Positions 1 to 46,387 of a stretch of DNA of 46,387 nucleotides are shown here, piece by piece. The notes beneath the pieces were generated by a model. It worked only from the letters and a program-made list of their open reading frames with translations, did not search any database and was not told where the DNA came from. The stretch covers positions 11,131-57,517 of the forward strand of contig NZ_JMIY01000002.1 of assembly GCF_000685155.1 (NCBI RefSeq). The letters run 5' to 3'. Origin of the DNA: Candidatus Methanoperedens nitratireducens. GTDB taxonomy: Archaea > Halobacteriota > Methanosarcinia > Methanosarcinales > Methanoperedenaceae. A program made the translations under genes and the position numbers. Position 1 is the first letter of the stretch, and every line of letters begins with the position of its first letter.

Positions 1-106
1 TTTCCTGCTAAAATAGTAGACTTTCTCGACAACTAAGATTTTTAAACTGTCAAATTAAGGTTTTATGATCTCTCTGAATTTATCATAATCAGAAGCCTGT
101 ATTTCT

Positions 107-1078
107 TTATCCCTCAATCAAGCCTGCAATAGGTTCAAGAACTTCCCTTTCAGAGCACATTTTGTTGAATAAATTTTCATTCGCTGACCAGGAAACTGTT
201 CCGCCTATGGTTTTACTTTCAAGTATATTCACAGCTTCCAGTTGAACTAAGTATCTGGGAAGTTTAATCCTTTTTATCTCGGTTCTGTAGGTCTCCATAA
301 AAACAGACTCAATCTCGGAATAATTTTGGGGTAGAACACCACCGTATTCGAAAGATCGTTCATAGCAGATGCTGGATAGTGTAAGATATGGACCAATCAC
401 TTGATAGATGCTTTCTATTTCTTCATAGCCTTTCTCAAAAAAGAATGAAAGAGCCTTTGACAATTTTTCATGATAATTTTTTCCTTTGGATTCTATTTCA
501 ATCAAATAATTCCCTGGAGTAATTATTTTTCCTTCTGCTTCAACTAATCCATACTTTATTAAAATGTCTATATTTTGTTGATACCTTTTTCGCTCTTCTT
601 CATTTATTTGCTCAAAATCAACTGATATATCTATTTTGTCATTAACCAGAAGCCAGGATAAAACATCTAGCAGCGGTGTATGCATATGCGAAGGAAAAGG
701 AAGTTCTGCAAAATAATTTGCTCCAACTTTCACAAGAGCCTTTTGCACGGTTTTCTGGACAAGGGTAAGATTCTCACTGATCTTATGTTGAACCTGATAG
801 AAGGTTGGTTTATCTACAATCAGACCTTTAATAGCATCTATTTTGACTTCCCCGATATTCTTGAAACTCATGAACCTGAGCTTCTGTGGTCTTTCTGTAG
901 CTATGTCTTTAAATATTCTCGGGTAATTGACATGAATGGGCACGCTCCATATATCATCCTTTTTAACAGGAGTTCCAACATGCGGTATATTTCCAATCGT
1001 ACTTCTAATCCAGTTGTAAGCGATTTTCTCAGCGCTTCTTTCATCTACAGGTAGATCTACCAGTTGGTTTTGAATCAT
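107..1078 (-). CDS. Hypothetical protein, partner of C39-like protein
   Basis: I do not recognise the family of this 323-residue protein. It has no signal peptide or membrane segment. The N-terminal 120 residues alternate short strands and helices. Residues about 130-195 look like a winged-helix-type segment (DVLSWLLVNDKI, then a helix ending IKYGLVEAEGK, then a short hairpin). The rest is helical, with a few Cys. The start has a good ribosome binding site (GAGGT five bases before the ATG). It overlaps the end of the upstream C39-like gene by 38 bases, so the two are probably co-translated. Just past the stop, another frame reads a protein-like tail (RDKEIQASDYDKFREIIKP), so the natural C-terminus may have been altered by a frameshift. 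Confidence 0.7.
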   Translation of the reverse strand: MIQNQLVDLPVDERSAEKIAYNWIRSTIGNIPHVGTPVKKDDIWSVPIHVNYPRIFKDIATERPQKLRFMSFKNIGEVKIDAIKGLIVDKPTFYQVQHKISENLTLVQKTVQKALVKVGANYFAELPFPSHMHTPLLDVLSWLLVNDKIDISVDFEQINEEERKRYQQNIDILIKYGLVEAEGKIITPGNYLIEIESKGKNYHEKLSKALSFFFEKGYEEIESIYQVIGPYLTLSSICYERSFEYGGVLPQNYSEIESVFMETYRTEIKRIKLPRYLVQLEAVNILESKTIGGTVSWSANENLFNKMCSEREVLEPIAGLIEG

Positions 1079-1646
1079 TTACCTCACTTCCTAATTTTAA
1101 TTGAGGATTTGGCTCAAGGAGTATTGCTTGATTATACTCTAACTCCCATGCCGGCTCAAAAACTTCATGAGGTATGAAATACTCTGAGCCTAGCCAGGGA
1201 TTATTGATTATAATATCATTGTATGTAGCACCTATTATAACTCCTGCATGCCCGGCACCGCGAATTCCATAAGTTAAAAATTGACAGTTGTATAAAACAA
1301 TGCTTGGAATCCCCTTTTCGAGTTTGGAGCTGAGTTTATGCATATTAACACCTTCTTCTAATGAGAATATAATCCCTTCGATGTTCGAGTTCAGGCTTTT
1401 GGTGAGATGCGAATCGACGACTGTCCCTGTAAACCTTCTTGTGTTAGTGACTTTCATAATCTCGTCGATGCTCTTGTTGGGCACAATATTTCTTATAATC
1501 CGATTATCATAGGTATTTTTCATATATTCCAGACACATTTTTATCGAGTTTACTACACACATCCATTCAATGTCTTGCTGTGGATACCATGGTACTTTAA
1601 GAACCTCAATTTGGTTATTCATGGGGTCCAATATTTTTCGTCTCAT
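1041..1646 (-). CDS. C39-like papain-fold peptidase domain protein
   Basis: This 201-residue protein looks like a single C39-like (papain-fold) domain. The expected order is visible: a Gln then Cys near the N-terminus (PQQDIEWMCVVNSIKMCLEY), a long middle, GAGHAGVIIG with the candidate catalytic His, and IINNPWLG with the candidate Asn. There is no signal peptide, so it should act in the cytoplasm, unlike C39 domains fused to bacteriocin exporters. I chose the ATG at 1646 because AAAGGAGA lies just upstream; the frame extends 22 codons further without a better site. The partner gene starts inside its 3' end. Substrate and role are unknown; it could also be an inactive peptide-binding homologue. 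Confidence 0.7.
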   Translation of the reverse strand: MRRKILDPMNNQIEVLKVPWYPQQDIEWMCVVNSIKMCLEYMKNTYDNRIIRNIVPNKSIDEIMKVTNTRRFTGTVVDSHLTKSLNSNIEGIIFSLEEGVNMHKLSSKLEKGIPSIVLYNCQFLTYGIRGAGHAGVIIGATYNDIIINNPWLGSEYFIPHEVFEPAWELEYNQAILLEPNPQLKLGSEVNDSKPTGRSTCR

Positions 1647-1779
1647 CGAATCTCCTTTGAACTTAAGGATAAAACCGAGATATTTCAGATTCTGATAGCA
1701 TAAGGGCACCACAATTAGATTATTGTATTATGTCAATTAGCATATATATAATGTTCTAAATATGAGCCTGTTGAATAAC

Positions 1780-1826
1780 AGTTTATACTTGAGGGTTTAA
1801 GTATTTAAAGAGCTAATTAGTGCCAG
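1780..1826 (+). promoter_or_regulatory. Archaeal promoter of hisH
   Basis: An A/T-rich TATA-like stretch (TTTAAGTATTTAAA, about 1796-1809) sits roughly 20-28 bases ahead of the hisH ATG. No Shine-Dalgarno sequence is visible before the ATG, so the message is probably leaderless. Confidence 0.45.
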
Positions 1827-2438
1827 ATGAAAATCGTAATCATCGACTACGGTCTTGGAAACCTTCGCAGCATAGAAAAAGCACTTGAATACGTAGGTGC
1901 GGATGTTGAGATCTCAAAGGATATATCCGTAATCGACTGCGCTGATGCCCTGGTACTGCCTGGCGTTGGGGCTTTTCGCGATGCTATGATGCATTTTGCC
2001 ACTCTTGAGCGCGTGGTTAAAGATGCAGTAGATGAGGGCAAACCACTTCTTGGGATATGCCTCGGGATGCAGATGCTGGCTTCACAGAGCGAGGAAGGAG
2101 GACTGCACAGGGGCATTGATATAATCCCCGGTAGAGTGATACGGTTCCCGGCGTCTGAATTAAAGGTTCCTCACATGGGCTGGAACTCGCTCATCATTAA
2201 AAAGAACATCCCCCTGTTAAAAGGCATAGATAACGGCTCATTCGTATATTTTGTGCACTCCTACCATATCAGTACCGATGCTGAGTATGGAGCTGCACTA
2301 TGCGATTATGGGATCAGGTTCCCTGCGGTCATCACCAATGAAGCGGGGAATGTTGCAGGCACTCAGTTCCATCCTGAGAAAAGCGGAGCTGTGGGACTGA
2401 AGATGCTTTTGAATTTTGTGGAGAGTTATGGACATTGA
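1827..2438 (+). CDS. hisH: Imidazole glycerol phosphate synthase, glutaminase subunit HisH
   Basis: This is the glutamine amidotransferase half of imidazole glycerol phosphate synthase in histidine biosynthesis. It releases ammonia from glutamine and channels it to HisF, which is not in this window. The 203-residue length is normal. The N-terminus IIDYGLGNLRSIEKAL is diagnostic. The nucleophile Cys lies in GICLGMQ (about residue 85), and the His-x-Glu pair is in TQFHPEKSG near the C-terminus. The gene ends inside the start of the next one (11-base overlap), so the two are translated together, although the neighbour has no known role in histidine synthesis. Confidence 0.95.
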   Translation: MKIVIIDYGLGNLRSIEKALEYVGADVEISKDISVIDCADALVLPGVGAFRDAMMHFATLERVVKDAVDEGKPLLGICLGMQMLASQSEEGGLHRGIDIIPGRVIRFPASELKVPHMGWNSLIIKKNIPLLKGIDNGSFVYFVHSYHISTDAEYGAALCDYGIRFPAVITNEAGNVAGTQFHPEKSGAVGLKMLLNFVESYGH

Positions 2439-3750
2439 AGGCTATGCCAGACGCGGTATTCTCAGAAACGATAGCAATCTCAAGGAGAAGTTAGCTGAAA
2501 GGATACTTGAGATAAAGAATATCTCGCAAAAGCATGCCCTTGAGATAGCCAGTGCGGTTATCGTGGAAGCAAGAGCTACCATGGATCTTAAAGGCGATGT
2601 ACTGCTTCCAATAAACTCTGGTGTAACAATGGGAGCGTTCGGCGTCGGCTCGCGCGGCGTCGGCGATTTTTATACCCATGAGAAGATTGCAGAGGTAATC
2701 GGTAGAACCTCTGCTGTTGTGGATTCATCCCATCTTGATGATTCTGGTGTGGTCAGGGCAGGCGGGCAGTACCTTGTGGTCACTATCGATGGTATGCATT
2801 CACGGTTATCGGATTTCCCATTCCTTGCTGGTTTTCATGTCGCCCGCGCTGCCCTGCGCGATGTGTATGTCATGGGCGCACGTCCTGTTGCTTTGTTATC
2901 AGATATCCATGTTGCAGATGATGGGGACGTGGCAAGGATATTCGATCATATAGCAGGCATAACGACAGTATCAGATCTGACAGGCATACCTCTTGTAACT
3001 GGTAGCACGCTTCGGATCGGAGGGGATATGGTGATTGGAGAGAGGATGACAGGTGGCGTAGGAGCTGTAGGCGTGACAGATGCACTCACAGCACGCATAC
3101 AGGCAGAGCCAGGGGATGTTATACTGATGACAGAAGGTGCAGGCGGGGGAACGGTCTCAACCACCGCGCTTTATTACGGCATGCACGATATCGTGGATGA
3201 GACGATAAACCTGAAATTCATTGATGCATGCGAGGCTCTGTTAGAGGCTGGTTTAATTGAGAACATCCATGCAATGACCGATGTAACAAACGGCGGGGTG
3301 CGCGGAGACGCAAAGGAGATATCAAGGACAGCAGGAGTTAAGCTGATTTTTGAGGAAGAGAAGATGCGCTCACTTGTGAATGAAAAAGTGCTTGCTATGC
3401 TAAATCGTCTTGAGATCGATTACCTTGGAGTCTCGCTGGATGCCCTTTTAGTGATCGCGCCGCCTGAATATGCAGGGGAGATCATCAGGTGTGTACGTAA
3501 TAGGGGCGTGGCTGTGGATACTGTTGGAGAAGTAAAAGAGGGAAAAGGGGCTGAACTGATCATCAATGGGAAAAACCATGACTTTACGCCCAGGTTCCGT
3601 GAATCTGCTTATACGCCAATCAAGAAGCTTGTGGGCGAGAGAACTCCACAAAACTTTGATGAGATGAAAAAAGCTGTGGATAGAGCAGCTAATCTTGCAG
3701 TAGAGAAAAAGAAACGGATAATCCAGAGATTAAGATCAAGTCAACTGTGA
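2428..3750 (+). CDS. AIR synthase-related protein (PurM/HypE/SelD superfamily)
   Basis: This 440-residue protein has the two-domain layout of the PurM/HypE/SelD ATP-binding superfamily. The N-terminal domain carries the Asp- and Gly-rich nucleotide segment (SHLDDSGVV, VVTIDGMHSR, GFHVARAALRDVYVMGARP). The C-terminal domain contains MTEGAGGGTVSTTALYY and MTDVTNGGVRGDAKEI. The first about 90 residues are a helical extension. It most resembles the archaeal proteins annotated as AIR-synthase-related or HypE-like, whose substrate is not established to my knowledge. The ATG at 2428 has GGAG just upstream and overlaps the end of hisH. No hydrogenase or selenium genes are nearby to suggest a role. 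Confidence 0.85.
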   Translation: MDIEGYARRGILRNDSNLKEKLAERILEIKNISQKHALEIASAVIVEARATMDLKGDVLLPINSGVTMGAFGVGSRGVGDFYTHEKIAEVIGRTSAVVDSSHLDDSGVVRAGGQYLVVTIDGMHSRLSDFPFLAGFHVARAALRDVYVMGARPVALLSDIHVADDGDVARIFDHIAGITTVSDLTGIPLVTGSTLRIGGDMVIGERMTGGVGAVGVTDALTARIQAEPGDVILMTEGAGGGTVSTTALYYGMHDIVDETINLKFIDACEALLEAGLIENIHAMTDVTNGGVRGDAKEISRTAGVKLIFEEEKMRSLVNEKVLAMLNRLEIDYLGVSLDALLVIAPPEYAGEIIRCVRNRGVAVDTVGEVKEGKGAELIINGKNHDFTPRFRESAYTPIKKLVGERTPQNFDEMKKAVDRAANLAVEKKKRIIQRLRSSQL

Positions 3751-3808
3751 TCTAACTCCAGAAAACATTATTATCACACCCACGGTTTTAAGGGGTTGAG
3801 GAATCCTA

Positions 3809-4567
3809 TTGAAAGCTATTGCATTTACTGTTGAGAATATCCCCCTGATCGGACCAGGTGATGATATCGGGCGCCTTATAACTGAGAGAGCAAAGCTTGA
3901 GAATCATGACATCATTGCTATCTCTTCAACTGTTGTATCAAAATCCGAAAGCAGGATTCTTTCGCTGAATGATGTGAGTGTAACCGGGAGAGCCAGAATA
4001 ATCGCAAAGAAAAACGGTAATGACCCCAGATTCGTGCAGGCTGTACTGAACGAAAGCAGTGAGATATTAATTGAATCGCCTTTCCTTCTTGTGCACACAA
4101 AAAACGGCAGTATCTGTGTGAATGCAGGGATTGACCGCTCCAATGTCGATGGTATAGATAATATCCTTCTATTGCCAGAGGCCCCTGATGAGAGCGCCAA
4201 AAGAATAAAGGATTCCATATTCGAGCTTACAGGAAAAAAAGTGAGCGTTATTATCACAGACACCAACGGCAGGGCATTCAGAATAGGTCAGACAGGTGCT
4301 GCTATCGGTATTGCAGGAATAAGATCTACAAAAGACTGGCGGGGGACAAAGGATCTTTTTGGCAGGGTTCTTGAAGTGAAAAATGAGGCGATCGTGGATG
4401 AGATTGCGGGATTTGCAAACATCCTGATGGGTGAAGGGGACGGGGGAACACCGATCATAATCATCCGCGGATTAAACCTCTATAATGAGCCCTGCAGCAT
4501 AAAAGAACTGTACAGGCCCGGGAAAGAGGATGTAATACGCCGGGCGCTCATATCTCGGTCAGTTTAA
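3809..4567 (+). CDS. cofE: Coenzyme F420-0:L-glutamate ligase CofE
   Basis: CofE adds glutamate residues to F420-0 using GTP, giving the gamma-glutamyl tail of coenzyme F420. The 252-residue length is typical. Family hallmarks are DIIAISSTVVSKSESR near the N-terminus, VNAGIDRSNVDG in the middle, IITDTNGRAFRIGQTG (the metal and nucleotide region) and a C-terminal GEGDGGTPIIIIRG. Translation starts at a TTG supported by TTGAGGAA about six bases upstream. Its last 20 bases overlap the 3' end of the convergent HD-domain gene. F420 supports methanogenic or methanotrophic and other archaeal redox metabolism. Confidence 0.95.
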   Translation: MKAIAFTVENIPLIGPGDDIGRLITERAKLENHDIIAISSTVVSKSESRILSLNDVSVTGRARIIAKKNGNDPRFVQAVLNESSEILIESPFLLVHTKNGSICVNAGIDRSNVDGIDNILLLPEAPDESAKRIKDSIFELTGKKVSVIITDTNGRAFRIGQTGAAIGIAGIRSTKDWRGTKDLFGRVLEVKNEAIVDEIAGFANILMGEGDGGTPIIIIRGLNLYNEPCSIKELYRPGKEDVIRRALISRSV

Positions 4568-5735
4568 ACTGTCTTGTATCTTTCTCCACTCCAAAGAAGT
4601 CCCTTGCAATACCGCCCACTTTTTCCCTGTGTTCTGCAGGCGTGAACACTCCCAGGCGCCAGTTATCAAGCTGGGCTTTTTCAAGGGCTGTAACAAGACT
4701 TGATGCCCTATCAACAGGTATCATCTTGCCGTTTATCAAAACACGGGCTTTCATTTCAATTATCTGGGGCTTATCAGGGATATCGACAATCACGTACTCA
4801 GGTGAAATGCCTGCACTTTCGGCGATCTCATTCTCAACTCTCCTAGTGTTGTTACTGAGCTTTAATACATCCATACTCAGGGACTCAAAACCTGTATAGA
4901 GCGCTCTTTTGAACAGCCGCCTCTCATCAAGCCGCTTTCCGATCTCGGCTGCATAACCCCGAGAATTTCTCATCTCAATCATGAAAGTGATATCATCCAT
5001 CCTCTGGAATGATCGTGGATTTAGCCCTTCATTCTCTATCATGTATTCTGCTGCATGTATGCACATGGACTCGGCAATCCTGCTGACATGGTGGAAATAA
5101 ACAGTGGGATGCATCAGGAACCGTGAAACAAGCAGAGACTCAGCAGCCTGCAGTCCTCCTATATTCAAGACAAGCTTATTCTCATTGAGTGTCAGTTCGT
5201 GGATCAGCCTCACATGGTCGATAAGACCGAAAGCCACTCCTGTGTAATGGGCATCGCGTACAAGGTAATCCATCCTGTCCACATCTATCTCGCTGTTGAT
5301 AACCGGGCCATAGGAAGTTTCACCTCTTATATGCCTGGCAATAGATGATGGTGATAGAGAGTGCTCCCTGAGCACATCAGAGATAACCCCTTTTTTTAAC
5401 AAATCCTCAACATCGTCATGGCCCTTCCTTGTATATCGTTCAATGATCTGCTCTGTTGCATGGGAGAACGGGCCGTGCCCTATATCATGGAGTAATGCAG
5501 CAGCCAGGAGTTCCTTGCGCTGGTGCTCATCTGCCTGTTTAACCATATGCCCTGCAAGGTGATAGACGCCCAGCGAATGCTCAAACCGTGTATGGTTTGC
5601 CCCGGGATAAACAAGGTTTGAGAAGCCCAGTTGCTTTATCCTCCTGAGTCTCTGGACTTGCGGTGTGTCTATCAAAGAGAGGGCAAGTCCATCAAGCTCG
5701 ATATAACCGTGTATTGGATCGCGTATGACTTTCAT
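4548..5735 (-). CDS. HD-domain phosphohydrolase (dNTPase-like)
   Basis: This 395-residue protein belongs to the HD superfamily group resembling dGTP triphosphohydrolases. It opens with the characteristic VIRDPIHGYIEL, followed by QVQRLRRIKQLG, TRFEHSLGVYHLA and the metal-binding LLAAALLHDIGHGPFSHATE. A later Asp is in INSEIDVDRMDYLVRDAHYTG. The usual substrate class is phosphorylated nucleotides, but the substrate cannot be read from the sequence. It is transcribed towards cofE and overlaps it by 20 bases at the 3' end, and it shares a short divergent promoter region with the nfeD homologue. Confidence 0.85.
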   Translation of the reverse strand: MKVIRDPIHGYIELDGLALSLIDTPQVQRLRRIKQLGFSNLVYPGANHTRFEHSLGVYHLAGHMVKQADEHQRKELLAAALLHDIGHGPFSHATEQIIERYTRKGHDDVEDLLKKGVISDVLREHSLSPSSIARHIRGETSYGPVINSEIDVDRMDYLVRDAHYTGVAFGLIDHVRLIHELTLNENKLVLNIGGLQAAESLLVSRFLMHPTVYFHHVSRIAESMCIHAAEYMIENEGLNPRSFQRMDDITFMIEMRNSRGYAAEIGKRLDERRLFKRALYTGFESLSMDVLKLSNNTRRVENEIAESAGISPEYVIVDIPDKPQIIEMKARVLINGKMIPVDRASSLVTALEKAQLDNWRLGVFTPAEHREKVGGIARDFFGVEKDTRQFKLTEI

Positions 5736-5793
5736 GTTTTCACTTCATAAATACGTAAACAAATATATACTATAAAGAGTTATCTTAAGCACA
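5736..5793. promoter_or_regulatory. Divergent promoter region, HD gene / nfeD
   Basis: This 58-base spacer separates two divergent genes. It is A/T-rich and contains AAATATATACTATAAA (about 5761-5776), a plausible TATA element for the rightward nfeD-SPFH genes. TACGTAAAC just upstream may belong to the leftward promoter. Confidence 0.35.
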
Positions 5794-6231
5794 ATGGAAA
5801 TAGATATCGGCTGGCTGATGATTATCGTGGGCCTTGTGCTTCTCATCATTGAGGCATCACAGCCCGGTTTTTTTGTGGCCGTACCCGGGACTATACTTAT
5901 AGTCCTTGGTGCTATAGTCCTCCTGATCCCTGAGTATGCGCAGGAATGGGCCCCGGTGATCGTCGTTATAACGGCATTGATTTCCAGTATTATAACTATC
6001 ATTTTCTACAGAAGAATCGCACCAGGACACAGACCGCTTTCTACCAGCATGGATATCCTTGCAGGCAAAGAGGGGATCGTCGTTGATACCATCAGGCCTG
6101 ATGCTATCTCTGGCAAGGTTAGGGTAGGTAATCAGATATGGAGCGCCACAGGTGATAGCGTTATAGAGGCAGGAAAGAAGATAGTAGTTATACGTTCGGA
6201 AGGAGTTCACCTAAAAGTAAAGGAGTTTTAA
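5794..6231 (+). CDS. NfeD-like membrane protein
   Basis: This 145-residue protein is a short NfeD homologue. Two or three hydrophobic segments fill residues about 6-70 (IGWLMIIVGLVLLIIEASQPG, the conserved hairpin, then a second helix pair). The C-terminal 70 residues form the soluble OB-fold-like domain (GKEGIVVDTI, GKVRVGNQIWSA, GKKIVVIRSEGVHLKVK). NfeD proteins occur almost always next to SPFH/stomatin proteins and are thought to assemble with them in membrane microdomains. The SPFH gene starts three bases downstream here, which fits. The serine-protease domain of long NfeD proteins is absent. Confidence 0.85.
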   Translation: MEIDIGWLMIIVGLVLLIIEASQPGFFVAVPGTILIVLGAIVLLIPEYAQEWAPVIVVITALISSIITIIFYRRIAPGHRPLSTSMDILAGKEGIVVDTIRPDAISGKVRVGNQIWSATGDSVIEAGKKIVVIRSEGVHLKVKEF

Positions 6232-6234
6232 AAA

Positions 6235-7335
6235 ATGGTAGCTGAGCTGTTACTTGCAATATTTATCGCAGTTGCAATATTGATCCTGTTTGTTTCAGGA
6301 GTTACGATCATACAGCCCTATGAGCAGGGATTATGGATAGCTCTCGGGCAGTATAAAAAACGATTGGATCCAGGTTTTAACTGGGTATATCCTCTGATAA
6401 GCGATGTTGTTAAGCTGGATCTTAGAACACAGGTCCTGGATGTTCCGCGGCAGGAGGTTATCACCAAGGATAACTCGCCAACCAATGTTGATGCGATTGT
6501 GTATATAAGGGTCATTGACCCTGAGAAAGCGTATTTTGAGGTTGTAAACTATCACGTCGCCACGGTCTCGCTGGCACAGACAACGCTTAGAAGTGTTGTT
6601 GGTGATATGGAGCTTGATGAGATTCTCTATAACCGTGATTTCATTAATACAAAGCTTCGCGACATTCTTGATAAGGCAACCGATGCATGGGGCGTCAAGG
6701 TCGAGGCTGTGGAGATCAGGGAAGTTGAACCGGTCGGCTCTGTAAAAACGGCAATGGAGGAGCAGACCTCGGCTGAGAGGAAGAGAAGAGCAGCGATACT
6801 GATTGCAGATGGGCAGAAAAAAGCCGCCATTCTTGAGGCTGAGGGTTCCAAGCAATCAAGGATATTGAATGCAGAAGGTGTGCGCCAATCAAAGATACTG
6901 GAGGCCGAAGGTGACAGGCTCTCCCAGATACTGAGAGCCCAGGGTGAAGCGCAGGGACTTCGCATCCTGTCGGTGGGTTCTGTGCCTCTGGATAAGAAGG
7001 CTATGACCGTTCTTACAATGGATATGATGAAAAAGGTTGCAGAGGGCCAGTCCACAAAGATAATCTTCCCTATGGAGATATCAAAGATGATTGATCAGGC
7101 TGCAAAATACCTTGGAGCATCTGAGAAAATACCCGAGATCGGTGAAACAACGGATACTGAGAGGATCGTTGGTAAAGCAGAGGATGTGCTTGGAAAAATA
7201 CCAAAGCCAGAGGAATTGAGAAGTGAATTGGAGACCATAGAGAAGGAGATGGTACGCGAGACTGAAGAGAGCTTAAGACTTGCTGAAAAAATAAAAAGTA
7301 CTGAATCAGCAGGAAAGAAGAAGGAGGATATCTAA
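6235..7335 (+). CDS. SPFH/band 7 (stomatin-like) protein
   Basis: This 366-residue protein has one N-terminal membrane anchor (residues about 3-22), an SPFH/band 7 domain (about 23-190, with VTIIQPYEQGLWIALGQYK, DVPRQEVITKDN, LRSVVGDMELDEIL) and a long Ala/Glu-rich coiled coil. The coil contains a repeated [KR]xxILxAEG pattern (AAILEAEG, SRILNAEG, SKILEAEG). The C-terminal about 90 residues extend beyond typical stomatins and are highly charged. A GGAG site precedes the ATG at 6235. Together with the adjacent NfeD protein it should form an oligomeric membrane scaffold. Confidence 0.9.
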   Translation: MVAELLLAIFIAVAILILFVSGVTIIQPYEQGLWIALGQYKKRLDPGFNWVYPLISDVVKLDLRTQVLDVPRQEVITKDNSPTNVDAIVYIRVIDPEKAYFEVVNYHVATVSLAQTTLRSVVGDMELDEILYNRDFINTKLRDILDKATDAWGVKVEAVEIREVEPVGSVKTAMEEQTSAERKRRAAILIADGQKKAAILEAEGSKQSRILNAEGVRQSKILEAEGDRLSQILRAQGEAQGLRILSVGSVPLDKKAMTVLTMDMMKKVAEGQSTKIIFPMEISKMIDQAAKYLGASEKIPEIGETTDTERIVGKAEDVLGKIPKPEELRSELETIEKEMVRETEESLRLAEKIKSTESAGKKKEDI

Positions 7336-7342
7336 CACACGG

Positions 7343-7762
7343 ATGGATATTGAGATAAGAGGAGCTACACCTTACGATATAAAGGATATAAAAAAGCTCC
7401 TCTCTTTTTATTATCTGGATACCGAGAGTGTAGAAAAAAACCTGCCTGAGTTCATAGTGGCTGTCCTTGATAAAAGGATTGCTGGATGCGCCTGCCTGGA
7501 TATAGGTGATGTTGTGGAGCTGCGGTCGATTGCAGTACTGCCAGGTTATCGCAATAAGGGTATAGGTTCAAGACTGGTTGATTCTATATTAAATCGTGCT
7601 GCTGATTTAACAGGTACAGTATATCTTCGAACAACATCACCTGGTTTTTTTGAGAAAAAAGGGTTCCACAGACTTGTAAATGAGGAGAAAAAAGTCACAT
7701 GGAAGGATTGCTCTGAGTGCGATAAGTTCAATATATGCAAACAAATAATTATGAAGATCTAA
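7343..7762 (+). CDS. GNAT-family N-acetyltransferase
   Basis: This 139-residue single-domain GNAT acetyltransferase shows the acetyl-CoA pyrophosphate loop as VLPGYRNKGIGSRLVDSIL (about residues 68-86), preceded by the beta-strand VVELRSIAV. The later segment PGFFEKKGFHRLV is the usual beta-6/beta-7 region. An odd feature is the Cys-containing tail CSECDKFNICKQ, which could bind a metal or form disulfides. It follows the SPFH gene by seven bases and may be in the same transcript. The acceptor substrate cannot be inferred. Confidence 0.85.
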   Translation: MDIEIRGATPYDIKDIKKLLSFYYLDTESVEKNLPEFIVAVLDKRIAGCACLDIGDVVELRSIAVLPGYRNKGIGSRLVDSILNRAADLTGTVYLRTTSPGFFEKKGFHRLVNEEKKVTWKDCSECDKFNICKQIIMKI

Positions 7763-7821
7763 GTCACCGCAATATTAATTTACCAACCAGACAAAACTAA
7801 GCATTCATGTGAGGAGAGATA

Positions 7822-8931
7822 ATGGACATTACAGAGGAAGTATTCAAGAACACAGATGAGATCGGCCCTGAGAAGATCGTTTACTTGTATGAGCCAAGAA
7901 CAAGAATGAAGGCTATCGTAGTTATCGATAACGTGGCAGCAGGACCTGCTATCGGCGGAGTGAGAATGGCCCAGGATGTGACCACTAACGAGGTTAGAAG
8001 ACTTGCCCGTGCGATGACGTACAAGAATGCCATGGCCGGACTTCCTCACGGCGGTGGAAAATCCGGGATTATAGCCGATCCAAAAACCGTACATAAGGAA
8101 CAGGTTGTAAGGACTTTTGCCAGGGGAATAAAAAACCTGCAAGAATACATCCCTGGACCTGATATGGGTACCGATGAGAGCTCCATGGCGTACATCTATG
8201 ATGAGACTTCGCGTGCAGTTGGCCTTCCACTGGAGCTCGGTGGAATTCCGCTTGATGAGATCGGAGCCACAGCATACGGTGTAGCGGTATGTGCGGACGT
8301 GGCAAAGGACTATATCTCTCTTGACCTGAACGGAGCGCGCATGACCATAGAAGGGTTTGGGAACGTAGGAAAGCCTGCTGCCCGTTTTCTTGCACAGAGG
8401 GGTGTTATACTCATAGCTGCGAGTGATTCAAAAGGTACGATATATAACCCCGCAGGTCTGAACATTGAGGAGCTGATAAGGGTCAAAGATACTACCGGCT
8501 CTGTGATAAATTATAAAGATGGTGAAGTCCTGAAAACTACTGATCTGATTATAATAAGTACTGATATTTTCATTCCTGCCGCACGGCCTGATGTGATAAC
8601 TGAAGCCAATGCGGATGTAGTGGATGCGAAATTAATAATTGAAGGGGCGAACATACCTATTACTGAAGATGCAGAGAAGATGCTTCACGACAGAGGAATC
8701 CTGGTTATCCCGGATTTTGTGGCTAATGCAGGTGGAGTGATTACGGCATCTGTTGAATACCATGGAGGAACTGATATGCAGGCATTTGACAGGATTAAGA
8801 GCACCATTACAAGGAGCACAAAAGAGATACTGGATAAGGTGTATACTGAAAAAAGATATCCCAGAGAAACAGCAGTAGACATTGCAAAGCAAAAAGTGCT
8901 TCGTGCCATGAAATACCGGGAATGGATGTGA
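7822..8931 (+). CDS. Glu/Leu/Phe/Val dehydrogenase family protein
   Basis: This is a 369-residue NAD(P)-dependent amino-acid dehydrogenase. The catalytic region is clear: IGGVRMA, TYKNAMAGLPHGGGKSG with the two expected lysines at residues 68 and 80, and IPGPDMGTDESSMAYIYDE. The Rossmann domain starts at about residue 185 with IEGFGNVGKPAARFLA. It is some 45-50 residues shorter than typical hexameric glutamate dehydrogenases and closer to leucine dehydrogenase in length. The family's GSxGRxxAT loop reads GGIPLDEIGATAYG instead. Substrate therefore remains open. GTGAGGAGA precedes the ATG. Its end overlaps the next gene, linking it to ADP-forming acyl-CoA synthetase. Confidence 0.85.
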   Translation: MDITEEVFKNTDEIGPEKIVYLYEPRTRMKAIVVIDNVAAGPAIGGVRMAQDVTTNEVRRLARAMTYKNAMAGLPHGGGKSGIIADPKTVHKEQVVRTFARGIKNLQEYIPGPDMGTDESSMAYIYDETSRAVGLPLELGGIPLDEIGATAYGVAVCADVAKDYISLDLNGARMTIEGFGNVGKPAARFLAQRGVILIAASDSKGTIYNPAGLNIEELIRVKDTTGSVINYKDGEVLKTTDLIIISTDIFIPAARPDVITEANADVVDAKLIIEGANIPITEDAEKMLHDRGILVIPDFVANAGGVITASVEYHGGTDMQAFDRIKSTITRSTKEILDKVYTEKRYPRETAVDIAKQKVLRAMKYREWM

Positions 8932-10319
8932 TGCTCTCTTCAATATTCGAGCCAGAATCCATAGCCGTAATCGGTGCATCGAGCAATGAGATGAAATGGG
9001 GAGGGCGGATACTAAAAAATATACTGAGCGGTTTTAGGGGACCTGTTTATCCTGTGAACCCAAAGGAGGCGAATATACAGGGCCTGACAACATACTCATC
9101 TATCCTCGATATCCCTTATGATGTAGAGATGGCAGTGGTAACAGTACCTGCTTCATCTGTGCTGCCTGTGGTGGAGGAGTGCGGAGAAAAAGGAGTAAAA
9201 GGTCTTGTTATGATTAGCGCAGGGTTTAGCGAGACAGGAAGTGCTGGAGCAGAGCTTGAGAAAAAGCTTGTATCTATAGTAAGAAAGTACGGAATGCGCA
9301 TGATCGGGCCTAACACCCTGGGAATCATCAATAAATCAGTGGATTTAAATGCAAGCATTATAGGAAGGCTTCCAAGTCCGGGTTCAATATCCTTCATAAC
9401 GCAAAGCGGTACTCTTGGCCTTGCTCTTGCAGACTGGACTATAGACATGGGACTCGGGCTGTGTAAGGTGATCAGCATAGGCAACAAGGCTGATATCGAT
9501 GATACGGATCTAATAGAGTACCTGAATAACGACCCATCAACCGGTGTAATAGCAATGTATGTAGAGGGGTTAAAACGGGGAAGGGATTTTATTCAAGCTG
9601 CCCGCCGCATAAAAAAACCTGTAATCGTCCTCAAGACAGGCAGATCAAAAAAAGGGGCAAGAGCTGTTTTTTCTCATACGGGCTCAATAGCAGGCTCTGA
9701 TGAGATCTATTCAGCAGCATTCAGGCAGGCCGGGGTACTGCGTGTTGATACTATCGAGGAGGTGTTCGATGCTGCACTTGCGTTCTCATGCCAGCCCCTC
9801 CCGAGAAGAAACAATGTTGCTATCCTCTCAAATGGCGGCGGAGCATCTATTGTGGCATCAGATGAATGTGAGAGGCAGGGTATCAATATCGTTGATTTTA
9901 CCGAAGAAACAAGAAAAAAGATAAAAGATATACTACCTGAATATGCATCAAGTTCAAATCCAATAGATACAGCAGGAACTGTTTCCTATAAGCTCTACAG
10001 GGAAATGATAAATGCACTCCTTATTGATCAGAATGTGGATGCGCTCATCGTTATTTATGTGCACTCCCCAATGACGAACGCCAGGCCTCCTGCTGATGCC
10101 GTACTTGAGATGAAACAGAGAAACCACAAACCAATTATTGCATGCTGGATGGGGGGAGCGGGTACAGAGGAAGGTATAAATATACTAAAAAGCGGCTGCC
10201 TGCCCAACTATTCGGTTCCTGAGAGGGCAGTGAGGGCACTCGCAGCGCTTATCAAACACAGGGAATTCCTTGAAAGAGTAAAGATAGGAGATGATGTACC
10301 TGCACAGAGGTGCGCATGA
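8931..10319 (+). CDS. Acyl-CoA (acetyl-CoA) synthetase, ADP-forming, alpha subunit
   Basis: The alpha subunit of ADP-forming acyl-CoA synthetase interconverts acyl-CoA, ADP and phosphate with acid, CoA and ATP. From about residue 2 it shows the CoA-binding domain (FEPESIAVIGASSNEMKWGG), then two succinyl-CoA-synthetase-like domains with IGPNTLGIIN, ITQSGTLGLALADW and the phospho-His segment FSHTGSIAGSDEIY. I chose the ATG at 8931, which overlaps the dehydrogenase stop as TGATG and gives the usual MLxxxFxP start; an in-frame ATG lies three codons earlier. Alpha and beta are separate genes, as in hyperthermophilic archaea, rather than fused. Confidence 0.9.
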   Translation: MLSSIFEPESIAVIGASSNEMKWGGRILKNILSGFRGPVYPVNPKEANIQGLTTYSSILDIPYDVEMAVVTVPASSVLPVVEECGEKGVKGLVMISAGFSETGSAGAELEKKLVSIVRKYGMRMIGPNTLGIINKSVDLNASIIGRLPSPGSISFITQSGTLGLALADWTIDMGLGLCKVISIGNKADIDDTDLIEYLNNDPSTGVIAMYVEGLKRGRDFIQAARRIKKPVIVLKTGRSKKGARAVFSHTGSIAGSDEIYSAAFRQAGVLRVDTIEEVFDAALAFSCQPLPRRNNVAILSNGGGASIVASDECERQGINIVDFTEETRKKIKDILPEYASSSNPIDTAGTVSYKLYREMINALLIDQNVDALIVIYVHSPMTNARPPADAVLEMKQRNHKPIIACWMGGAGTEEGINILKSGCLPNYSVPERAVRALAALIKHREFLERVKIGDDVPAQRCA

Positions 10320-10972
10320 ATACTATACTCACCGAATATGAGACAAAAAAACTACTTGCAAGATACGGGATACCTGTGACAAAAGAGAGCATTGCAAAAA
10401 GTGCTGATGAGGCTCTTGATATTGCCTTACATATAGGAACTCCTGTAGCAATGAAGATCTCCTCACCCGATATCCCGCACAAGAGCGATGTGGGCGGCGT
10501 GATTCTGAACGTAGAAAGAGAGGAAGTTAGAACAACCTACAATAAGATCATATCGCATATCAATAGAGCAGCTCCGGATGCAAGCATCGAGGGTATCCTT
10601 GTGCAGCAGATGGCACCGCCAGGCCATGAGGTTATTGTCGGGCTTAAGAAGGATGCTCAGTTCGGTCATGCCCTGATGTTCGGGCTTGGTGGTATATTCG
10701 TTGAAGTTTACAGGGATGTTTCGTTCAGGGTTACTCCTATTGATAGAAAAGACGCGCTTGATATGATATCAGAGATTAAAGGTTATCCCGTACTCAGAGG
10801 CATTCGCGGAAGAAAACCTGCTAATATAGATTCAATCGTTGATGTGTTGGTCTCGGTCTCGGATATGGCTGAGAAAGAGAATATAATTGAGCTTGATATA
10901 AATCCGTTGATCGTAAATGAGAGTGCCGTGGCTGTAGATGCAAGGGCGATGGTGGAGATGTTATCCTCATAA
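10316..10972 (+). CDS. Acyl-CoA (acetyl-CoA) synthetase, ADP-forming, beta subunit
   Basis: This 218-residue ATP-grasp subunit partners the upstream alpha subunit. It begins with LTEYETKKLLARYGIPVTKE, typical of these beta subunits. It continues with VAMKISSPDIPHKSDVGGV, where the histidine takes part in phosphoryl transfer, and ends with ELDINPLIV. The ATG at 10316 overlaps the alpha stop codon (ATGA) and has GAGGTG upstream; a GTG two codons earlier is also possible. The dehydrogenase-alpha-beta order suggests that the 2-oxo acid made by the dehydrogenase is later converted to an acyl-CoA and used for substrate-level ATP synthesis, or the reverse. No oxidoreductase for the middle step is nearby. 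Confidence 0.9.
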   Translation: MNTILTEYETKKLLARYGIPVTKESIAKSADEALDIALHIGTPVAMKISSPDIPHKSDVGGVILNVEREEVRTTYNKIISHINRAAPDASIEGILVQQMAPPGHEVIVGLKKDAQFGHALMFGLGGIFVEVYRDVSFRVTPIDRKDALDMISEIKGYPVLRGIRGRKPANIDSIVDVLVSVSDMAEKENIIELDINPLIVNESAVAVDARAMVEMLSS

Positions 10973-11000
10973 TATTCCCAATCGCCCTGGGCATAAAGGT

Positions 11001-11034
11001 AACTATTTTAAACTAAGGCAACTATTTTAAACTA
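11001..11034 (+). repeat. 15-bp direct repeat ahead of small Cys ORF/thioredoxin
   Basis: AACTATTTTAAACTA occurs twice, at 11001-11015 and 11020-11034, 19 bases apart start to start. Each copy contains a TATA-like TATTTTAAA core. They lie 36-69 bases before the start of the small Cys-rich ORF, so they may be duplicated promoters or binding sites. Confidence 0.6.
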
Positions 11035-11069
11035 TAACATTCTACTTAGGTGAGATAGCAGGTGAGTAC

Positions 11070-11171
11070 ATGCCAGAGGGAAGATGCAATAAAAATGAGA
11101 CAGAAAAGCGCGTTAAAGAGAAATGCAAATCATGCGGAATCTGCTATCCGAGGAGGAAAAGAGATGAGTAA
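11070..11171 (+). CDS. 33-residue Cys-rich small protein overlapping thioredoxin gene
   Basis: A short frame encodes 33 residues ending CKSCGICYPRRKRDE. It holds four cysteines: one at residue 6 and a CxxCxxC cluster at 19, 22 and 25, which would suit a zinc or Fe-S site. GGTGAG lies four bases before its ATG, a better ribosome site than chance would usually give. It ends eight bases inside the thioredoxin gene, so the AGGAGG of thioredoxin lies within this ORF and translation of the two would be coupled. I know no named family. Coding status rests on the ribosome site, Cys pattern and overlap, not on homology. Confidence 0.5.
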   Translation: MPEGRCNKNETEKRVKEKCKSCGICYPRRKRDE

Positions 11172-11436
11172 GGTTGTTCTAATGGATTTTTTTGCAGAAT
11201 GGTGCGGGCCCTGCAAGATGCAGGACCCTATCATCGATGAAATGAAGAAGAAATTCGGGGATAAGGTAGAGTTCAGGAAAGTGGATGTTGATACGAATTA
11301 TGATCTTGCAGCTAAATATACTATTCATGCTGTACCTACATTGATCCTTGAAAAGGATGGAGCCGTGTTCAAGCGGTACGTAGGCGTAACCAATGCAAAG
11401 ACACTGGAAGCAGATCTAAACGCAGCTTTAAAATAA
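11164..11436 (+). CDS. Thioredoxin
   Basis: This 90-residue thioredoxin carries the canonical active site DFFAEWCGPCKM (CGPC) close to the N-terminus and the cis-proline loop AVPTLILEKDG. It acts as a cytoplasmic disulfide reductant. The start at 11164 is fixed by a perfect AGGAGG at 11150-11155; the open frame runs 34 codons further upstream but that part does not look like thioredoxin. It overlaps the preceding 33-residue Cys-rich ORF. The MBL-fold gene follows after ten bases, so the three are probably one transcript. Confidence 0.9.
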   Translation: MSKVVLMDFFAEWCGPCKMQDPIIDEMKKKFGDKVEFRKVDVDTNYDLAAKYTIHAVPTLILEKDGAVFKRYVGVTNAKTLEADLNAALK

Positions 11437-11446
11437 AGGGATCTAA

Positions 11447-12433
11447 TTGAAACCTTTATTTGATCTTGGTGTACTGCCTATCAGGCACAGGACAGGTAGG
11501 GGGTTCAAACCTCATGTATCGCTGATCTTTAAAGCAGGCAGAAGGCTTGCTTTTGCTGTAGATACTACTAATTCACGCTCACAGCAGCCTGATGCCTATC
11601 TGATAACCCATGCACACTCGGATCATCACGGCAGATCTGCCATGCTCTCGGAAAAAGCTGTATGCTCAGAAGAGACAGCACGTGCCCTTGAGATTCTCTA
11701 TGGCAAGAAGTATGCAGGCAGGACTTTTAAGGTCGGGGACACAATTGACATCTGCGGTGTTGATGTAAAGACGTACCCGACCCATCATACGATTGGATCT
11801 ACGGCTTTTTGCTGGCAAAACGAGGTGGGGACAAGAATTCTGGTCACAGGAGATGTAAAAGATGCAAAAGACCTGCCCGGGTGCGATATCCTGATTACAG
11901 AGGCAAACTACGGGGACCCGGCTGATCCTAACTGCCATTTTAAGGACGATATCGATGCCTTCAGGGAAGCAGTCGAGGGATCATTAGAGAAAAATACTAT
12001 TTTTGGGGCTTACTCGTTCGGGAAAGCCCAGCGTGCAGTGAGCCTCCTTCGGGAATCGGGTTATTCCGGAGAGATAGGGATGGATCCTGTATCGCTTGCA
12101 TTGACCTCAGGATTAATGGAGAATGCAGGTTCCCTTGCTGGTCTGGAGAGCGATTGCGGTATTCGAATCGCGACACCTGCACAAATTCCAGGGCTCAAGG
12201 CTGCAAGGAGATTCATATTAACAGGCAGGCGGGATTACAGGTTCCCCATAATCAATATCAGCGACCATATGGATGTGGGGGGCCTTATTGATATGGCGCA
12301 TCAGTGCTCACCCGAAGCTGTCATTACCTATCATCCAGGTGGCAACCGGCCTCTTAAACTCGCGGAGTACTTAAATAAGACAGGAATGTATGCGCTGGCG
12401 CTTGAGCAGATAAATAATGTCATCGAGATTTAA
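11447..12433 (+). CDS. MBL-fold hydrolase, RNase/exonuclease-like
   Basis: This 328-residue metallo-beta-lactamase-fold protein has the signature HAHSDHHGRS (about residues 52-61). It is followed by the downstream metal residues YPTHHTIGS, VTGDVKD, ITEANYGDP and a late SDHMD. The arrangement, including the FGAYSFGKAQRAVSLL segment, resembles RNA/DNA-processing MBL proteins of the mRNA 3'-end processing and ligase-associated exonuclease group more than lactamases. It probably starts at the TTG at 11447. The last 14 bases overlap the convergent pcc1 gene. The substrate is not determined. Confidence 0.75.
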   Translation: MKPLFDLGVLPIRHRTGRGFKPHVSLIFKAGRRLAFAVDTTNSRSQQPDAYLITHAHSDHHGRSAMLSEKAVCSEETARALEILYGKKYAGRTFKVGDTIDICGVDVKTYPTHHTIGSTAFCWQNEVGTRILVTGDVKDAKDLPGCDILITEANYGDPADPNCHFKDDIDAFREAVEGSLEKNTIFGAYSFGKAQRAVSLLRESGYSGEIGMDPVSLALTSGLMENAGSLAGLESDCGIRIATPAQIPGLKAARRFILTGRRDYRFPIINISDHMDVGGLIDMAHQCSPEAVITYHPGGNRPLKLAEYLNKTGMYALALEQINNVIEI

Positions 12434-12653
12434 GTTTTAACATATCGCTTGCTATCTTTGCATTCATAAGGTAATCATCAACCGAGGAGAGTACCGTACC
12501 GATCTTATCTGCTGTAAATGTGACTGTGGCAGAGTTCTTATCAGTGATGGTCTTGATCTCGGATAGATTATCAGGCGCCAGTGATAGGGCAATAATATCG
12601 ATCATCTCATTGGCTTTTTCACCTTTAAAAACCAATCTTCCTCTTATCTTCAT
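12420..12653 (-). CDS. pcc1: KEOPS complex subunit Pcc1
   Basis: This 77-residue protein matches Pcc1, the small dimerising subunit of KEOPS. KEOPS puts threonylcarbamoyl on A37 of ANN-decoding tRNAs. The pattern is typical: a beta strand (IRGRLVFKG), a helix, IALSLAPDNLSEI, a second strand pair (SATVTFTAD) and a long C-terminal helix (VLSSVDDYLMNAKIASDML). It overlaps the end of the DHH nuclease gene by four bases and is the last gene of the S15 - DHH - pcc1 operon, an arrangement widely kept in Euryarchaeota. The catalytic subunit Kae1 is not in the window. Confidence 0.85.
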   Translation of the reverse strand: MKIRGRLVFKGEKANEMIDIIALSLAPDNLSEIKTITDKNSATVTFTADKIGTVLSSVDDYLMNAKIASDMLKLKSR

Positions 12654-13966
12654 GTTCCTTTTAACTGTTTTCCAATTATGGAATCCACAATATCTATAAA
12701 TTCAACTGCCTTTCCCTTCGGAATCGTCGCGCCTGAGGCGACATTATGGCCACCGCCCATACCCCCTACCTGTGCTGATGCCTCACGCATCGCATCTGCA
12801 AGGTCAAGCCCGGCCGTTACTAATTTTCTTGTACCCCTGGCTGAAACTTTAATCTTATCCTCTACCACGTTCAGTGTAATGAACGGTTTGTCGGGATAGA
12901 GGTAGCGGATCATGGTTCCTGCAACTATACCAGCCCCCCTTGAATCATCCATAATGATATACCTGATATTCTGTTTTGATTTAACCTGCGTTTGTGCACT
13001 CTTTAATATCTCAATTAAAGTACGCTGATACTCCCGGGCAGTTAATAGTGCCTCATCAACAACTGAATCATCCCGCATACAAACAGCAAGACCAAGACCT
13101 GCTTTTTCAACCTTTCCGCAGGCGTTCAGTACACTTACAAAATCATAGATATCAGGTACAACCTCACTATTCAGGGTGTAAATATCGCCAATTAAAGGGT
13201 CGATTGCTGGTAAGCTTCCCTGCTTTGCCAGTTTCAGGGCAATTACAGATATAAATCTTATCAGATCTTCTTCACTCAGGTCTCTTAATCTGCCTTTTAT
13301 TCCCATTGAATCGACGAGCGCTTTGATCTTATCTCTATCACCCGTGATATCAAGGTAAGGATCAGTGTTGTATTCAAGCAGTTCCTCAACAGTGTAATCC
13401 CCTACCCTGAGCCCTTTTCTGATAGATACTACCTTATTTTCCAGAGCCTCATCAAGAATGAATCTATTTCCGCCCTTCATAGGCTGTTTATCACCTATCG
13501 CCCCGACAAGCGCCAGTCCGGCAAGATCTGTATTATCACCCATCTGTCTGGCCACCATATAAGTGCAGCATGAAGCGCACAGTTCAGATGAACCATCGAT
13601 CCCCACAAGATGTGGATTAAAATGAGCGTGTTCTAATTTCCCTGTCGGTTTATGATGGTCTATGACTATGGCATCCTTTAGCTTTGAAGTCAGTTCTGAT
13701 TGACCGCTGCCCATATCGCAAAGAATGACCGTGTCCTGAGATGTCCTCTCAATCAATTCAATAGTTGACTGGTCGAACTGGCCTACAATTGTGGCATGGA
13801 AGAGTATCTGCCGTCTGTACAGAGCATTGCACATGATCCCGGCAGCAGATAATCCATCCGCATCATTATGAGATATGAGTCGAACTGCATCGTGCTCTAT
13901 TATGGCACCAGCTACCTGCTTACTCAAAGCCTCAAGTTCAACAAGGCTATTATCCCTATCAGTCAT
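12650..13966 (-). CDS. DHH-family RecJ-like exonuclease
   Basis: This 438-residue protein is of the archaeal RecJ-like/DHH phosphoesterase group. The motifs are clear: RLISHNDADGLSAAG (motif I), VILCDMGSG (motif II), AIVIDHHKPTG (DHH, motif III) and a C-terminal DHHA1-type GGMGGGHNVASGA. The middle domain includes KEEPxx-like spacing seen in single-strand nucleases. Relatives include GAN, which associates with the CMG replicative helicase in Thermococcus, so a role in replication or RNA turnover is likely. It sits six bases downstream of rps15 and overlaps pcc1, linking translation and nucleic-acid metabolism in one operon. Confidence 0.85.
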   Translation of the reverse strand: MTDRDNSLVELEALSKQVAGAIIEHDAVRLISHNDADGLSAAGIMCNALYRRQILFHATIVGQFDQSTIELIERTSQDTVILCDMGSGQSELTSKLKDAIVIDHHKPTGKLEHAHFNPHLVGIDGSSELCASCCTYMVARQMGDNTDLAGLALVGAIGDKQPMKGGNRFILDEALENKVVSIRKGLRVGDYTVEELLEYNTDPYLDITGDRDKIKALVDSMGIKGRLRDLSEEDLIRFISVIALKLAKQGSLPAIDPLIGDIYTLNSEVVPDIYDFVSVLNACGKVEKAGLGLAVCMRDDSVVDEALLTAREYQRTLIEILKSAQTQVKSKQNIRYIIMDDSRGAGIVAGTMIRYLYPDKPFITLNVVEDKIKVSARGTRKLVTAGLDLADAMREASAQVGGMGGGHNVASGATIPKGKAVEFIDIVDSIIGKQLKGT

Positions 13967-13972
13967 CGTGAC

Positions 13973-14431
13973 TTATCTTGAGATAAGCATCTCTGCTCTC
14001 TGTATAGAGTATTTCCAATCTGCAGGAAGTACGCCCTCACGTCTATAATATTTTCCAAGCCGCCTTATCTTTGATTCCATGTTATTAAAAGATCGCTTGT
14101 TATGTACGTCCTTCGGGTTCCTGTCAAGATGTTTCTTTAGCTCAAGGGCTTTTGACATCAGGTTGCGGATGTCCTCAGGTATCTTTGGAGCCGCATTCTT
14201 CTCCTTCAGTGTTGTTAGTATCTTCTTACCGGTCACAAGGGTGACATCGGGAACACCATGGCGGTCTCTTAAGATCATACCAATCTCGCTTGTTGATTTT
14301 TCCTGGTTTGCGAGCTGGAGTATTAATGTCTCAATCTCTTCTTTATTTGTATTTGACCAGCCGGGCGGCTCTGCCCGATAAGGCTTCTTTGAGCCTGACT
14401 GTCCTTTTCTGCGTGTGTGCATTCTTGCCAA
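13973..14431 (-). CDS. rps15: Ribosomal protein S15 (uS15), archaeal type
   Basis: This 152-residue ribosomal protein has the archaeal/eukaryotic N-terminal extension of about 65 residues (starting MARMHTRRKGQSGSKKPYR, then EPPGWSNTNKEEIETLIL) ahead of the S15 core. The core helices contain NRNPKDVHNKRSF-like and ESKIRRLGKYYRREGVLPADWKY sequences. It binds the central domain of 16S rRNA in the small subunit. It is the first gene of the S15 - DHH - pcc1 operon. The A/T-rich sequence at about 14450-14490 should hold the promoter. Confidence 0.95.
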   Translation of the reverse strand: MARMHTRRKGQSGSKKPYRAEPPGWSNTNKEEIETLILQLANQEKSTSEIGMILRDRHGVPDVTLVTGKKILTTLKEKNAAPKIPEDIRNLMSKALELKKHLDRNPKDVHNKRSFNNMESKIRRLGKYYRREGVLPADWKYSIQRAEMLISR

Positions 14432-14523
14432 TTAAATTTCCTCCAATAATCATTATTTTATTTATATTTAAATTTGATTCTTATTCTATAAAAGCGAAGG
14501 CAAATCTTAATGGAGCATGTATA

Positions 14524-15243
14524 TTAAATAGCTTGTGATGATGGAGAGACTCTCCATTTGATAATGATCCCATCCTCTAATTTTTCACATGAAATGAGCC
14601 TGAGCCTGCAGAATTCGCTGATACACCCATTCCCATCCACCAGTGTCGGCGCACTCCTGCCTCCTATTATGATATTCCCGATAAAGGTATAGATCTCATC
14701 CACAAGCCCTTCTGATATAAGTCCCCAGTTCAATGTTGCCCCACCCTCTACCATCAGGCGATTGATTCCGCGGTTCTTTAATTCGATAAGGAGTTCTTCA
14801 AGATCCACGCTTTCTTCACCCGTGGTGATGATCTCAGCATACTTCGCAAGATGCGCTGCCTTTTCCTGCGGCGCGCTCTCAGAGACTGCTACTATTCTCC
14901 TGCCTTCGCCTTTTTTGAAGATATCTGCATCAACGGGGGTTCTTGCCAGGCTGTCAACCACGATCCTGACAGGGTTCGGAGGAAGTCCGCTTGCCAGTCG
15001 CTTTTCCCTGCGCTCTTTTGATTTTACAGTAAGGCTCGGGTTGTCTGAGAGCATGGTGCCTATGCCTACCATGATCGCATCAGAGGTCGCCCTGAGTTCA
15101 TCCATGCGGTCAAAATCAAGACTGCCTGAGATCCTTGTCTGCTTTCGCTCTATTGTTGCTATTTTCCCGTCCGCGCTCATGGCAGCGTTGATGAATACGA
15201 AGGGTCTTGCTGGTTTGTTAGTGTTATTTTGGGTGTCTGGCAT
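14524..15243 (-). CDS. Pyrimidinone/pyrimidine reductase of riboflavin biosynthesis (RibD-C type)
   Basis: This 239-residue NADPH-dependent reductase has a RibD C-terminal/DHFR-like fold. It reduces 2,5-diamino-6-ribosylamino-pyrimidinone 5'-phosphate, the early reduction step of the archaeal flavin and F420 pathway. Signature segments are PFVFINAAMSADGKIA at the start, DAIMVGIGTMLSDNPSLT, PVRIVVDSLARTP and LMVEGGATLNWGLI near the C-terminus. The bacterial deaminase half is absent, as expected in archaea. Its start overlaps the end of the response-regulator gene by 20 bases. Confidence 0.9.
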   Translation of the reverse strand: MPDTQNNTNKPARPFVFINAAMSADGKIATIERKQTRISGSLDFDRMDELRATSDAIMVGIGTMLSDNPSLTVKSKERREKRLASGLPPNPVRIVVDSLARTPVDADIFKKGEGRRIVAVSESAPQEKAAHLAKYAEIITTGEESVDLEELLIELKNRGINRLMVEGGATLNWGLISEGLVDEIYTFIGNIIIGGRSAPTLVDGNGCISEFCRLRLISCEKLEDGIIIKWRVSPSSQAI

Positions 15244-15613
15244 GGCTTTCTTTTTGCAATAATATTTTAACCATGTCTAATAGCTCTTTCGTATCGAAGG
15301 GCTTTTTTATATGTGCGTCTGCGTGCGCATATTCCAGACTTCTTTTAATATCCTCTTCGCCATTTCGTGCCGATAACATTAATACCGCAGGAATCGCTGA
15401 CTTCCTTTCCTTTATCTGCCTGCATACCTCCCAGCCGTTAATACCAGCCATGGTTATATCGAGAAGTATTAAATCCGGTCGCACAGTATTAAACTTCTCA
15501 AGACACTCCTCTCCACTTCCTGCCTCAACAACACTGTATCCTTCCATTTCCAATATCATCCTTACAATGAACCTGATATTCTCATCATCGTCCACTAGCA
15601 TTATTTTAGTCAA
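15224..15613 (-). CDS. Stand-alone response regulator receiver domain
   Basis: This 129-residue CheY-like receiver has no output domain. The acidic pocket (MLVDDDENIR), the phosphorylatable Asp in PDLILLDITMAGINGWEV (about residue 51), the Ser/Thr switch position (VLMLSARNG) and the late Lys (HIKKPFDTKEL) are all present, so it should be active. No histidine kinase lies in the window, so its partner is elsewhere. It would act by protein-protein contact. Its end overlaps the riboflavin reductase gene, which suggests co-transcription without an obvious functional link. Confidence 0.9.
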   Translation of the reverse strand: MTKIMLVDDDENIRFIVRMILEMEGYSVVEAGSGEECLEKFNTVRPDLILLDITMAGINGWEVCRQIKERKSAIPAVLMLSARNGEEDIKRSLEYAHADAHIKKPFDTKELLDMVKILLQKESHARHPK

Positions 15614-15697
15614 TTGTCAAACCCCTTCATTTCTATTATATCCAAATATATTCTACGCCTCAATCTTAATAAAGCTATTCATTTTCAGCAATATTGC

Positions 15698-15740
15698 CTA
15701 AATTGAGCAATAATTTAGTGATTTAACTATATATACAAGA
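15698..15740 (+). promoter_or_regulatory. Promoter and inverted repeat ahead of FilR1-type regulator
   Basis: A 7-bp inverted repeat, CTAAATT-N7-AATTTAG, covers 15698-15718. The TATA-like ACTATATATACA follows at 15727-15738, about 40 bases before the regulator's start. The repeat is placed to bind a dimeric regulator, possibly the encoded protein itself. Confidence 0.45.
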
Positions 15741-15779
15741 TATAAGTAAGTCGATAATCATAAATAAGTGGGAGAGACT

Positions 15780-16679
15780 ATGAAAATGCACAATAAAATA
15801 AGGAAGGATGAGGATATGCTTGCCACCCTTCGCATTGCTATCTGCTCTGATCTGAGAAGAAATATCCTTGTCAGCCTGTATGATGGGGGAAAATCGCTAA
15901 GCAATTTGCGAAGTGAATTACAGATAAGCTCATCAACAGCTATACACGCATTGAGAGAGCTCCAAAAGAACACTCTTGTTTTTCAAGATAAGAATAGAAA
16001 TTATTTGCTCACAAGTATCGGCAGAATTATAGCCCTGAAACTGCTGGATTTTAGCGATGCAGCTGAGGTTTTGAAAGAGCATAGGAGATTCTGGATTGAG
16101 CATGATCTTACAGGCATTCCAGACTATCTGCTTGAGAAGATAGGATGGTTAAAGGATTCTAAATTAATACAAATAGATCCATTGGACATCGTTAAAACAC
16201 ATAGCTCTTATATTAATTTTATCAAGAAGGCAAAATGGGTCAAAGGGGTTTCTCCTATATTTTCTCCTGATTATCCATCTGCATTTAAAGAATTAGTTAA
16301 TAAAAATATTTATGTTAAGGTTATATTGACAAATGCTGTTTTAAAGAAATTGATCGAAGCTGTAGGTTGGAGAAATCTTAAGAATTCAATTAGTAACCAC
16401 TGTTTGGATATATTAATAACTGATGAGGATTTAAAAGTAGCTTTTACTGCTACGAACGGTTTTATTTCACTTGGATTATTTACAACCAACGGAGTATATG
16501 ATGTTAAATATGATTTGATCAGCACAAGTGAAAGAGCAGTCCATTGGGGCGTTGAACTATTTGAATACTACAGGGAAAAAGCGACACCGTTAGAACTTGA
16601 TGCATTTAAAGATCTACTAGAGCCAGTTAATACCCTCACAAAAAACATTGAAAAAAATTATCCTCTAAACAAATATTAA
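15780..16679 (+). CDS. FilR1-type (DUF1724) winged-helix transcriptional regulator
   Basis: This 299-residue archaeal regulator has an ArsR-like winged helix (about residues 15-85, with LRRNILVSLYDGGKSLSNLR and STAIHALRELQKNTLVFQ). A larger C-terminal ligand or dimer domain of the methanogen FilR1/DUF1724 type contains FWIEHDLTGIPDYLLEKIG and ends with the Tyr/Glu-rich VHWGVELFEYYREKA. I chose the ATG at 15780 because GGGAGAG lies directly upstream; a GTG four codons earlier is in frame. The regulated genes are unknown. It is divergent from the receiver gene and converges on the UbiA gene, overlapping it by 15 bases. Confidence 0.8.
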   Translation: MKMHNKIRKDEDMLATLRIAICSDLRRNILVSLYDGGKSLSNLRSELQISSSTAIHALRELQKNTLVFQDKNRNYLLTSIGRIIALKLLDFSDAAEVLKEHRRFWIEHDLTGIPDYLLEKIGWLKDSKLIQIDPLDIVKTHSSYINFIKKAKWVKGVSPIFSPDYPSAFKELVNKNIYVKVILTNAVLKKLIEAVGWRNLKNSISNHCLDILITDEDLKVAFTATNGFISLGLFTTNGVYDVKYDLISTSERAVHWGVELFEYYREKATPLELDAFKDLLEPVNTLTKNIEKNYPLNKY

Positions 16680-17525
16680 TACTAAAATTATAATAGGTAT
16701 CCACTCACCGTCCACAAGCAAATCCAGTGATCTGCTTCTCTTTATTCCTTCTTTGTAAAAATGTAGGATGTACCAGTATCCGTAGGTAATACTAAAGGCT
16801 AGAATAAAGACGTATCGATGGAAAATGCCTACATAATAGGATAAAATGAGCCAGGGGATGAAGGTTGAATTTAAGATGAGTAGAAGTTTCTTTGTTTTGC
16901 TTTTTCCTAAAAGTATAGGTATTGTTCTCATCCCATGCATGCTATCGCCCTCAATATCACAGGCATCAAATAAAATAGAGTTTATATAACTTTTGAAAAA
17001 AAAGAAATAAAATATTAATAAGGTATATATATCTATTCTTCCGGAAGAATAAATTATTGGTAATAAAGTCGAGGAAACTGCCCATGTGAGAGCTATAATT
17101 ATATTTTTTACACCTGTAATATCTTTTAATCTAGGAAGATTTTTGGAGAGCCTGATGCTATACAGGATACCAGAAAATAAAGGAAAAAGAAGAACAGGGA
17201 GTATAAGAATATTTACTAAAAACCCTAATATTAAAGCAAGTATAAAAGAGAGAGCTACTGAAAATTTGAAGATATGCCCTAATTTTTTAATAGTGCCTAC
17301 CCTTTCAGGATTATTGACTGTATCTTCTTTTAAATCTGTTAATTTATTTAATCCGTATGTGCTAAATATTACTAAAAAAGTTAGTATTGCCGTATCTATT
17401 ATAAACGTTTTTGATAACAAACCTGAGAAGATTACCTTAAAAGAGCCACTTATTGCTAAAAAAAGCGATGTTGATATCAGGAACAATAGGAGCTTATCGA
17501 ATAATAAGTATAACTTCGATAACAC
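16665..17525 (-). CDS. UbiA-family prenyltransferase
   Basis: This is an integral membrane protein of about 286 residues with seven or more hydrophobic helices. It has the two Asp-rich motifs of UbiA prenyltransferases in modified form: YGLNKLTDLKED (about residues 58-69, the NxxxDxxxD site) and LFDACDIEGDS (about 187-197). These bind Mg2+ and the prenyl diphosphate. Which acceptor is used (quinone, lipid or haem) cannot be told. The start is uncertain: GTG at 17525 is the best available codon, no strong ribosome site is visible, and the frame stays open about 38 codons further upstream without an ATG. Confidence 0.75.
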   Translation of the reverse strand: MLSKLYLLFDKLLLFLISTSLFLAISGSFKVIFSGLLSKTFIIDTAILTFLVIFSTYGLNKLTDLKEDTVNNPERVGTIKKLGHIFKFSVALSFILALILGFLVNILILPVLLFPLFSGILYSIRLSKNLPRLKDITGVKNIIIALTWAVSSTLLPIIYSSGRIDIYTLLIFYFFFFKSYINSILFDACDIEGDSMHGMRTIPILLGKSKTKKLLLILNSTFIPWLILSYYVGIFHRYVFILAFSITYGYWYILHFYKEGIKRSRSLDLLVDGEWIPIIILVLIFV

Positions 17526-17754
17526 AAATGATAGCTCTTGGAGCCTGATATGATTTTCATGTGCTATTGCATTGATTGTCGTTTTTACTGCAATATTTAC
17601 ATTTTTAATTATGAAAAAGTTTGTTTTTGTAAACCATCTCTATCCCTACTCGGTACAGACTTTTTACCAAGTCTTTCATTCCTAGTGTATATAAACTTTT
17701 CTGAAATGTAAAGTAAACCTCTAAACGTTACACTTATTAACTCCTTTCTTATTG

Positions 17755-18060
17755 AGAAGCTCAGGGGCGAAATTTATACCAAGAACTACCCCTGAGCTGC
17801 AAAGGTCTTTCGCAGCATTACATAGGGTACAATAACAATAGGCGATAGAAAACCTCATGCACTCACGCCGAGATTGCAAAGCGATAGGGGTTGTGTGCAT
17901 ACATCAGAGATTCAGGAGCGGTCTGGCAAGGCGTGCATCCGAGCATACGCGGAATGAACGGATAAGCCGGTTCAGCAAGGTACATGAAACTGCGTCAGCA
18001 TTATGAAAAAACACTATCTACAGGCATCAGCATAAAGTTAGAGGTTCGTGATTGAAGACG
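17755..18060 (+). other. Gene-free region with inverted repeats, possible structured RNA
   Basis: The 580 bases between 17526 and 18105 hold no convincing gene. From about 17755 the base composition turns G/C-richer than its flanks, as expected of a folded RNA. A perfect 10-bp inverted repeat (AGCTCAGGGG at 17758-17767, CCCCTGAGCT at 17789-17798) encloses a 21-base A-rich loop. Further short hairpins follow, for example around GCGTGC/GCATACGC and GAAC..GTTC in 17915-17985. A 49-codon ORF (ATG at 17857) shows no protein-like pattern. I could not match it to RNase P, SRP, tmRNA or a known riboswitch by eye. The strand is not certain. Confidence 0.4.
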
Positions 18061-18105
18061 ATAGGAGCCTTTCATAATATATACCTTCTGAAATACATAA
18101 TGCTC

Positions 18106-18630
18106 CTACTCCTTTCTCTTTCTAATAGCGGAGAAATACACAAATGCAAACATAACAAGCGTAAAAAAACCATTCATAATTGTATTGGTTGATTTTGGTT
18201 CTGTTTCTATTGGAGTGATTGTTGGAGTTTGTATTTGAGTTTGAATAGGTGTAACTGTGGAAGATGGTGTTACTGATGACGTTGATATTATTGGAAAATC
18301 ACTTTCGTCGCCTGGGAAAGTAGAATTATGGATTTCATCAATGTTTATAAATTTGTCTCCATCGGAATCTAAAGGCTCAATATTTTTCATAGCTTGAATT
18401 GAATTACTACGATTAAAGGCAGTATTGCTTCTCAGATCTAAACCATATTTATTCCAGCTTACTGGGGGAGTGGTAGAAGCCATGCATGTTTTGCATGTAT
18501 TTAGCTTCGTATCTGAGGCATTATAAAGTGTTGTAAAATCATTTAAAATAATTTTGTTTGCCTGAGCCTGTGGAACCCCTATCAAAGATACTATTGTTAT
18601 CAACAATATTACCGATATTTTTCTATTCAT
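18106..18630 (-). CDS. Secreted cytochrome c-like protein lacking the haem histidine
   Basis: This 174-residue surface protein has a signal peptide (residues 1-24, ending PQAQA). A short domain follows with the layout of small monohaem cytochromes: FTTLYNASDTKLNTCKTCM, then WNKYGLDL, then the calcium-loop DSDGDKFINIDEIHNSTFPGDE. A Thr/Pro-rich linker leads to a C-terminal membrane helix with a RKRKE tail. In related proteins the Cys pair continues as CxxCH; here it is CKTCM, so covalent haem with a His ligand is not expected. The ATG at 18630 has GGGAGG ten bases upstream; a start nine codons earlier is possible. It may be a decayed cytochrome or a disulfide/metal-binding derivative. Confidence 0.75.
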   Translation of the reverse strand: MNRKISVILLITIVSLIGVPQAQANKIILNDFTTLYNASDTKLNTCKTCMASTTPPVSWNKYGLDLRSNTAFNRSNSIQAMKNIEPLDSDGDKFINIDEIHNSTFPGDESDFPIISTSSVTPSSTVTPIQTQIQTPTITPIETEPKSTNTIMNGFFTLVMFAFVYFSAIRKRKE

Positions 18631-18784
18631 AATATTATTACCTCCCATTATACCCACTGAGAGTTTCCTTTCTTTTTACGAGAGTTCATAATATAAACTT
18701 AATGGTCTAATTCATAACTTACACTTGCGCCTGAATTAAAATATGTAAATCAAGTAACCTTCTATCCTTAACAGAAGCTAAGTC

Positions 18785-19708
18785 TCAAAACCAGACTAAC
18801 GGCACCTTCCCTGCAACATACACTCCTGCAATCACCAGAAACGATGAGAAACCCACGATATTAACCGCCCTTTTAATCTGAAAAGGCTCTGGATTACTAT
18901 ATCCATCCCCCAATACATGATAGCCCATCTTCTCAAGCCTTACCCTGAGTGCGCCTGAGACTGCTGACATAGGCCAGCCTGAATTGGGCGATGCGGTCTT
19001 ATTATGATCGCGGATGCAGGTTCTGATAGCATCAAGAGGTTTTCCGAAGAAAACGGATGCAATGAAGATAAACACCAGGGATAACCTCGAAGGCAGCCAG
19101 TTCGCCAGGTCATCGAGCCGCGCAGAGGCATAACCAAGATCAATAAAAGGTTCTTTTTTGTAACCAACCATGGAATCAAGCGTATTGATCATGCGGCAGG
19201 CAAGCGCACCTGGAAGACCGAATAAGAGAAAATAGAATAGTGGTGAGAGAATTCCATCAACAAAGCTCTCAGCAGTTGATTCTATGACCGCTGAAGCGGA
19301 CTGGTGTTCATTAAGATCCGATGTATCCCTGCCCACAAAGGTCTTAAGATCGCCTCTTACTTTCTCAATCCTTCCCTCATCAAGGTCTCTTTTTATCACA
19401 AGAGCCGATGCCAGAAGCATGCGTATGGAAAAACTGGATTTTAAAAAAAAGGCTGCAACGATCAGACCCATAAGTCCTGTTCCCGCTGAGGTTATTACCA
19501 GTCCGACGAGCACGGCTATTCCGATGCAAAAGATCACCATAAACAATCCATACAGCCTTCTATGATGCACAGGCGCACGGCGTACAAGCAGATTCACCAG
19601 TTTTCCCATCCATACGACAGGATGGATCGACGCATGCGGCTCACCGAATACGATATCAAACAGCACTGCGAGGAGTAAAACCTGCATCCAGAAATCCATA
19701 CTAATCAT
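18785..19708 (-). CDS. cbiB: Adenosylcobinamide-phosphate synthase CbiB/CobD type
   Basis: This 307-residue integral membrane enzyme attaches (R)-1-aminopropan-2-ol (phosphate) to cobyric acid in cobamide assembly. Family hallmarks are LLLAVLFDIVFGEPHASIHPVVWMGKL at the N-terminus (split here by its helices), VGRDTSDLNEHQSASAVIESTAES and DHNKTASPNSGWPMSAVSGAL. About five membrane helices are predicted. Its ATG overlaps the stop of the upstream decarboxylase gene (ATGA), so the enzyme that makes the aminopropanol phosphate and the one that uses it are translated together. Confidence 0.92.
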   Translation of the reverse strand: MISMDFWMQVLLLAVLFDIVFGEPHASIHPVVWMGKLVNLLVRRAPVHHRRLYGLFMVIFCIGIAVLVGLVITSAGTGLMGLIVAAFFLKSSFSIRMLLASALVIKRDLDEGRIEKVRGDLKTFVGRDTSDLNEHQSASAVIESTAESFVDGILSPLFYFLLFGLPGALACRMINTLDSMVGYKKEPFIDLGYASARLDDLANWLPSRLSLVFIFIASVFFGKPLDAIRTCIRDHNKTASPNSGWPMSAVSGALRVRLEKMGYHVLGDGYSNPEPFQIKRAVNIVGFSSFLVIAGVYVAGKVPLVWF

Positions 19709-21081
19709 AGATCAGGCTCTATTACAATCTCCCATACTTCTTTTATCTTCCTGCCTCTCATCAATTCTTTTAGCACTCTATCTGCGATCTCGCCCTTATG
19801 GATAAGATTGCATCTGGCACAGCTCCACACGATCCCGCCTGTGGATCTCTGCACAAATTCCCCGCCTGTTTTTTTATTCTCACACGGGTAGAACGGACAG
19901 AAACAGAAGGTACAGTCCTGCCCCTCAAAATGGCAGGGATAATACTCGCAATTCAGCCTGCTTCTTGCAGCAGCCCCTCTCTCTAAAGCCATACCGATCT
20001 CTTTTTCCGCAAGTTCACTGCCCCATTCTGATATGACATTGGTGAATGCCCTGATTAACCTCTGGTTCTCACTTCTTTTCCTTACAGCCACCCTTATATG
20101 ATTTTCAAGAGCAAAAGAGGTGCAGTCACGGATAATGATGCCTTGCCTTAACATTCTATTGGCTAATTCAGTGGAATTCATCAAGAAATCCCTGGCATCA
20201 ATAAGAATAAAGTTAGTATCACTTGGATATAGCTTAAAACCGCGTACTGCACTGAGCCTTGAGATCAGCCACTCCCGCTCTTTTCTGATCAGCTCAAGTG
20301 ATCTCTCGATATAATCCTGGCTACATCCAAGAAGATGCTCCCCGACCGCAAGACCGATGGAGTTAAGGTTCCAGGGAAGGCGGATGCTCTCAAGGAGCTT
20401 TGCAAAATCAGGAGAAGCCACTGCAAAACCGATCCTGAGTCCAGGTACGGCATACATTTTTGTAAGTGAGCGTAATACGATAACAAAATCATCCAATGCT
20501 GCAAGCCTGGTGATACTCTCTTCTGGATCTGATAGCTCAATAAACGCCTCATCTACGAATAAGAAAGCACCTGATCTGCTGCATCTTTGAGCAAGCTGCA
20601 CCACTTCATCTCGTCTTATGAGATTGCCTGTCGGGTTGTTTGGATTGCAGAGAAAGACAGCCTTATAATTATCAGGTTCGATATTTGTTATATCGCTGTA
20701 ATCCACATGATCGATCCCTGCCCCGAACAGCCTGCACTGGAATTCATATTCACTGAACGTGGGAGAGGGGATAACCACTTTATCCCCTGGCTCAATAACA
20801 GCCTCAGCAAACAGGCGGATCAGTTCTGATGAGCCGTTTCCCGGGACTATGTTCTCAGGCGCAGCACCAAGAGACTTTGCTGCTGCTTTCTTAAAGCCCG
20901 GATACCTATTGTCAGGATAATTGTTAATAGTTCTATATGCATCTGAAAGAATTTTATTTAGCTCTGGAGGCCCAAGCGGGTTAAGATTGACGCTGAAGTC
21001 GAGCAGTTCATCAATACTTTTGCCTGAGGTTTCTGCACTTTCTGATACTCTTGCGCCGTGAATACAGGGGGTAAGTTCCAT
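19705..21081 (-). CDS. cobD: L-Thr-phosphate decarboxylase CobD with Cys-rich C-terminal domain
   Basis: This is a PLP-dependent fold-type I enzyme of about 458 residues. The decarboxylase domain fills residues 1-350: HGARVSESAE, DFSVNLNPLGPPEL, NPNNPTGNLI, the PLP lysine in LRSLTKMYAVPGLRIG, and FILIDARDF. It makes aminopropanol phosphate for cobamides. The last about 100 residues are a Cys-rich module (YYPCHFEGQDCTFCFCPFYP, then WSCARCNLIH) that could bind metal. A Methanosarcina mazei homologue of this type (MM2060) was reported to have both L-Thr kinase and decarboxylase activities, so this protein may be bifunctional. The start is chosen at ATG 21081; a TTG at 21135 is also open. Confidence 0.88.
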   Translation of the reverse strand: MELTPCIHGARVSESAETSGKSIDELLDFSVNLNPLGPPELNKILSDAYRTINNYPDNRYPGFKKAAAKSLGAAPENIVPGNGSSELIRLFAEAVIEPGDKVVIPSPTFSEYEFQCRLFGAGIDHVDYSDITNIEPDNYKAVFLCNPNNPTGNLIRRDEVVQLAQRCSRSGAFLFVDEAFIELSDPEESITRLAALDDFVIVLRSLTKMYAVPGLRIGFAVASPDFAKLLESIRLPWNLNSIGLAVGEHLLGCSQDYIERSLELIRKEREWLISRLSAVRGFKLYPSDTNFILIDARDFLMNSTELANRMLRQGIIIRDCTSFALENHIRVAVRKRSENQRLIRAFTNVISEWGSELAEKEIGMALERGAAARSRLNCEYYPCHFEGQDCTFCFCPFYPCENKKTGGEFVQRSTGGIVWSCARCNLIHKGEIADRVLKELMRGRKIKEVWEIVIEPDL

Positions 21082-21137
21082 GACAGTTTTTCTTACTCTG
21101 TTATATAACACATGCCCTGTTTTGTTGGAATGCAATA

Positions 21138-22085
21138 TTAAGTTGCTGTCTTGAGGATCACCTCAGCAAGACGCTCAATCATATCCTTATTCTCAAGCCC
21201 GTTAATCCATCTCTCTGGAAACGAGCTGATACCGCAAAGCGCCCCACACAGCGCACCTGTTATGCATGCAATAGAGTCGGTATCTCCGCCTGCATTTACT
21301 GCCTCGATTACTGCTCTTTCTGGATTCTCAAAATGTCTTGAAAAACAGTAAAAGGCGCATGGAACTGTCTCATATACCAGGTATGATGTTCCCAGTTCAG
21401 CAAATACTTCATCCGGCTCACTATCCCTTTTGTCGAATGAGAATTCAATCTTTTTTGCAAGACCGGTATCATATTTAGATGCTCTTGAGCAGGTCTCTTT
21501 TATGAGATCATAACATGACATATCAAGAAGTGCGCACCTTACCCCGATCGCTACAGCCACTGCGCCTGCGATTGCAGCTTTACTGTTATGCGTCGGGATT
21601 GATGAGAGAGCGGCATTTGATTCGACTTCATCCAGGCTGTTATAAAAAAGCCCGATCGGTGCTACTCTCATGGCCGAGCCGCATGTGGGGATATCGCTTC
21701 CTGAATCCCTCCAGCTCACTCCTGAATTTAATCGGAATATAGCAATAGAGCTTGAAGGCCCGATAAGGAATTTCTTCACCGTATCAGCTAAAGCATCAGC
21801 ACCCCATTGTGCTATCCTGCCAGAGAAATCCAGTACATCAAACCCGTTGCATTCGATCAGGGATTGTGCCAGGACGATCATCTGCTCTGTATCATCTGTG
21901 TATTGACCTCTTTTAAGTTTATAACCCGGACATCCCACCTGAGCCTTACCGTAGTCTGTAATATATCCCGGCTTGAGGATATCACCCCTGCTCAACCCCT
22001 CATTCTGCTTTCCAAGTGCATCACCGATAGCAGCGCCGAGCATACAGCCTGTGTATTTACCTCTTAATTCCTCAATCGGTCTCAT
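21138..22085 (-). CDS. ADP-ribosylglycohydrolase family protein
   Basis: This 315-residue protein has the DraG/ADP-ribosylhydrolase fold. Metal-binding motifs are complete: GCMLGAAIGDALG (residues about 13-25), GQYTDDTEQMIVLAQ and the C-terminal NAGGDTDSIACITGALCGAL. It should remove ADP-ribose from a protein or small molecule using two Mg2+ ions. It lies immediately upstream of the cobD-cbiB pair with only two bases between its stop and an alternative TTG start of cobD, so it is probably in the cobamide operon. Whether it takes part in cobamide salvage is a guess from position only. Confidence 0.85.
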   Translation of the reverse strand: MRPIEELRGKYTGCMLGAAIGDALGKQNEGLSRGDILKPGYITDYGKAQVGCPGYKLKRGQYTDDTEQMIVLAQSLIECNGFDVLDFSGRIAQWGADALADTVKKFLIGPSSSIAIFRLNSGVSWRDSGSDIPTCGSAMRVAPIGLFYNSLDEVESNAALSSIPTHNSKAAIAGAVAVAIGVRCALLDMSCYDLIKETCSRASKYDTGLAKKIEFSFDKRDSEPDEVFAELGTSYLVYETVPCAFYCFSRHFENPERAVIEAVNAGGDTDSIACITGALCGALCGISSFPERWINGLENKDMIERLAEVILKTAT

Positions 22086-22099
22086 GTTGTGCTTTCAAT

Positions 22100-22131
22100 A
22101 AAAAAGAGCAGAGGAAGATAAACCTTCCTCT
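22100..22131 (-). terminator. Hairpin terminator of secreted gene 1
   Basis: On the minus strand an 8-bp perfect hairpin (AGAGGAAG, complementary arms at 22110-22117 and 22124-22131) is followed by GC and a run of six U. The same hairpin follows each gene of the array. Confidence 0.7.
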
Positions 22132-22171
22132 AAACCTTTGCTTTATTTTTATCCAGATGGTACCTTATGTT

Positions 22172-22501
22172 TTATGGTACCTTTTTCTTTGGATTTCCAG
22201 GCGGGAATTTCCCAGGTGGCTTTGGATTTCCAGGCGGGAATTTCCCAGGTGGGTTATGCGACGGCTTGTGGGAACTTATACTTGCACCACCACTCTTGTG
22301 TCCAGGTTTTGGCCCTTGTGGCTTACCTATCTGCCCGGGTGGCAGCCCATGTGGTTTACCACCTTTGTGCGACGGATGGTGTGAAGTTATTTTTATATCA
22401 CCGTCACCACCGCCTTTCGTACCAACATCGGCCATCACTGTAGGTACTGTCATTCCCAGCACAGTAGATACCATTAATGTCAGTATTAGGATTTTTCTCA
22501 C
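22172..22501 (-). CDS. Secreted Pro/Gly/Lys/His-rich low-complexity protein (array gene 1)
   Basis: This small secreted protein has 109 residues. The signal peptide (MRKILILTLMVSTVLGM.. ending VMA) is close to those of the next three genes. The mature chain is rich in Gly, Pro, Lys, His and Ser and has no Cys. It includes two copies of PPGKFPPGNPK near the C-terminus and PPGQIGKPQGPKPGHK before them. The sequence suggests an unfolded, cationic extracellular chain. I chose GTG at 22501 because it keeps the array's common start context (GGGGGTGAAAATA then GTG); a GTG three codons earlier sits too close to the ribosome site. Function is unknown. Confidence 0.65.
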   Translation of the reverse strand: MRKILILTLMVSTVLGMTVPTVMADVGTKGGGDGDIKITSHHPSHKGGKPHGLPPGQIGKPQGPKPGHKSGGASISSHKPSHNPPGKFPPGNPKPPGKFPPGNPKKKVP

Positions 22502-22540
22502 TATTTTCACCCCCTTTTTATGTTGTTTATAAAATTTTAC

Positions 22541-22595
22541 ACGGCATTTTGAACCCGGTCATAGGGCCTCTCTATTCCCGAGAGACGTCTTGGAG
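22541..22595 (-). other. Decayed tRNA-like leader element upstream of array gene 1
   Basis: This stretch aligns with the tRNA-like elements of genes 2 and 3 (shared GAACCCGGTCAT on the plus strand and the CTCGGGA/GGCC segment on the minus strand), but its closing stem and T-arm no longer pair well. It appears to be a degenerate copy. Confidence 0.4.
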
Positions 22596-22629
22596 TTCAT
22601 CTATTAATGCCGTTAATTAAGAATCTTGC

Positions 22630-22692
22630 CCCATACCATATATAACTTACTATATTTTTATAGTTATTAAAAATTAATTTTATGAAATATAT
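22630..22692 (-). promoter_or_regulatory. Conserved A/T-rich promoter block, array gene 1
   Basis: This block shares ACTATATTTTTATA and TTAAAAATTAATTTTATGA with blocks upstream of array genes 3 and 4 (about 25315-25366 and 26667-26716). TATA-like sequences on the minus strand make it the likely promoter. The rest of 22596-22868 shows nothing further except the next terminator. Confidence 0.5.
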
Positions 22693-22776
22693 TCCCGTAC
22701 AAAACTGTCCCTTGTACAGGATACTTAAGAACGAAAATATCGTATCTGCTTTTGAAACAAAGGCCAATAAAAGAAT

Positions 22777-22798
22777 AGAGGAAGGCGAACCTTCCTCT
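22777..22798 (-). terminator. Hairpin terminator of secreted gene 2
   Basis: A 9-bp perfect hairpin (AGAGGAAGG, arms at 22777-22785 and 22790-22798) lies about 70 bases past gene 2. The U-run is weaker than at the gene 1 terminator. Confidence 0.6.
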
Positions 22799-22868
22799 AA
22801 AATCCACATGTACAAGCTATACGGACAGTTCCTATAATCAGACTAATCAAGGTTGCGCTCATGCACTT

Positions 22869-23621
22869 CTAACGTCTGACCAGGCGACGCTCGGATATGC
22901 GACGCTCTAACAAGTCCTGACGATCAATCAGGTCCAGACGATCGACCAGGTCCGTACGTTCGACAAGGCTTATACGCTCTCGCCCGACCAGATCGATCTG
23001 GTCGAACAGGTCATCAAGTTCCCGCACGTTCAGGGTTACAAGCCTATCCAGGCGATCACGTTGCCGCACGTCCAGCCTCTCACGCTGTTCCAGGCGTTCT
23101 AACAGTCTCTCACGTTCCCTCAAGTTCAGCCTAAAGCGATCGGATAGTACTCCACGCTCACGCTCTAACAGGTCAGCACGCCGCCCAAGGAAACCGCGTT
23201 CCAGCCCGAACAGTCCTACACGCTCCTCTATGTCCAGTTCCCTGATATCACGCTCTAGTACGCTTGTACGCTCACGCTCGAACACGTCCACATGTTCGTC
23301 CAGAAGACTGCGCTGTTGATCGATCAATCTCCGACGCTCTCTCAGGAACCCACGTGTCCCTACGTCCAGAGACAACTCTTCGAACTCGGACAGTCTGGCA
23401 AAATCACGCCCGAATCGATCCACACGTGCGCTCAGGAAACTACGTTCCTGCTCAAACGTTCTCGCACGCGCCTGTGCTATATCACCAAATCTATCACTCA
23501 CACGCACACGCACGGTCGGGTTGTTATTATCGTTATCGTCGTTGTTTATGTCAGCCATTGCAGGCAGTGTTATTCCTGATACAGCAGATACCAGTAACGC
23601 CAATATTAATATTTTTTTCAC
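22869..23621 (-). CDS. Secreted Arg/Glu/Leu-rich coiled-coil protein (array gene 2)
   Basis: This protein has about 250 residues with a signal peptide (KKILILALLVSAVSGITLP, cleavage after AMA). A short Asp/Asn-rich stretch (NNDDNDNNN) follows, then over 200 residues of R-, E-, D- and L-rich helix with a repeated LxxRxRxxL/LERERxxL texture (for example LLERERGVLSDRFRLNLRE). It lacks Cys, Trp, Pro-rich and enzyme-like parts. It looks like a long extracellular coiled coil, and a similar helix forms the C-terminal half of gene 3. The start is the GTG at 23621, which matches the array's shared ribosome site; GTG at 23630 is in frame. I know no homologue or function. Confidence 0.7.
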   Translation of the reverse strand: MKKILILALLVSAVSGITLPAMADINNDDNDNNNPTVRVRVSDRFGDIAQARARTFEQERSFLSARVDRFGRDFARLSEFEELSLDVGTRGFLRERRRLIDQQRSLLDEHVDVFERERTSVLERDIRELDIEERVGLFGLERGFLGRRADLLERERGVLSDRFRLNLRERERLLERLEQRERLDVRQRDRLDRLVTLNVRELDDLFDQIDLVGRERISLVERTDLVDRLDLIDRQDLLERRISERRLVRR

Positions 23622-23653
23622 TATTTTCACCCCCTCTCATGTTATTTATGTTC

Positions 23654-23680
23654 TACCCGGGATTTTAACTTAACCGGGTA
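23654..23680 (-). other. 7-bp hairpin in leader of array gene 2
   Basis: TACCCGG (23654-23660) and CCGGGTA (23674-23680) pair perfectly around a 13-base A/T loop, directly next to the tRNA-like element on its gene-proximal side. A shorter version (CCCGG/CCGGG, 25112-25129) sits in the same place before gene 3. Confidence 0.6.
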
Positions 23681-23736
23681 AATACGCCCCCGGGTTCGAA
23701 CCCGGTCATCGGCCCACAGATCCCGACAGGCGTATT
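23681..23736 (-). ncRNA. tRNA-like element in leader of array gene 2
   Basis: Read on the minus strand, this 56-base element folds as a three-way junction. The closing stem is 8 bp (AATACGCC with GGCGTATT). A 4-bp arm (TCGG/CCGA) has a 10-base loop containing ATCTGTG. A 5-bp arm (CCGGG/CCCGG) has the canonical T-loop TTCGAAC. Acceptor and T-arm dimensions match tRNA, but only one further arm is present and there is no anticodon-sized loop, so it is not a functional tRNA. It lies about 60 bases before the GTG start. It could be a cis-regulatory RNA, a processing signal for RNase P/Z, or part of a mobile repeat. Confidence 0.55.
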
Positions 23737-23899
23737 GGAGATAATATTTCTCCTACAAATATGATTTTCTATCCACTTGATACATTTAGTTTTCGGTGAG
23801 TGCTAGAACTCACTTAGAATAATCCAGGTCTATGTAAAATAAAAGCCCGGGTATTCAGATTATTTTTGCTGCGGAACATGGGAAGTTACTAAAATAGCA

Positions 23900-23919
23900 G
23901 AGGAAGATTCATCTTCCTC
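23900..23919 (-). terminator. Hairpin terminator of secreted gene 3
   Basis: GAGGAAGAT and ATCTTCCTC pair over 9 bp with almost no loop, about 70 bases past gene 3. The flanking bases match the gene 1 terminator (AAACCTTTG on the plus strand). Confidence 0.65.
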
Positions 23920-23988
23920 CAAACCTTTGTTGTTCTATCCTGAAGCATGCCACCTCATACATCGTTCTCAGATAATCATTTCTTATGA

Positions 23989-25038
23989 TCATTTAAGATC
24001 ATCCAGGAGATCATGCTCCCGATCGAATAGTCTCTCACGATGTCTCAGGAAATCACGTTCTCTATCGCTCAGGTCTTCAATCTGCTCTATCATATCCTCA
24101 AGCTGCTCGATCAGATCATCATGCTGTTTCAGGATATCACGTTCCCTATCGACCAGATCATCACGCAGTCTTAGGAAATCACGCCTGCTATCGATCAGAT
24201 CATCACGATCAAGATCAACCAGGAGATTACCCAGGAGACCACGTTCCTGTCTGATCAGTCTTCCACGCTGTCTCAGGATATCACGTTCCTTATCGATCAG
24301 GTCATCAAGTTCCTGCTCTCTCAGGATATCACGATCCAGATCATCAAGGATATCACGCTCCAGCTCGAACAGTCTATCACGCTCTCTCAGGGTATCACGT
24401 ACCTTCTCGATCCGCTCTCTCTGTCTCTCACGTACCCTGTCATCCAGGTCATCACGGTCCAGATCAAGCTGCTCGATGAATCTCTCGCGCTCTATCAGGA
24501 TATCAAGTTCCTGCTCTCTCAGGGTCTCACGCTCCCTCAGGATCTCACGTACCCTGTCGTCCAGATCATCACGTTCCAGATCAAGATCATCCAGGACATC
24601 ACGCTCCAGATCGATCAGGATATCGCGTTCACGCTGGACACGCCCTCTCAGGGTCTCACGTTCGAACTCATCCACGTTTGAACTCCCACGATCATCAACA
24701 TGTGAACTCCCACGTTCATCCACGTTTGAGTTCTCACGCTCTTCTACGTTTGAATTCTCAACTTCACCTACATCTGAACTCTCACTCGTTTCTACGTTTG
24801 AGTCCTCACGTTCGTTTACATTTGAATTCCCACTCGCTCCTACGTTTGAATTCTCACTCGTTTCTACATTTGAACTCTCAGTATTGTCTATGTCTGAATT
24901 CTCAAGTTCGTCTACGTTTCTATGCTCGTCCACGTTCTCGTTCCCATTGGCGTTACCATTATCTACTTCAGCCATTGCAGGCAGTGTTATTCCCACCATG
25001 GCAGATACTAGCAATGCCAATATCAGTAATTTTCGCAC
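23989..25038 (-). CDS. Secreted octapeptide-repeat plus coiled-coil protein (array gene 3)
   Basis: This 349-residue protein has three parts. A signal peptide (residues 1-23, ending LPAMA) and an Asn-rich linker come first. Residues 47-126 are ten octapeptides of the form [NSD]S[ND]Vxxx[EG] (NSDIDNTE, SSNVETSE, NSNVNERE and so on). Residues 127-349 are a charged coiled coil with repeated LERDILDDLDRD-type heptads. The first half matches gene 4 in register, and the second half resembles gene 2, so the protein looks like a recombinant of the two modules. The GTG start follows GGGGGCGAACATA. It is likely an extracellular structural or adhesive protein; the function is not established. Confidence 0.72.
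   Translation of the reverse strand: MRKLLILALLVSAMVGITLPAMAEVDNGNANGNENVDEHRNVDELENSDIDNTESSNVETSENSNVGASGNSNVNEREDSNVETSESSDVGEVENSNVEERENSNVDERGSSHVDDRGSSNVDEFERETLRGRVQRERDILIDLERDVLDDLDLERDDLDDRVREILRERETLREQELDILIERERFIEQLDLDRDDLDDRVRERQRERIEKVRDTLRERDRLFELERDILDDLDRDILREQELDDLIDKERDILRQRGRLIRQERGLLGNLLVDLDRDDLIDSRRDFLRLRDDLVDRERDILKQHDDLIEQLEDMIEQIEDLSDRERDFLRHRERLFDREHDLLDDLK
24661..24900 (-). repeat. Octapeptide-coding tandem repeat in array gene 3
   Basis: Ten in-frame units of 24 bp code for [NSD]S[ND]Vxxx[EG]. Units differ mainly in the three variable positions, and the SNV core is constant. Confidence 0.85.
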
Positions 25039-25131
25039 TATGTTCGCCCCCTTGTATGTTGTTTATATTGTTCTATCTGTTTATACTGTTCTACTTGCTT
25101 GTACTGTTCTACCCGGCATTAAAACCGGGCC

Positions 25132-25189
25132 AATGCGCCCCCGGGGCTCGAACCCGGCCATTCGGCTCACAGATTCCGATAGGCGTATA
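25132..25189 (-). ncRNA. tRNA-like element in leader of array gene 3
   Basis: This is a second copy of the element before gene 2. On the minus strand it has the closing stem ATACGCC/GGCGCAT (one A-C mismatch), the TCGG/CCGA arm with loop AATCTGTGAG, and the T-like arm CCGGG/CCCGG with a T-loop of TTCGAGC type. It is followed by the CCCGG/CCGGG hairpin (25112-25129). Array gene 4 has matching sequence on both sides but lacks about 144 bp containing this element. The A-C mismatch would be a G-U pair on the opposite strand, so orientation is not fully settled. Confidence 0.55.
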
Positions 25190-25254
25190 GAAGGTAATAT
25201 TCCATGATATATACCCGGGGCCTTTCATGAGTTCATTCAATCAAAGCCATCAAG

Positions 25255-25366
25255 ATTTAACTGAAGATACCCCCATATCCGTTAACTTGACCTTGTTAAC
25301 TAGGTAATTTCCTCATGGTATATATACATTACTATATTTTATACTATTTAAAAATTAATTTTATGA
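25255..25366 (-). promoter_or_regulatory. Conserved promoter and upper leader, array gene 3
   Basis: This segment aligns nearly base for base with 26618-26716 upstream of gene 4. It includes TTGACCTTGTTAACTAGGTAAT, then a TATATATACATTACTATATTTTATA stretch with TATA-like boxes on the minus strand, then AAAAATTAATTTT. I read it as promoter plus start of the leader. Confidence 0.55.
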
Positions 25367-25392
25367 GATATATCTTCCTCTACTTGAATAGC

Positions 25393-25414
25393 AGAGGAAG
25401 ATTTACCTTTCTCT
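25393..25414 (-). terminator. Hairpin terminator of secreted gene 4
   Basis: AGAGGAAG (25393-25400) pairs with CTTTCTCT (25407-25414) with one mismatch. It lies 180 bases past the annotated stop of gene 4 but only about 50 bases past the stop of the frame-shifted tail at 25463, which suggests that the original gene was longer. Confidence 0.55.
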
Positions 25415-25462
25415 AAATTTTTGCTCTTTTTTCTATAGTAATGAGGCTACACCTATAATGAT

Positions 25463-25598
25463 CTCACATGGGTGTTCGTTCCATATGGATCATCCACATG
25501 CTCAATCTCATGCAGGCAGTTTCTATATCACGCTCATCTATGTTCTCATGATAAACTCTGGTGCTTTGAATTAATATATCGATATTCTTCGTATTATC
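25463..25598 (-). pseudogene. Frame-shifted 3' tail of array gene 4
   Basis: After the gene 4 stop, the neighbouring frame reads on for about 45 codons without a stop (FDNTKNIDILIQSTRVYHEN, then IDERDIETAC and so on). One fewer T in the four-T run at the gene's end would join the two frames. The tail ends about 50 bases before the terminator hairpin, the normal spacing in this array. Either a one-base mutation or a sequencing error explains this. Confidence 0.45.
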
Positions 25599-26556
25599 AA
25601 AAGATTTTATCTAAAGATTTAATTTTATCTAAAATTTTCGTCAAAATACCATAGTCTACGTCTGAATTTTCATATTTGTATACGCTTGAATTCTCACTCT
25701 TGTCTACGTTCGAATTTACAAATTTGTCTACTTTTGGATTCTCACGCTTATCTATGCTTGAATTCCCAGGTTTGTCCACACTATTTGGATTTTCAGATTT
25801 TTCTGAGCTTGAATTTCCAGGTTCGTCCACATTATTTGGATTTTCAGATTTTCCTGAGCTTGAATTCCCAGGCTCATCTACATCTGAACTCTCACTCGTT
25901 TCTACGTTTGAATTCTCACTTGTTTCTACGTTTGAATTCTCACGTTCACCTACATCTGAACTCTCACTCGTTTCTACGTTTGAATTTTCACGCTCATTTA
26001 CGTTTGAATTCCCATTCTCCTTCACGTTTGAACTCTCACGTTCACCTACATCTGAACTCTCACTCGTTTCTACATTTGAGTCCTCACGTTTGTTTACGTT
26101 TGAATTCCCATTCTCCTTCACGTTTGAACTCTCACTCGTTTCTACGTTTGAATTTTCATGATCATTTACGTTTGAATTTTCACGTTCACCTACATCTGAA
26201 CTCTCACTCGTTTCTACGTTTGAACTCTCACGCTCATTTACGTTTGAATTCCCATTCTCCTTCACGTTTGAATTCTCATGTTCACCTACATCTGAACTCT
26301 CACTCGTTTCTACATTTGAACTCTCACGCTCTTCTACGTTTGAGTCCTCTCGTTCGTTTACGTTTGAATTTCCAATCTCCTTCACGTTTGGACTCTCAAC
26401 CCTGTCTATGTCTGAATTCTTAAGTTCATCTACGTTTCCATACTTATCCACGTTCTTGTATTCATCGACATTATTCTTGACCACTCCAGCCATTGCAGGC
26501 AATGTTATTCCCACCATGGCAGATACTAGCAATGTCAATATTAGTAATTTTCGCAC
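25597..26556 (-). CDS. Secreted octapeptide-repeat protein (array gene 4)
   Basis: This 319-residue protein has a signal peptide nearly identical to gene 3 (residues 1-23) and a short Asn/Asp/Tyr linker. Residues 47-230 are 23 uninterrupted octapeptides of the form [NSD]S[ND]Vxxx[EG]. Four-unit blocks recur (NSNVKENG, NSNVNERE, SSNVETSE, SSDVGERE). From 231 on, the repeat drifts to a Pro-containing form (GNSSSEKSENPNSVDKPG). There is no Cys or aromatic cluster. Strict period-8 spacing of Val with small polar neighbours suggests a solenoid or extended surface fibre. The gene lacks the tRNA-like leader found before genes 2 and 3, and a one-base frameshift probably removed its last about 45 residues. 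Confidence 0.72.
   Translation of the reverse strand: MRKLLILTLLVSAMVGITLPAMAGVVKNNVDEYKNVDKYGNVDELKNSDIDRVESPNVKEIGNSNVNEREDSNVEERESSNVETSESSDVGEHENSNVKENGNSNVNERESSNVETSESSDVGERENSNVNDHENSNVETSESSNVKENGNSNVNKREDSNVETSESSDVGERESSNVKENGNSNVNERENSNVETSESSDVGERENSNVETSENSNVETSESSDVDEPGNSSSGKSENPNNVDEPGNSSSEKSENPNSVDKPGNSSIDKRENPKVDKFVNSNVDKSENSSVYKYENSDVDYGILTKILDKIKSLDKIF
25867..26418 (-). repeat. Octapeptide-coding tandem repeat in array gene 4
   Basis: There are 23 in-frame 24-bp units without a gap, organised partly as 96-bp blocks of four units (clear at residues 95-126, 143-174 and 175-206). The block structure indicates expansion by unequal recombination. Confidence 0.85.
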
Positions 26557-26617
26557 TATGTTCGCCCCCTCGTGTGTTGTTTATACTGTTATACTTGCTT
26601 GTACTGTTCAGTCAAAG

Positions 26618-26716
26618 TTTAACTAAGATACCCCGGCCGTTTGACCTTGTTAACTAGGTAATCTCTTATGATATATAAACATTACTATATTTTATACCTA
26701 TTAAAAATTAATTTCT
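26618..26716 (-). promoter_or_regulatory. Conserved promoter and upper leader, array gene 4
   Basis: This is the homologue of 25255-25366. Downstream of it, the sequence joins directly to the gene-proximal leader (TACTTGCTTGTACTGTTC, shared with gene 3), so the tRNA-like cassette is missing. Further upstream, about 26733-26767 is nearly identical to 23767-23801 in the gene 2 leader (TCTATCCACTT, TTTTCGGTGA). Confidence 0.5.
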
Positions 26717-26906
26717 TCTATATATAGTATTCTCTATCCACTTTATACATCTAGTTTTCGGTGAACGAGCCCATCGCAGCGACAAGCCCATTCCCTGCTG
26801 GCTCTTGCATATTAGGCCAGGTTTAAAAGTTTTAAGTAATCATTGCTTTAATTTGTATTTTATAAACCACAACCTAAATAATCAAGGAGCTTCTAATCAA
26901 CCATTA

Positions 26907-26951
26907 CTTTACACTTAACGTAAACATATATACTTTACATCGATTGTAACG
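26907..26951 (+). promoter_or_regulatory. ccmE promoter with two CTTTAC-N7-GTAAAG-type operators
   Basis: Two palindromes flank a TATA box. Site 1 (26907-26925) is CTTTAC ACTTAAC GTAAAC and site 2 (26933-26951) is CTTTAC ATCGATT GTAACG, 26 bases apart. ATATATA lies between them (about 26926-26932). A bound repressor would cover the TATA box. Single copies occur at 33455 and 38697. Confidence 0.65.
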
Positions 26952-26988
26952 GTAATAACGTGTATGAAGTGTAAATGAGGTGGCATAA

Positions 26989-27396
26989 GTGAACAGAAAG
27001 CAAAAAAACATGCTTGGTATCGGGGTTGTAGCAGTATCGATAATCTATCTGAGCGCGCTGAGTTTCAGCAACGCCCTCTCATTCTACTATGAAGTAGGTG
27101 AATTTGTCGAGCTGGCAGATTCACTGGATGGAAAAGTTGTCAATGTAAATGGTACCATATTAAAAAATTCGACTATATGGGAACCTGAGAAGGCAAGACT
27201 CACATTCAAACTGGGGGACGACAGCGCCACTATCACAGTGGTATCGAATGAGGGAATGCCGGGCAATTATAAAGAGGAAATCCCGGCAGTGGTGACCGGC
27301 TATTTTATAAACGGCACTTTCCAGGCAAACCAGGTTATCACAAAATGCCCTTCAAAATACGGGGAACTCGATCACGGTGACCATGATGAAACATAA
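26989..27396 (+). CDS. ccmE: Cytochrome c maturation haem chaperone CcmE (CxxxY type)
   Basis: CcmE holds haem covalently outside the membrane and passes it to apocytochromes through CcmF. This 135-residue protein has an N-terminal anchor (residues about 8-30) and an OB-fold domain (FVELADSLDGKVVNVNGTI, GMPGNYKEEIPAVVTGYF). The haem-binding motif is KCPSKYG, that is Cys119-xxx-Tyr123. This is the CxxxY form known from archaea and Desulfovibrio rather than the HxxxY of E. coli. A His/Asp tail (DHGDHDET) follows. The GTG start has GAGGTGG seven bases upstream. It is the first gene of the ccm operon, directly behind the double operator. Confidence 0.92.
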   Translation: MNRKQKNMLGIGVVAVSIIYLSALSFSNALSFYYEVGEFVELADSLDGKVVNVNGTILKNSTIWEPEKARLTFKLGDDSATITVVSNEGMPGNYKEEIPAVVTGYFINGTFQANQVITKCPSKYGELDHGDHDET

Positions 27397-27408
27397 AGAG
27401 GAATTCTA

Positions 27409-29415
27409 ATGGAACTAGGAGAAACAACGTTAGTAATCGCATTGATATTGAGCGTATATGCGATTGCTGCACACATCTTTGGGATATGGAAAAAGAAAAA
27501 TGAACTTTTCGATAGTGCCAGGATCGCAATCATCGCAATTGCAGTGCTTCTCACCATCGCATCTATCTGGCTTTTTAACCTGTTCATCACCCGCAATTTC
27601 CAGTATGAATATGTTGCTCTATACAGCAGTCTTGATCTACCAATGGTCTATACTATCTCCGCATTCTGGGCCGGGGCCGATGGTTCATTACTGCTCTGGG
27701 CATGGCTGATAGCCATCTATATTGCCATGATCGCAGTGAGAGGGAAATCCTATGATAACCTGATAAAACATGCAATGCCTGTCATCCTTGTCACTCTTGC
27801 CTATTTCCTCTACATGATGCTGACAGTGTCCCGTCCTTTCAGGATGCTTGATTTTATTCCTGTGGATGGAAACGGCTTAAACCCGCTTCTTCAGGATCCG
27901 GGCATGCTCTTCCATCCCACTACGCTTTTCTGGGGTTATGCCGGGGCAATAATCCCATTTGCACTCATGATCGCAGGGATCTATCTTGCAGATGATACAT
28001 GGACATACCGTGCAAGACGCTGGGCACTGTGGGCATGGCTTGGATTAACCCTGGGCAATATGTTCGGGAGCTACTGGGCATACACTGTGCTCAACTGGGG
28101 CGGGTTCTGGGGATGGGACCCTGTTGAGAACGCCTCCTTCCTTCCATGGCTCACCCTGACAGCATTCTATCACAGCACTATGATACAGGAGCGCAAAGGA
28201 GGTATGAAGTTCTGGAATATCCTGCTTATACTGCTCACATGGGAACTCGTGGTATACGGAACCCTGCTCACGCGAAGCGGGATAATCAGCTCGGTCCATA
28301 CATTCGGAGAATCCACTACCGCCCCTTATTATATCAACTATATGATTGTGGTGCTGGCAGCTACACTCATACTTGTGGCGTGGAAATACAACTCGATACA
28401 GAGCAAGAAAGTCTTTGAATCCTTCGTTTCACGGGAAGCAAGTTTCCTATACAATAACTGGATATTTATGGCATCCACAGCCTCGGTTCTCTGGGGAACG
28501 ACGTATCCTCTGCTCTCAGAGGCCTTCCGCGGCTACAAGGTGATGGTCGGCCCGAGCTTCTACAACCAGGTGAACGTGCCGCTTGGTATAGCACTTCTTT
28601 TCCTCATGGGCATATGTCCTCTTATAGCCTGGAGGAGGGCATCAGTATCGCACCTCCAGAGGAACTTCACCATGCCCCTTGCGACAGCAGTAGGTGTAAC
28701 GGCTATTGCATTTGTCTTCGGGATACGTGATTTTTATGCCCAGATTGTAGTCGCAGGCAGTGTACTTGTAATAGCCACCCATCTTGTAGATGTATCCAAG
28801 ATCGTGAACAGGCAGAAAAAGCTTGAGGATAGAGGATACCTGAAGAATTTCTCAAAAGCGTTCTGGAATAACCGCAGGACGTTCGGCGGTTACCTGTGCC
28901 ATATTGCGATCCTGATGATAATAGTCAGCGCTGCAGGAGCTGTAGTATATGAGAAAGAAGGGACCTTTAATATGAGAATCGGCGACACATCCAGCGTCGG
29001 TAGCTATGAGTTCCAGCTTACCAGGGTAGACCAGTATATGAAAAGTAACAGACAGGTAACTGCGGCTCTATTTGATGTTTATAAGAATGGTGAGCTGATT
29101 CTGACCGATGCTAATGCGCTCATGTATTATTATGCGAGGCAGGATAATACTAATGTCAAACCCATGGCCTATCGCATTGGTCTGGATGACCTGTATTTCT
29201 CAGCCCAGGCTATTACACCTGACCACGCTACACTTAAAATCAAGGTAATGCCTGTTATGTTCCTTATGTGGCTCGGTGGATTCTATGTACTCATCCTTGG
29301 GATCCTGATATGCGTATCAACTGTTATACCCATAAGACAGAGAAGATTATCTGCTGATATAAATGTAAAGGAAAGTATGAAAAAAATGACAACGGAGAGT
29401 GTACATGATATATAA
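27409..29415 (+). CDS. ccmF: Cytochrome c haem lyase subunit CcmF
   Basis: This 668-residue membrane protein has about 15 helices and carries out haem ligation with CcmH. The WWD motif is complete at residues about 229-243 (NWGGFWGWDPVENASF). The N-terminal conserved WAGADGSLLLWAW lies near residue 85, and HPTTLFWGYAG and FHSTM-like histidine segments are candidate haem ligands. A soluble region near residues 520-625 precedes a last membrane helix. It starts 12 bases after ccmE, and its 3' end overlaps the first ccmH. CcmA, B and C are not in the window and must be encoded elsewhere. Confidence 0.95.
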   Translation: MELGETTLVIALILSVYAIAAHIFGIWKKKNELFDSARIAIIAIAVLLTIASIWLFNLFITRNFQYEYVALYSSLDLPMVYTISAFWAGADGSLLLWAWLIAIYIAMIAVRGKSYDNLIKHAMPVILVTLAYFLYMMLTVSRPFRMLDFIPVDGNGLNPLLQDPGMLFHPTTLFWGYAGAIIPFALMIAGIYLADDTWTYRARRWALWAWLGLTLGNMFGSYWAYTVLNWGGFWGWDPVENASFLPWLTLTAFYHSTMIQERKGGMKFWNILLILLTWELVVYGTLLTRSGIISSVHTFGESTTAPYYINYMIVVLAATLILVAWKYNSIQSKKVFESFVSREASFLYNNWIFMASTASVLWGTTYPLLSEAFRGYKVMVGPSFYNQVNVPLGIALLFLMGICPLIAWRRASVSHLQRNFTMPLATAVGVTAIAFVFGIRDFYAQIVVAGSVLVIATHLVDVSKIVNRQKKLEDRGYLKNFSKAFWNNRRTFGGYLCHIAILMIIVSAAGAVVYEKEGTFNMRIGDTSSVGSYEFQLTRVDQYMKSNRQVTAALFDVYKNGELILTDANALMYYYARQDNTNVKPMAYRIGLDDLYFSAQAITPDHATLKIKVMPVMFLMWLGGFYVLILGILICVSTVIPIRQRRLSADINVKESMKKMTTESVHDI

Positions 29416-29821
29416 AATAATTGCAATACTGTTCTTCATGACTGTACTGGCAATGCCGGTAATAGCCGTAACTGAAGAGGAGATTACATCAAACCTGAAC
29501 TGTCCTGATGTGGGAGGGTGCACTATGATCGCCGCCGATTGCTCATGTGAGAGCGCTCTTGAACTGAAAGGTAAAGTCAGGGCGATGCTTGATCAGGGAC
29601 TATCGCAGAAACAAATATACGATAGGCTCACTGCAGAATACGGGAGAGAGATCCTGGCCACACCGCCCAAGGAAGGATTTGACTGGATAGTATGGCTTGC
29701 CCTGCCTGCCGGGATCATTGTGGGCGGGGTTGTTGTTTATAAGATAAGCAGGAAAAAAATGGATGAGGATGAGATCTTTGAATATGAGTACCAAAAATTC
29801 TTGCAGGAGCGTGAAAAATAA
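29405..29821 (+). CDS. ccmH: CcmH paralogue 1 with unusual Cys spacing
   Basis: This is a CcmH-like protein of 138 residues: signal/anchor, small three-helix thiol domain (residues about 22-75), second membrane helix (about 95-113) and charged tail. The fold signature EEEITSNLNCP, LDQGLSQKQIYDRLTAEYGREIL is clear. The expected CxxC (or CPxC) is replaced by Cys33-PDVGG-Cys39, with a further Cys46-Ser-Cys48. This spacing differs from the second CcmH in the same operon, so its redox role may differ or it may prefer another apocytochrome. The ATG at 29405 has GGAG nine bases upstream and overlaps the end of ccmF. Its stop overlaps the next start. Confidence 0.85.
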   Translation: MIYKIIAILFFMTVLAMPVIAVTEEEITSNLNCPDVGGCTMIAADCSCESALELKGKVRAMLDQGLSQKQIYDRLTAEYGREILATPPKEGFDWIVWLALPAGIIVGGVVVYKISRKKMDEDEIFEYEYQKFLQEREK

Positions 29822-31470
29822 TGAATAAATTATTGCTGTTATTTGTTATACTGGCTGTACTGGGCGGCTCTGCTTCAGCAGCACAGATCAGCGGAAACGT
29901 TACTTCTGGAGGAGAAAAACTGGCCGGACAGACAGTAACGCTGAGCAGGATAAACGGTACAGTACAGAGCGAAGAGAGCATGACCGGGATCATCTATAAC
30001 TTTGTGCCATTAGCCGACACAGCAACAGATAAAGACGGGAATTATGTGTTCAGTGACCTTAAAGATGATGAATATAGAGTCAATGTAACTTATAATGGCT
30101 CTATATTCGGGGAACATGTGATCTTAAGAGATAAGGCTGTTATGGATTTCAATCTCTCAGAGAAAATAGAGGGATCTGTCATGAAGGCAAATAATACACT
30201 TGAAGGAATACCGCTTCGCCTTCTCGATATAAAAGGCATTGAGGTAATGAACACTTTTACTAATGAGAGCGGGAAATACTTGTTTAATAATGTTAACGCA
30301 GGCAGGACCTACATTGTCGAGGCCACGTATGAGGATGTCCCGTACACAGAGCTTGTAAATGCCTCAGAGAGCGTTGATTTTACAGTTTATGACACTACAG
30401 AAGAAAGGGATATAATCAGCGTAAAGATAGACCACATAGTCCTCTCCCGTGTACCAACTGGAATAAAAGTTGATGAGTACGTTGAATTCATGAATACCGG
30501 GGATAAGGTTTTCTTCAGTAAAGACCGTACATGGCTTGGCATTTCAACACCAGAGGGCATAACAAGGTTCCAGACAGATGTCATGGAATGCTGTCTTGTA
30601 AGGGAGAAGAATGCAGCATGGATAGATCCTATGAAGCCGCTTTTGCCTGGTGAGACATACGGTGCTGAGATCTCATACATCCTGAGCCCGGATTCATCCG
30701 AGGCAGTATTTACCAAAGAGATGATATACAACACATCATATTTCACCCTGCTTTCTGAAAGAAATAACGGTTTCGGGATTGAAAGCACATATGCTAAAAA
30801 GCAAATAGTTCCAAGTGAAGGGAGAGAGTTCGAAGTCCTGACCTCACAGAATATACCAAGAAACCAGATAGTAGATACACAGATAACAGGTTATGTTCCC
30901 TCAAGAACAGAAGGGGATTTTAACTACCTTATCCCTCTTGTAGCAGTAGCACTGGTCGGAGCTGTCTCGTATCCATTCCTCAAAAACAGGATGACCCAAA
31001 AAACAAGAAGACGTTCGATCAAGCCATCACCTTCAGCACAGGTACCTGTGAATGTGCCTCAAGAAGCACCTGAAAGCAAGCCGCAGCTCAATGCTGCTCC
31101 AGAGGATGCATCAGGAAAAGATATAATAGAGATGTCATTCGATGAGTTGCTTGCTGAGAAAAATGCTGCTTTTGAGTCAATCCTTAATCTTGAGAACAGA
31201 TTCAACGACGGTGAGATTCCAGAAAAAGAGTACAAAGAGCTTAAAAAACAATACAAAGAAAAAGCGATGCTTATTATAAAACAATTGAAAGAGAGAGCAT
31301 TAAACCTTGACCTCGAGCAGCCTGTGCCAGTACTTGAGAAAATAATCGAACGTGTAGATGATATAGATATTCTCGAGGAACTGCTGGACAGGGAAAAAGA
31401 AGGAGAGAACAGGGATGAACTGAAGAGCATAATCGAACAGAGGATAGAGAATATAGAACAAAATGAGTAA
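29821..31470 (+). CDS. Membrane protein with two CarboxypepD_reg-like domains and MECC motif, CcmH partner
   Basis: This 549-residue protein has a signal peptide (1-20) and two carboxypeptidase-regulatory-like beta-sandwich domains (about 21-115 and 116-190; note DKDGNYVFSDLKDDEYRV and NESGKYLFNNVNAGRTY). A third extracellular domain (about 200-350) contains VMECCLV (Met255-Glu-Cys257-Cys258). One membrane helix (about 368-388) and a cytoplasmic Glu/Lys coiled coil complete it. The third domain, helix and coil are shared with the 307-residue protein downstream of the second CcmH, including the MECCLV motif. Topology and position recall CcmI. I infer a role in presenting or reducing apocytochrome thiols; this is not shown by homology. 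Confidence 0.75.
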   Translation: MNKLLLLFVILAVLGGSASAAQISGNVTSGGEKLAGQTVTLSRINGTVQSEESMTGIIYNFVPLADTATDKDGNYVFSDLKDDEYRVNVTYNGSIFGEHVILRDKAVMDFNLSEKIEGSVMKANNTLEGIPLRLLDIKGIEVMNTFTNESGKYLFNNVNAGRTYIVEATYEDVPYTELVNASESVDFTVYDTTEERDIISVKIDHIVLSRVPTGIKVDEYVEFMNTGDKVFFSKDRTWLGISTPEGITRFQTDVMECCLVREKNAAWIDPMKPLLPGETYGAEISYILSPDSSEAVFTKEMIYNTSYFTLLSERNNGFGIESTYAKKQIVPSEGREFEVLTSQNIPRNQIVDTQITGYVPSRTEGDFNYLIPLVAVALVGAVSYPFLKNRMTQKTRRRSIKPSPSAQVPVNVPQEAPESKPQLNAAPEDASGKDIIEMSFDELLAEKNAAFESILNLENRFNDGEIPEKEYKELKKQYKEKAMLIIKQLKERALNLDLEQPVPVLEKIIERVDDIDILEELLDREKEGENRDELKSIIEQRIENIEQNE

Positions 31471-31471
31471 G

Positions 31472-31495
31472 TAGATAGGTGATCATGCCTATCTA
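31472..31495 (+). other. 8-bp intercistronic hairpin in ccm operon
   Basis: TAGATAGG (31472-31479) and CCTATCTA (31488-31495) form a perfect stem with an 8-base loop, between the two CcmH/partner modules. No U-run follows, so processing, stability or attenuation is more likely than full termination. Confidence 0.5.
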
Positions 31496-31516
31496 TACCT
31501 CTGTTCAACCCTGTAA

Positions 31517-31966
31517 ATGAAGAGAATGGAGCAATCAAAATTAATGCTGAGGATGGTTTTACTGTTTATTCTTTTAATACCAGCAATTCTTCCGGTTCAT
31601 GCTACAGATGAAGATATAACCTCTGGTCTTATATGCCCGTGCGAATGCGCTATGGTTATATCAACGTGCGACTGCCCCACTGCAATACAGATCAAAAAAG
31701 AGATCATTCAGATGAAGAATGACGGCTTTTCAGAGAAGCAGGTATTCTCAGCTCTTCAAGCAGAATACGGAAGGGGAATCCTGGCGCATCCTGAGAAACC
31801 AGTACCACTGTGGATAGCGGGTATACCATTAACCCTTATATTAATGTTTATAGGGTATATGATGACAAGAAAACCAAATCCGGATATTATACCTGATAAA
31901 AAGAGATACGAACAGCGGTTTGAGGAAGAATACAGGAAATTTGTTTCCGAGATGGAGGAACCGTGA
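31517..31966 (+). CDS. ccmH: CcmH paralogue 2 (CPCEC type)
   Basis: This second CcmH-like protein has 149 residues: anchor, thiol domain, second membrane helix (about 98-115) and charged tail. The Cys region reads GLICPCECAMVISTCDCP, giving Cys40, 42, 44, 51 and 53, a Cys-dense version of the CcmH redox site. The helix pair with IKKEIIQMKNDGFSEKQVF and AEYGRGILAHP follows as in other CcmH proteins. It should keep apocytochrome CxxCH cysteines reduced. The start could also be the ATG three codons on. Its stop codon overlaps the GTG of its partner gene, repeating the ccmH1-partner arrangement. Confidence 0.88.
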   Translation: MKRMEQSKLMLRMVLLFILLIPAILPVHATDEDITSGLICPCECAMVISTCDCPTAIQIKKEIIQMKNDGFSEKQVFSALQAEYGRGILAHPEKPVPLWIAGIPLTLILMFIGYMMTRKPNPDIIPDKKRYEQRFEEEYRKFVSEMEEP

Positions 31967-32886
31967 GGATCGCTATCAGTGAAGCCATTGCGCTATTCGT
32001 AGCGCTGTTTTATCTCATAGGGATTGCTTCTGCTCAGATCAGTGAGAGTATTACGAGTGGAAAGAACAGTACTGGAAATAACCCGATCGATGGGCATAGC
32101 CTGGGCAATCAGAGTTACAATATACGGGTCGTTGTTGATCACATATTTATTTCAAAGAAGAACGGTTCTATTGAGATCTCTGAGGTCATTATATTCAGGA
32201 ATGATGGCCCTGAGATTTACTACAGCGAGGGTGACCATATGTTCTTTGCCATATCAACGCCTCCGGGTGTGAGAAACCTAAAAACCCAGGTCATGGAGTG
32301 CTGTCTTGTTGAACTTGAAGGGGTTGTGCTTATGGACCCGATGCAACCCATTGCGCCCGGGGATAACTTTGAGATGCAGATATCGTATACACTTCCTCCT
32401 CAGGGCTCAGAGTACATATTTAATAAAACTGCAATGTACAATACGACCTCTTTGTCAGTATTTGTTGATAGGAAAGGTGGACTGGATCTTGAGGGGCCTT
32501 ATAGTACTTTAAAGCTTCAAGGAAATGAGTATAACGTAATTGCTTTTAATGACATAAAAGCCAATGAGACAGTTGATGTTCCAATTAAGATCACTGAAGG
32601 GGCAGGCTATCTATATGCCGGGGTCATTTTTATCTTTTTATTTTCTATAGGTTTTGTTTATCTTTTCAAAGAAAGGATCTTTGTAAAAAGGAAAAAAGAA
32701 TACACCCTGGAGGAGCTTGAGCTTGAGAAAAGGAGGATCTTCCAGGCGATCCGGGGATTTGAAAAACATGCAGGAGCTGAGAAATCCGAGGAGTACAGAA
32801 GATTAATGGAGGAATACAGGCAAAAAGCAATCCAGATATTTATTAAGATGGATAAAATAAAAAACAAAGATCAACCTGCAAAGTGA
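31963..32886 (+). CDS. Membrane protein with MECC motif, partner of second CcmH
   Basis: This 307-residue protein has a signal peptide (1-23, ending ASA), an extracellular domain (about 45-210), one membrane helix (about 216-235) and a cytoplasmic charged helix (LEELELEKRRIFQAIRGFEK). The extracellular domain corresponds to the third domain of the 549-residue partner of CcmH1: ISTPPGVRNLKTQVMECCLV (Cys113-Cys114), then MDPMQPIAPGDNFEMQISY. It lacks the two carboxypeptidase-regulatory-like domains. GTG start, GTGA overlap with ccmH2 and GGAGG upstream show translational coupling. The repeated pairing suggests that each CcmH works with its own MECC protein. Confidence 0.75.
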   Translation: MRIAISEAIALFVALFYLIGIASAQISESITSGKNSTGNNPIDGHSLGNQSYNIRVVVDHIFISKKNGSIEISEVIIFRNDGPEIYYSEGDHMFFAISTPPGVRNLKTQVMECCLVELEGVVLMDPMQPIAPGDNFEMQISYTLPPQGSEYIFNKTAMYNTTSLSVFVDRKGGLDLEGPYSTLKLQGNEYNVIAFNDIKANETVDVPIKITEGAGYLYAGVIFIFLFSIGFVYLFKERIFVKRKKEYTLEELELEKRRIFQAIRGFEKHAGAEKSEEYRRLMEEYRQKAIQIFIKMDKIKNKDQPAK

Positions 32887-32973
32887 TGCTTGACTCATCA
32901 AACCGGTTCGTGACTGATAAAACAACGGCATTATGGGCTTCGTAATACTGGTGATTATATAGGAGAGGTAAAT

Positions 32974-33447
32974 ATGAAACTTAAATATATGTTCAGTGTC
33001 ATTGCGGCTGTCGCAGTCCTGGTATTCGTGTACACAGTGCTGGTCAGCGGATTTAATGGTTTTAATGCGATAGATGAGATACCTCAGGAGAATATCACAA
33101 ATAAAATTGGACTTCCCGAATTCACTCAAAAAACTGTGCGTGTTGAAGAAGCTTACATTTATGCGATGATGAATCAGGATAAGGTCATGTACCTTGCCTG
33201 CTACTGTGGCTGTGCCGGAATGCAGCACTCAGATAAGCTTCTTAAACACGGGAGCCTGAAGGACTGCTATATACGGCCGGATGGAAGCTTCGAGCCCCAT
33301 GCCTCAGAATGCAAGTTATGCAATGATATAACACTTGAGGCAAAGGAACTCATTGATAAAGGGTATTCACTAAAAGATGTCAGAAAAATCATTGATGATG
33401 AATACTCAGGCAGGGGTGTTGGAACAGATACGTCACTTCCGCCATAG
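32974..33447 (+). CDS. PCYCGC-motif (DUF) membrane-anchored protein
   Basis: This 157-residue protein has one N-terminal membrane helix (residues about 7-27). Its extracellular domain resembles the family named after its PCYCGC motif. Here it is Ala75-Cys-Tyr-Cys-Gly-Cys80 (LACYCGCAGMQHSDKLLKHG), followed by KDCYI and SECKLCND, seven cysteines in all, plus His residues. The pattern suits metal or disulfide chemistry. A GGAG site lies ahead of the ATG. As the last gene before the next operator-controlled promoter it probably ends the ccm operon, which suggests a role in haem, copper or thiol handling during cytochrome maturation. Confidence 0.75.
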   Translation: MKLKYMFSVIAAVAVLVFVYTVLVSGFNGFNAIDEIPQENITNKIGLPEFTQKTVRVEEAYIYAMMNQDKVMYLACYCGCAGMQHSDKLLKHGSLKDCYIRPDGSFEPHASECKLCNDITLEAKELIDKGYSLKDVRKIIDDEYSGRGVGTDTSLPP

Positions 33448-33473
33448 GTATATACTTTACGCTTACCGTAAAG
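33448..33473 (+). promoter_or_regulatory. Promoter with CTTTAC-N7-GTAAAG operator, lipoprotein operon
   Basis: TATATA (33449-33454) runs directly into the perfect palindrome CTTTAC GCTTACC GTAAAG (33455-33473), 53 bases before the lipoprotein ATG. The TATA-operator junction is the same as at the second ccmE site. Confidence 0.65.
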
Positions 33474-33525
33474 TACAAGTAGATTACATGCATTAAAAAA
33501 ATAAAGAAGATAAAGAGGTATATAA

Positions 33526-33933
33526 ATGAGGATATCAGGAATTATAATAGCATTGCTGGTTCTGATTACAGCAGCGGTCAGCGGATGTTTATCAGGTGAT
33601 GAGCCACCTGATGAAAAACAGGTTACAGGAGGTACAGCAGAGCAGAGAGAGAACTCAGAGGCTGGAGTAACAATCGTAGCAGTGTATCTTGGAGATAATG
33701 CCTTTAATATTAACCTGGATACCCACTCTGGCTCTCTGGATTATGAGATGGATAAGGTAGCTTTTATACGCGACAGTAAAGGGAATATCATCAAACCAGA
33801 GGTATGGGACGGAGGAATAGGAGGGCATCATTTTAGCGGTACTCTGAGATTCCCTGAATTTGATGACAGCGCTGGCTTTGAGCTTGTGATCCAGGACGTT
33901 GCAGATGTGAAAGAGAGGATCTTCAGGTGGTAA
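33526..33933 (+). CDS. Small predicted lipoprotein
   Basis: This 135-residue protein has a lipoprotein signal (AAVSGC, Cys21 the likely lipidated residue), a Glu/Thr-rich linker (22-45) and a compact beta-rich domain (46-135). That domain contains VTIVAVYLGDNAFNINLDTH, KVAFIRDSKGNIIKPEVW and GGIGGHHFSGTLRFPEF. The domain resembles small beta-sandwich proteins found with membrane metal or redox modules, but I cannot name the family. It opens a five-gene unit behind a CTTTAC-N7-GTAAAG operator, so it is likely expressed together with cytochrome maturation. Confidence 0.7.
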   Translation: MRISGIIIALLVLITAAVSGCLSGDEPPDEKQVTGGTAEQRENSEAGVTIVAVYLGDNAFNINLDTHSGSLDYEMDKVAFIRDSKGNIIKPEVWDGGIGGHHFSGTLRFPEFDDSAGFELVIQDVADVKERIFRW

Positions 33934-33939
33934 GATAAA

Positions 33940-34422
33940 ATGTCAGAAAAACTGGGTATCAAAAAGCTTTTTAAAAATCCTTTTGTTTTTGGAGCGAGCA
34001 TCGGGATACTTGTAATACTTTTCAATATCTCGATTGCTTCACTGGCAGAGGGCTCTTTAAGGAGCGGATACTCAGTATTACTCAGCAACGGTATATTCAC
34101 ATACCTTATTCCCCTGGCAGTTGGCGTGCAGATGGGGCTTTTCAGACATCACAGAAATATAACAGCCGAGAAAAGATTATGCGGCTCTGAAAAAGTAGGC
34201 ATAACAGGCTCGGCTACCTCTTCACTAACAATGGTAGCATGCTGTCTGCACCATGTGAGTGATCTATTGCCTGCAGTTGGCTTTATTCTTGCAGCATCAT
34301 CATTCCTCACTGAATATAAAAACGTGATCTTCATTATCGGATTATCAGCCAATATGGCAGGGAGTGCCTATATTGCAAGAGCAATCTTAAAAGACAGATC
34401 AATTCAACAGGTGGTTAAATGA
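33940..34422 (+). CDS. Four-helix membrane protein with CCxHH motif
   Basis: This 160-residue integral membrane protein has four hydrophobic segments (about 15-38, 48-68, 92-122, 127-148). In the third, MVACCLHHVSDLLPAVGF places Cys101-Cys102 and His104-His105 at or near the membrane, a likely metal- or haem-binding site. A His-containing loop (FRHHRNITAEKRLCG) precedes it. It recalls small metal transporters, but I know no named match. It starts six bases after the lipoprotein gene and its stop overlaps the next start, so the unit is an operon. Confidence 0.7.
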   Translation: MSEKLGIKKLFKNPFVFGASIGILVILFNISIASLAEGSLRSGYSVLLSNGIFTYLIPLAVGVQMGLFRHHRNITAEKRLCGSEKVGITGSATSSLTMVACCLHHVSDLLPAVGFILAASSFLTEYKNVIFIIGLSANMAGSAYIARAILKDRSIQQVVK

Positions 34423-35012
34423 GAAAGGAAATCTATGCAGTTTTAATCGTGGCCGCTTTATTGATACTATATTTTTCATTTCTGTCAGAGACCAGAAAAG
34501 GCATATTCACCGAAAGACTGGGCGACATGACCCTGACGGCGTATGAGACAGAGAGTGCTGCTATACAAGAGATCTCCAATATATACGCTTTAAGAGACAT
34601 ACCTCTTGCACAGGGGTACTATGCGGTGTACAGCGGCAGTAAGGGTACCATGCGTATGTGGGTTGCCGAGCCGACTGACCATAACATTGCAAATGACGCA
34701 TTCAATTCTATGAACTCAATGCTGGGAGGCTCTACAGGTCATGAGGAACATGAATATTCCGGCGATGTGGGTCAGACAGAATCGCATGGCAGGCACAGCG
34801 ACGCGGACATGGCGAATAGCACAATACCTGTGAAGTTAGATTTTATGGAATTCGTTAAGCCTGAAGTGTACATGATAAAAATAAACGATGTATACAACTA
34901 TTATTATTTCAAAATGAATTACAGGATGGGACGGATCTACTGGATATCTTTTGATTCACCTGATACAGATTATCAGTTATCTATCGTGAAGCAGGCAGTG
35001 ATGGACATATAG
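34419..35012 (+). CDS. Membrane-anchored protein with His-rich insert (paralogue A)
   Basis: This 197-residue protein has an N-terminal anchor (residues 5-24) and an extracellular alpha/beta domain. GIFTERLGDMTLTAYETES near the start and GRIYWISFDSPDTDYQLSIVKQAV at the end match the same positions in the next gene. Between them is an insert rich in His, Glu and Asp (HEEHEYSGD, ESHGRHSDAD) absent from the paralogue, which may bind metal. I do not recognise the family. The four-base overlap with the upstream CCxHH membrane protein suggests tight co-expression. Confidence 0.65.
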   Translation: MRKEIYAVLIVAALLILYFSFLSETRKGIFTERLGDMTLTAYETESAAIQEISNIYALRDIPLAQGYYAVYSGSKGTMRMWVAEPTDHNIANDAFNSMNSMLGGSTGHEEHEYSGDVGQTESHGRHSDADMANSTIPVKLDFMEFVKPEVYMIKINDVYNYYYFKMNYRMGRIYWISFDSPDTDYQLSIVKQAVMDI

Positions 35013-35021
35013 GAGGAATAC

Positions 35022-35552
35022 ATGAGAAAAAACAAATCCGAACTGTATCTTGCACTGTTCATAATCGCTGTATTAGCAGGAACCGTGCTTCTTTATACTC
35101 AAATGCAGGAGAAAAATGCTTACGGCATGTTCCCTGAGAAACTTGGCGATATGAGCCTTTCTCTCTACAAAGAAGGGGATGTTGCCATGACAGAGGTAAA
35201 AAGATTGCACGGCAACAGTCCGAATGTAAAAGTTGAGAGCGCCTACATTGCAGATTACAGAGGCAGTATGGGCAGCAAAGCCAAATTCTGGGTATCAGAA
35301 TCTAAAAACAGCGAGGAAGCAGCATCGCTTCTTGAATTGATGAACAGCAGTGTGGGAAAAACCGGTATGTTCAGCGAATCCACAAACAGCACCATAGAAG
35401 GTATTAAAGTTTATTTTGTTTCAGGGCTGCCGGAGCTTGGTCTGTATCATTACTTCTATGCTAAGGACAAAAGGGTATTCTGGATTCAGATAGACAACCC
35501 GGATGAAGCTTACAGGAAAAATATAGTGAGAGAATCTATAAAACTGATCTAA
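35022..35552 (+). CDS. Membrane-anchored protein (paralogue B)
   Basis: This 176-residue paralogue of the preceding gene has an N-terminal anchor (about 8-25), then GMFPEKLGDMSLSLYKEGD, a central domain with YRGSMGSKAKFWVSE, and KRVFWIQIDNPDEAYRKNIV at the C-terminus. It lacks the His-rich insert. AGGAGG sits six bases before the ATG. The duplicate pair follows the lipoprotein and CCxHH protein, and all are predicted outside or in the membrane, so they may form one complex. The function is unknown. Confidence 0.65.
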   Translation: MRKNKSELYLALFIIAVLAGTVLLYTQMQEKNAYGMFPEKLGDMSLSLYKEGDVAMTEVKRLHGNSPNVKVESAYIADYRGSMGSKAKFWVSESKNSEEAASLLELMNSSVGKTGMFSESTNSTIEGIKVYFVSGLPELGLYHYFYAKDKRVFWIQIDNPDEAYRKNIVRESIKLI

Positions 35553-35558
35553 AACCAC

Positions 35559-35831
35559 ATGCTCAGATCAAAATACCCAAGGCTTATACTCAACGAGATC
35601 AAGTGGAGATTCGACTTGAGCAGGTGCAGGGTGTACTATATCCACCGGGGAGCGCCTAGCAACGTAAAAGTAGTGGAAGGAAGCGCAATTAAAGCTATAG
35701 ACAGGGCGTTTCTGGTTATTGAAGGCCACCCGTATGAGGTATATATCCCATACCACAGGATCATCAGGATAGATTATGATAACGAGATAGTATTTGAGCG
35801 CCCAAAGAAAGAAAAGGGTGACCTAAAATAG
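35559..35831 (+). CDS. DUF504 (UPF0248) family protein
   Basis: This 90-residue basic cytoplasmic protein matches the archaeal DUF504 family: ILNEIKWRFDLSRCRVYYIHRGAP near the start (helix then strand), GSAIKAIDRAFLVIEG, and the hallmark YIPYHRIIRIDYDNEIVFER. Family members are thought to bind RNA ends or nucleotides, but no activity is assigned to this one. It begins six bases after the membrane paralogue B and so ends the operon, although its cytoplasmic role need not relate to the others. Confidence 0.8.
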   Translation: MLRSKYPRLILNEIKWRFDLSRCRVYYIHRGAPSNVKVVEGSAIKAIDRAFLVIEGHPYEVYIPYHRIIRIDYDNEIVFERPKKEKGDLK

Positions 35832-36054
35832 GATTAATGAACCCAGGCGCGACACCTACTGAAATGCAGCACCTGGGAGCAGCCAGCTTCACGGAGTAAA
35901 CGAGGTGAATAACTTCCAGATAGCCAGCTATGATTATTAATGAATTATAATCTAAAAAAACCTTTGCATATTAGATAGGAAGCTCAGGGTATTTAAATAA
36001 TAAATATAATGAATGAAGAGAAAATAAGTGTAGTAGAGGATAAAACACAGAATA
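35832..36054. other. Gene-free spacer before taw1
   Basis: This 223-base spacer holds a 20-codon ORF (from ATG 35838, NPGATPTEMQHLGAASFTE) without a good ribosome site, and two similar AGCCAGCT segments. TATTTAAATAATAAATATAAT near 35990-36010 is the likely taw1 promoter. I see no firm gene. Confidence 0.35.
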
Positions 36055-36975
36055 ATGACCTTAAGATACGAATCCACAAGAGAACTCCTGAAAAAACACG
36101 GCTATCATCTTGCAGGCACACACAGTGCGGTAAAAACATGCCTGTGGCTGAACAAAAGCCTGAGAAATGAAGGATCCTGCTACAAATCCAGGTTCTACGG
36201 TATAGCATCACATCGCTGCATACAGATGACCCCGACTCTTTTATGCAACCACAGGTGCCTCCACTGCTGGCGTGCTATCGAGGTGCAGGCAGAAGCGCCA
36301 GAATCATGGGATTCCCCGGAGGATATAGTGGACAGCATTCTTATCGAACAGCGCAGACTGGTATCGGGTTACGGCGGATCTGAGATTATGGATAAAGCAA
36401 AATGGAAAGAAGCCTTTGCGCCAAAACATGTTGCAATTTCGCTCTCAGGTGAGCCAACCCTGTACCCTTATCTTCCAGGGCTTATAGATGAGTTCCATAA
36501 GAAGGAGATGACCACCTTTGTAGTCACCAACGGAACAAACCCGGAAGTGATAGGGGATATCAGGCCAACACAGCTTTATATAAGCCTGAATGCGCCTGAC
36601 AAAGAGATCTATAAGAGAGCATGCGGGCCGCTTGATGATACCTGGGAGAGAATAAATCAGTCTCTTGAGGTCATGAGGGATTCCAGAGCCAGGACAGCGA
36701 TCAGGATTACCCTGATAAGGGGTGTAAATATGGTAGATCCTGATGGTTTTGCGCATCTTATAGAGACTGCAGAGCCTGATTATGTCGAGTTAAAGGCCTA
36801 CATGCACCTTGGTTTTTCAAGAAAGCGCCTGTCTTTGGATAGCATGCCTTCACATCAGGAGGTAATGGATTTTTCGCAAAAGGTCGCAGAAGCCCTGGAT
36901 TATCGCATCACAGACGATTCAGAGGCAAGCCGGGTTGTCCTGCTATCATTAAATCCCGAATGCTATGACAAGTAG
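36055..36975 (+). CDS. taw1: tRNA 4-demethylwyosine synthase Taw1 (TYW1-type radical SAM)
   Basis: This 306-residue radical SAM enzyme forms the tricyclic wyosine base at G37 of tRNA-Phe from 1-methylguanosine and pyruvate. The radical SAM cluster is Cys64-xxx-Cys68-xx-Cys71 in LCNHRCLHCWRA. The upstream Cys residues (KTCLWLNKSLRNEGSCYKSRF YG region) supply the second cluster typical of TYW1. Other family segments are ISLSGEPTLYP, FVVTNGTNPE, YISLNAPDKE and YVELKAYMHLGFSRKRL. The flavodoxin domain of eukaryotic TYW1 is absent, as in archaea. Its 3' end overlaps the convergent DUF63 gene by 27 bases. Confidence 0.93.
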   Translation: MTLRYESTRELLKKHGYHLAGTHSAVKTCLWLNKSLRNEGSCYKSRFYGIASHRCIQMTPTLLCNHRCLHCWRAIEVQAEAPESWDSPEDIVDSILIEQRRLVSGYGGSEIMDKAKWKEAFAPKHVAISLSGEPTLYPYLPGLIDEFHKKEMTTFVVTNGTNPEVIGDIRPTQLYISLNAPDKEIYKRACGPLDDTWERINQSLEVMRDSRARTAIRITLIRGVNMVDPDGFAHLIETAEPDYVELKAYMHLGFSRKRLSLDSMPSHQEVMDFSQKVAEALDYRITDDSEASRVVLLSLNPECYDK

Positions 36976-37857
36976 ATTCCTTGCCCCCATGGAGAGACCA
37001 AGGACAATCAATGTCAGTATCAGCATATACTTCTCATCCATTGTTTTATCCCCCCTGGATTCTCTCTCAAGCATCATAATAATCAATACTACGAGGATTA
37101 AGGATAGAGGTACCAGTATAATCCCTGTTCCGAAGATGGATGCCAGGAAAGAACTGAAAGGATGCTTGTTAGTATAGCCTTGCACCGTACCGATATATGT
37201 TGTTAGCGAATCAAGTAAGAATGAAAAAATCACAAATGAATACACCCTGCTGCGCAGATAGAACATACCAATAGCCGGCGATATTCTTTTAATAAACTCT
37301 GTCAATGCAAGCGCTGGCAGTAAGATATATAACAGAATATCCGGCTCAGGAAATCCGATATCTGAGTTATAGATAAGGATAATAACACCTGCAAGAGATA
37401 GTATTATCCCTGCACCTGCGTACATGTGAATGTAACTTTTTATCCTCCCTGTTCTCTCAAGATACAGCGTTAGAAGAAGAATGCTAAAGCATATTGCAAA
37501 TATTACAAAATAAATAAGCGGCGTGATAAAAAAATATTTAACAGGAGGATTCAGGATATCAGCATCCTCTATTACCCTGAACACCGATCCCATGATGATA
37601 TAAGGAATCGTGGCAATGACAAACGTTTCATTAATCTCTATCTTCAATCTATTTAATAATTTTAAAACAGCATAGACCCCTGCAAATAAAATAATGAAAT
37701 ACGTCAGCATGTCAAAGTGGTTATAACTCGTATCATTGATGATACCTTCAATATAATTCTTGTTTATGAAATCAATCAGATTCTGCATCATCCTGAACCG
37801 CTCATCCTCCGCAGAACCCATAGACGAACTCAATCTTATCTTGCTGGGTAAAGTCAT
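36949..37857 (-). CDS. DUF63 family integral membrane protein
   Basis: This 302-residue protein has about eight membrane helices and archaeal DUF63 features: NLIDFINKNYIEGI, YNHFDMLTYFIILFAGVY, PYIIMGSVFRVIEDADIL and a Gly/Tyr-rich late region (DSLTTYIGTVQGYTNKHPFS). The function of the family is unknown. The ATG at 37857 lacks a clear ribosome site; the internal ATG at residue 23/24 (after GGATGAGCGG) is an alternative. It lies 15 bases downstream of the archaeosortase gene on the same strand, so the two may be co-transcribed. Confidence 0.8.
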   Translation of the reverse strand: MTLPSKIRLSSSMGSAEDERFRMMQNLIDFINKNYIEGIINDTSYNHFDMLTYFIILFAGVYAVLKLLNRLKIEINETFVIATIPYIIMGSVFRVIEDADILNPPVKYFFITPLIYFVIFAICFSILLLTLYLERTGRIKSYIHMYAGAGIILSLAGVIILIYNSDIGFPEPDILLYILLPALALTEFIKRISPAIGMFYLRSRVYSFVIFSFLLDSLTTYIGTVQGYTNKHPFSSFLASIFGTGIILVPLSLILVVLIIMMLERESRGDKTMDEKYMLILTLIVLGLSMGARNLLVIAFGI

Positions 37858-37872
37858 AGTGTACTATTATTT

Positions 37873-38661
37873 TCAATTAAATCCCACCAGCCTGTTAAAT
37901 TTTACTTTCATGATCTTCCAGGTATCATCGATCATATCCGAGATCTCAGGCAGGGTTTTAAGAACCATATAGGAGACCAGTATCAATGCCATTACCGAGC
38001 CGATTTTAGTGATGATATGCTCTGAGATATGGAAACTCTCCTCAGCAGTGCCAAACCATGCAAACCCGTAGGCTGAGGCAGTAAAAAGCAACCTCTGCAG
38101 ATTGAGGATATAAATAACCGGCACTGAGATCATGAACGCCTTGAACTTTCGCACTGATGGCGCCTCTGCGGCTGAGATAACGCCTGTGAACAAGGCTATG
38201 CTCTCAATAGCAGTACATGCAAGGATTATCTCAACTGCAAGACCATTAACTGCAAGCTGGTTCCATGCTACCTTATCAACAGGAAATCCAACCCTCTCAA
38301 TAACCCAGACAGTCTGGTCTGTAACCACGGATATTATCCCTGTGTTTAAGAAATCCACCTCTGCGAACAGGAAATAGATCAAACCTCCAACAGAGGCTGC
38401 CCTGGATAGCGGAATAATTATATCTTTATTATCATCTCTTGCCTGAAATGCAATATATGCAATGAAAAGGCATACTGCCGCAGCTACAATAACTAAAAAG
38501 GCATTAAAATAATCCTGAATCCCGATATAATCCAGAGGCTTCGAGAACCAGTGGATTGACAGGAAGAGCCAGCCAAGACCCGCAAGTATGAACCTGTAGG
38601 GTGTTGAGCGTAAGGATGCTATAACCAGAAGTCCAAGGGCAACCCAGAGTACTGCGATCAT
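37873..38661 (-). CDS. Archaeosortase/exosortase family protein
   Basis: This is a 262-residue membrane protein with about seven helices. The transpeptidase-type catalytic residues are in order: Cys149 in EIILACTAIESIALFTG, Arg190 in YILNLQRLLF and His215 in HISEHIITKIGS. Archaeosortases cut and anchor surface proteins that carry a C-terminal sorting signal. I see no protein in the window with a clear PGF-CTERM or PEF-CTERM tail. The promoter has a CTTTAC-N7-GTAAAG palindrome identical in layout to those of the ccm and lipoprotein operons, so the same regulator likely controls it. DUF63 follows in the same direction. Confidence 0.85.
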   Translation of the reverse strand: MIAVLWVALGLLVIASLRSTPYRFILAGLGWLFLSIHWFSKPLDYIGIQDYFNAFLVIVAAAVCLFIAYIAFQARDDNKDIIIPLSRAASVGGLIYFLFAEVDFLNTGIISVVTDQTVWVIERVGFPVDKVAWNQLAVNGLAVEIILACTAIESIALFTGVISAAEAPSVRKFKAFMISVPVIYILNLQRLLFTASAYGFAWFGTAEESFHISEHIITKIGSVMALILVSYMVLKTLPEISDMIDDTWKIMKVKFNRLVGFN

Positions 38662-38696
38662 TGATTTTTATCCTCTATTGATGGATGTAATAAATA

Positions 38697-38721
38697 CTTT
38701 ACGCCCTTTGTAAAGATATAA
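38697..38721 (-). promoter_or_regulatory. Promoter with CTTTAC-N7-GTAAAG operator, archaeosortase gene
   Basis: The palindrome (38697-38715; outer six bases CTTTAC and GTAAAG, seven between) lies 36 bases before the ATG. On the minus strand ATTATAT sits immediately upstream of it, giving the same TATA-then-palindrome junction as at the two plus-strand promoters. Confidence 0.65.
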
Positions 38722-38781
38722 TTAATTGATATTAAGCTTCTTGGAAAAGCCTTATTATAACTTTGAGGTAACAGGGAGTTC

Positions 38782-39018
38782 TCATATAAGATCTCTCTTT
38801 CTCTCTTCGAATTCTTCTTTACTTATCTCTCCCCTTGCATACCTCTTCTTCAGGATCTCAAGCGCAGATTCATGTTCTCTTCTGGTTGTGCTGCCTTCCC
38901 ATAGATATCTGATGAGCAGCACAAGCCCGATGATAACAAGTATCCAGAATATCAGCGCAAGAATCATCCCAAATATCCAAAACCCGCCCATCATGTCATG
39001 CATTGGCCAAATTTGCAT
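38782..39018 (-). CDS. SHOCT-domain membrane protein
   Basis: This 78-residue protein has an N-terminal Met/His/Gly-rich start (MHDMMGGFW), one membrane helix (about 12-38), a short linker and a C-terminal SHOCT motif (ALEILKKRYARGEISKEEFEERK). SHOCT motifs are small oligomerisation elements found at the end of many bacterial and archaeal membrane proteins. GGAGA lies ahead of the ATG at 39018. It stands alone between the archaeosortase promoter and thi4. The role is unknown. Confidence 0.85.
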   Translation of the reverse strand: MQIWPMHDMMGGFWIFGMILALIFWILVIIGLVLLIRYLWEGSTTRREHESALEILKKRYARGEISKEEFEERKRDLI

Positions 39019-39086
39019 ATCTGATCTCCTCTAATTACAATTAATCTCACTGATATAAAAAGATAGGGTTTTAAAAAATAGAAAGA

Positions 39087-39905
39087 TCAGGCTTTTACAG
39101 CCACCTTTATCACACTCTCGACTTTAACCCTGGCGATCTTCTCATGCGCAAGCTCTGCTGCTTTCTTTCCAGCAAGGAGCATTCCACCGAAGGTCGGCCC
39201 CATGCGCGGTGCACCGTATGTTGATGTAGCAGCCATGCCTGCCACTATAAGCCCGGGGTATATCTCATGCGTGAGTTCCACGGTCTGTTTCTCTGCCTCA
39301 TCTACCCAGAGGGAGCCGCAGCCTTTAGGTTCAGGTATTTTTTGCCTTTGCTCGCTCAGTCGTTTGACAAGGATCGAGTCGTGGCCTGTAGCATCTATTA
39401 CCACTTTTGATCTGATCGCAATAGGGTCCATGCATGTCATGAATGTGGGCATGTGCTTTGCTGGGAACCACTGAATGACCACACCTTCAACATGATCTTC
39501 CTTGAGTACCAGATCATCCACGTTGGTGGAGTTGAGTAGCTTTACGCCTGCACTGCACGCGCTTGCCAGCATCTTTGAGACCATATCAAAAGAATCACAG
39601 ACATACAGTCCGTCCCCGGCCTCTTTAAGAGTTACTCCACATTCTTCAAGTATCTTATTTGCAGGCGCTCTAACCGTGTTCTTGGGCATAAGATAGCCTC
39701 CCTGCCACATCCCGCCGCCGGCATAGAGATTCCTCTCGATCATCACGGTCTTATGTCCCAGTTCTGCAGCGTATTTTGCTGCCGCTACACCGCACGGTCC
39801 TGAGCCGACAACGACAACATCGCTATCAAGAATGTTCTGTATAAAATCATCCAGGAATTCATTTACTATTGTTTTTGTGACCTGTATCTCGCTAATATCT
39901 GTCAT
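39087..39905 (-). CDS. thi4: Thiazole synthase Thi4 family, with active-site-position Cys
   Basis: This 272-residue FAD/NAD-dependent enzyme makes the thiazole precursor of thiamine (or a ribose phosphate-related product) from NAD and glycine. The dinucleotide fold is VVVGSGPCGVAAAKYAAELG, followed by ERNLYAGGGMWQGG and the C-terminal GPTFGGMLLAGKKAAE. At the position where yeast Thi4 has its sulfur-donor Cys (before MDP) this protein reads MTCMDP, with Cys158. Some archaeal homologues have His there and use free sulfide. I chose the ATG at 39905 (GGTGA upstream); the frame extends 30 poor-quality codons further. AGATATATATG at about 39990-40000 is the probable TATA box. Confidence 0.88.
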   Translation of the reverse strand: MTDISEIQVTKTIVNEFLDDFIQNILDSDVVVVGSGPCGVAAAKYAAELGHKTVMIERNLYAGGGMWQGGYLMPKNTVRAPANKILEECGVTLKEAGDGLYVCDSFDMVSKMLASACSAGVKLLNSTNVDDLVLKEDHVEGVVIQWFPAKHMPTFMTCMDPIAIRSKVVIDATGHDSILVKRLSEQRQKIPEPKGCGSLWVDEAEKQTVELTHEIYPGLIVAGMAATSTYGAPRMGPTFGGMLLAGKKAAELAHEKIARVKVESVIKVAVKA

Positions 39906-40061
39906 AGTTTCACCATACGTTAAGAATAATTGGTTTTCCAGGGCAATATGAGCCTGAAAGTAAACACACAGAAGGGAAAATTGTCCTGAAAACATATATA
40001 TCTAACGCAAAAGCACAATTCATCCTGGTACCTTTTGCCTGCCATTAACGCATACATTACT

Positions 40062-40102
40062 AACAAAAAATTTATTTATATGGAAAAACATCTCACCCCG
40101 AA
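40062..40102 (+). promoter_or_regulatory. Promoter of small membrane protein, probably leaderless
   Basis: AAATTTATTTATAT (about 40068-40081) is a strong TATA-like box 22-35 bases before the ATG at 40103. No ribosome site is visible between them. Confidence 0.4.
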
Positions 40103-40441
40103 ATGGAAAAAACGATAATTACGGGTGCTTCGGTTATATTCTCACTTACAGGGCTCTATTTTGTGGTACGTATCTGGCAAAAATGGAAAAACACTGATAT
40201 TGATGTTCTTAAAGCCAGGGTTTTCCTTAATAAAAAATTTCTGGAAAAGAACTGGAAATATGTCTTTCTCTCAGGTGCGTCACTGGCAGCTCACCAGTCC
40301 ATAGATTTCCTGCTATCCATAAATTACATCACAAGTACAGGCTGGATAGATAAACTATCCGGGTTTCTGGAATTAATGGCGCTTGTTTTCCTTGTTATTC
40401 TGGCTTACGGATGGTTCAGGGTTATCTATCCACAAAAATAA
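40103..40441 (+). CDS. Small three-helix membrane protein
   Basis: This 112-residue protein has hydrophobic segments at about 5-24, 52-74 and 86-106. A positively charged stretch (WQKWKNTDIDVLKARVFLNKKFLEKNWKY) separates the first two. It has no Cys or recognisable active site. The product resembles small uncharacterised membrane proteins common in Methanosarcinales. It is transcribed alone, between thi4 (divergent) and valS (convergent). Confidence 0.7.
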   Translation: MEKTIITGASVIFSLTGLYFVVRIWQKWKNTDIDVLKARVFLNKKFLEKNWKYVFLSGASLAAHQSIDFLLSINYITSTGWIDKLSGFLELMALVFLVILAYGWFRVIYPQK

Positions 40442-40450
40442 TCCTGATAA

Positions 40451-43018
40451 TTAACGCATAATTACGATTATAGCGTTTCCCACTTCAAGAACATCGACTG
40501 CCTTTCCTTTTAAGAGCCTCTCCTTTTCAATAATAAGATACGATGGGTCAAGGGTAATACTCTCACCTTCAACAGAGAGAGTAATGCTGCCTGATCCAGC
40601 CTGTTCCATTACTCTTATCGGATCTTCACTCATCAGGGCAGAAGCTATGGATTTTGCTTTATCCCTGTATTTCTTGCCAAGAACTTTCATGTTGGGCTTA
40701 ACCTCTGTGGGCACGATCTCAAAATCCGGTGCTCCAGTTCTGAGCAAAACCCGGGTATTAGCAGCACCGGCAATATCAGATGCATTCGTGATAGATGAGT
40801 AAAGCTCTATGCCCCGAAGTGGCGCATTCAGTGCAATACCGTGCTCTGATTTATAGCGCCTGATAGCGCCTGTTATATCCTTTATCAGTTCACCTGTGGC
40901 TTCAGCATCCTCGTCTATGAGGGACTCATCTGCTTCTGGCCACGTCTGGAGATGGATACTGTCCTGCTTTATGTGCGAGTATACCTCTTCTGAGAAGTAG
41001 GGTATAAATGGCGCAAGAAGCCGCGAGAGCGTATCAAGCGTAATAAATAGCGTATGCTGTGCAGCCTGTTTTCCTTCGCCCTCTCCATACAGCCTCCATT
41101 TTACAAGTTCTATATAATTATCTGCCAGGGTATCCCAGGCAAATCCACGGATTGCTTTGAAGGTCTCATCAAACTGATAGGCATCCATCTTCTCTGTTGT
41201 TTCTTTTACAAGCCTGTTCAACCTGCTCAGGAGCCATCTGTCTATGGGAGTGAATTCTGCTTGCTGGTCTGAGATATGGGGAAGGGAGAACCGCACAATG
41301 CTCCAGAGCTTCTGCAGGAACCTTGAGCCTGCAACCACATCCTTCCAGCTGAATATGATATCCGAACCTGTACTGCCCCCTATAGCAGCCCACTGTCTGA
41401 AGGCATCTGCGCCGTACTTCCTGATAACCTCCTCAGGTACAACGAAGTTATTGCGCGATTTGCTCATCTTGTGCCCGTCTTCGCCAAGTACCATTCCATT
41501 GAGCAGGATGGTATTCCAGGGCTTTATGTCAAGAAGGGCTTTTGACCGCAATATCGTGTAAAAAGCCCATGTTCGGATGATATCATAACCCTGCGGCCGA
41601 AGCTGTGTGGGCAGAAGAAGAGGCCGGTCACTCAGCCAGCCTGCAACATGGAGTACAGAGATGGATGAATCCATCCAGGTATCGAGCACATCATCCTCTC
41701 CCTTAAGCTCAGTAGAGCCGCATTCACAGGGCTCTGGCGGCGCTTTCTGTGCAGGGTCAATCGGCAGCCATTCTTCTTTTGCCACCTTCACAGTACCGCA
41801 GCGGGTGCAGTACCATGCAGGAATAGGAGTGGCAAAGATCCTCTGCCTTGAGATGCACCAGTCCCATTCCATAGTCCCTGTCCAGTTCTCAAGCCTGACT
41901 TTCATATAATCAGGAACCCAGGTGATATCATTCGCTGTATCCATGATCTCTTCAGAGATGATCTTGACAAACCACTGTCTCTCAGAGAGGATCTCGATCG
42001 GTGTCTTGCACCGCCAGCACATGCCCACGTTCTGGGTGATCTCTTCCTGCCTGTAGAGGATTCCCTCTTTCTTCATGTCCTCGATTATCGCTCTCTTGCA
42101 CTCTTCTGTGGTCATGCCTGCGTACCTGCCCGCAAGCTCTGTCATCCTCCCTGTCTTATCGATGGCTTTGCGCAGGGGAAGATTATGTTCAACCCACCAT
42201 CTCACGTCCTGCTTATCTCCAAAGGTACATATCATCACAGCACCTGTACCGAATGAGGGATCGACATTCTTATCAGCGATCACCCTGACCCTGTGGCCAA
42301 ATATCGGTACTCTGATCTCTGTACCAGCATACTCATGGTATCTCTCATCATCCGGATGAATAGCGACTGCAACGCAGGCTGCAAGAAGTTCGGGTCTTGT
42401 TGTGGCTATCTTGATATGATCAAAGTTGAGGTAATTAAGAGTAGTAGAGCGGGTATCGTATTCTACCTCTGCGAATGCAATAGCGGTCTCGCATCTAGGG
42501 CACCAGTTCACAGGATGGTTCTGCTGGTAGACCCTGCCGCTGTTATACATCCTGACAAAGGATGTCTGGGTCTTGCCATAATAGGAAGGCTCCATGGTTA
42601 TGTACTCGTTGCTCCAGTCGATGGAGAATCCCAGGCGCCGCAGGGTCTTTCTCATGCGCTCGATGTTCTTTGTTGTAAGCTCAACGCACATGCGCCGAAA
42701 CTCCTCGCGCGAGACCTGGCTCTTGGTGATGCCGTACAGCTCCTCCACTTTCACCTCAGTTGGCAGGCCGTGGCAGTCCCAGCCCTCAGGGAACATCACG
42801 TTGTAACCGCGCATCCTCTTATAGCGCGCCACAAAATCGATATAGCACCAGTTAAGCGCATTGCCGATATGGAAGTTCCCTGTCGGGTACGGCGGCGGCG
42901 TGTCTATGACGAACCTGGGTTCCTGTGAGTTCCAGTCGAAATAGAACATGGAGTCCTGCCATGTGTTCATCCATTTTTCTTCAATAACGTTATAATTATA
43001 TTCTTTCGGAAGTTCCAT
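40451..43018 (-). CDS. valS: Valyl-tRNA synthetase
   Basis: This class Ia synthetase of about 855 residues charges tRNA-Val. It has the HIGH motif in [17 protein letters not shown] (about residue 45) and the large editing domain starting after [16 protein letters not shown]. Zinc-type Cys pairs are present ([21 protein letters not shown]). The KMSKS loop is [11 protein letters not shown], and an anticodon-binding helical domain follows. The ATG at 43018 is preferred; a TTG four codons earlier is in frame. It faces the ATPase operon across a divergent spacer of about 110 bases. Confidence 0.96.
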
Positions 43019-43084
43019 ACTCACGGTCAAATAACCTGCATTATAAATAGAATTATCGGTTCTTGGATTTACCGATCTAATAAA

Positions 43085-43127
43085 CCTCCAAAATATTTAA
43101 TACCTTGAAAGTTGAGTACAATCCTGC
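43085..43127 (+). promoter_or_regulatory. Promoter of twin-ATPase operon, probably leaderless
   Basis: AAAATATTTAATACC (43090-43104) lies about 25-35 bases before the ATG at 43128, with no Shine-Dalgarno sequence between. It fits an archaeal TATA box with a leaderless message. Confidence 0.45.
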
Positions 43128-44060
43128 ATGGTGGTAGAAAATCCATTTCTGAATAGAGTGATGATCAAGAACCCTGATGAGTTCTTCGGACGCAAAAATG
43201 AGCTTCGGGCAATCTTCAGCAGGCTCTCGAATCTTCAAAGTTCTGATGTTTATGGAGAACGGAAAATTGGAAAATCTTCTTTACTATACTACATTTTCTT
43301 AAAAATACCTGAGAAATTAGGCAATGATTATAAGATCGCGTATATTGATCTGCAAGGTGCTGAGTGCCAAACAGTTGAGGGGTTTCTAAGATACTGCCTT
43401 AGAGAAGTAGGTCTTAATCCAGAAGTTATCAATCCATCAAATAGTCATAATAAAAATTTGATGGTCTTTTCAGAATCAGTAAGAGAATTAAGGAAGAAAA
43501 ATAAGCCTGTGCTTCTAATAGACGAATTTGAACGGATTATTAAAAGACCCGAATTTGATAATGATTTCTTTGATACAATGAGAAGTCTTGGAAATAATGG
43601 TGATATTGCATATGTTACCGCTTCTTTACACTCTTTAAAAACGCTATGTATAGAAGGGCATTTTACTTCACCTTTATATAATATTTTCTCCGAAGTTCCT
43701 CTGGGGCTGCTCTCTCCTGAAGAGACTATCGAATTTTTATCAGCAAAAAGAGAAGGTATTGAGTTTACAGAAAAAGAGATCGAGTTCATCAAAGAGATTG
43801 CCAATAATAATCCACTCCACCTGCAAATCGCCTGTTATCATGTTTTTGAGAATAAGAGACATAAATGGGATGAGAAGAAATTAAGAAAAAAAATTGAAAA
43901 AGAGTTTAAAAATTTTGATGATAAATGGGCGAGAAAAGAACGGGGCATTATAAAAGGGGGCAAGTCGCTTTTTAATTGGATCAAAGAGCGTACAAGTATA
44001 GAGATCGGCAGCAAAGGCGTAACTTTAAATAGCAGTGAAAAGGCGAATAGACCAAAATGA
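43128..44060 (+). CDS. P-loop ATPase, STAND/archaeal ATPase-like (twin-ATPase gene 1)
   Basis: This 310-residue soluble ATPase starts with the NPFLNRVMIKNPDEFFGRKNE element typical of STAND-like and archaeal ATPases (split across residues 5-25). It has Walker A GERKIGKSS (43-51), Walker B PVLLIDEFERI (127-137), and a sensor-like AYVTASLHS. A C-terminal lid domain contains PLGLLSPEETIEFLSA and NNPLHLQIACYHVFE. It closely parallels the C-terminal domain of the next gene, whose start overlaps its stop (ATGA). No effector domain is fused. A sensor or regulatory role with the membrane partner is likely, possibly in stress or defence. Confidence 0.78.
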   Translation: MVVENPFLNRVMIKNPDEFFGRKNELRAIFSRLSNLQSSDVYGERKIGKSSLLYYIFLKIPEKLGNDYKIAYIDLQGAECQTVEGFLRYCLREVGLNPEVINPSNSHNKNLMVFSESVRELRKKNKPVLLIDEFERIIKRPEFDNDFFDTMRSLGNNGDIAYVTASLHSLKTLCIEGHFTSPLYNIFSEVPLGLLSPEETIEFLSAKREGIEFTEKEIEFIKEIANNNPLHLQIACYHVFENKRHKWDEKKLRKKIEKEFKNFDDKWARKERGIIKGGKSLFNWIKERTSIEIGSKGVTLNSSEKANRPK

Positions 44061-46294
44061 GCATAACTAAAAATGAAATAAAGGTTTCTTTTCACCAGAT
44101 ATATCAGTGCGTATTCAAACCCATTACTTTTACTGAGTCCATAGAGAATCTGGATAAAAAAAGTAAAATAAAATTGTTATTTAAACTATCTTTTTATAGT
44201 CTTATAATTTCAATTGTAATTGATACACTTATTGGAACTATAATCTCTTATTTAGGATACAAGTTTGACTGGATAGGATTGTTATTATTCATTTCATTTG
44301 GCATTGCATTGGGCATTGCATGGGGCATTGGGTGGGGCATTGGGTGGGGCATTGCAGTGGGCATTGGATGGGGCATTGCAGGGGGCATTGCAGGAGGCAT
44401 TGCATTGGGCATTACAGGGGGCATTGCAGTGGACGTTGCATTGGGCATTGCAGGGGGCATTATAGGGGGCATTACAGTGGGCGTTGCAGTGGGCATTGCA
44501 GGGATCATTGCAGGAGGCATTGGATGGGGCATTGCAGTGGGCATTGCATTAGGCATTACAGTGGGCATTGCAGGAGGCATTGCAGGGAGTATTGCGTTTA
44601 TAGCTTCATATTTTAGAGTTTTTTATATTTTTCCTCAGTTGGTACAATACTGGCGTTTTAAAATTTTTGGACATGAACCATTTAGCCTGTTTAGGAATTC
44701 ACCCATTTACTGGGATGAAGTTATCGTAATGCCTCTTCCATTTTTGACCAATTTTCTTGTTTCGTTGGTAAATATAAATAGAAATGAAGGATTAAAAGAG
44801 GTTGAATTTGTATCATCTAAAAGACCAACACAAAGAAAAGCAGCATTTTCTGCTCTTTTAGAAATAACAATTCAGGATTTGAGTAGATTCAAAACTATAG
44901 AAGAAATAGCAGAAGTCTCAAATAACCTCTCTTTTATATCTGCTTTCAGAAGTTCTTTATCTGAAGAATTTAGCAGTGCTGTTAGGAATATAGAAGAGAT
45001 ATCTATCGATGCTAAAAGCTATCTAGATTCTACAAGCGACTATAATAAACTTAAAAATTTAAATGTTCTGGCAGATGACATAGATAAACTCAAGAAAACG
45101 TTAATCGCTACAAAGGGTCCTGTAGGATACAAGTTCCATTCAGTTGCAGAAAAATGGTTACAAATAATAAAAGAAGAAAATAACAAATTTATATGTCTTA
45201 AAAAAGATACATTCCAAGAAATCTCAAACCCCTATATCTTTGGAAATCCTGTGAGACCTGAGGATAAATCAAGATTATTTGTTGGTAGGAAGGACATTAT
45301 CAGAGAGATCGAATCAAATCTATCAAATATTTCTCAGAAGCCGACACTATTCTTATACGGACGAAGGAGAGTCGGCAAATCATCTGTACTGATCAATCTT
45401 CCAGGACATTTAGGCAAGCAGTATGCTTCCGCATATATCGACTGTCAGGATGCCAGAGCGAGAGAAAGCCCTGCTTCTTTCTGCTACAGCCTTTCAAGAT
45501 CGATATATAATTCACTGGGAGACAGGAGCGTTTCCTCAAAGCACCTGCCTTTTGAGTCGTTCCAAAAAAATCCTTTTACGGTACTCGGCGGCTGGTTTGA
45601 CGAGATTGAAAAAACGCTCGGCGCAGAGAATATGTTAGTGTTAATTACCTTCGATGAATATGAAAAATTAGAAGAATCAATACTCACAGGCGCTTTGTCT
45701 GTTGAAGTGCTCGATCAACTGCGTAATATTATACAGCATAGAAGGCATTTTGTTGTGTTAATCGCAGGGAGTAGAGAATTAAACGAGCTTAAATTAAACT
45801 GGTCGGATTATCTGATAAGCGCCAAAACGATAAAACTGGGCTATTTATCAGAGGATGATGCAAGAATACTGATCACCAATCCCATTGATGATTTCAGCTT
45901 AAATTACGAGGGCGGGGAAAAAGGAGAGGTCGTTAATAAGATAATAAATGTCACAAGCTGCCAGCCTTATCTGGTGCAGGCTTTATGCTTTGAGCTTGTT
46001 AACTATTTAAATTCACAGTGCAGGAGGGTAGCAGGGCTGGAGGATGTTGATATCGCCATAGAAAAGGTACTGGTTTCAGCAGAGAATTATTTCTATTATA
46101 TCTGGAACTCGGAATGCTCGGAGAACGAGAAAAAGTATCTTAAACGGCTTATAAATAATCTGCCGATAGATGGGGATGAAAAAGAGATTAATTCGCTTGT
46201 AAAGAAAGAGATTATTGAGAAAGCAGATGAAGGTTATAAGTTCAAAGTTGAATTAATGAAAAAGTGGATTGAAAAAAATAATTCAGGCTTTTGA
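44057..46294 (+). CDS. Membrane-anchored P-loop ATPase with GIAx repeats (twin-ATPase gene 2)
   Basis: This 745-residue protein has four parts. An N-terminal segment holds one or two hydrophobic helices (about 35-80). Residues 82-181 are 25 tetrapeptides of GIAx type, followed by a further helix (about 181-196). A helical linker region runs from about 200 to 390. The ATPase domain (395-745) has FVGRKDIIREIE, Walker A GRRRVGKSS (435-443), Walker B LVLITFDEYEKL with Asp533-Glu534, VVLIAGSRELNEL and LGYLSEDDARILITNP. The repeats look like a glycine-zipper membrane module. Overlap with gene 1 implies a two-ATPase complex at the membrane. The effector or signal is unknown. Confidence 0.78.
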   Translation: MSITKNEIKVSFHQIYQCVFKPITFTESIENLDKKSKIKLLFKLSFYSLIISIVIDTLIGTIISYLGYKFDWIGLLLFISFGIALGIAWGIGWGIGWGIAVGIGWGIAGGIAGGIALGITGGIAVDVALGIAGGIIGGITVGVAVGIAGIIAGGIGWGIAVGIALGITVGIAGGIAGSIAFIASYFRVFYIFPQLVQYWRFKIFGHEPFSLFRNSPIYWDEVIVMPLPFLTNFLVSLVNINRNEGLKEVEFVSSKRPTQRKAAFSALLEITIQDLSRFKTIEEIAEVSNNLSFISAFRSSLSEEFSSAVRNIEEISIDAKSYLDSTSDYNKLKNLNVLADDIDKLKKTLIATKGPVGYKFHSVAEKWLQIIKEENNKFICLKKDTFQEISNPYIFGNPVRPEDKSRLFVGRKDIIREIESNLSNISQKPTLFLYGRRRVGKSSVLINLPGHLGKQYASAYIDCQDARARESPASFCYSLSRSIYNSLGDRSVSSKHLPFESFQKNPFTVLGGWFDEIEKTLGAENMLVLITFDEYEKLEESILTGALSVEVLDQLRNIIQHRRHFVVLIAGSRELNELKLNWSDYLISAKTIKLGYLSEDDARILITNPIDDFSLNYEGGEKGEVVNKIINVTSCQPYLVQALCFELVNYLNSQCRRVAGLEDVDIAIEKVLVSAENYFYYIWNSECSENEKKYLKRLINNLPIDGDEKEINSLVKKEIIEKADEGYKFKVELMKKWIEKNNSGF
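44300..44599 (+). repeat. 12-bp in-frame minisatellite coding GIAx tetrapeptides
   Basis: There are 25 units of 12 bp, typically GGCATTGCANNG, coding GIA/GIG/GIT plus a variable Leu, Trp, Val or Gly. Spacing is exact, with no unit out of frame. Codon use (GGC ATT GCA) is nearly constant, consistent with recent slippage or recombination. Confidence 0.9.
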
Positions 46295-46324
46295 TTGTTC
46301 CCTTAAGGGTGAAGATAAAATCAA

Positions 46325-46370
46325 AGGTATCTACTCAGGTTTTTTTAGAGCTGTTTAGCTCCTAATATTT
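46325..46370 (+). terminator. Possible terminator after twin-ATPase operon
   Basis: A seven-T run (46341-46347) is followed by a short hairpin, AGAGCTGTTTAGCTC, and another T-containing stretch. Archaeal RNA polymerase stops at T-runs. This is the only terminator-like feature in the last 93 bases. Confidence 0.4.
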
Positions 46371-46387
46371 TGCCTCATTACTAAGTT

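Follow-up and report, generated by a model that had tools for sequence, protein, structure and literature searches.

A lipoprotein and a CCxHH membrane protein that share an operator with cytochrome c maturation genes in Methanoperedenaceae: candidate halves of a metal-handling device

A unit of four genes in the archaeon Candidatus Methanoperedens nitratireducens raises the question of what envelope proteins without a family name do behind the same operator as ccmE. We analyzed the surrounding 46,387 nucleotides (hereafter the window) of this 3.2-Mb genome, in which ccmE, ccmF, a gene for a CcmH-like protein, and then a gene for a PCYCGC-motif protein lie upstream of the unit (Table 1). The unit encodes a lipoprotein with a lipobox-like sequence (...AAVSGC), a membrane protein with a Cys-Cys-x-His-His motif (the CCxHH protein), and two paralogues, parA and parB, and its open reading frames are spaced by a 6-base gap, a 4-base overlap, and a 9-base gap. 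A first-pass annotation had called the four proteins unrecognized and tightly packed and had proposed a copper or haem-iron delivery or sensing complex for cytochrome assembly. The packing is as it described, and none of the four proteins matched Pfam or NCBIfam above the curated cut-offs or any Ccm family model of System I. No YHS, DUF2933, or P1B ATPase gene is present in the unit of this genome.

Table 1. Features of the window, with positions counted from its first base
Feature	Position	Strand	Remarks
Run of secreted-looking proteins	22172-26556	-	alike signal peptides, differing repeats (SNV-, DERE-, and Pro-Gly-Lys-type); judged by eye
Imperfect operator copy before ccmE	26905-26927	.	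found by weight matrix; score 20.7
Second imperfect operator copy before ccmE	26931-26953	.	found by weight matrix; score 16.7
ccmE	26989-27396	+	
ccmF	27409-29415	+	PF16327, PF01578
Second CcmH-related copy	29399-29821		
CcmH-like protein	31517-31966	+	PF03918
PCYCGC-motif protein	32974-33447	+	PF13798; adjoins the operator upstream
Operator	33453-33475	.	perfect palindrome of 23 bp, TACTTTACG-CTTAC-CGTAAAGTA; 50 bases 5' of the lipoprotein start; score 33.3
Lipoprotein	33526-33933	+	beta-sandwich domain (fold from a fused relative); invariant His in THS and GGHH (62/62)
CCxHH protein	33940-34422	+	four membrane helices, the second with an invariant Gln and the third with CCLHH (residues 101-105)
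parA	34419-35012	+	single N-terminal membrane helix and PsbP/Mog1-like domain with His-rich insert (GHEEHEYSGDVGQTESHGRH)
parB	35022-35552	+	parA paralogue without the insert
Archaeosortase A	37873-38661	-	TIGR04125, E 7e-68
Operator-like site	38695-38717	.	34 bases before archaeosortase A; score 18.5
ATPase-like gene	43128-44060		adjoins the gene of the 745-aa repeat protein; judged by eye
745-aa repeat protein	44057-46294		long (GGIAxGI)n membrane repeat and ATPase-like part; judged by eye

The family consensus of the operator is TACTTTAC-N7-GTAAAGTA. A search of the window at 3 mismatches returned two matches, as against none in shuffled sequences, and missed both sites before ccmE. A weight matrix built from the sites of other genomes gave four places in the window a score above 0, the two before ccmE among them, which agrees with the annotation's claim that the unit and ccmE share an operator; when the own genome was included in the matrix, the next-best place scored -1.1 and the top of 20 mononucleotide shuffles 10.7. 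In the own genome alone, the count at up to 3 mismatches (4 sites) was not above the control (5), so the reality of the operator is settled by the genus-wide search only. There, at up to 1 mismatch, we found 74 sites in 26 of the 31 genomes, compared with 8 for the reversed pattern used as control; all three sister-genus genomes contained sites (8 in total, control 0), and 24 genomes outside the family contained none (control 2). The operator is thus real and family-wide. Five genus genomes (G024, G011, G018, G029, and G001) have no site at up to 1 mismatch; G001 has a weaker one before a YHS gene (score 26.3), and none was found in the 8 kb around the unit of G024. Further sites in the own genome precede a CcdA gene (L113, 22.1) and a gene for a NapH-like His/Met-rich protein (L114, 28.3).

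The genes behind the 74 sites fall into overlapping classes: 33 sites precede a unit of YHS, DUF2933, lipoprotein, CCxHH, or par genes, 26 thioredoxin or CcdA genes, 22 ccm-type genes, and 13 PCYCGC genes; PCYCGC relatives elsewhere stand under the same operator as the unit of the window. Altogether 72 of the 74 sites were assigned to regulon genes and two match nothing, a count with some circularity, as several of the references had been drawn from the neighborhoods of these very sites; those for ccmE, ccmF, the lipoprotein, and par, however, were taken from the window. In the sister genera, three of the seven sites fetched first (L188, L189, and L193) do not adjoin known regulon genes, and the eighth (L194, score 26.3) matched none of the references by blastp. 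Gene order is shared as well. The sister-genus genome G033 has the order ccmH-p307-PCYCGC-operator-lipoprotein-parA, which is that of the window except that the latter has the CCxHH gene between the last two, and an operator site precedes ccmE-ccmF in both G033 and G031. The order in G001 is ccmH1-carboxreg-ccmH2-p307-CcdA-PCYCGC-site-YHS-DUF2933-lipoprotein-CCxHH-parA-parB-parB. Through its operator and its synteny, the unit is linked to cytochrome c maturation in Methanoperedenaceae, and a single regulator presumably binds the operator.

Several observations were made beside these sites. The archaeosortase gene or the subsequent 302-aa gene adjoins the unit in seven loci (L008, L010, L012, L017, L019, L026, and L027). 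An ABC transporter ATPase gene follows the operator in L115, L116, L144, L145, L148, and L190 and is divergent from ccmE in L115, L116, and L144. Near the operator-controlled ccmE of L118 (1763-3023) are genes for a protein judged by eye to be Met-rich and for an FTR1-family iron permease. An M48-type peptidase gene follows the unit in a sister genus (L028 3084-3437), and a BlaI/CopY-type repressor lies near the unit in L179 (9760-10113); in some lineages, a pair of this kind might act as the missing sensor. In G033, the lipoprotein-par unit keeps the operator without a window-type CCxHH gene (L033 and L192), and a distant CCxHH gene lies nearby on the opposite strand.

We then asked which parts of the unit belong together. 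A search of 60 genomes, with the own one among them, found the CCxHH protein in 30, including 27 of the 31 in the genus, although absences in such genome counts are soft because many genomes are MAGs. At the 30 loci of these relatives, a lipoprotein gene adjoins in 28 and a par gene in 24. A contig scan yielded 304 confirmed CCxHH relatives, the best 80 of which were kept for analysis; they range over Woesearchaeota, Diapherotrites, Micrarchaeota, Archaeoglobus, Chloroflexi, Nitrospirae, Spirochaetes, Roizmanbacteria, and others, and thus include DPANN and CPR lineages. The scan pattern itself demanded M..CC.HH, so invariance of the motif in the scanned loci is not countable as conservation; in alignment A1, which holds relatives found by similarity alone and none from the pattern scan, the motif is kept in all eight rows. 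The lipoprotein profile of the genus matched 61 of the best 80 of the 304 loci, in 60 of them at most 300 bp from the CCxHH gene. Several loci end at contig edges; among those that extend 1 kb or more to either side, the lipoprotein domain lies within 300 bp in 50 of 64, and in the other 14 this profile found none at that distance. In 10 of the best 80 loci (L035, L041, L042, L046, L056, L058, L066, L068, L071, and L105) the lipoprotein and the CCxHH protein are fused into one polypeptide. Fusion and adjacency over this range argue that the two proteins act together. Furthermore, His67, His101, His102, and Gly105 (window lipoprotein numbering) are invariant in all 62 rows of alignment A7, whose rows were not chosen by the histidine motif, and the invariance of the three histidines makes it probable that the pair is one device. 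The core of the unit is the lipoprotein-CCxHH pair, with parA and parB as looser partners.

A Pfam scan of 83 CCxHH members gave scattered weak matches, the commonest being Cation_efflux (5/83, best E 0.001), and the same scan of 62 lipoprotein domains gave DUF5643 in seven (best 3e-5). Sequence searches of the PDB at E 1 returned no match for the membrane protein or for parA and parB and, for the lipoprotein, weak SUMO-type chance matches alone. Neither the CCxHH protein nor the lipoprotein domain matched in a plasmid collection, and none of the papers listed by the literature searches was relevant to these proteins.

A structure was modeled for the fused relative L035 (mean pLDDT 89.3, pTM 0.70) rather than for the pair in the window. 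It shows membrane-type helices at residues 4-27, 41-70, 78-103, and 116-140, an anchor helix at 156-183, and then the beta-sandwich; CCLHH (91-95) lies inside the third helix, THT is at 228, and GGHH is at 262. The CCLHH of the window protein also lies inside a hydrophobic stretch, and the annotation had rightly placed the motif in a membrane helix. By the positive-inside rule, the loop that joins helices 2 and 3, whose net charge is positive in 79 of 83 sequences, is probably cytoplasmic, which puts the beta domain outside.

Fold comparison, in which the list of matches was filled by the beta domain and the membrane part was barely probed, showed that the lipoprotein domain resembles many Ig-like domains. 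CrdA, a copper-binding copper resistance determinant of Helicobacter pylori, was among them (Z 9.9, rmsd 2.7, 94 aligned, 5% identity); 3fbq (Z 10.5) and further proteins without known function reach comparable scores, so the likeness in fold does not establish kinship with CrdA. Another candidate was the mercury import system MerT/MerP, in which a helix of a small membrane protein carries vicinal cysteines and a binding partner lies outside the membrane. The CCxHH protein is likewise small, with vicinal cysteines in a helix and an outside partner, and kinship with MerT (PF02411) was expected from the Cys-Cys helix. Profile comparison did not support it: hhalign gave a probability of 2% (E 0.025) with a MerT profile of only three near-identical sequences, and Pfam at E 0.05 matched MerT in none of the 83 CCxHH members. 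The three MerT sequences compared have no HH beside the Cys pair, MerP conserves cysteines whereas the partner lipoprotein here conserves histidines, and no mer gene was among the 25 commonest families of the sampled neighbors.

The genes around the relatives point to copper. Copper markers (YHS, DUF2933, DUF411, CsoR, and TRASH/PadR) are present in 38 of the best 80 of the 304 loci, and 26 of these 80 have a P1B ATPase carrying a CPC- or CPH-type motif. The density of the markers, whose references were partly picked from the neighbors themselves, falls steadily from 1.07 per 10 kb at 0-2.5 kb to 0.18 at 7.5-10 kb; that of the P1B ATPases falls less evenly from 0.42 to 0.04. The ccm genes, found in 18 of the same 80 loci, show a smaller fall (0.59 to 0.27). 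The mere presence of a P1B ATPase in a genome was dropped as copper evidence, being near universal: heavy-metal P1B ATPases matched in 45 of 45 carrier genomes but equally in 14 of 14 controls, which leaves their proximity as the sole informative feature. Pfam counts in a sample of neighbors (150 of 638 near and 150 of 381 far open reading frames) are small and suggestive: DUF5676 (4), CcmE, PadR, TRASH, and ICMT (3 each) near; Cytochrom_C_asm (three) and E1-E2 ATPase (two) far, neither of the latter being among the 25 near families shown. Within the genus, many loci have YHS and DUF2933 genes between the operator and the lipoprotein gene. A YHS domain is responsive to copper, according to the available part of one report (PMC4626032). 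DUF2933, ICMT-type methyltransferases, and P1B ATPases around many CCxHH relatives recall a copper cassette of Alteromonas, which, as far as the accessible text describes it, contains CopA, a cupredoxin, and then DUF2933 and isoprenylcysteine methyltransferase but not the lipoprotein-CCxHH pair (PMC8478169).

As the annotation had noted, an insert rich in His, Asp, and Glu sets parA apart from parB (29% identity, alignment A5); it spans about 30 residues and is also missing from the Chloroflexi relatives. Four histidines are present in the insert of 14 of 21 parA relatives (L006 counted by eye), and in four of the 21 (L010, L023, L025, and L027) methionines have largely replaced them, with one His left. 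Such His/Met exchange is usual among copper ligands. Most of the insert has a pLDDT under 50 in the parA model, and Foldseek at E 0.001 found no match for this model or that of L035. Relatives of the par proteins occur in 19 of the best 80 of the 304 loci, 10 of them within 1.2 kb, and are largely from Chloroflexi.

Taking these results together, we consider that the lipoprotein and the CCxHH protein together make up a single extracytoplasmic device that handles metal, most likely copper, and is wired into cytochrome c maturation, and we give this reading a probability of about 0.5. The two Cys and two His of the third membrane helix would bind a thiophilic metal, probably Cu(I), which would be passed to, or received from, the three-His site of the lipoprotein domain on the outer face, and the His- or Met-rich insert of parA may add binding capacity. 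Between the two metals that the annotation had offered, copper is the better, in view of the clustered P1B ATPases, YHS, DUF2933, DUF411, CsoR, and TRASH genes and the change from His to Met in the insert.

Haem iron would nevertheless suit the genomic setting if the CCxHH protein handled haem or haem iron and handed it to CcmE or CcmF. The operator is common to the unit, ccmE, and ccmF, and in two Archaeoglobus-type loci (L179 and L180) the lipoprotein-CCxHH pair leads directly into genes for a CcmH-like protein, CcmF, and another CcmH-like protein. Counting toward copper, genes for a His-rich P-type ATPase and the repressor lie near the pair in L179, and one for a DUF411 protein in L180. In three more genomes of the Archaeoglobus-containing family that have the pair (L181-L183), the 11-12 kb fetched contain no ccm genes. 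In the phylum, CcmE was detected in 71 of 157 genomes and the CCxHH protein in six, all of which have CcmE, a link that is weak because five of the six belong to one family; 65 of the 71 CcmE-bearing genomes gave no CCxHH match. In the carrier-genome test, which was given 45 of the 80 loci, a PF01578 protein was found in 21 genomes, and 24, many of the 45 being MAGs, have no detectable cytochrome-assembly protein. The general job of the pair is therefore probably not cytochrome assembly, and a role in it everywhere is unlikely; with copper-type genes as neighbors elsewhere, haem delivery is also unlikely in our view. Of the delivery or sensing complex for cytochrome assembly that the annotation had in mind, a metal-related unit under common control and in synteny with ccm thus stands, and a general assembly role is not supported. 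The pattern that the annotation had named as refuting, dispersed homologues without any ccm or metal genes nearby, is not what we found.

If copper is the metal, the unit might load a copper enzyme instead of removing copper. The same copper-type neighborhood would accommodate this, as would the cupredoxin gene upstream in L129, which lies there with a CcdA gene, and the open reading frame judged by eye to be similar in L131. We nonetheless regard such delivery as rather unlikely: the recurrent neighbors are exporters, repressors, and binding proteins, no cuproenzyme recurs among them in the surveys made, and some of the carriers are DPANN or CPR organisms whose genomes are very small. The Cys pair within a membrane helix, together with the thioredoxin and CcdA genes behind the operator, could instead suggest a CcdA-like thiol-disulfide relay in which the vicinal cysteines carry electrons across the membrane and keep apocytochrome CXXCH motifs reduced. 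The partner lipoprotein, however, conserves three histidines and no Cys pair, HH is as fixed as CC across the rows of A1, and CcdA is already in the same regulon, which makes such a relay improbable. Signaling of metal or redox state to the regulator of the operator by an extracytoplasmic sensing unit is more improbable still. Regulators do lie near some relatives, and parA resembles Mog1/PsbP-type extracytoplasmic domains (best the PknH sensor domain, Z 10.1, rmsd 3.1, 126 aligned; TM1622, Z 9.8; PsbP, about 6), but a common fold shows no function, and Pfam and NCBIfam found no signaling domain in any of the four proteins.

A copper relay under a cytochrome-maturation operator explains both the copper-type neighbors elsewhere and the tie to ccm here. 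In Methanoperedenaceae, the unit belongs to a regulon with ccmE, ccmF, CcmH-like, thioredoxin/CcdA, and PCYCGC genes, and in these cells, which make many multihaem cytochromes, it would most likely shield exposed thiols in the cytochrome assembly line from copper. In a Rubrivivax mutant, too much copper is harmful to the assembly of cytochrome c, as stated in the available part of PMC6247083 (citing its reference 15); the accessible portion of PMC10874420 does not mention ccm. A Methanoperedens enrichment was inhibited by medium and high copper loads in a study whose available text tells of no copper-resistance genes (PMC11596795). Archaeal System I (ccmABCEF) shares regulon and synteny with the unit in the window, and the two accounts of it, in the parts accessible, mention neither the four proteins nor the operator (PMC9084895, PMC9012536). 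According to the latter account, ANME-2d has CcmH homologues that resemble the ones in Ferroglobus and Geoglobus; the lipoprotein-CCxHH pair is likewise present in the Archaeoglobus-containing family.

More tentatively, the pair may represent an undescribed copper relay of DPANN, CPR, Chloroflexi, Nitrospirae, and methane-oxidizing archaea that was captured into the cytochrome-maturation regulon in Methanoperedenaceae, so that protection would be switched on when cytochromes are built. Our results offer an initial clue to a protein pair that is widespread but has no family name, and they define a regulon centered on cytochrome c maturation in archaea that oxidize methane with nitrate, metals, or electrodes. 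Electron export by these archaea rests on multihaem cytochromes, and the finding bears on how such cytochromes are assembled and shielded from toxic metals.
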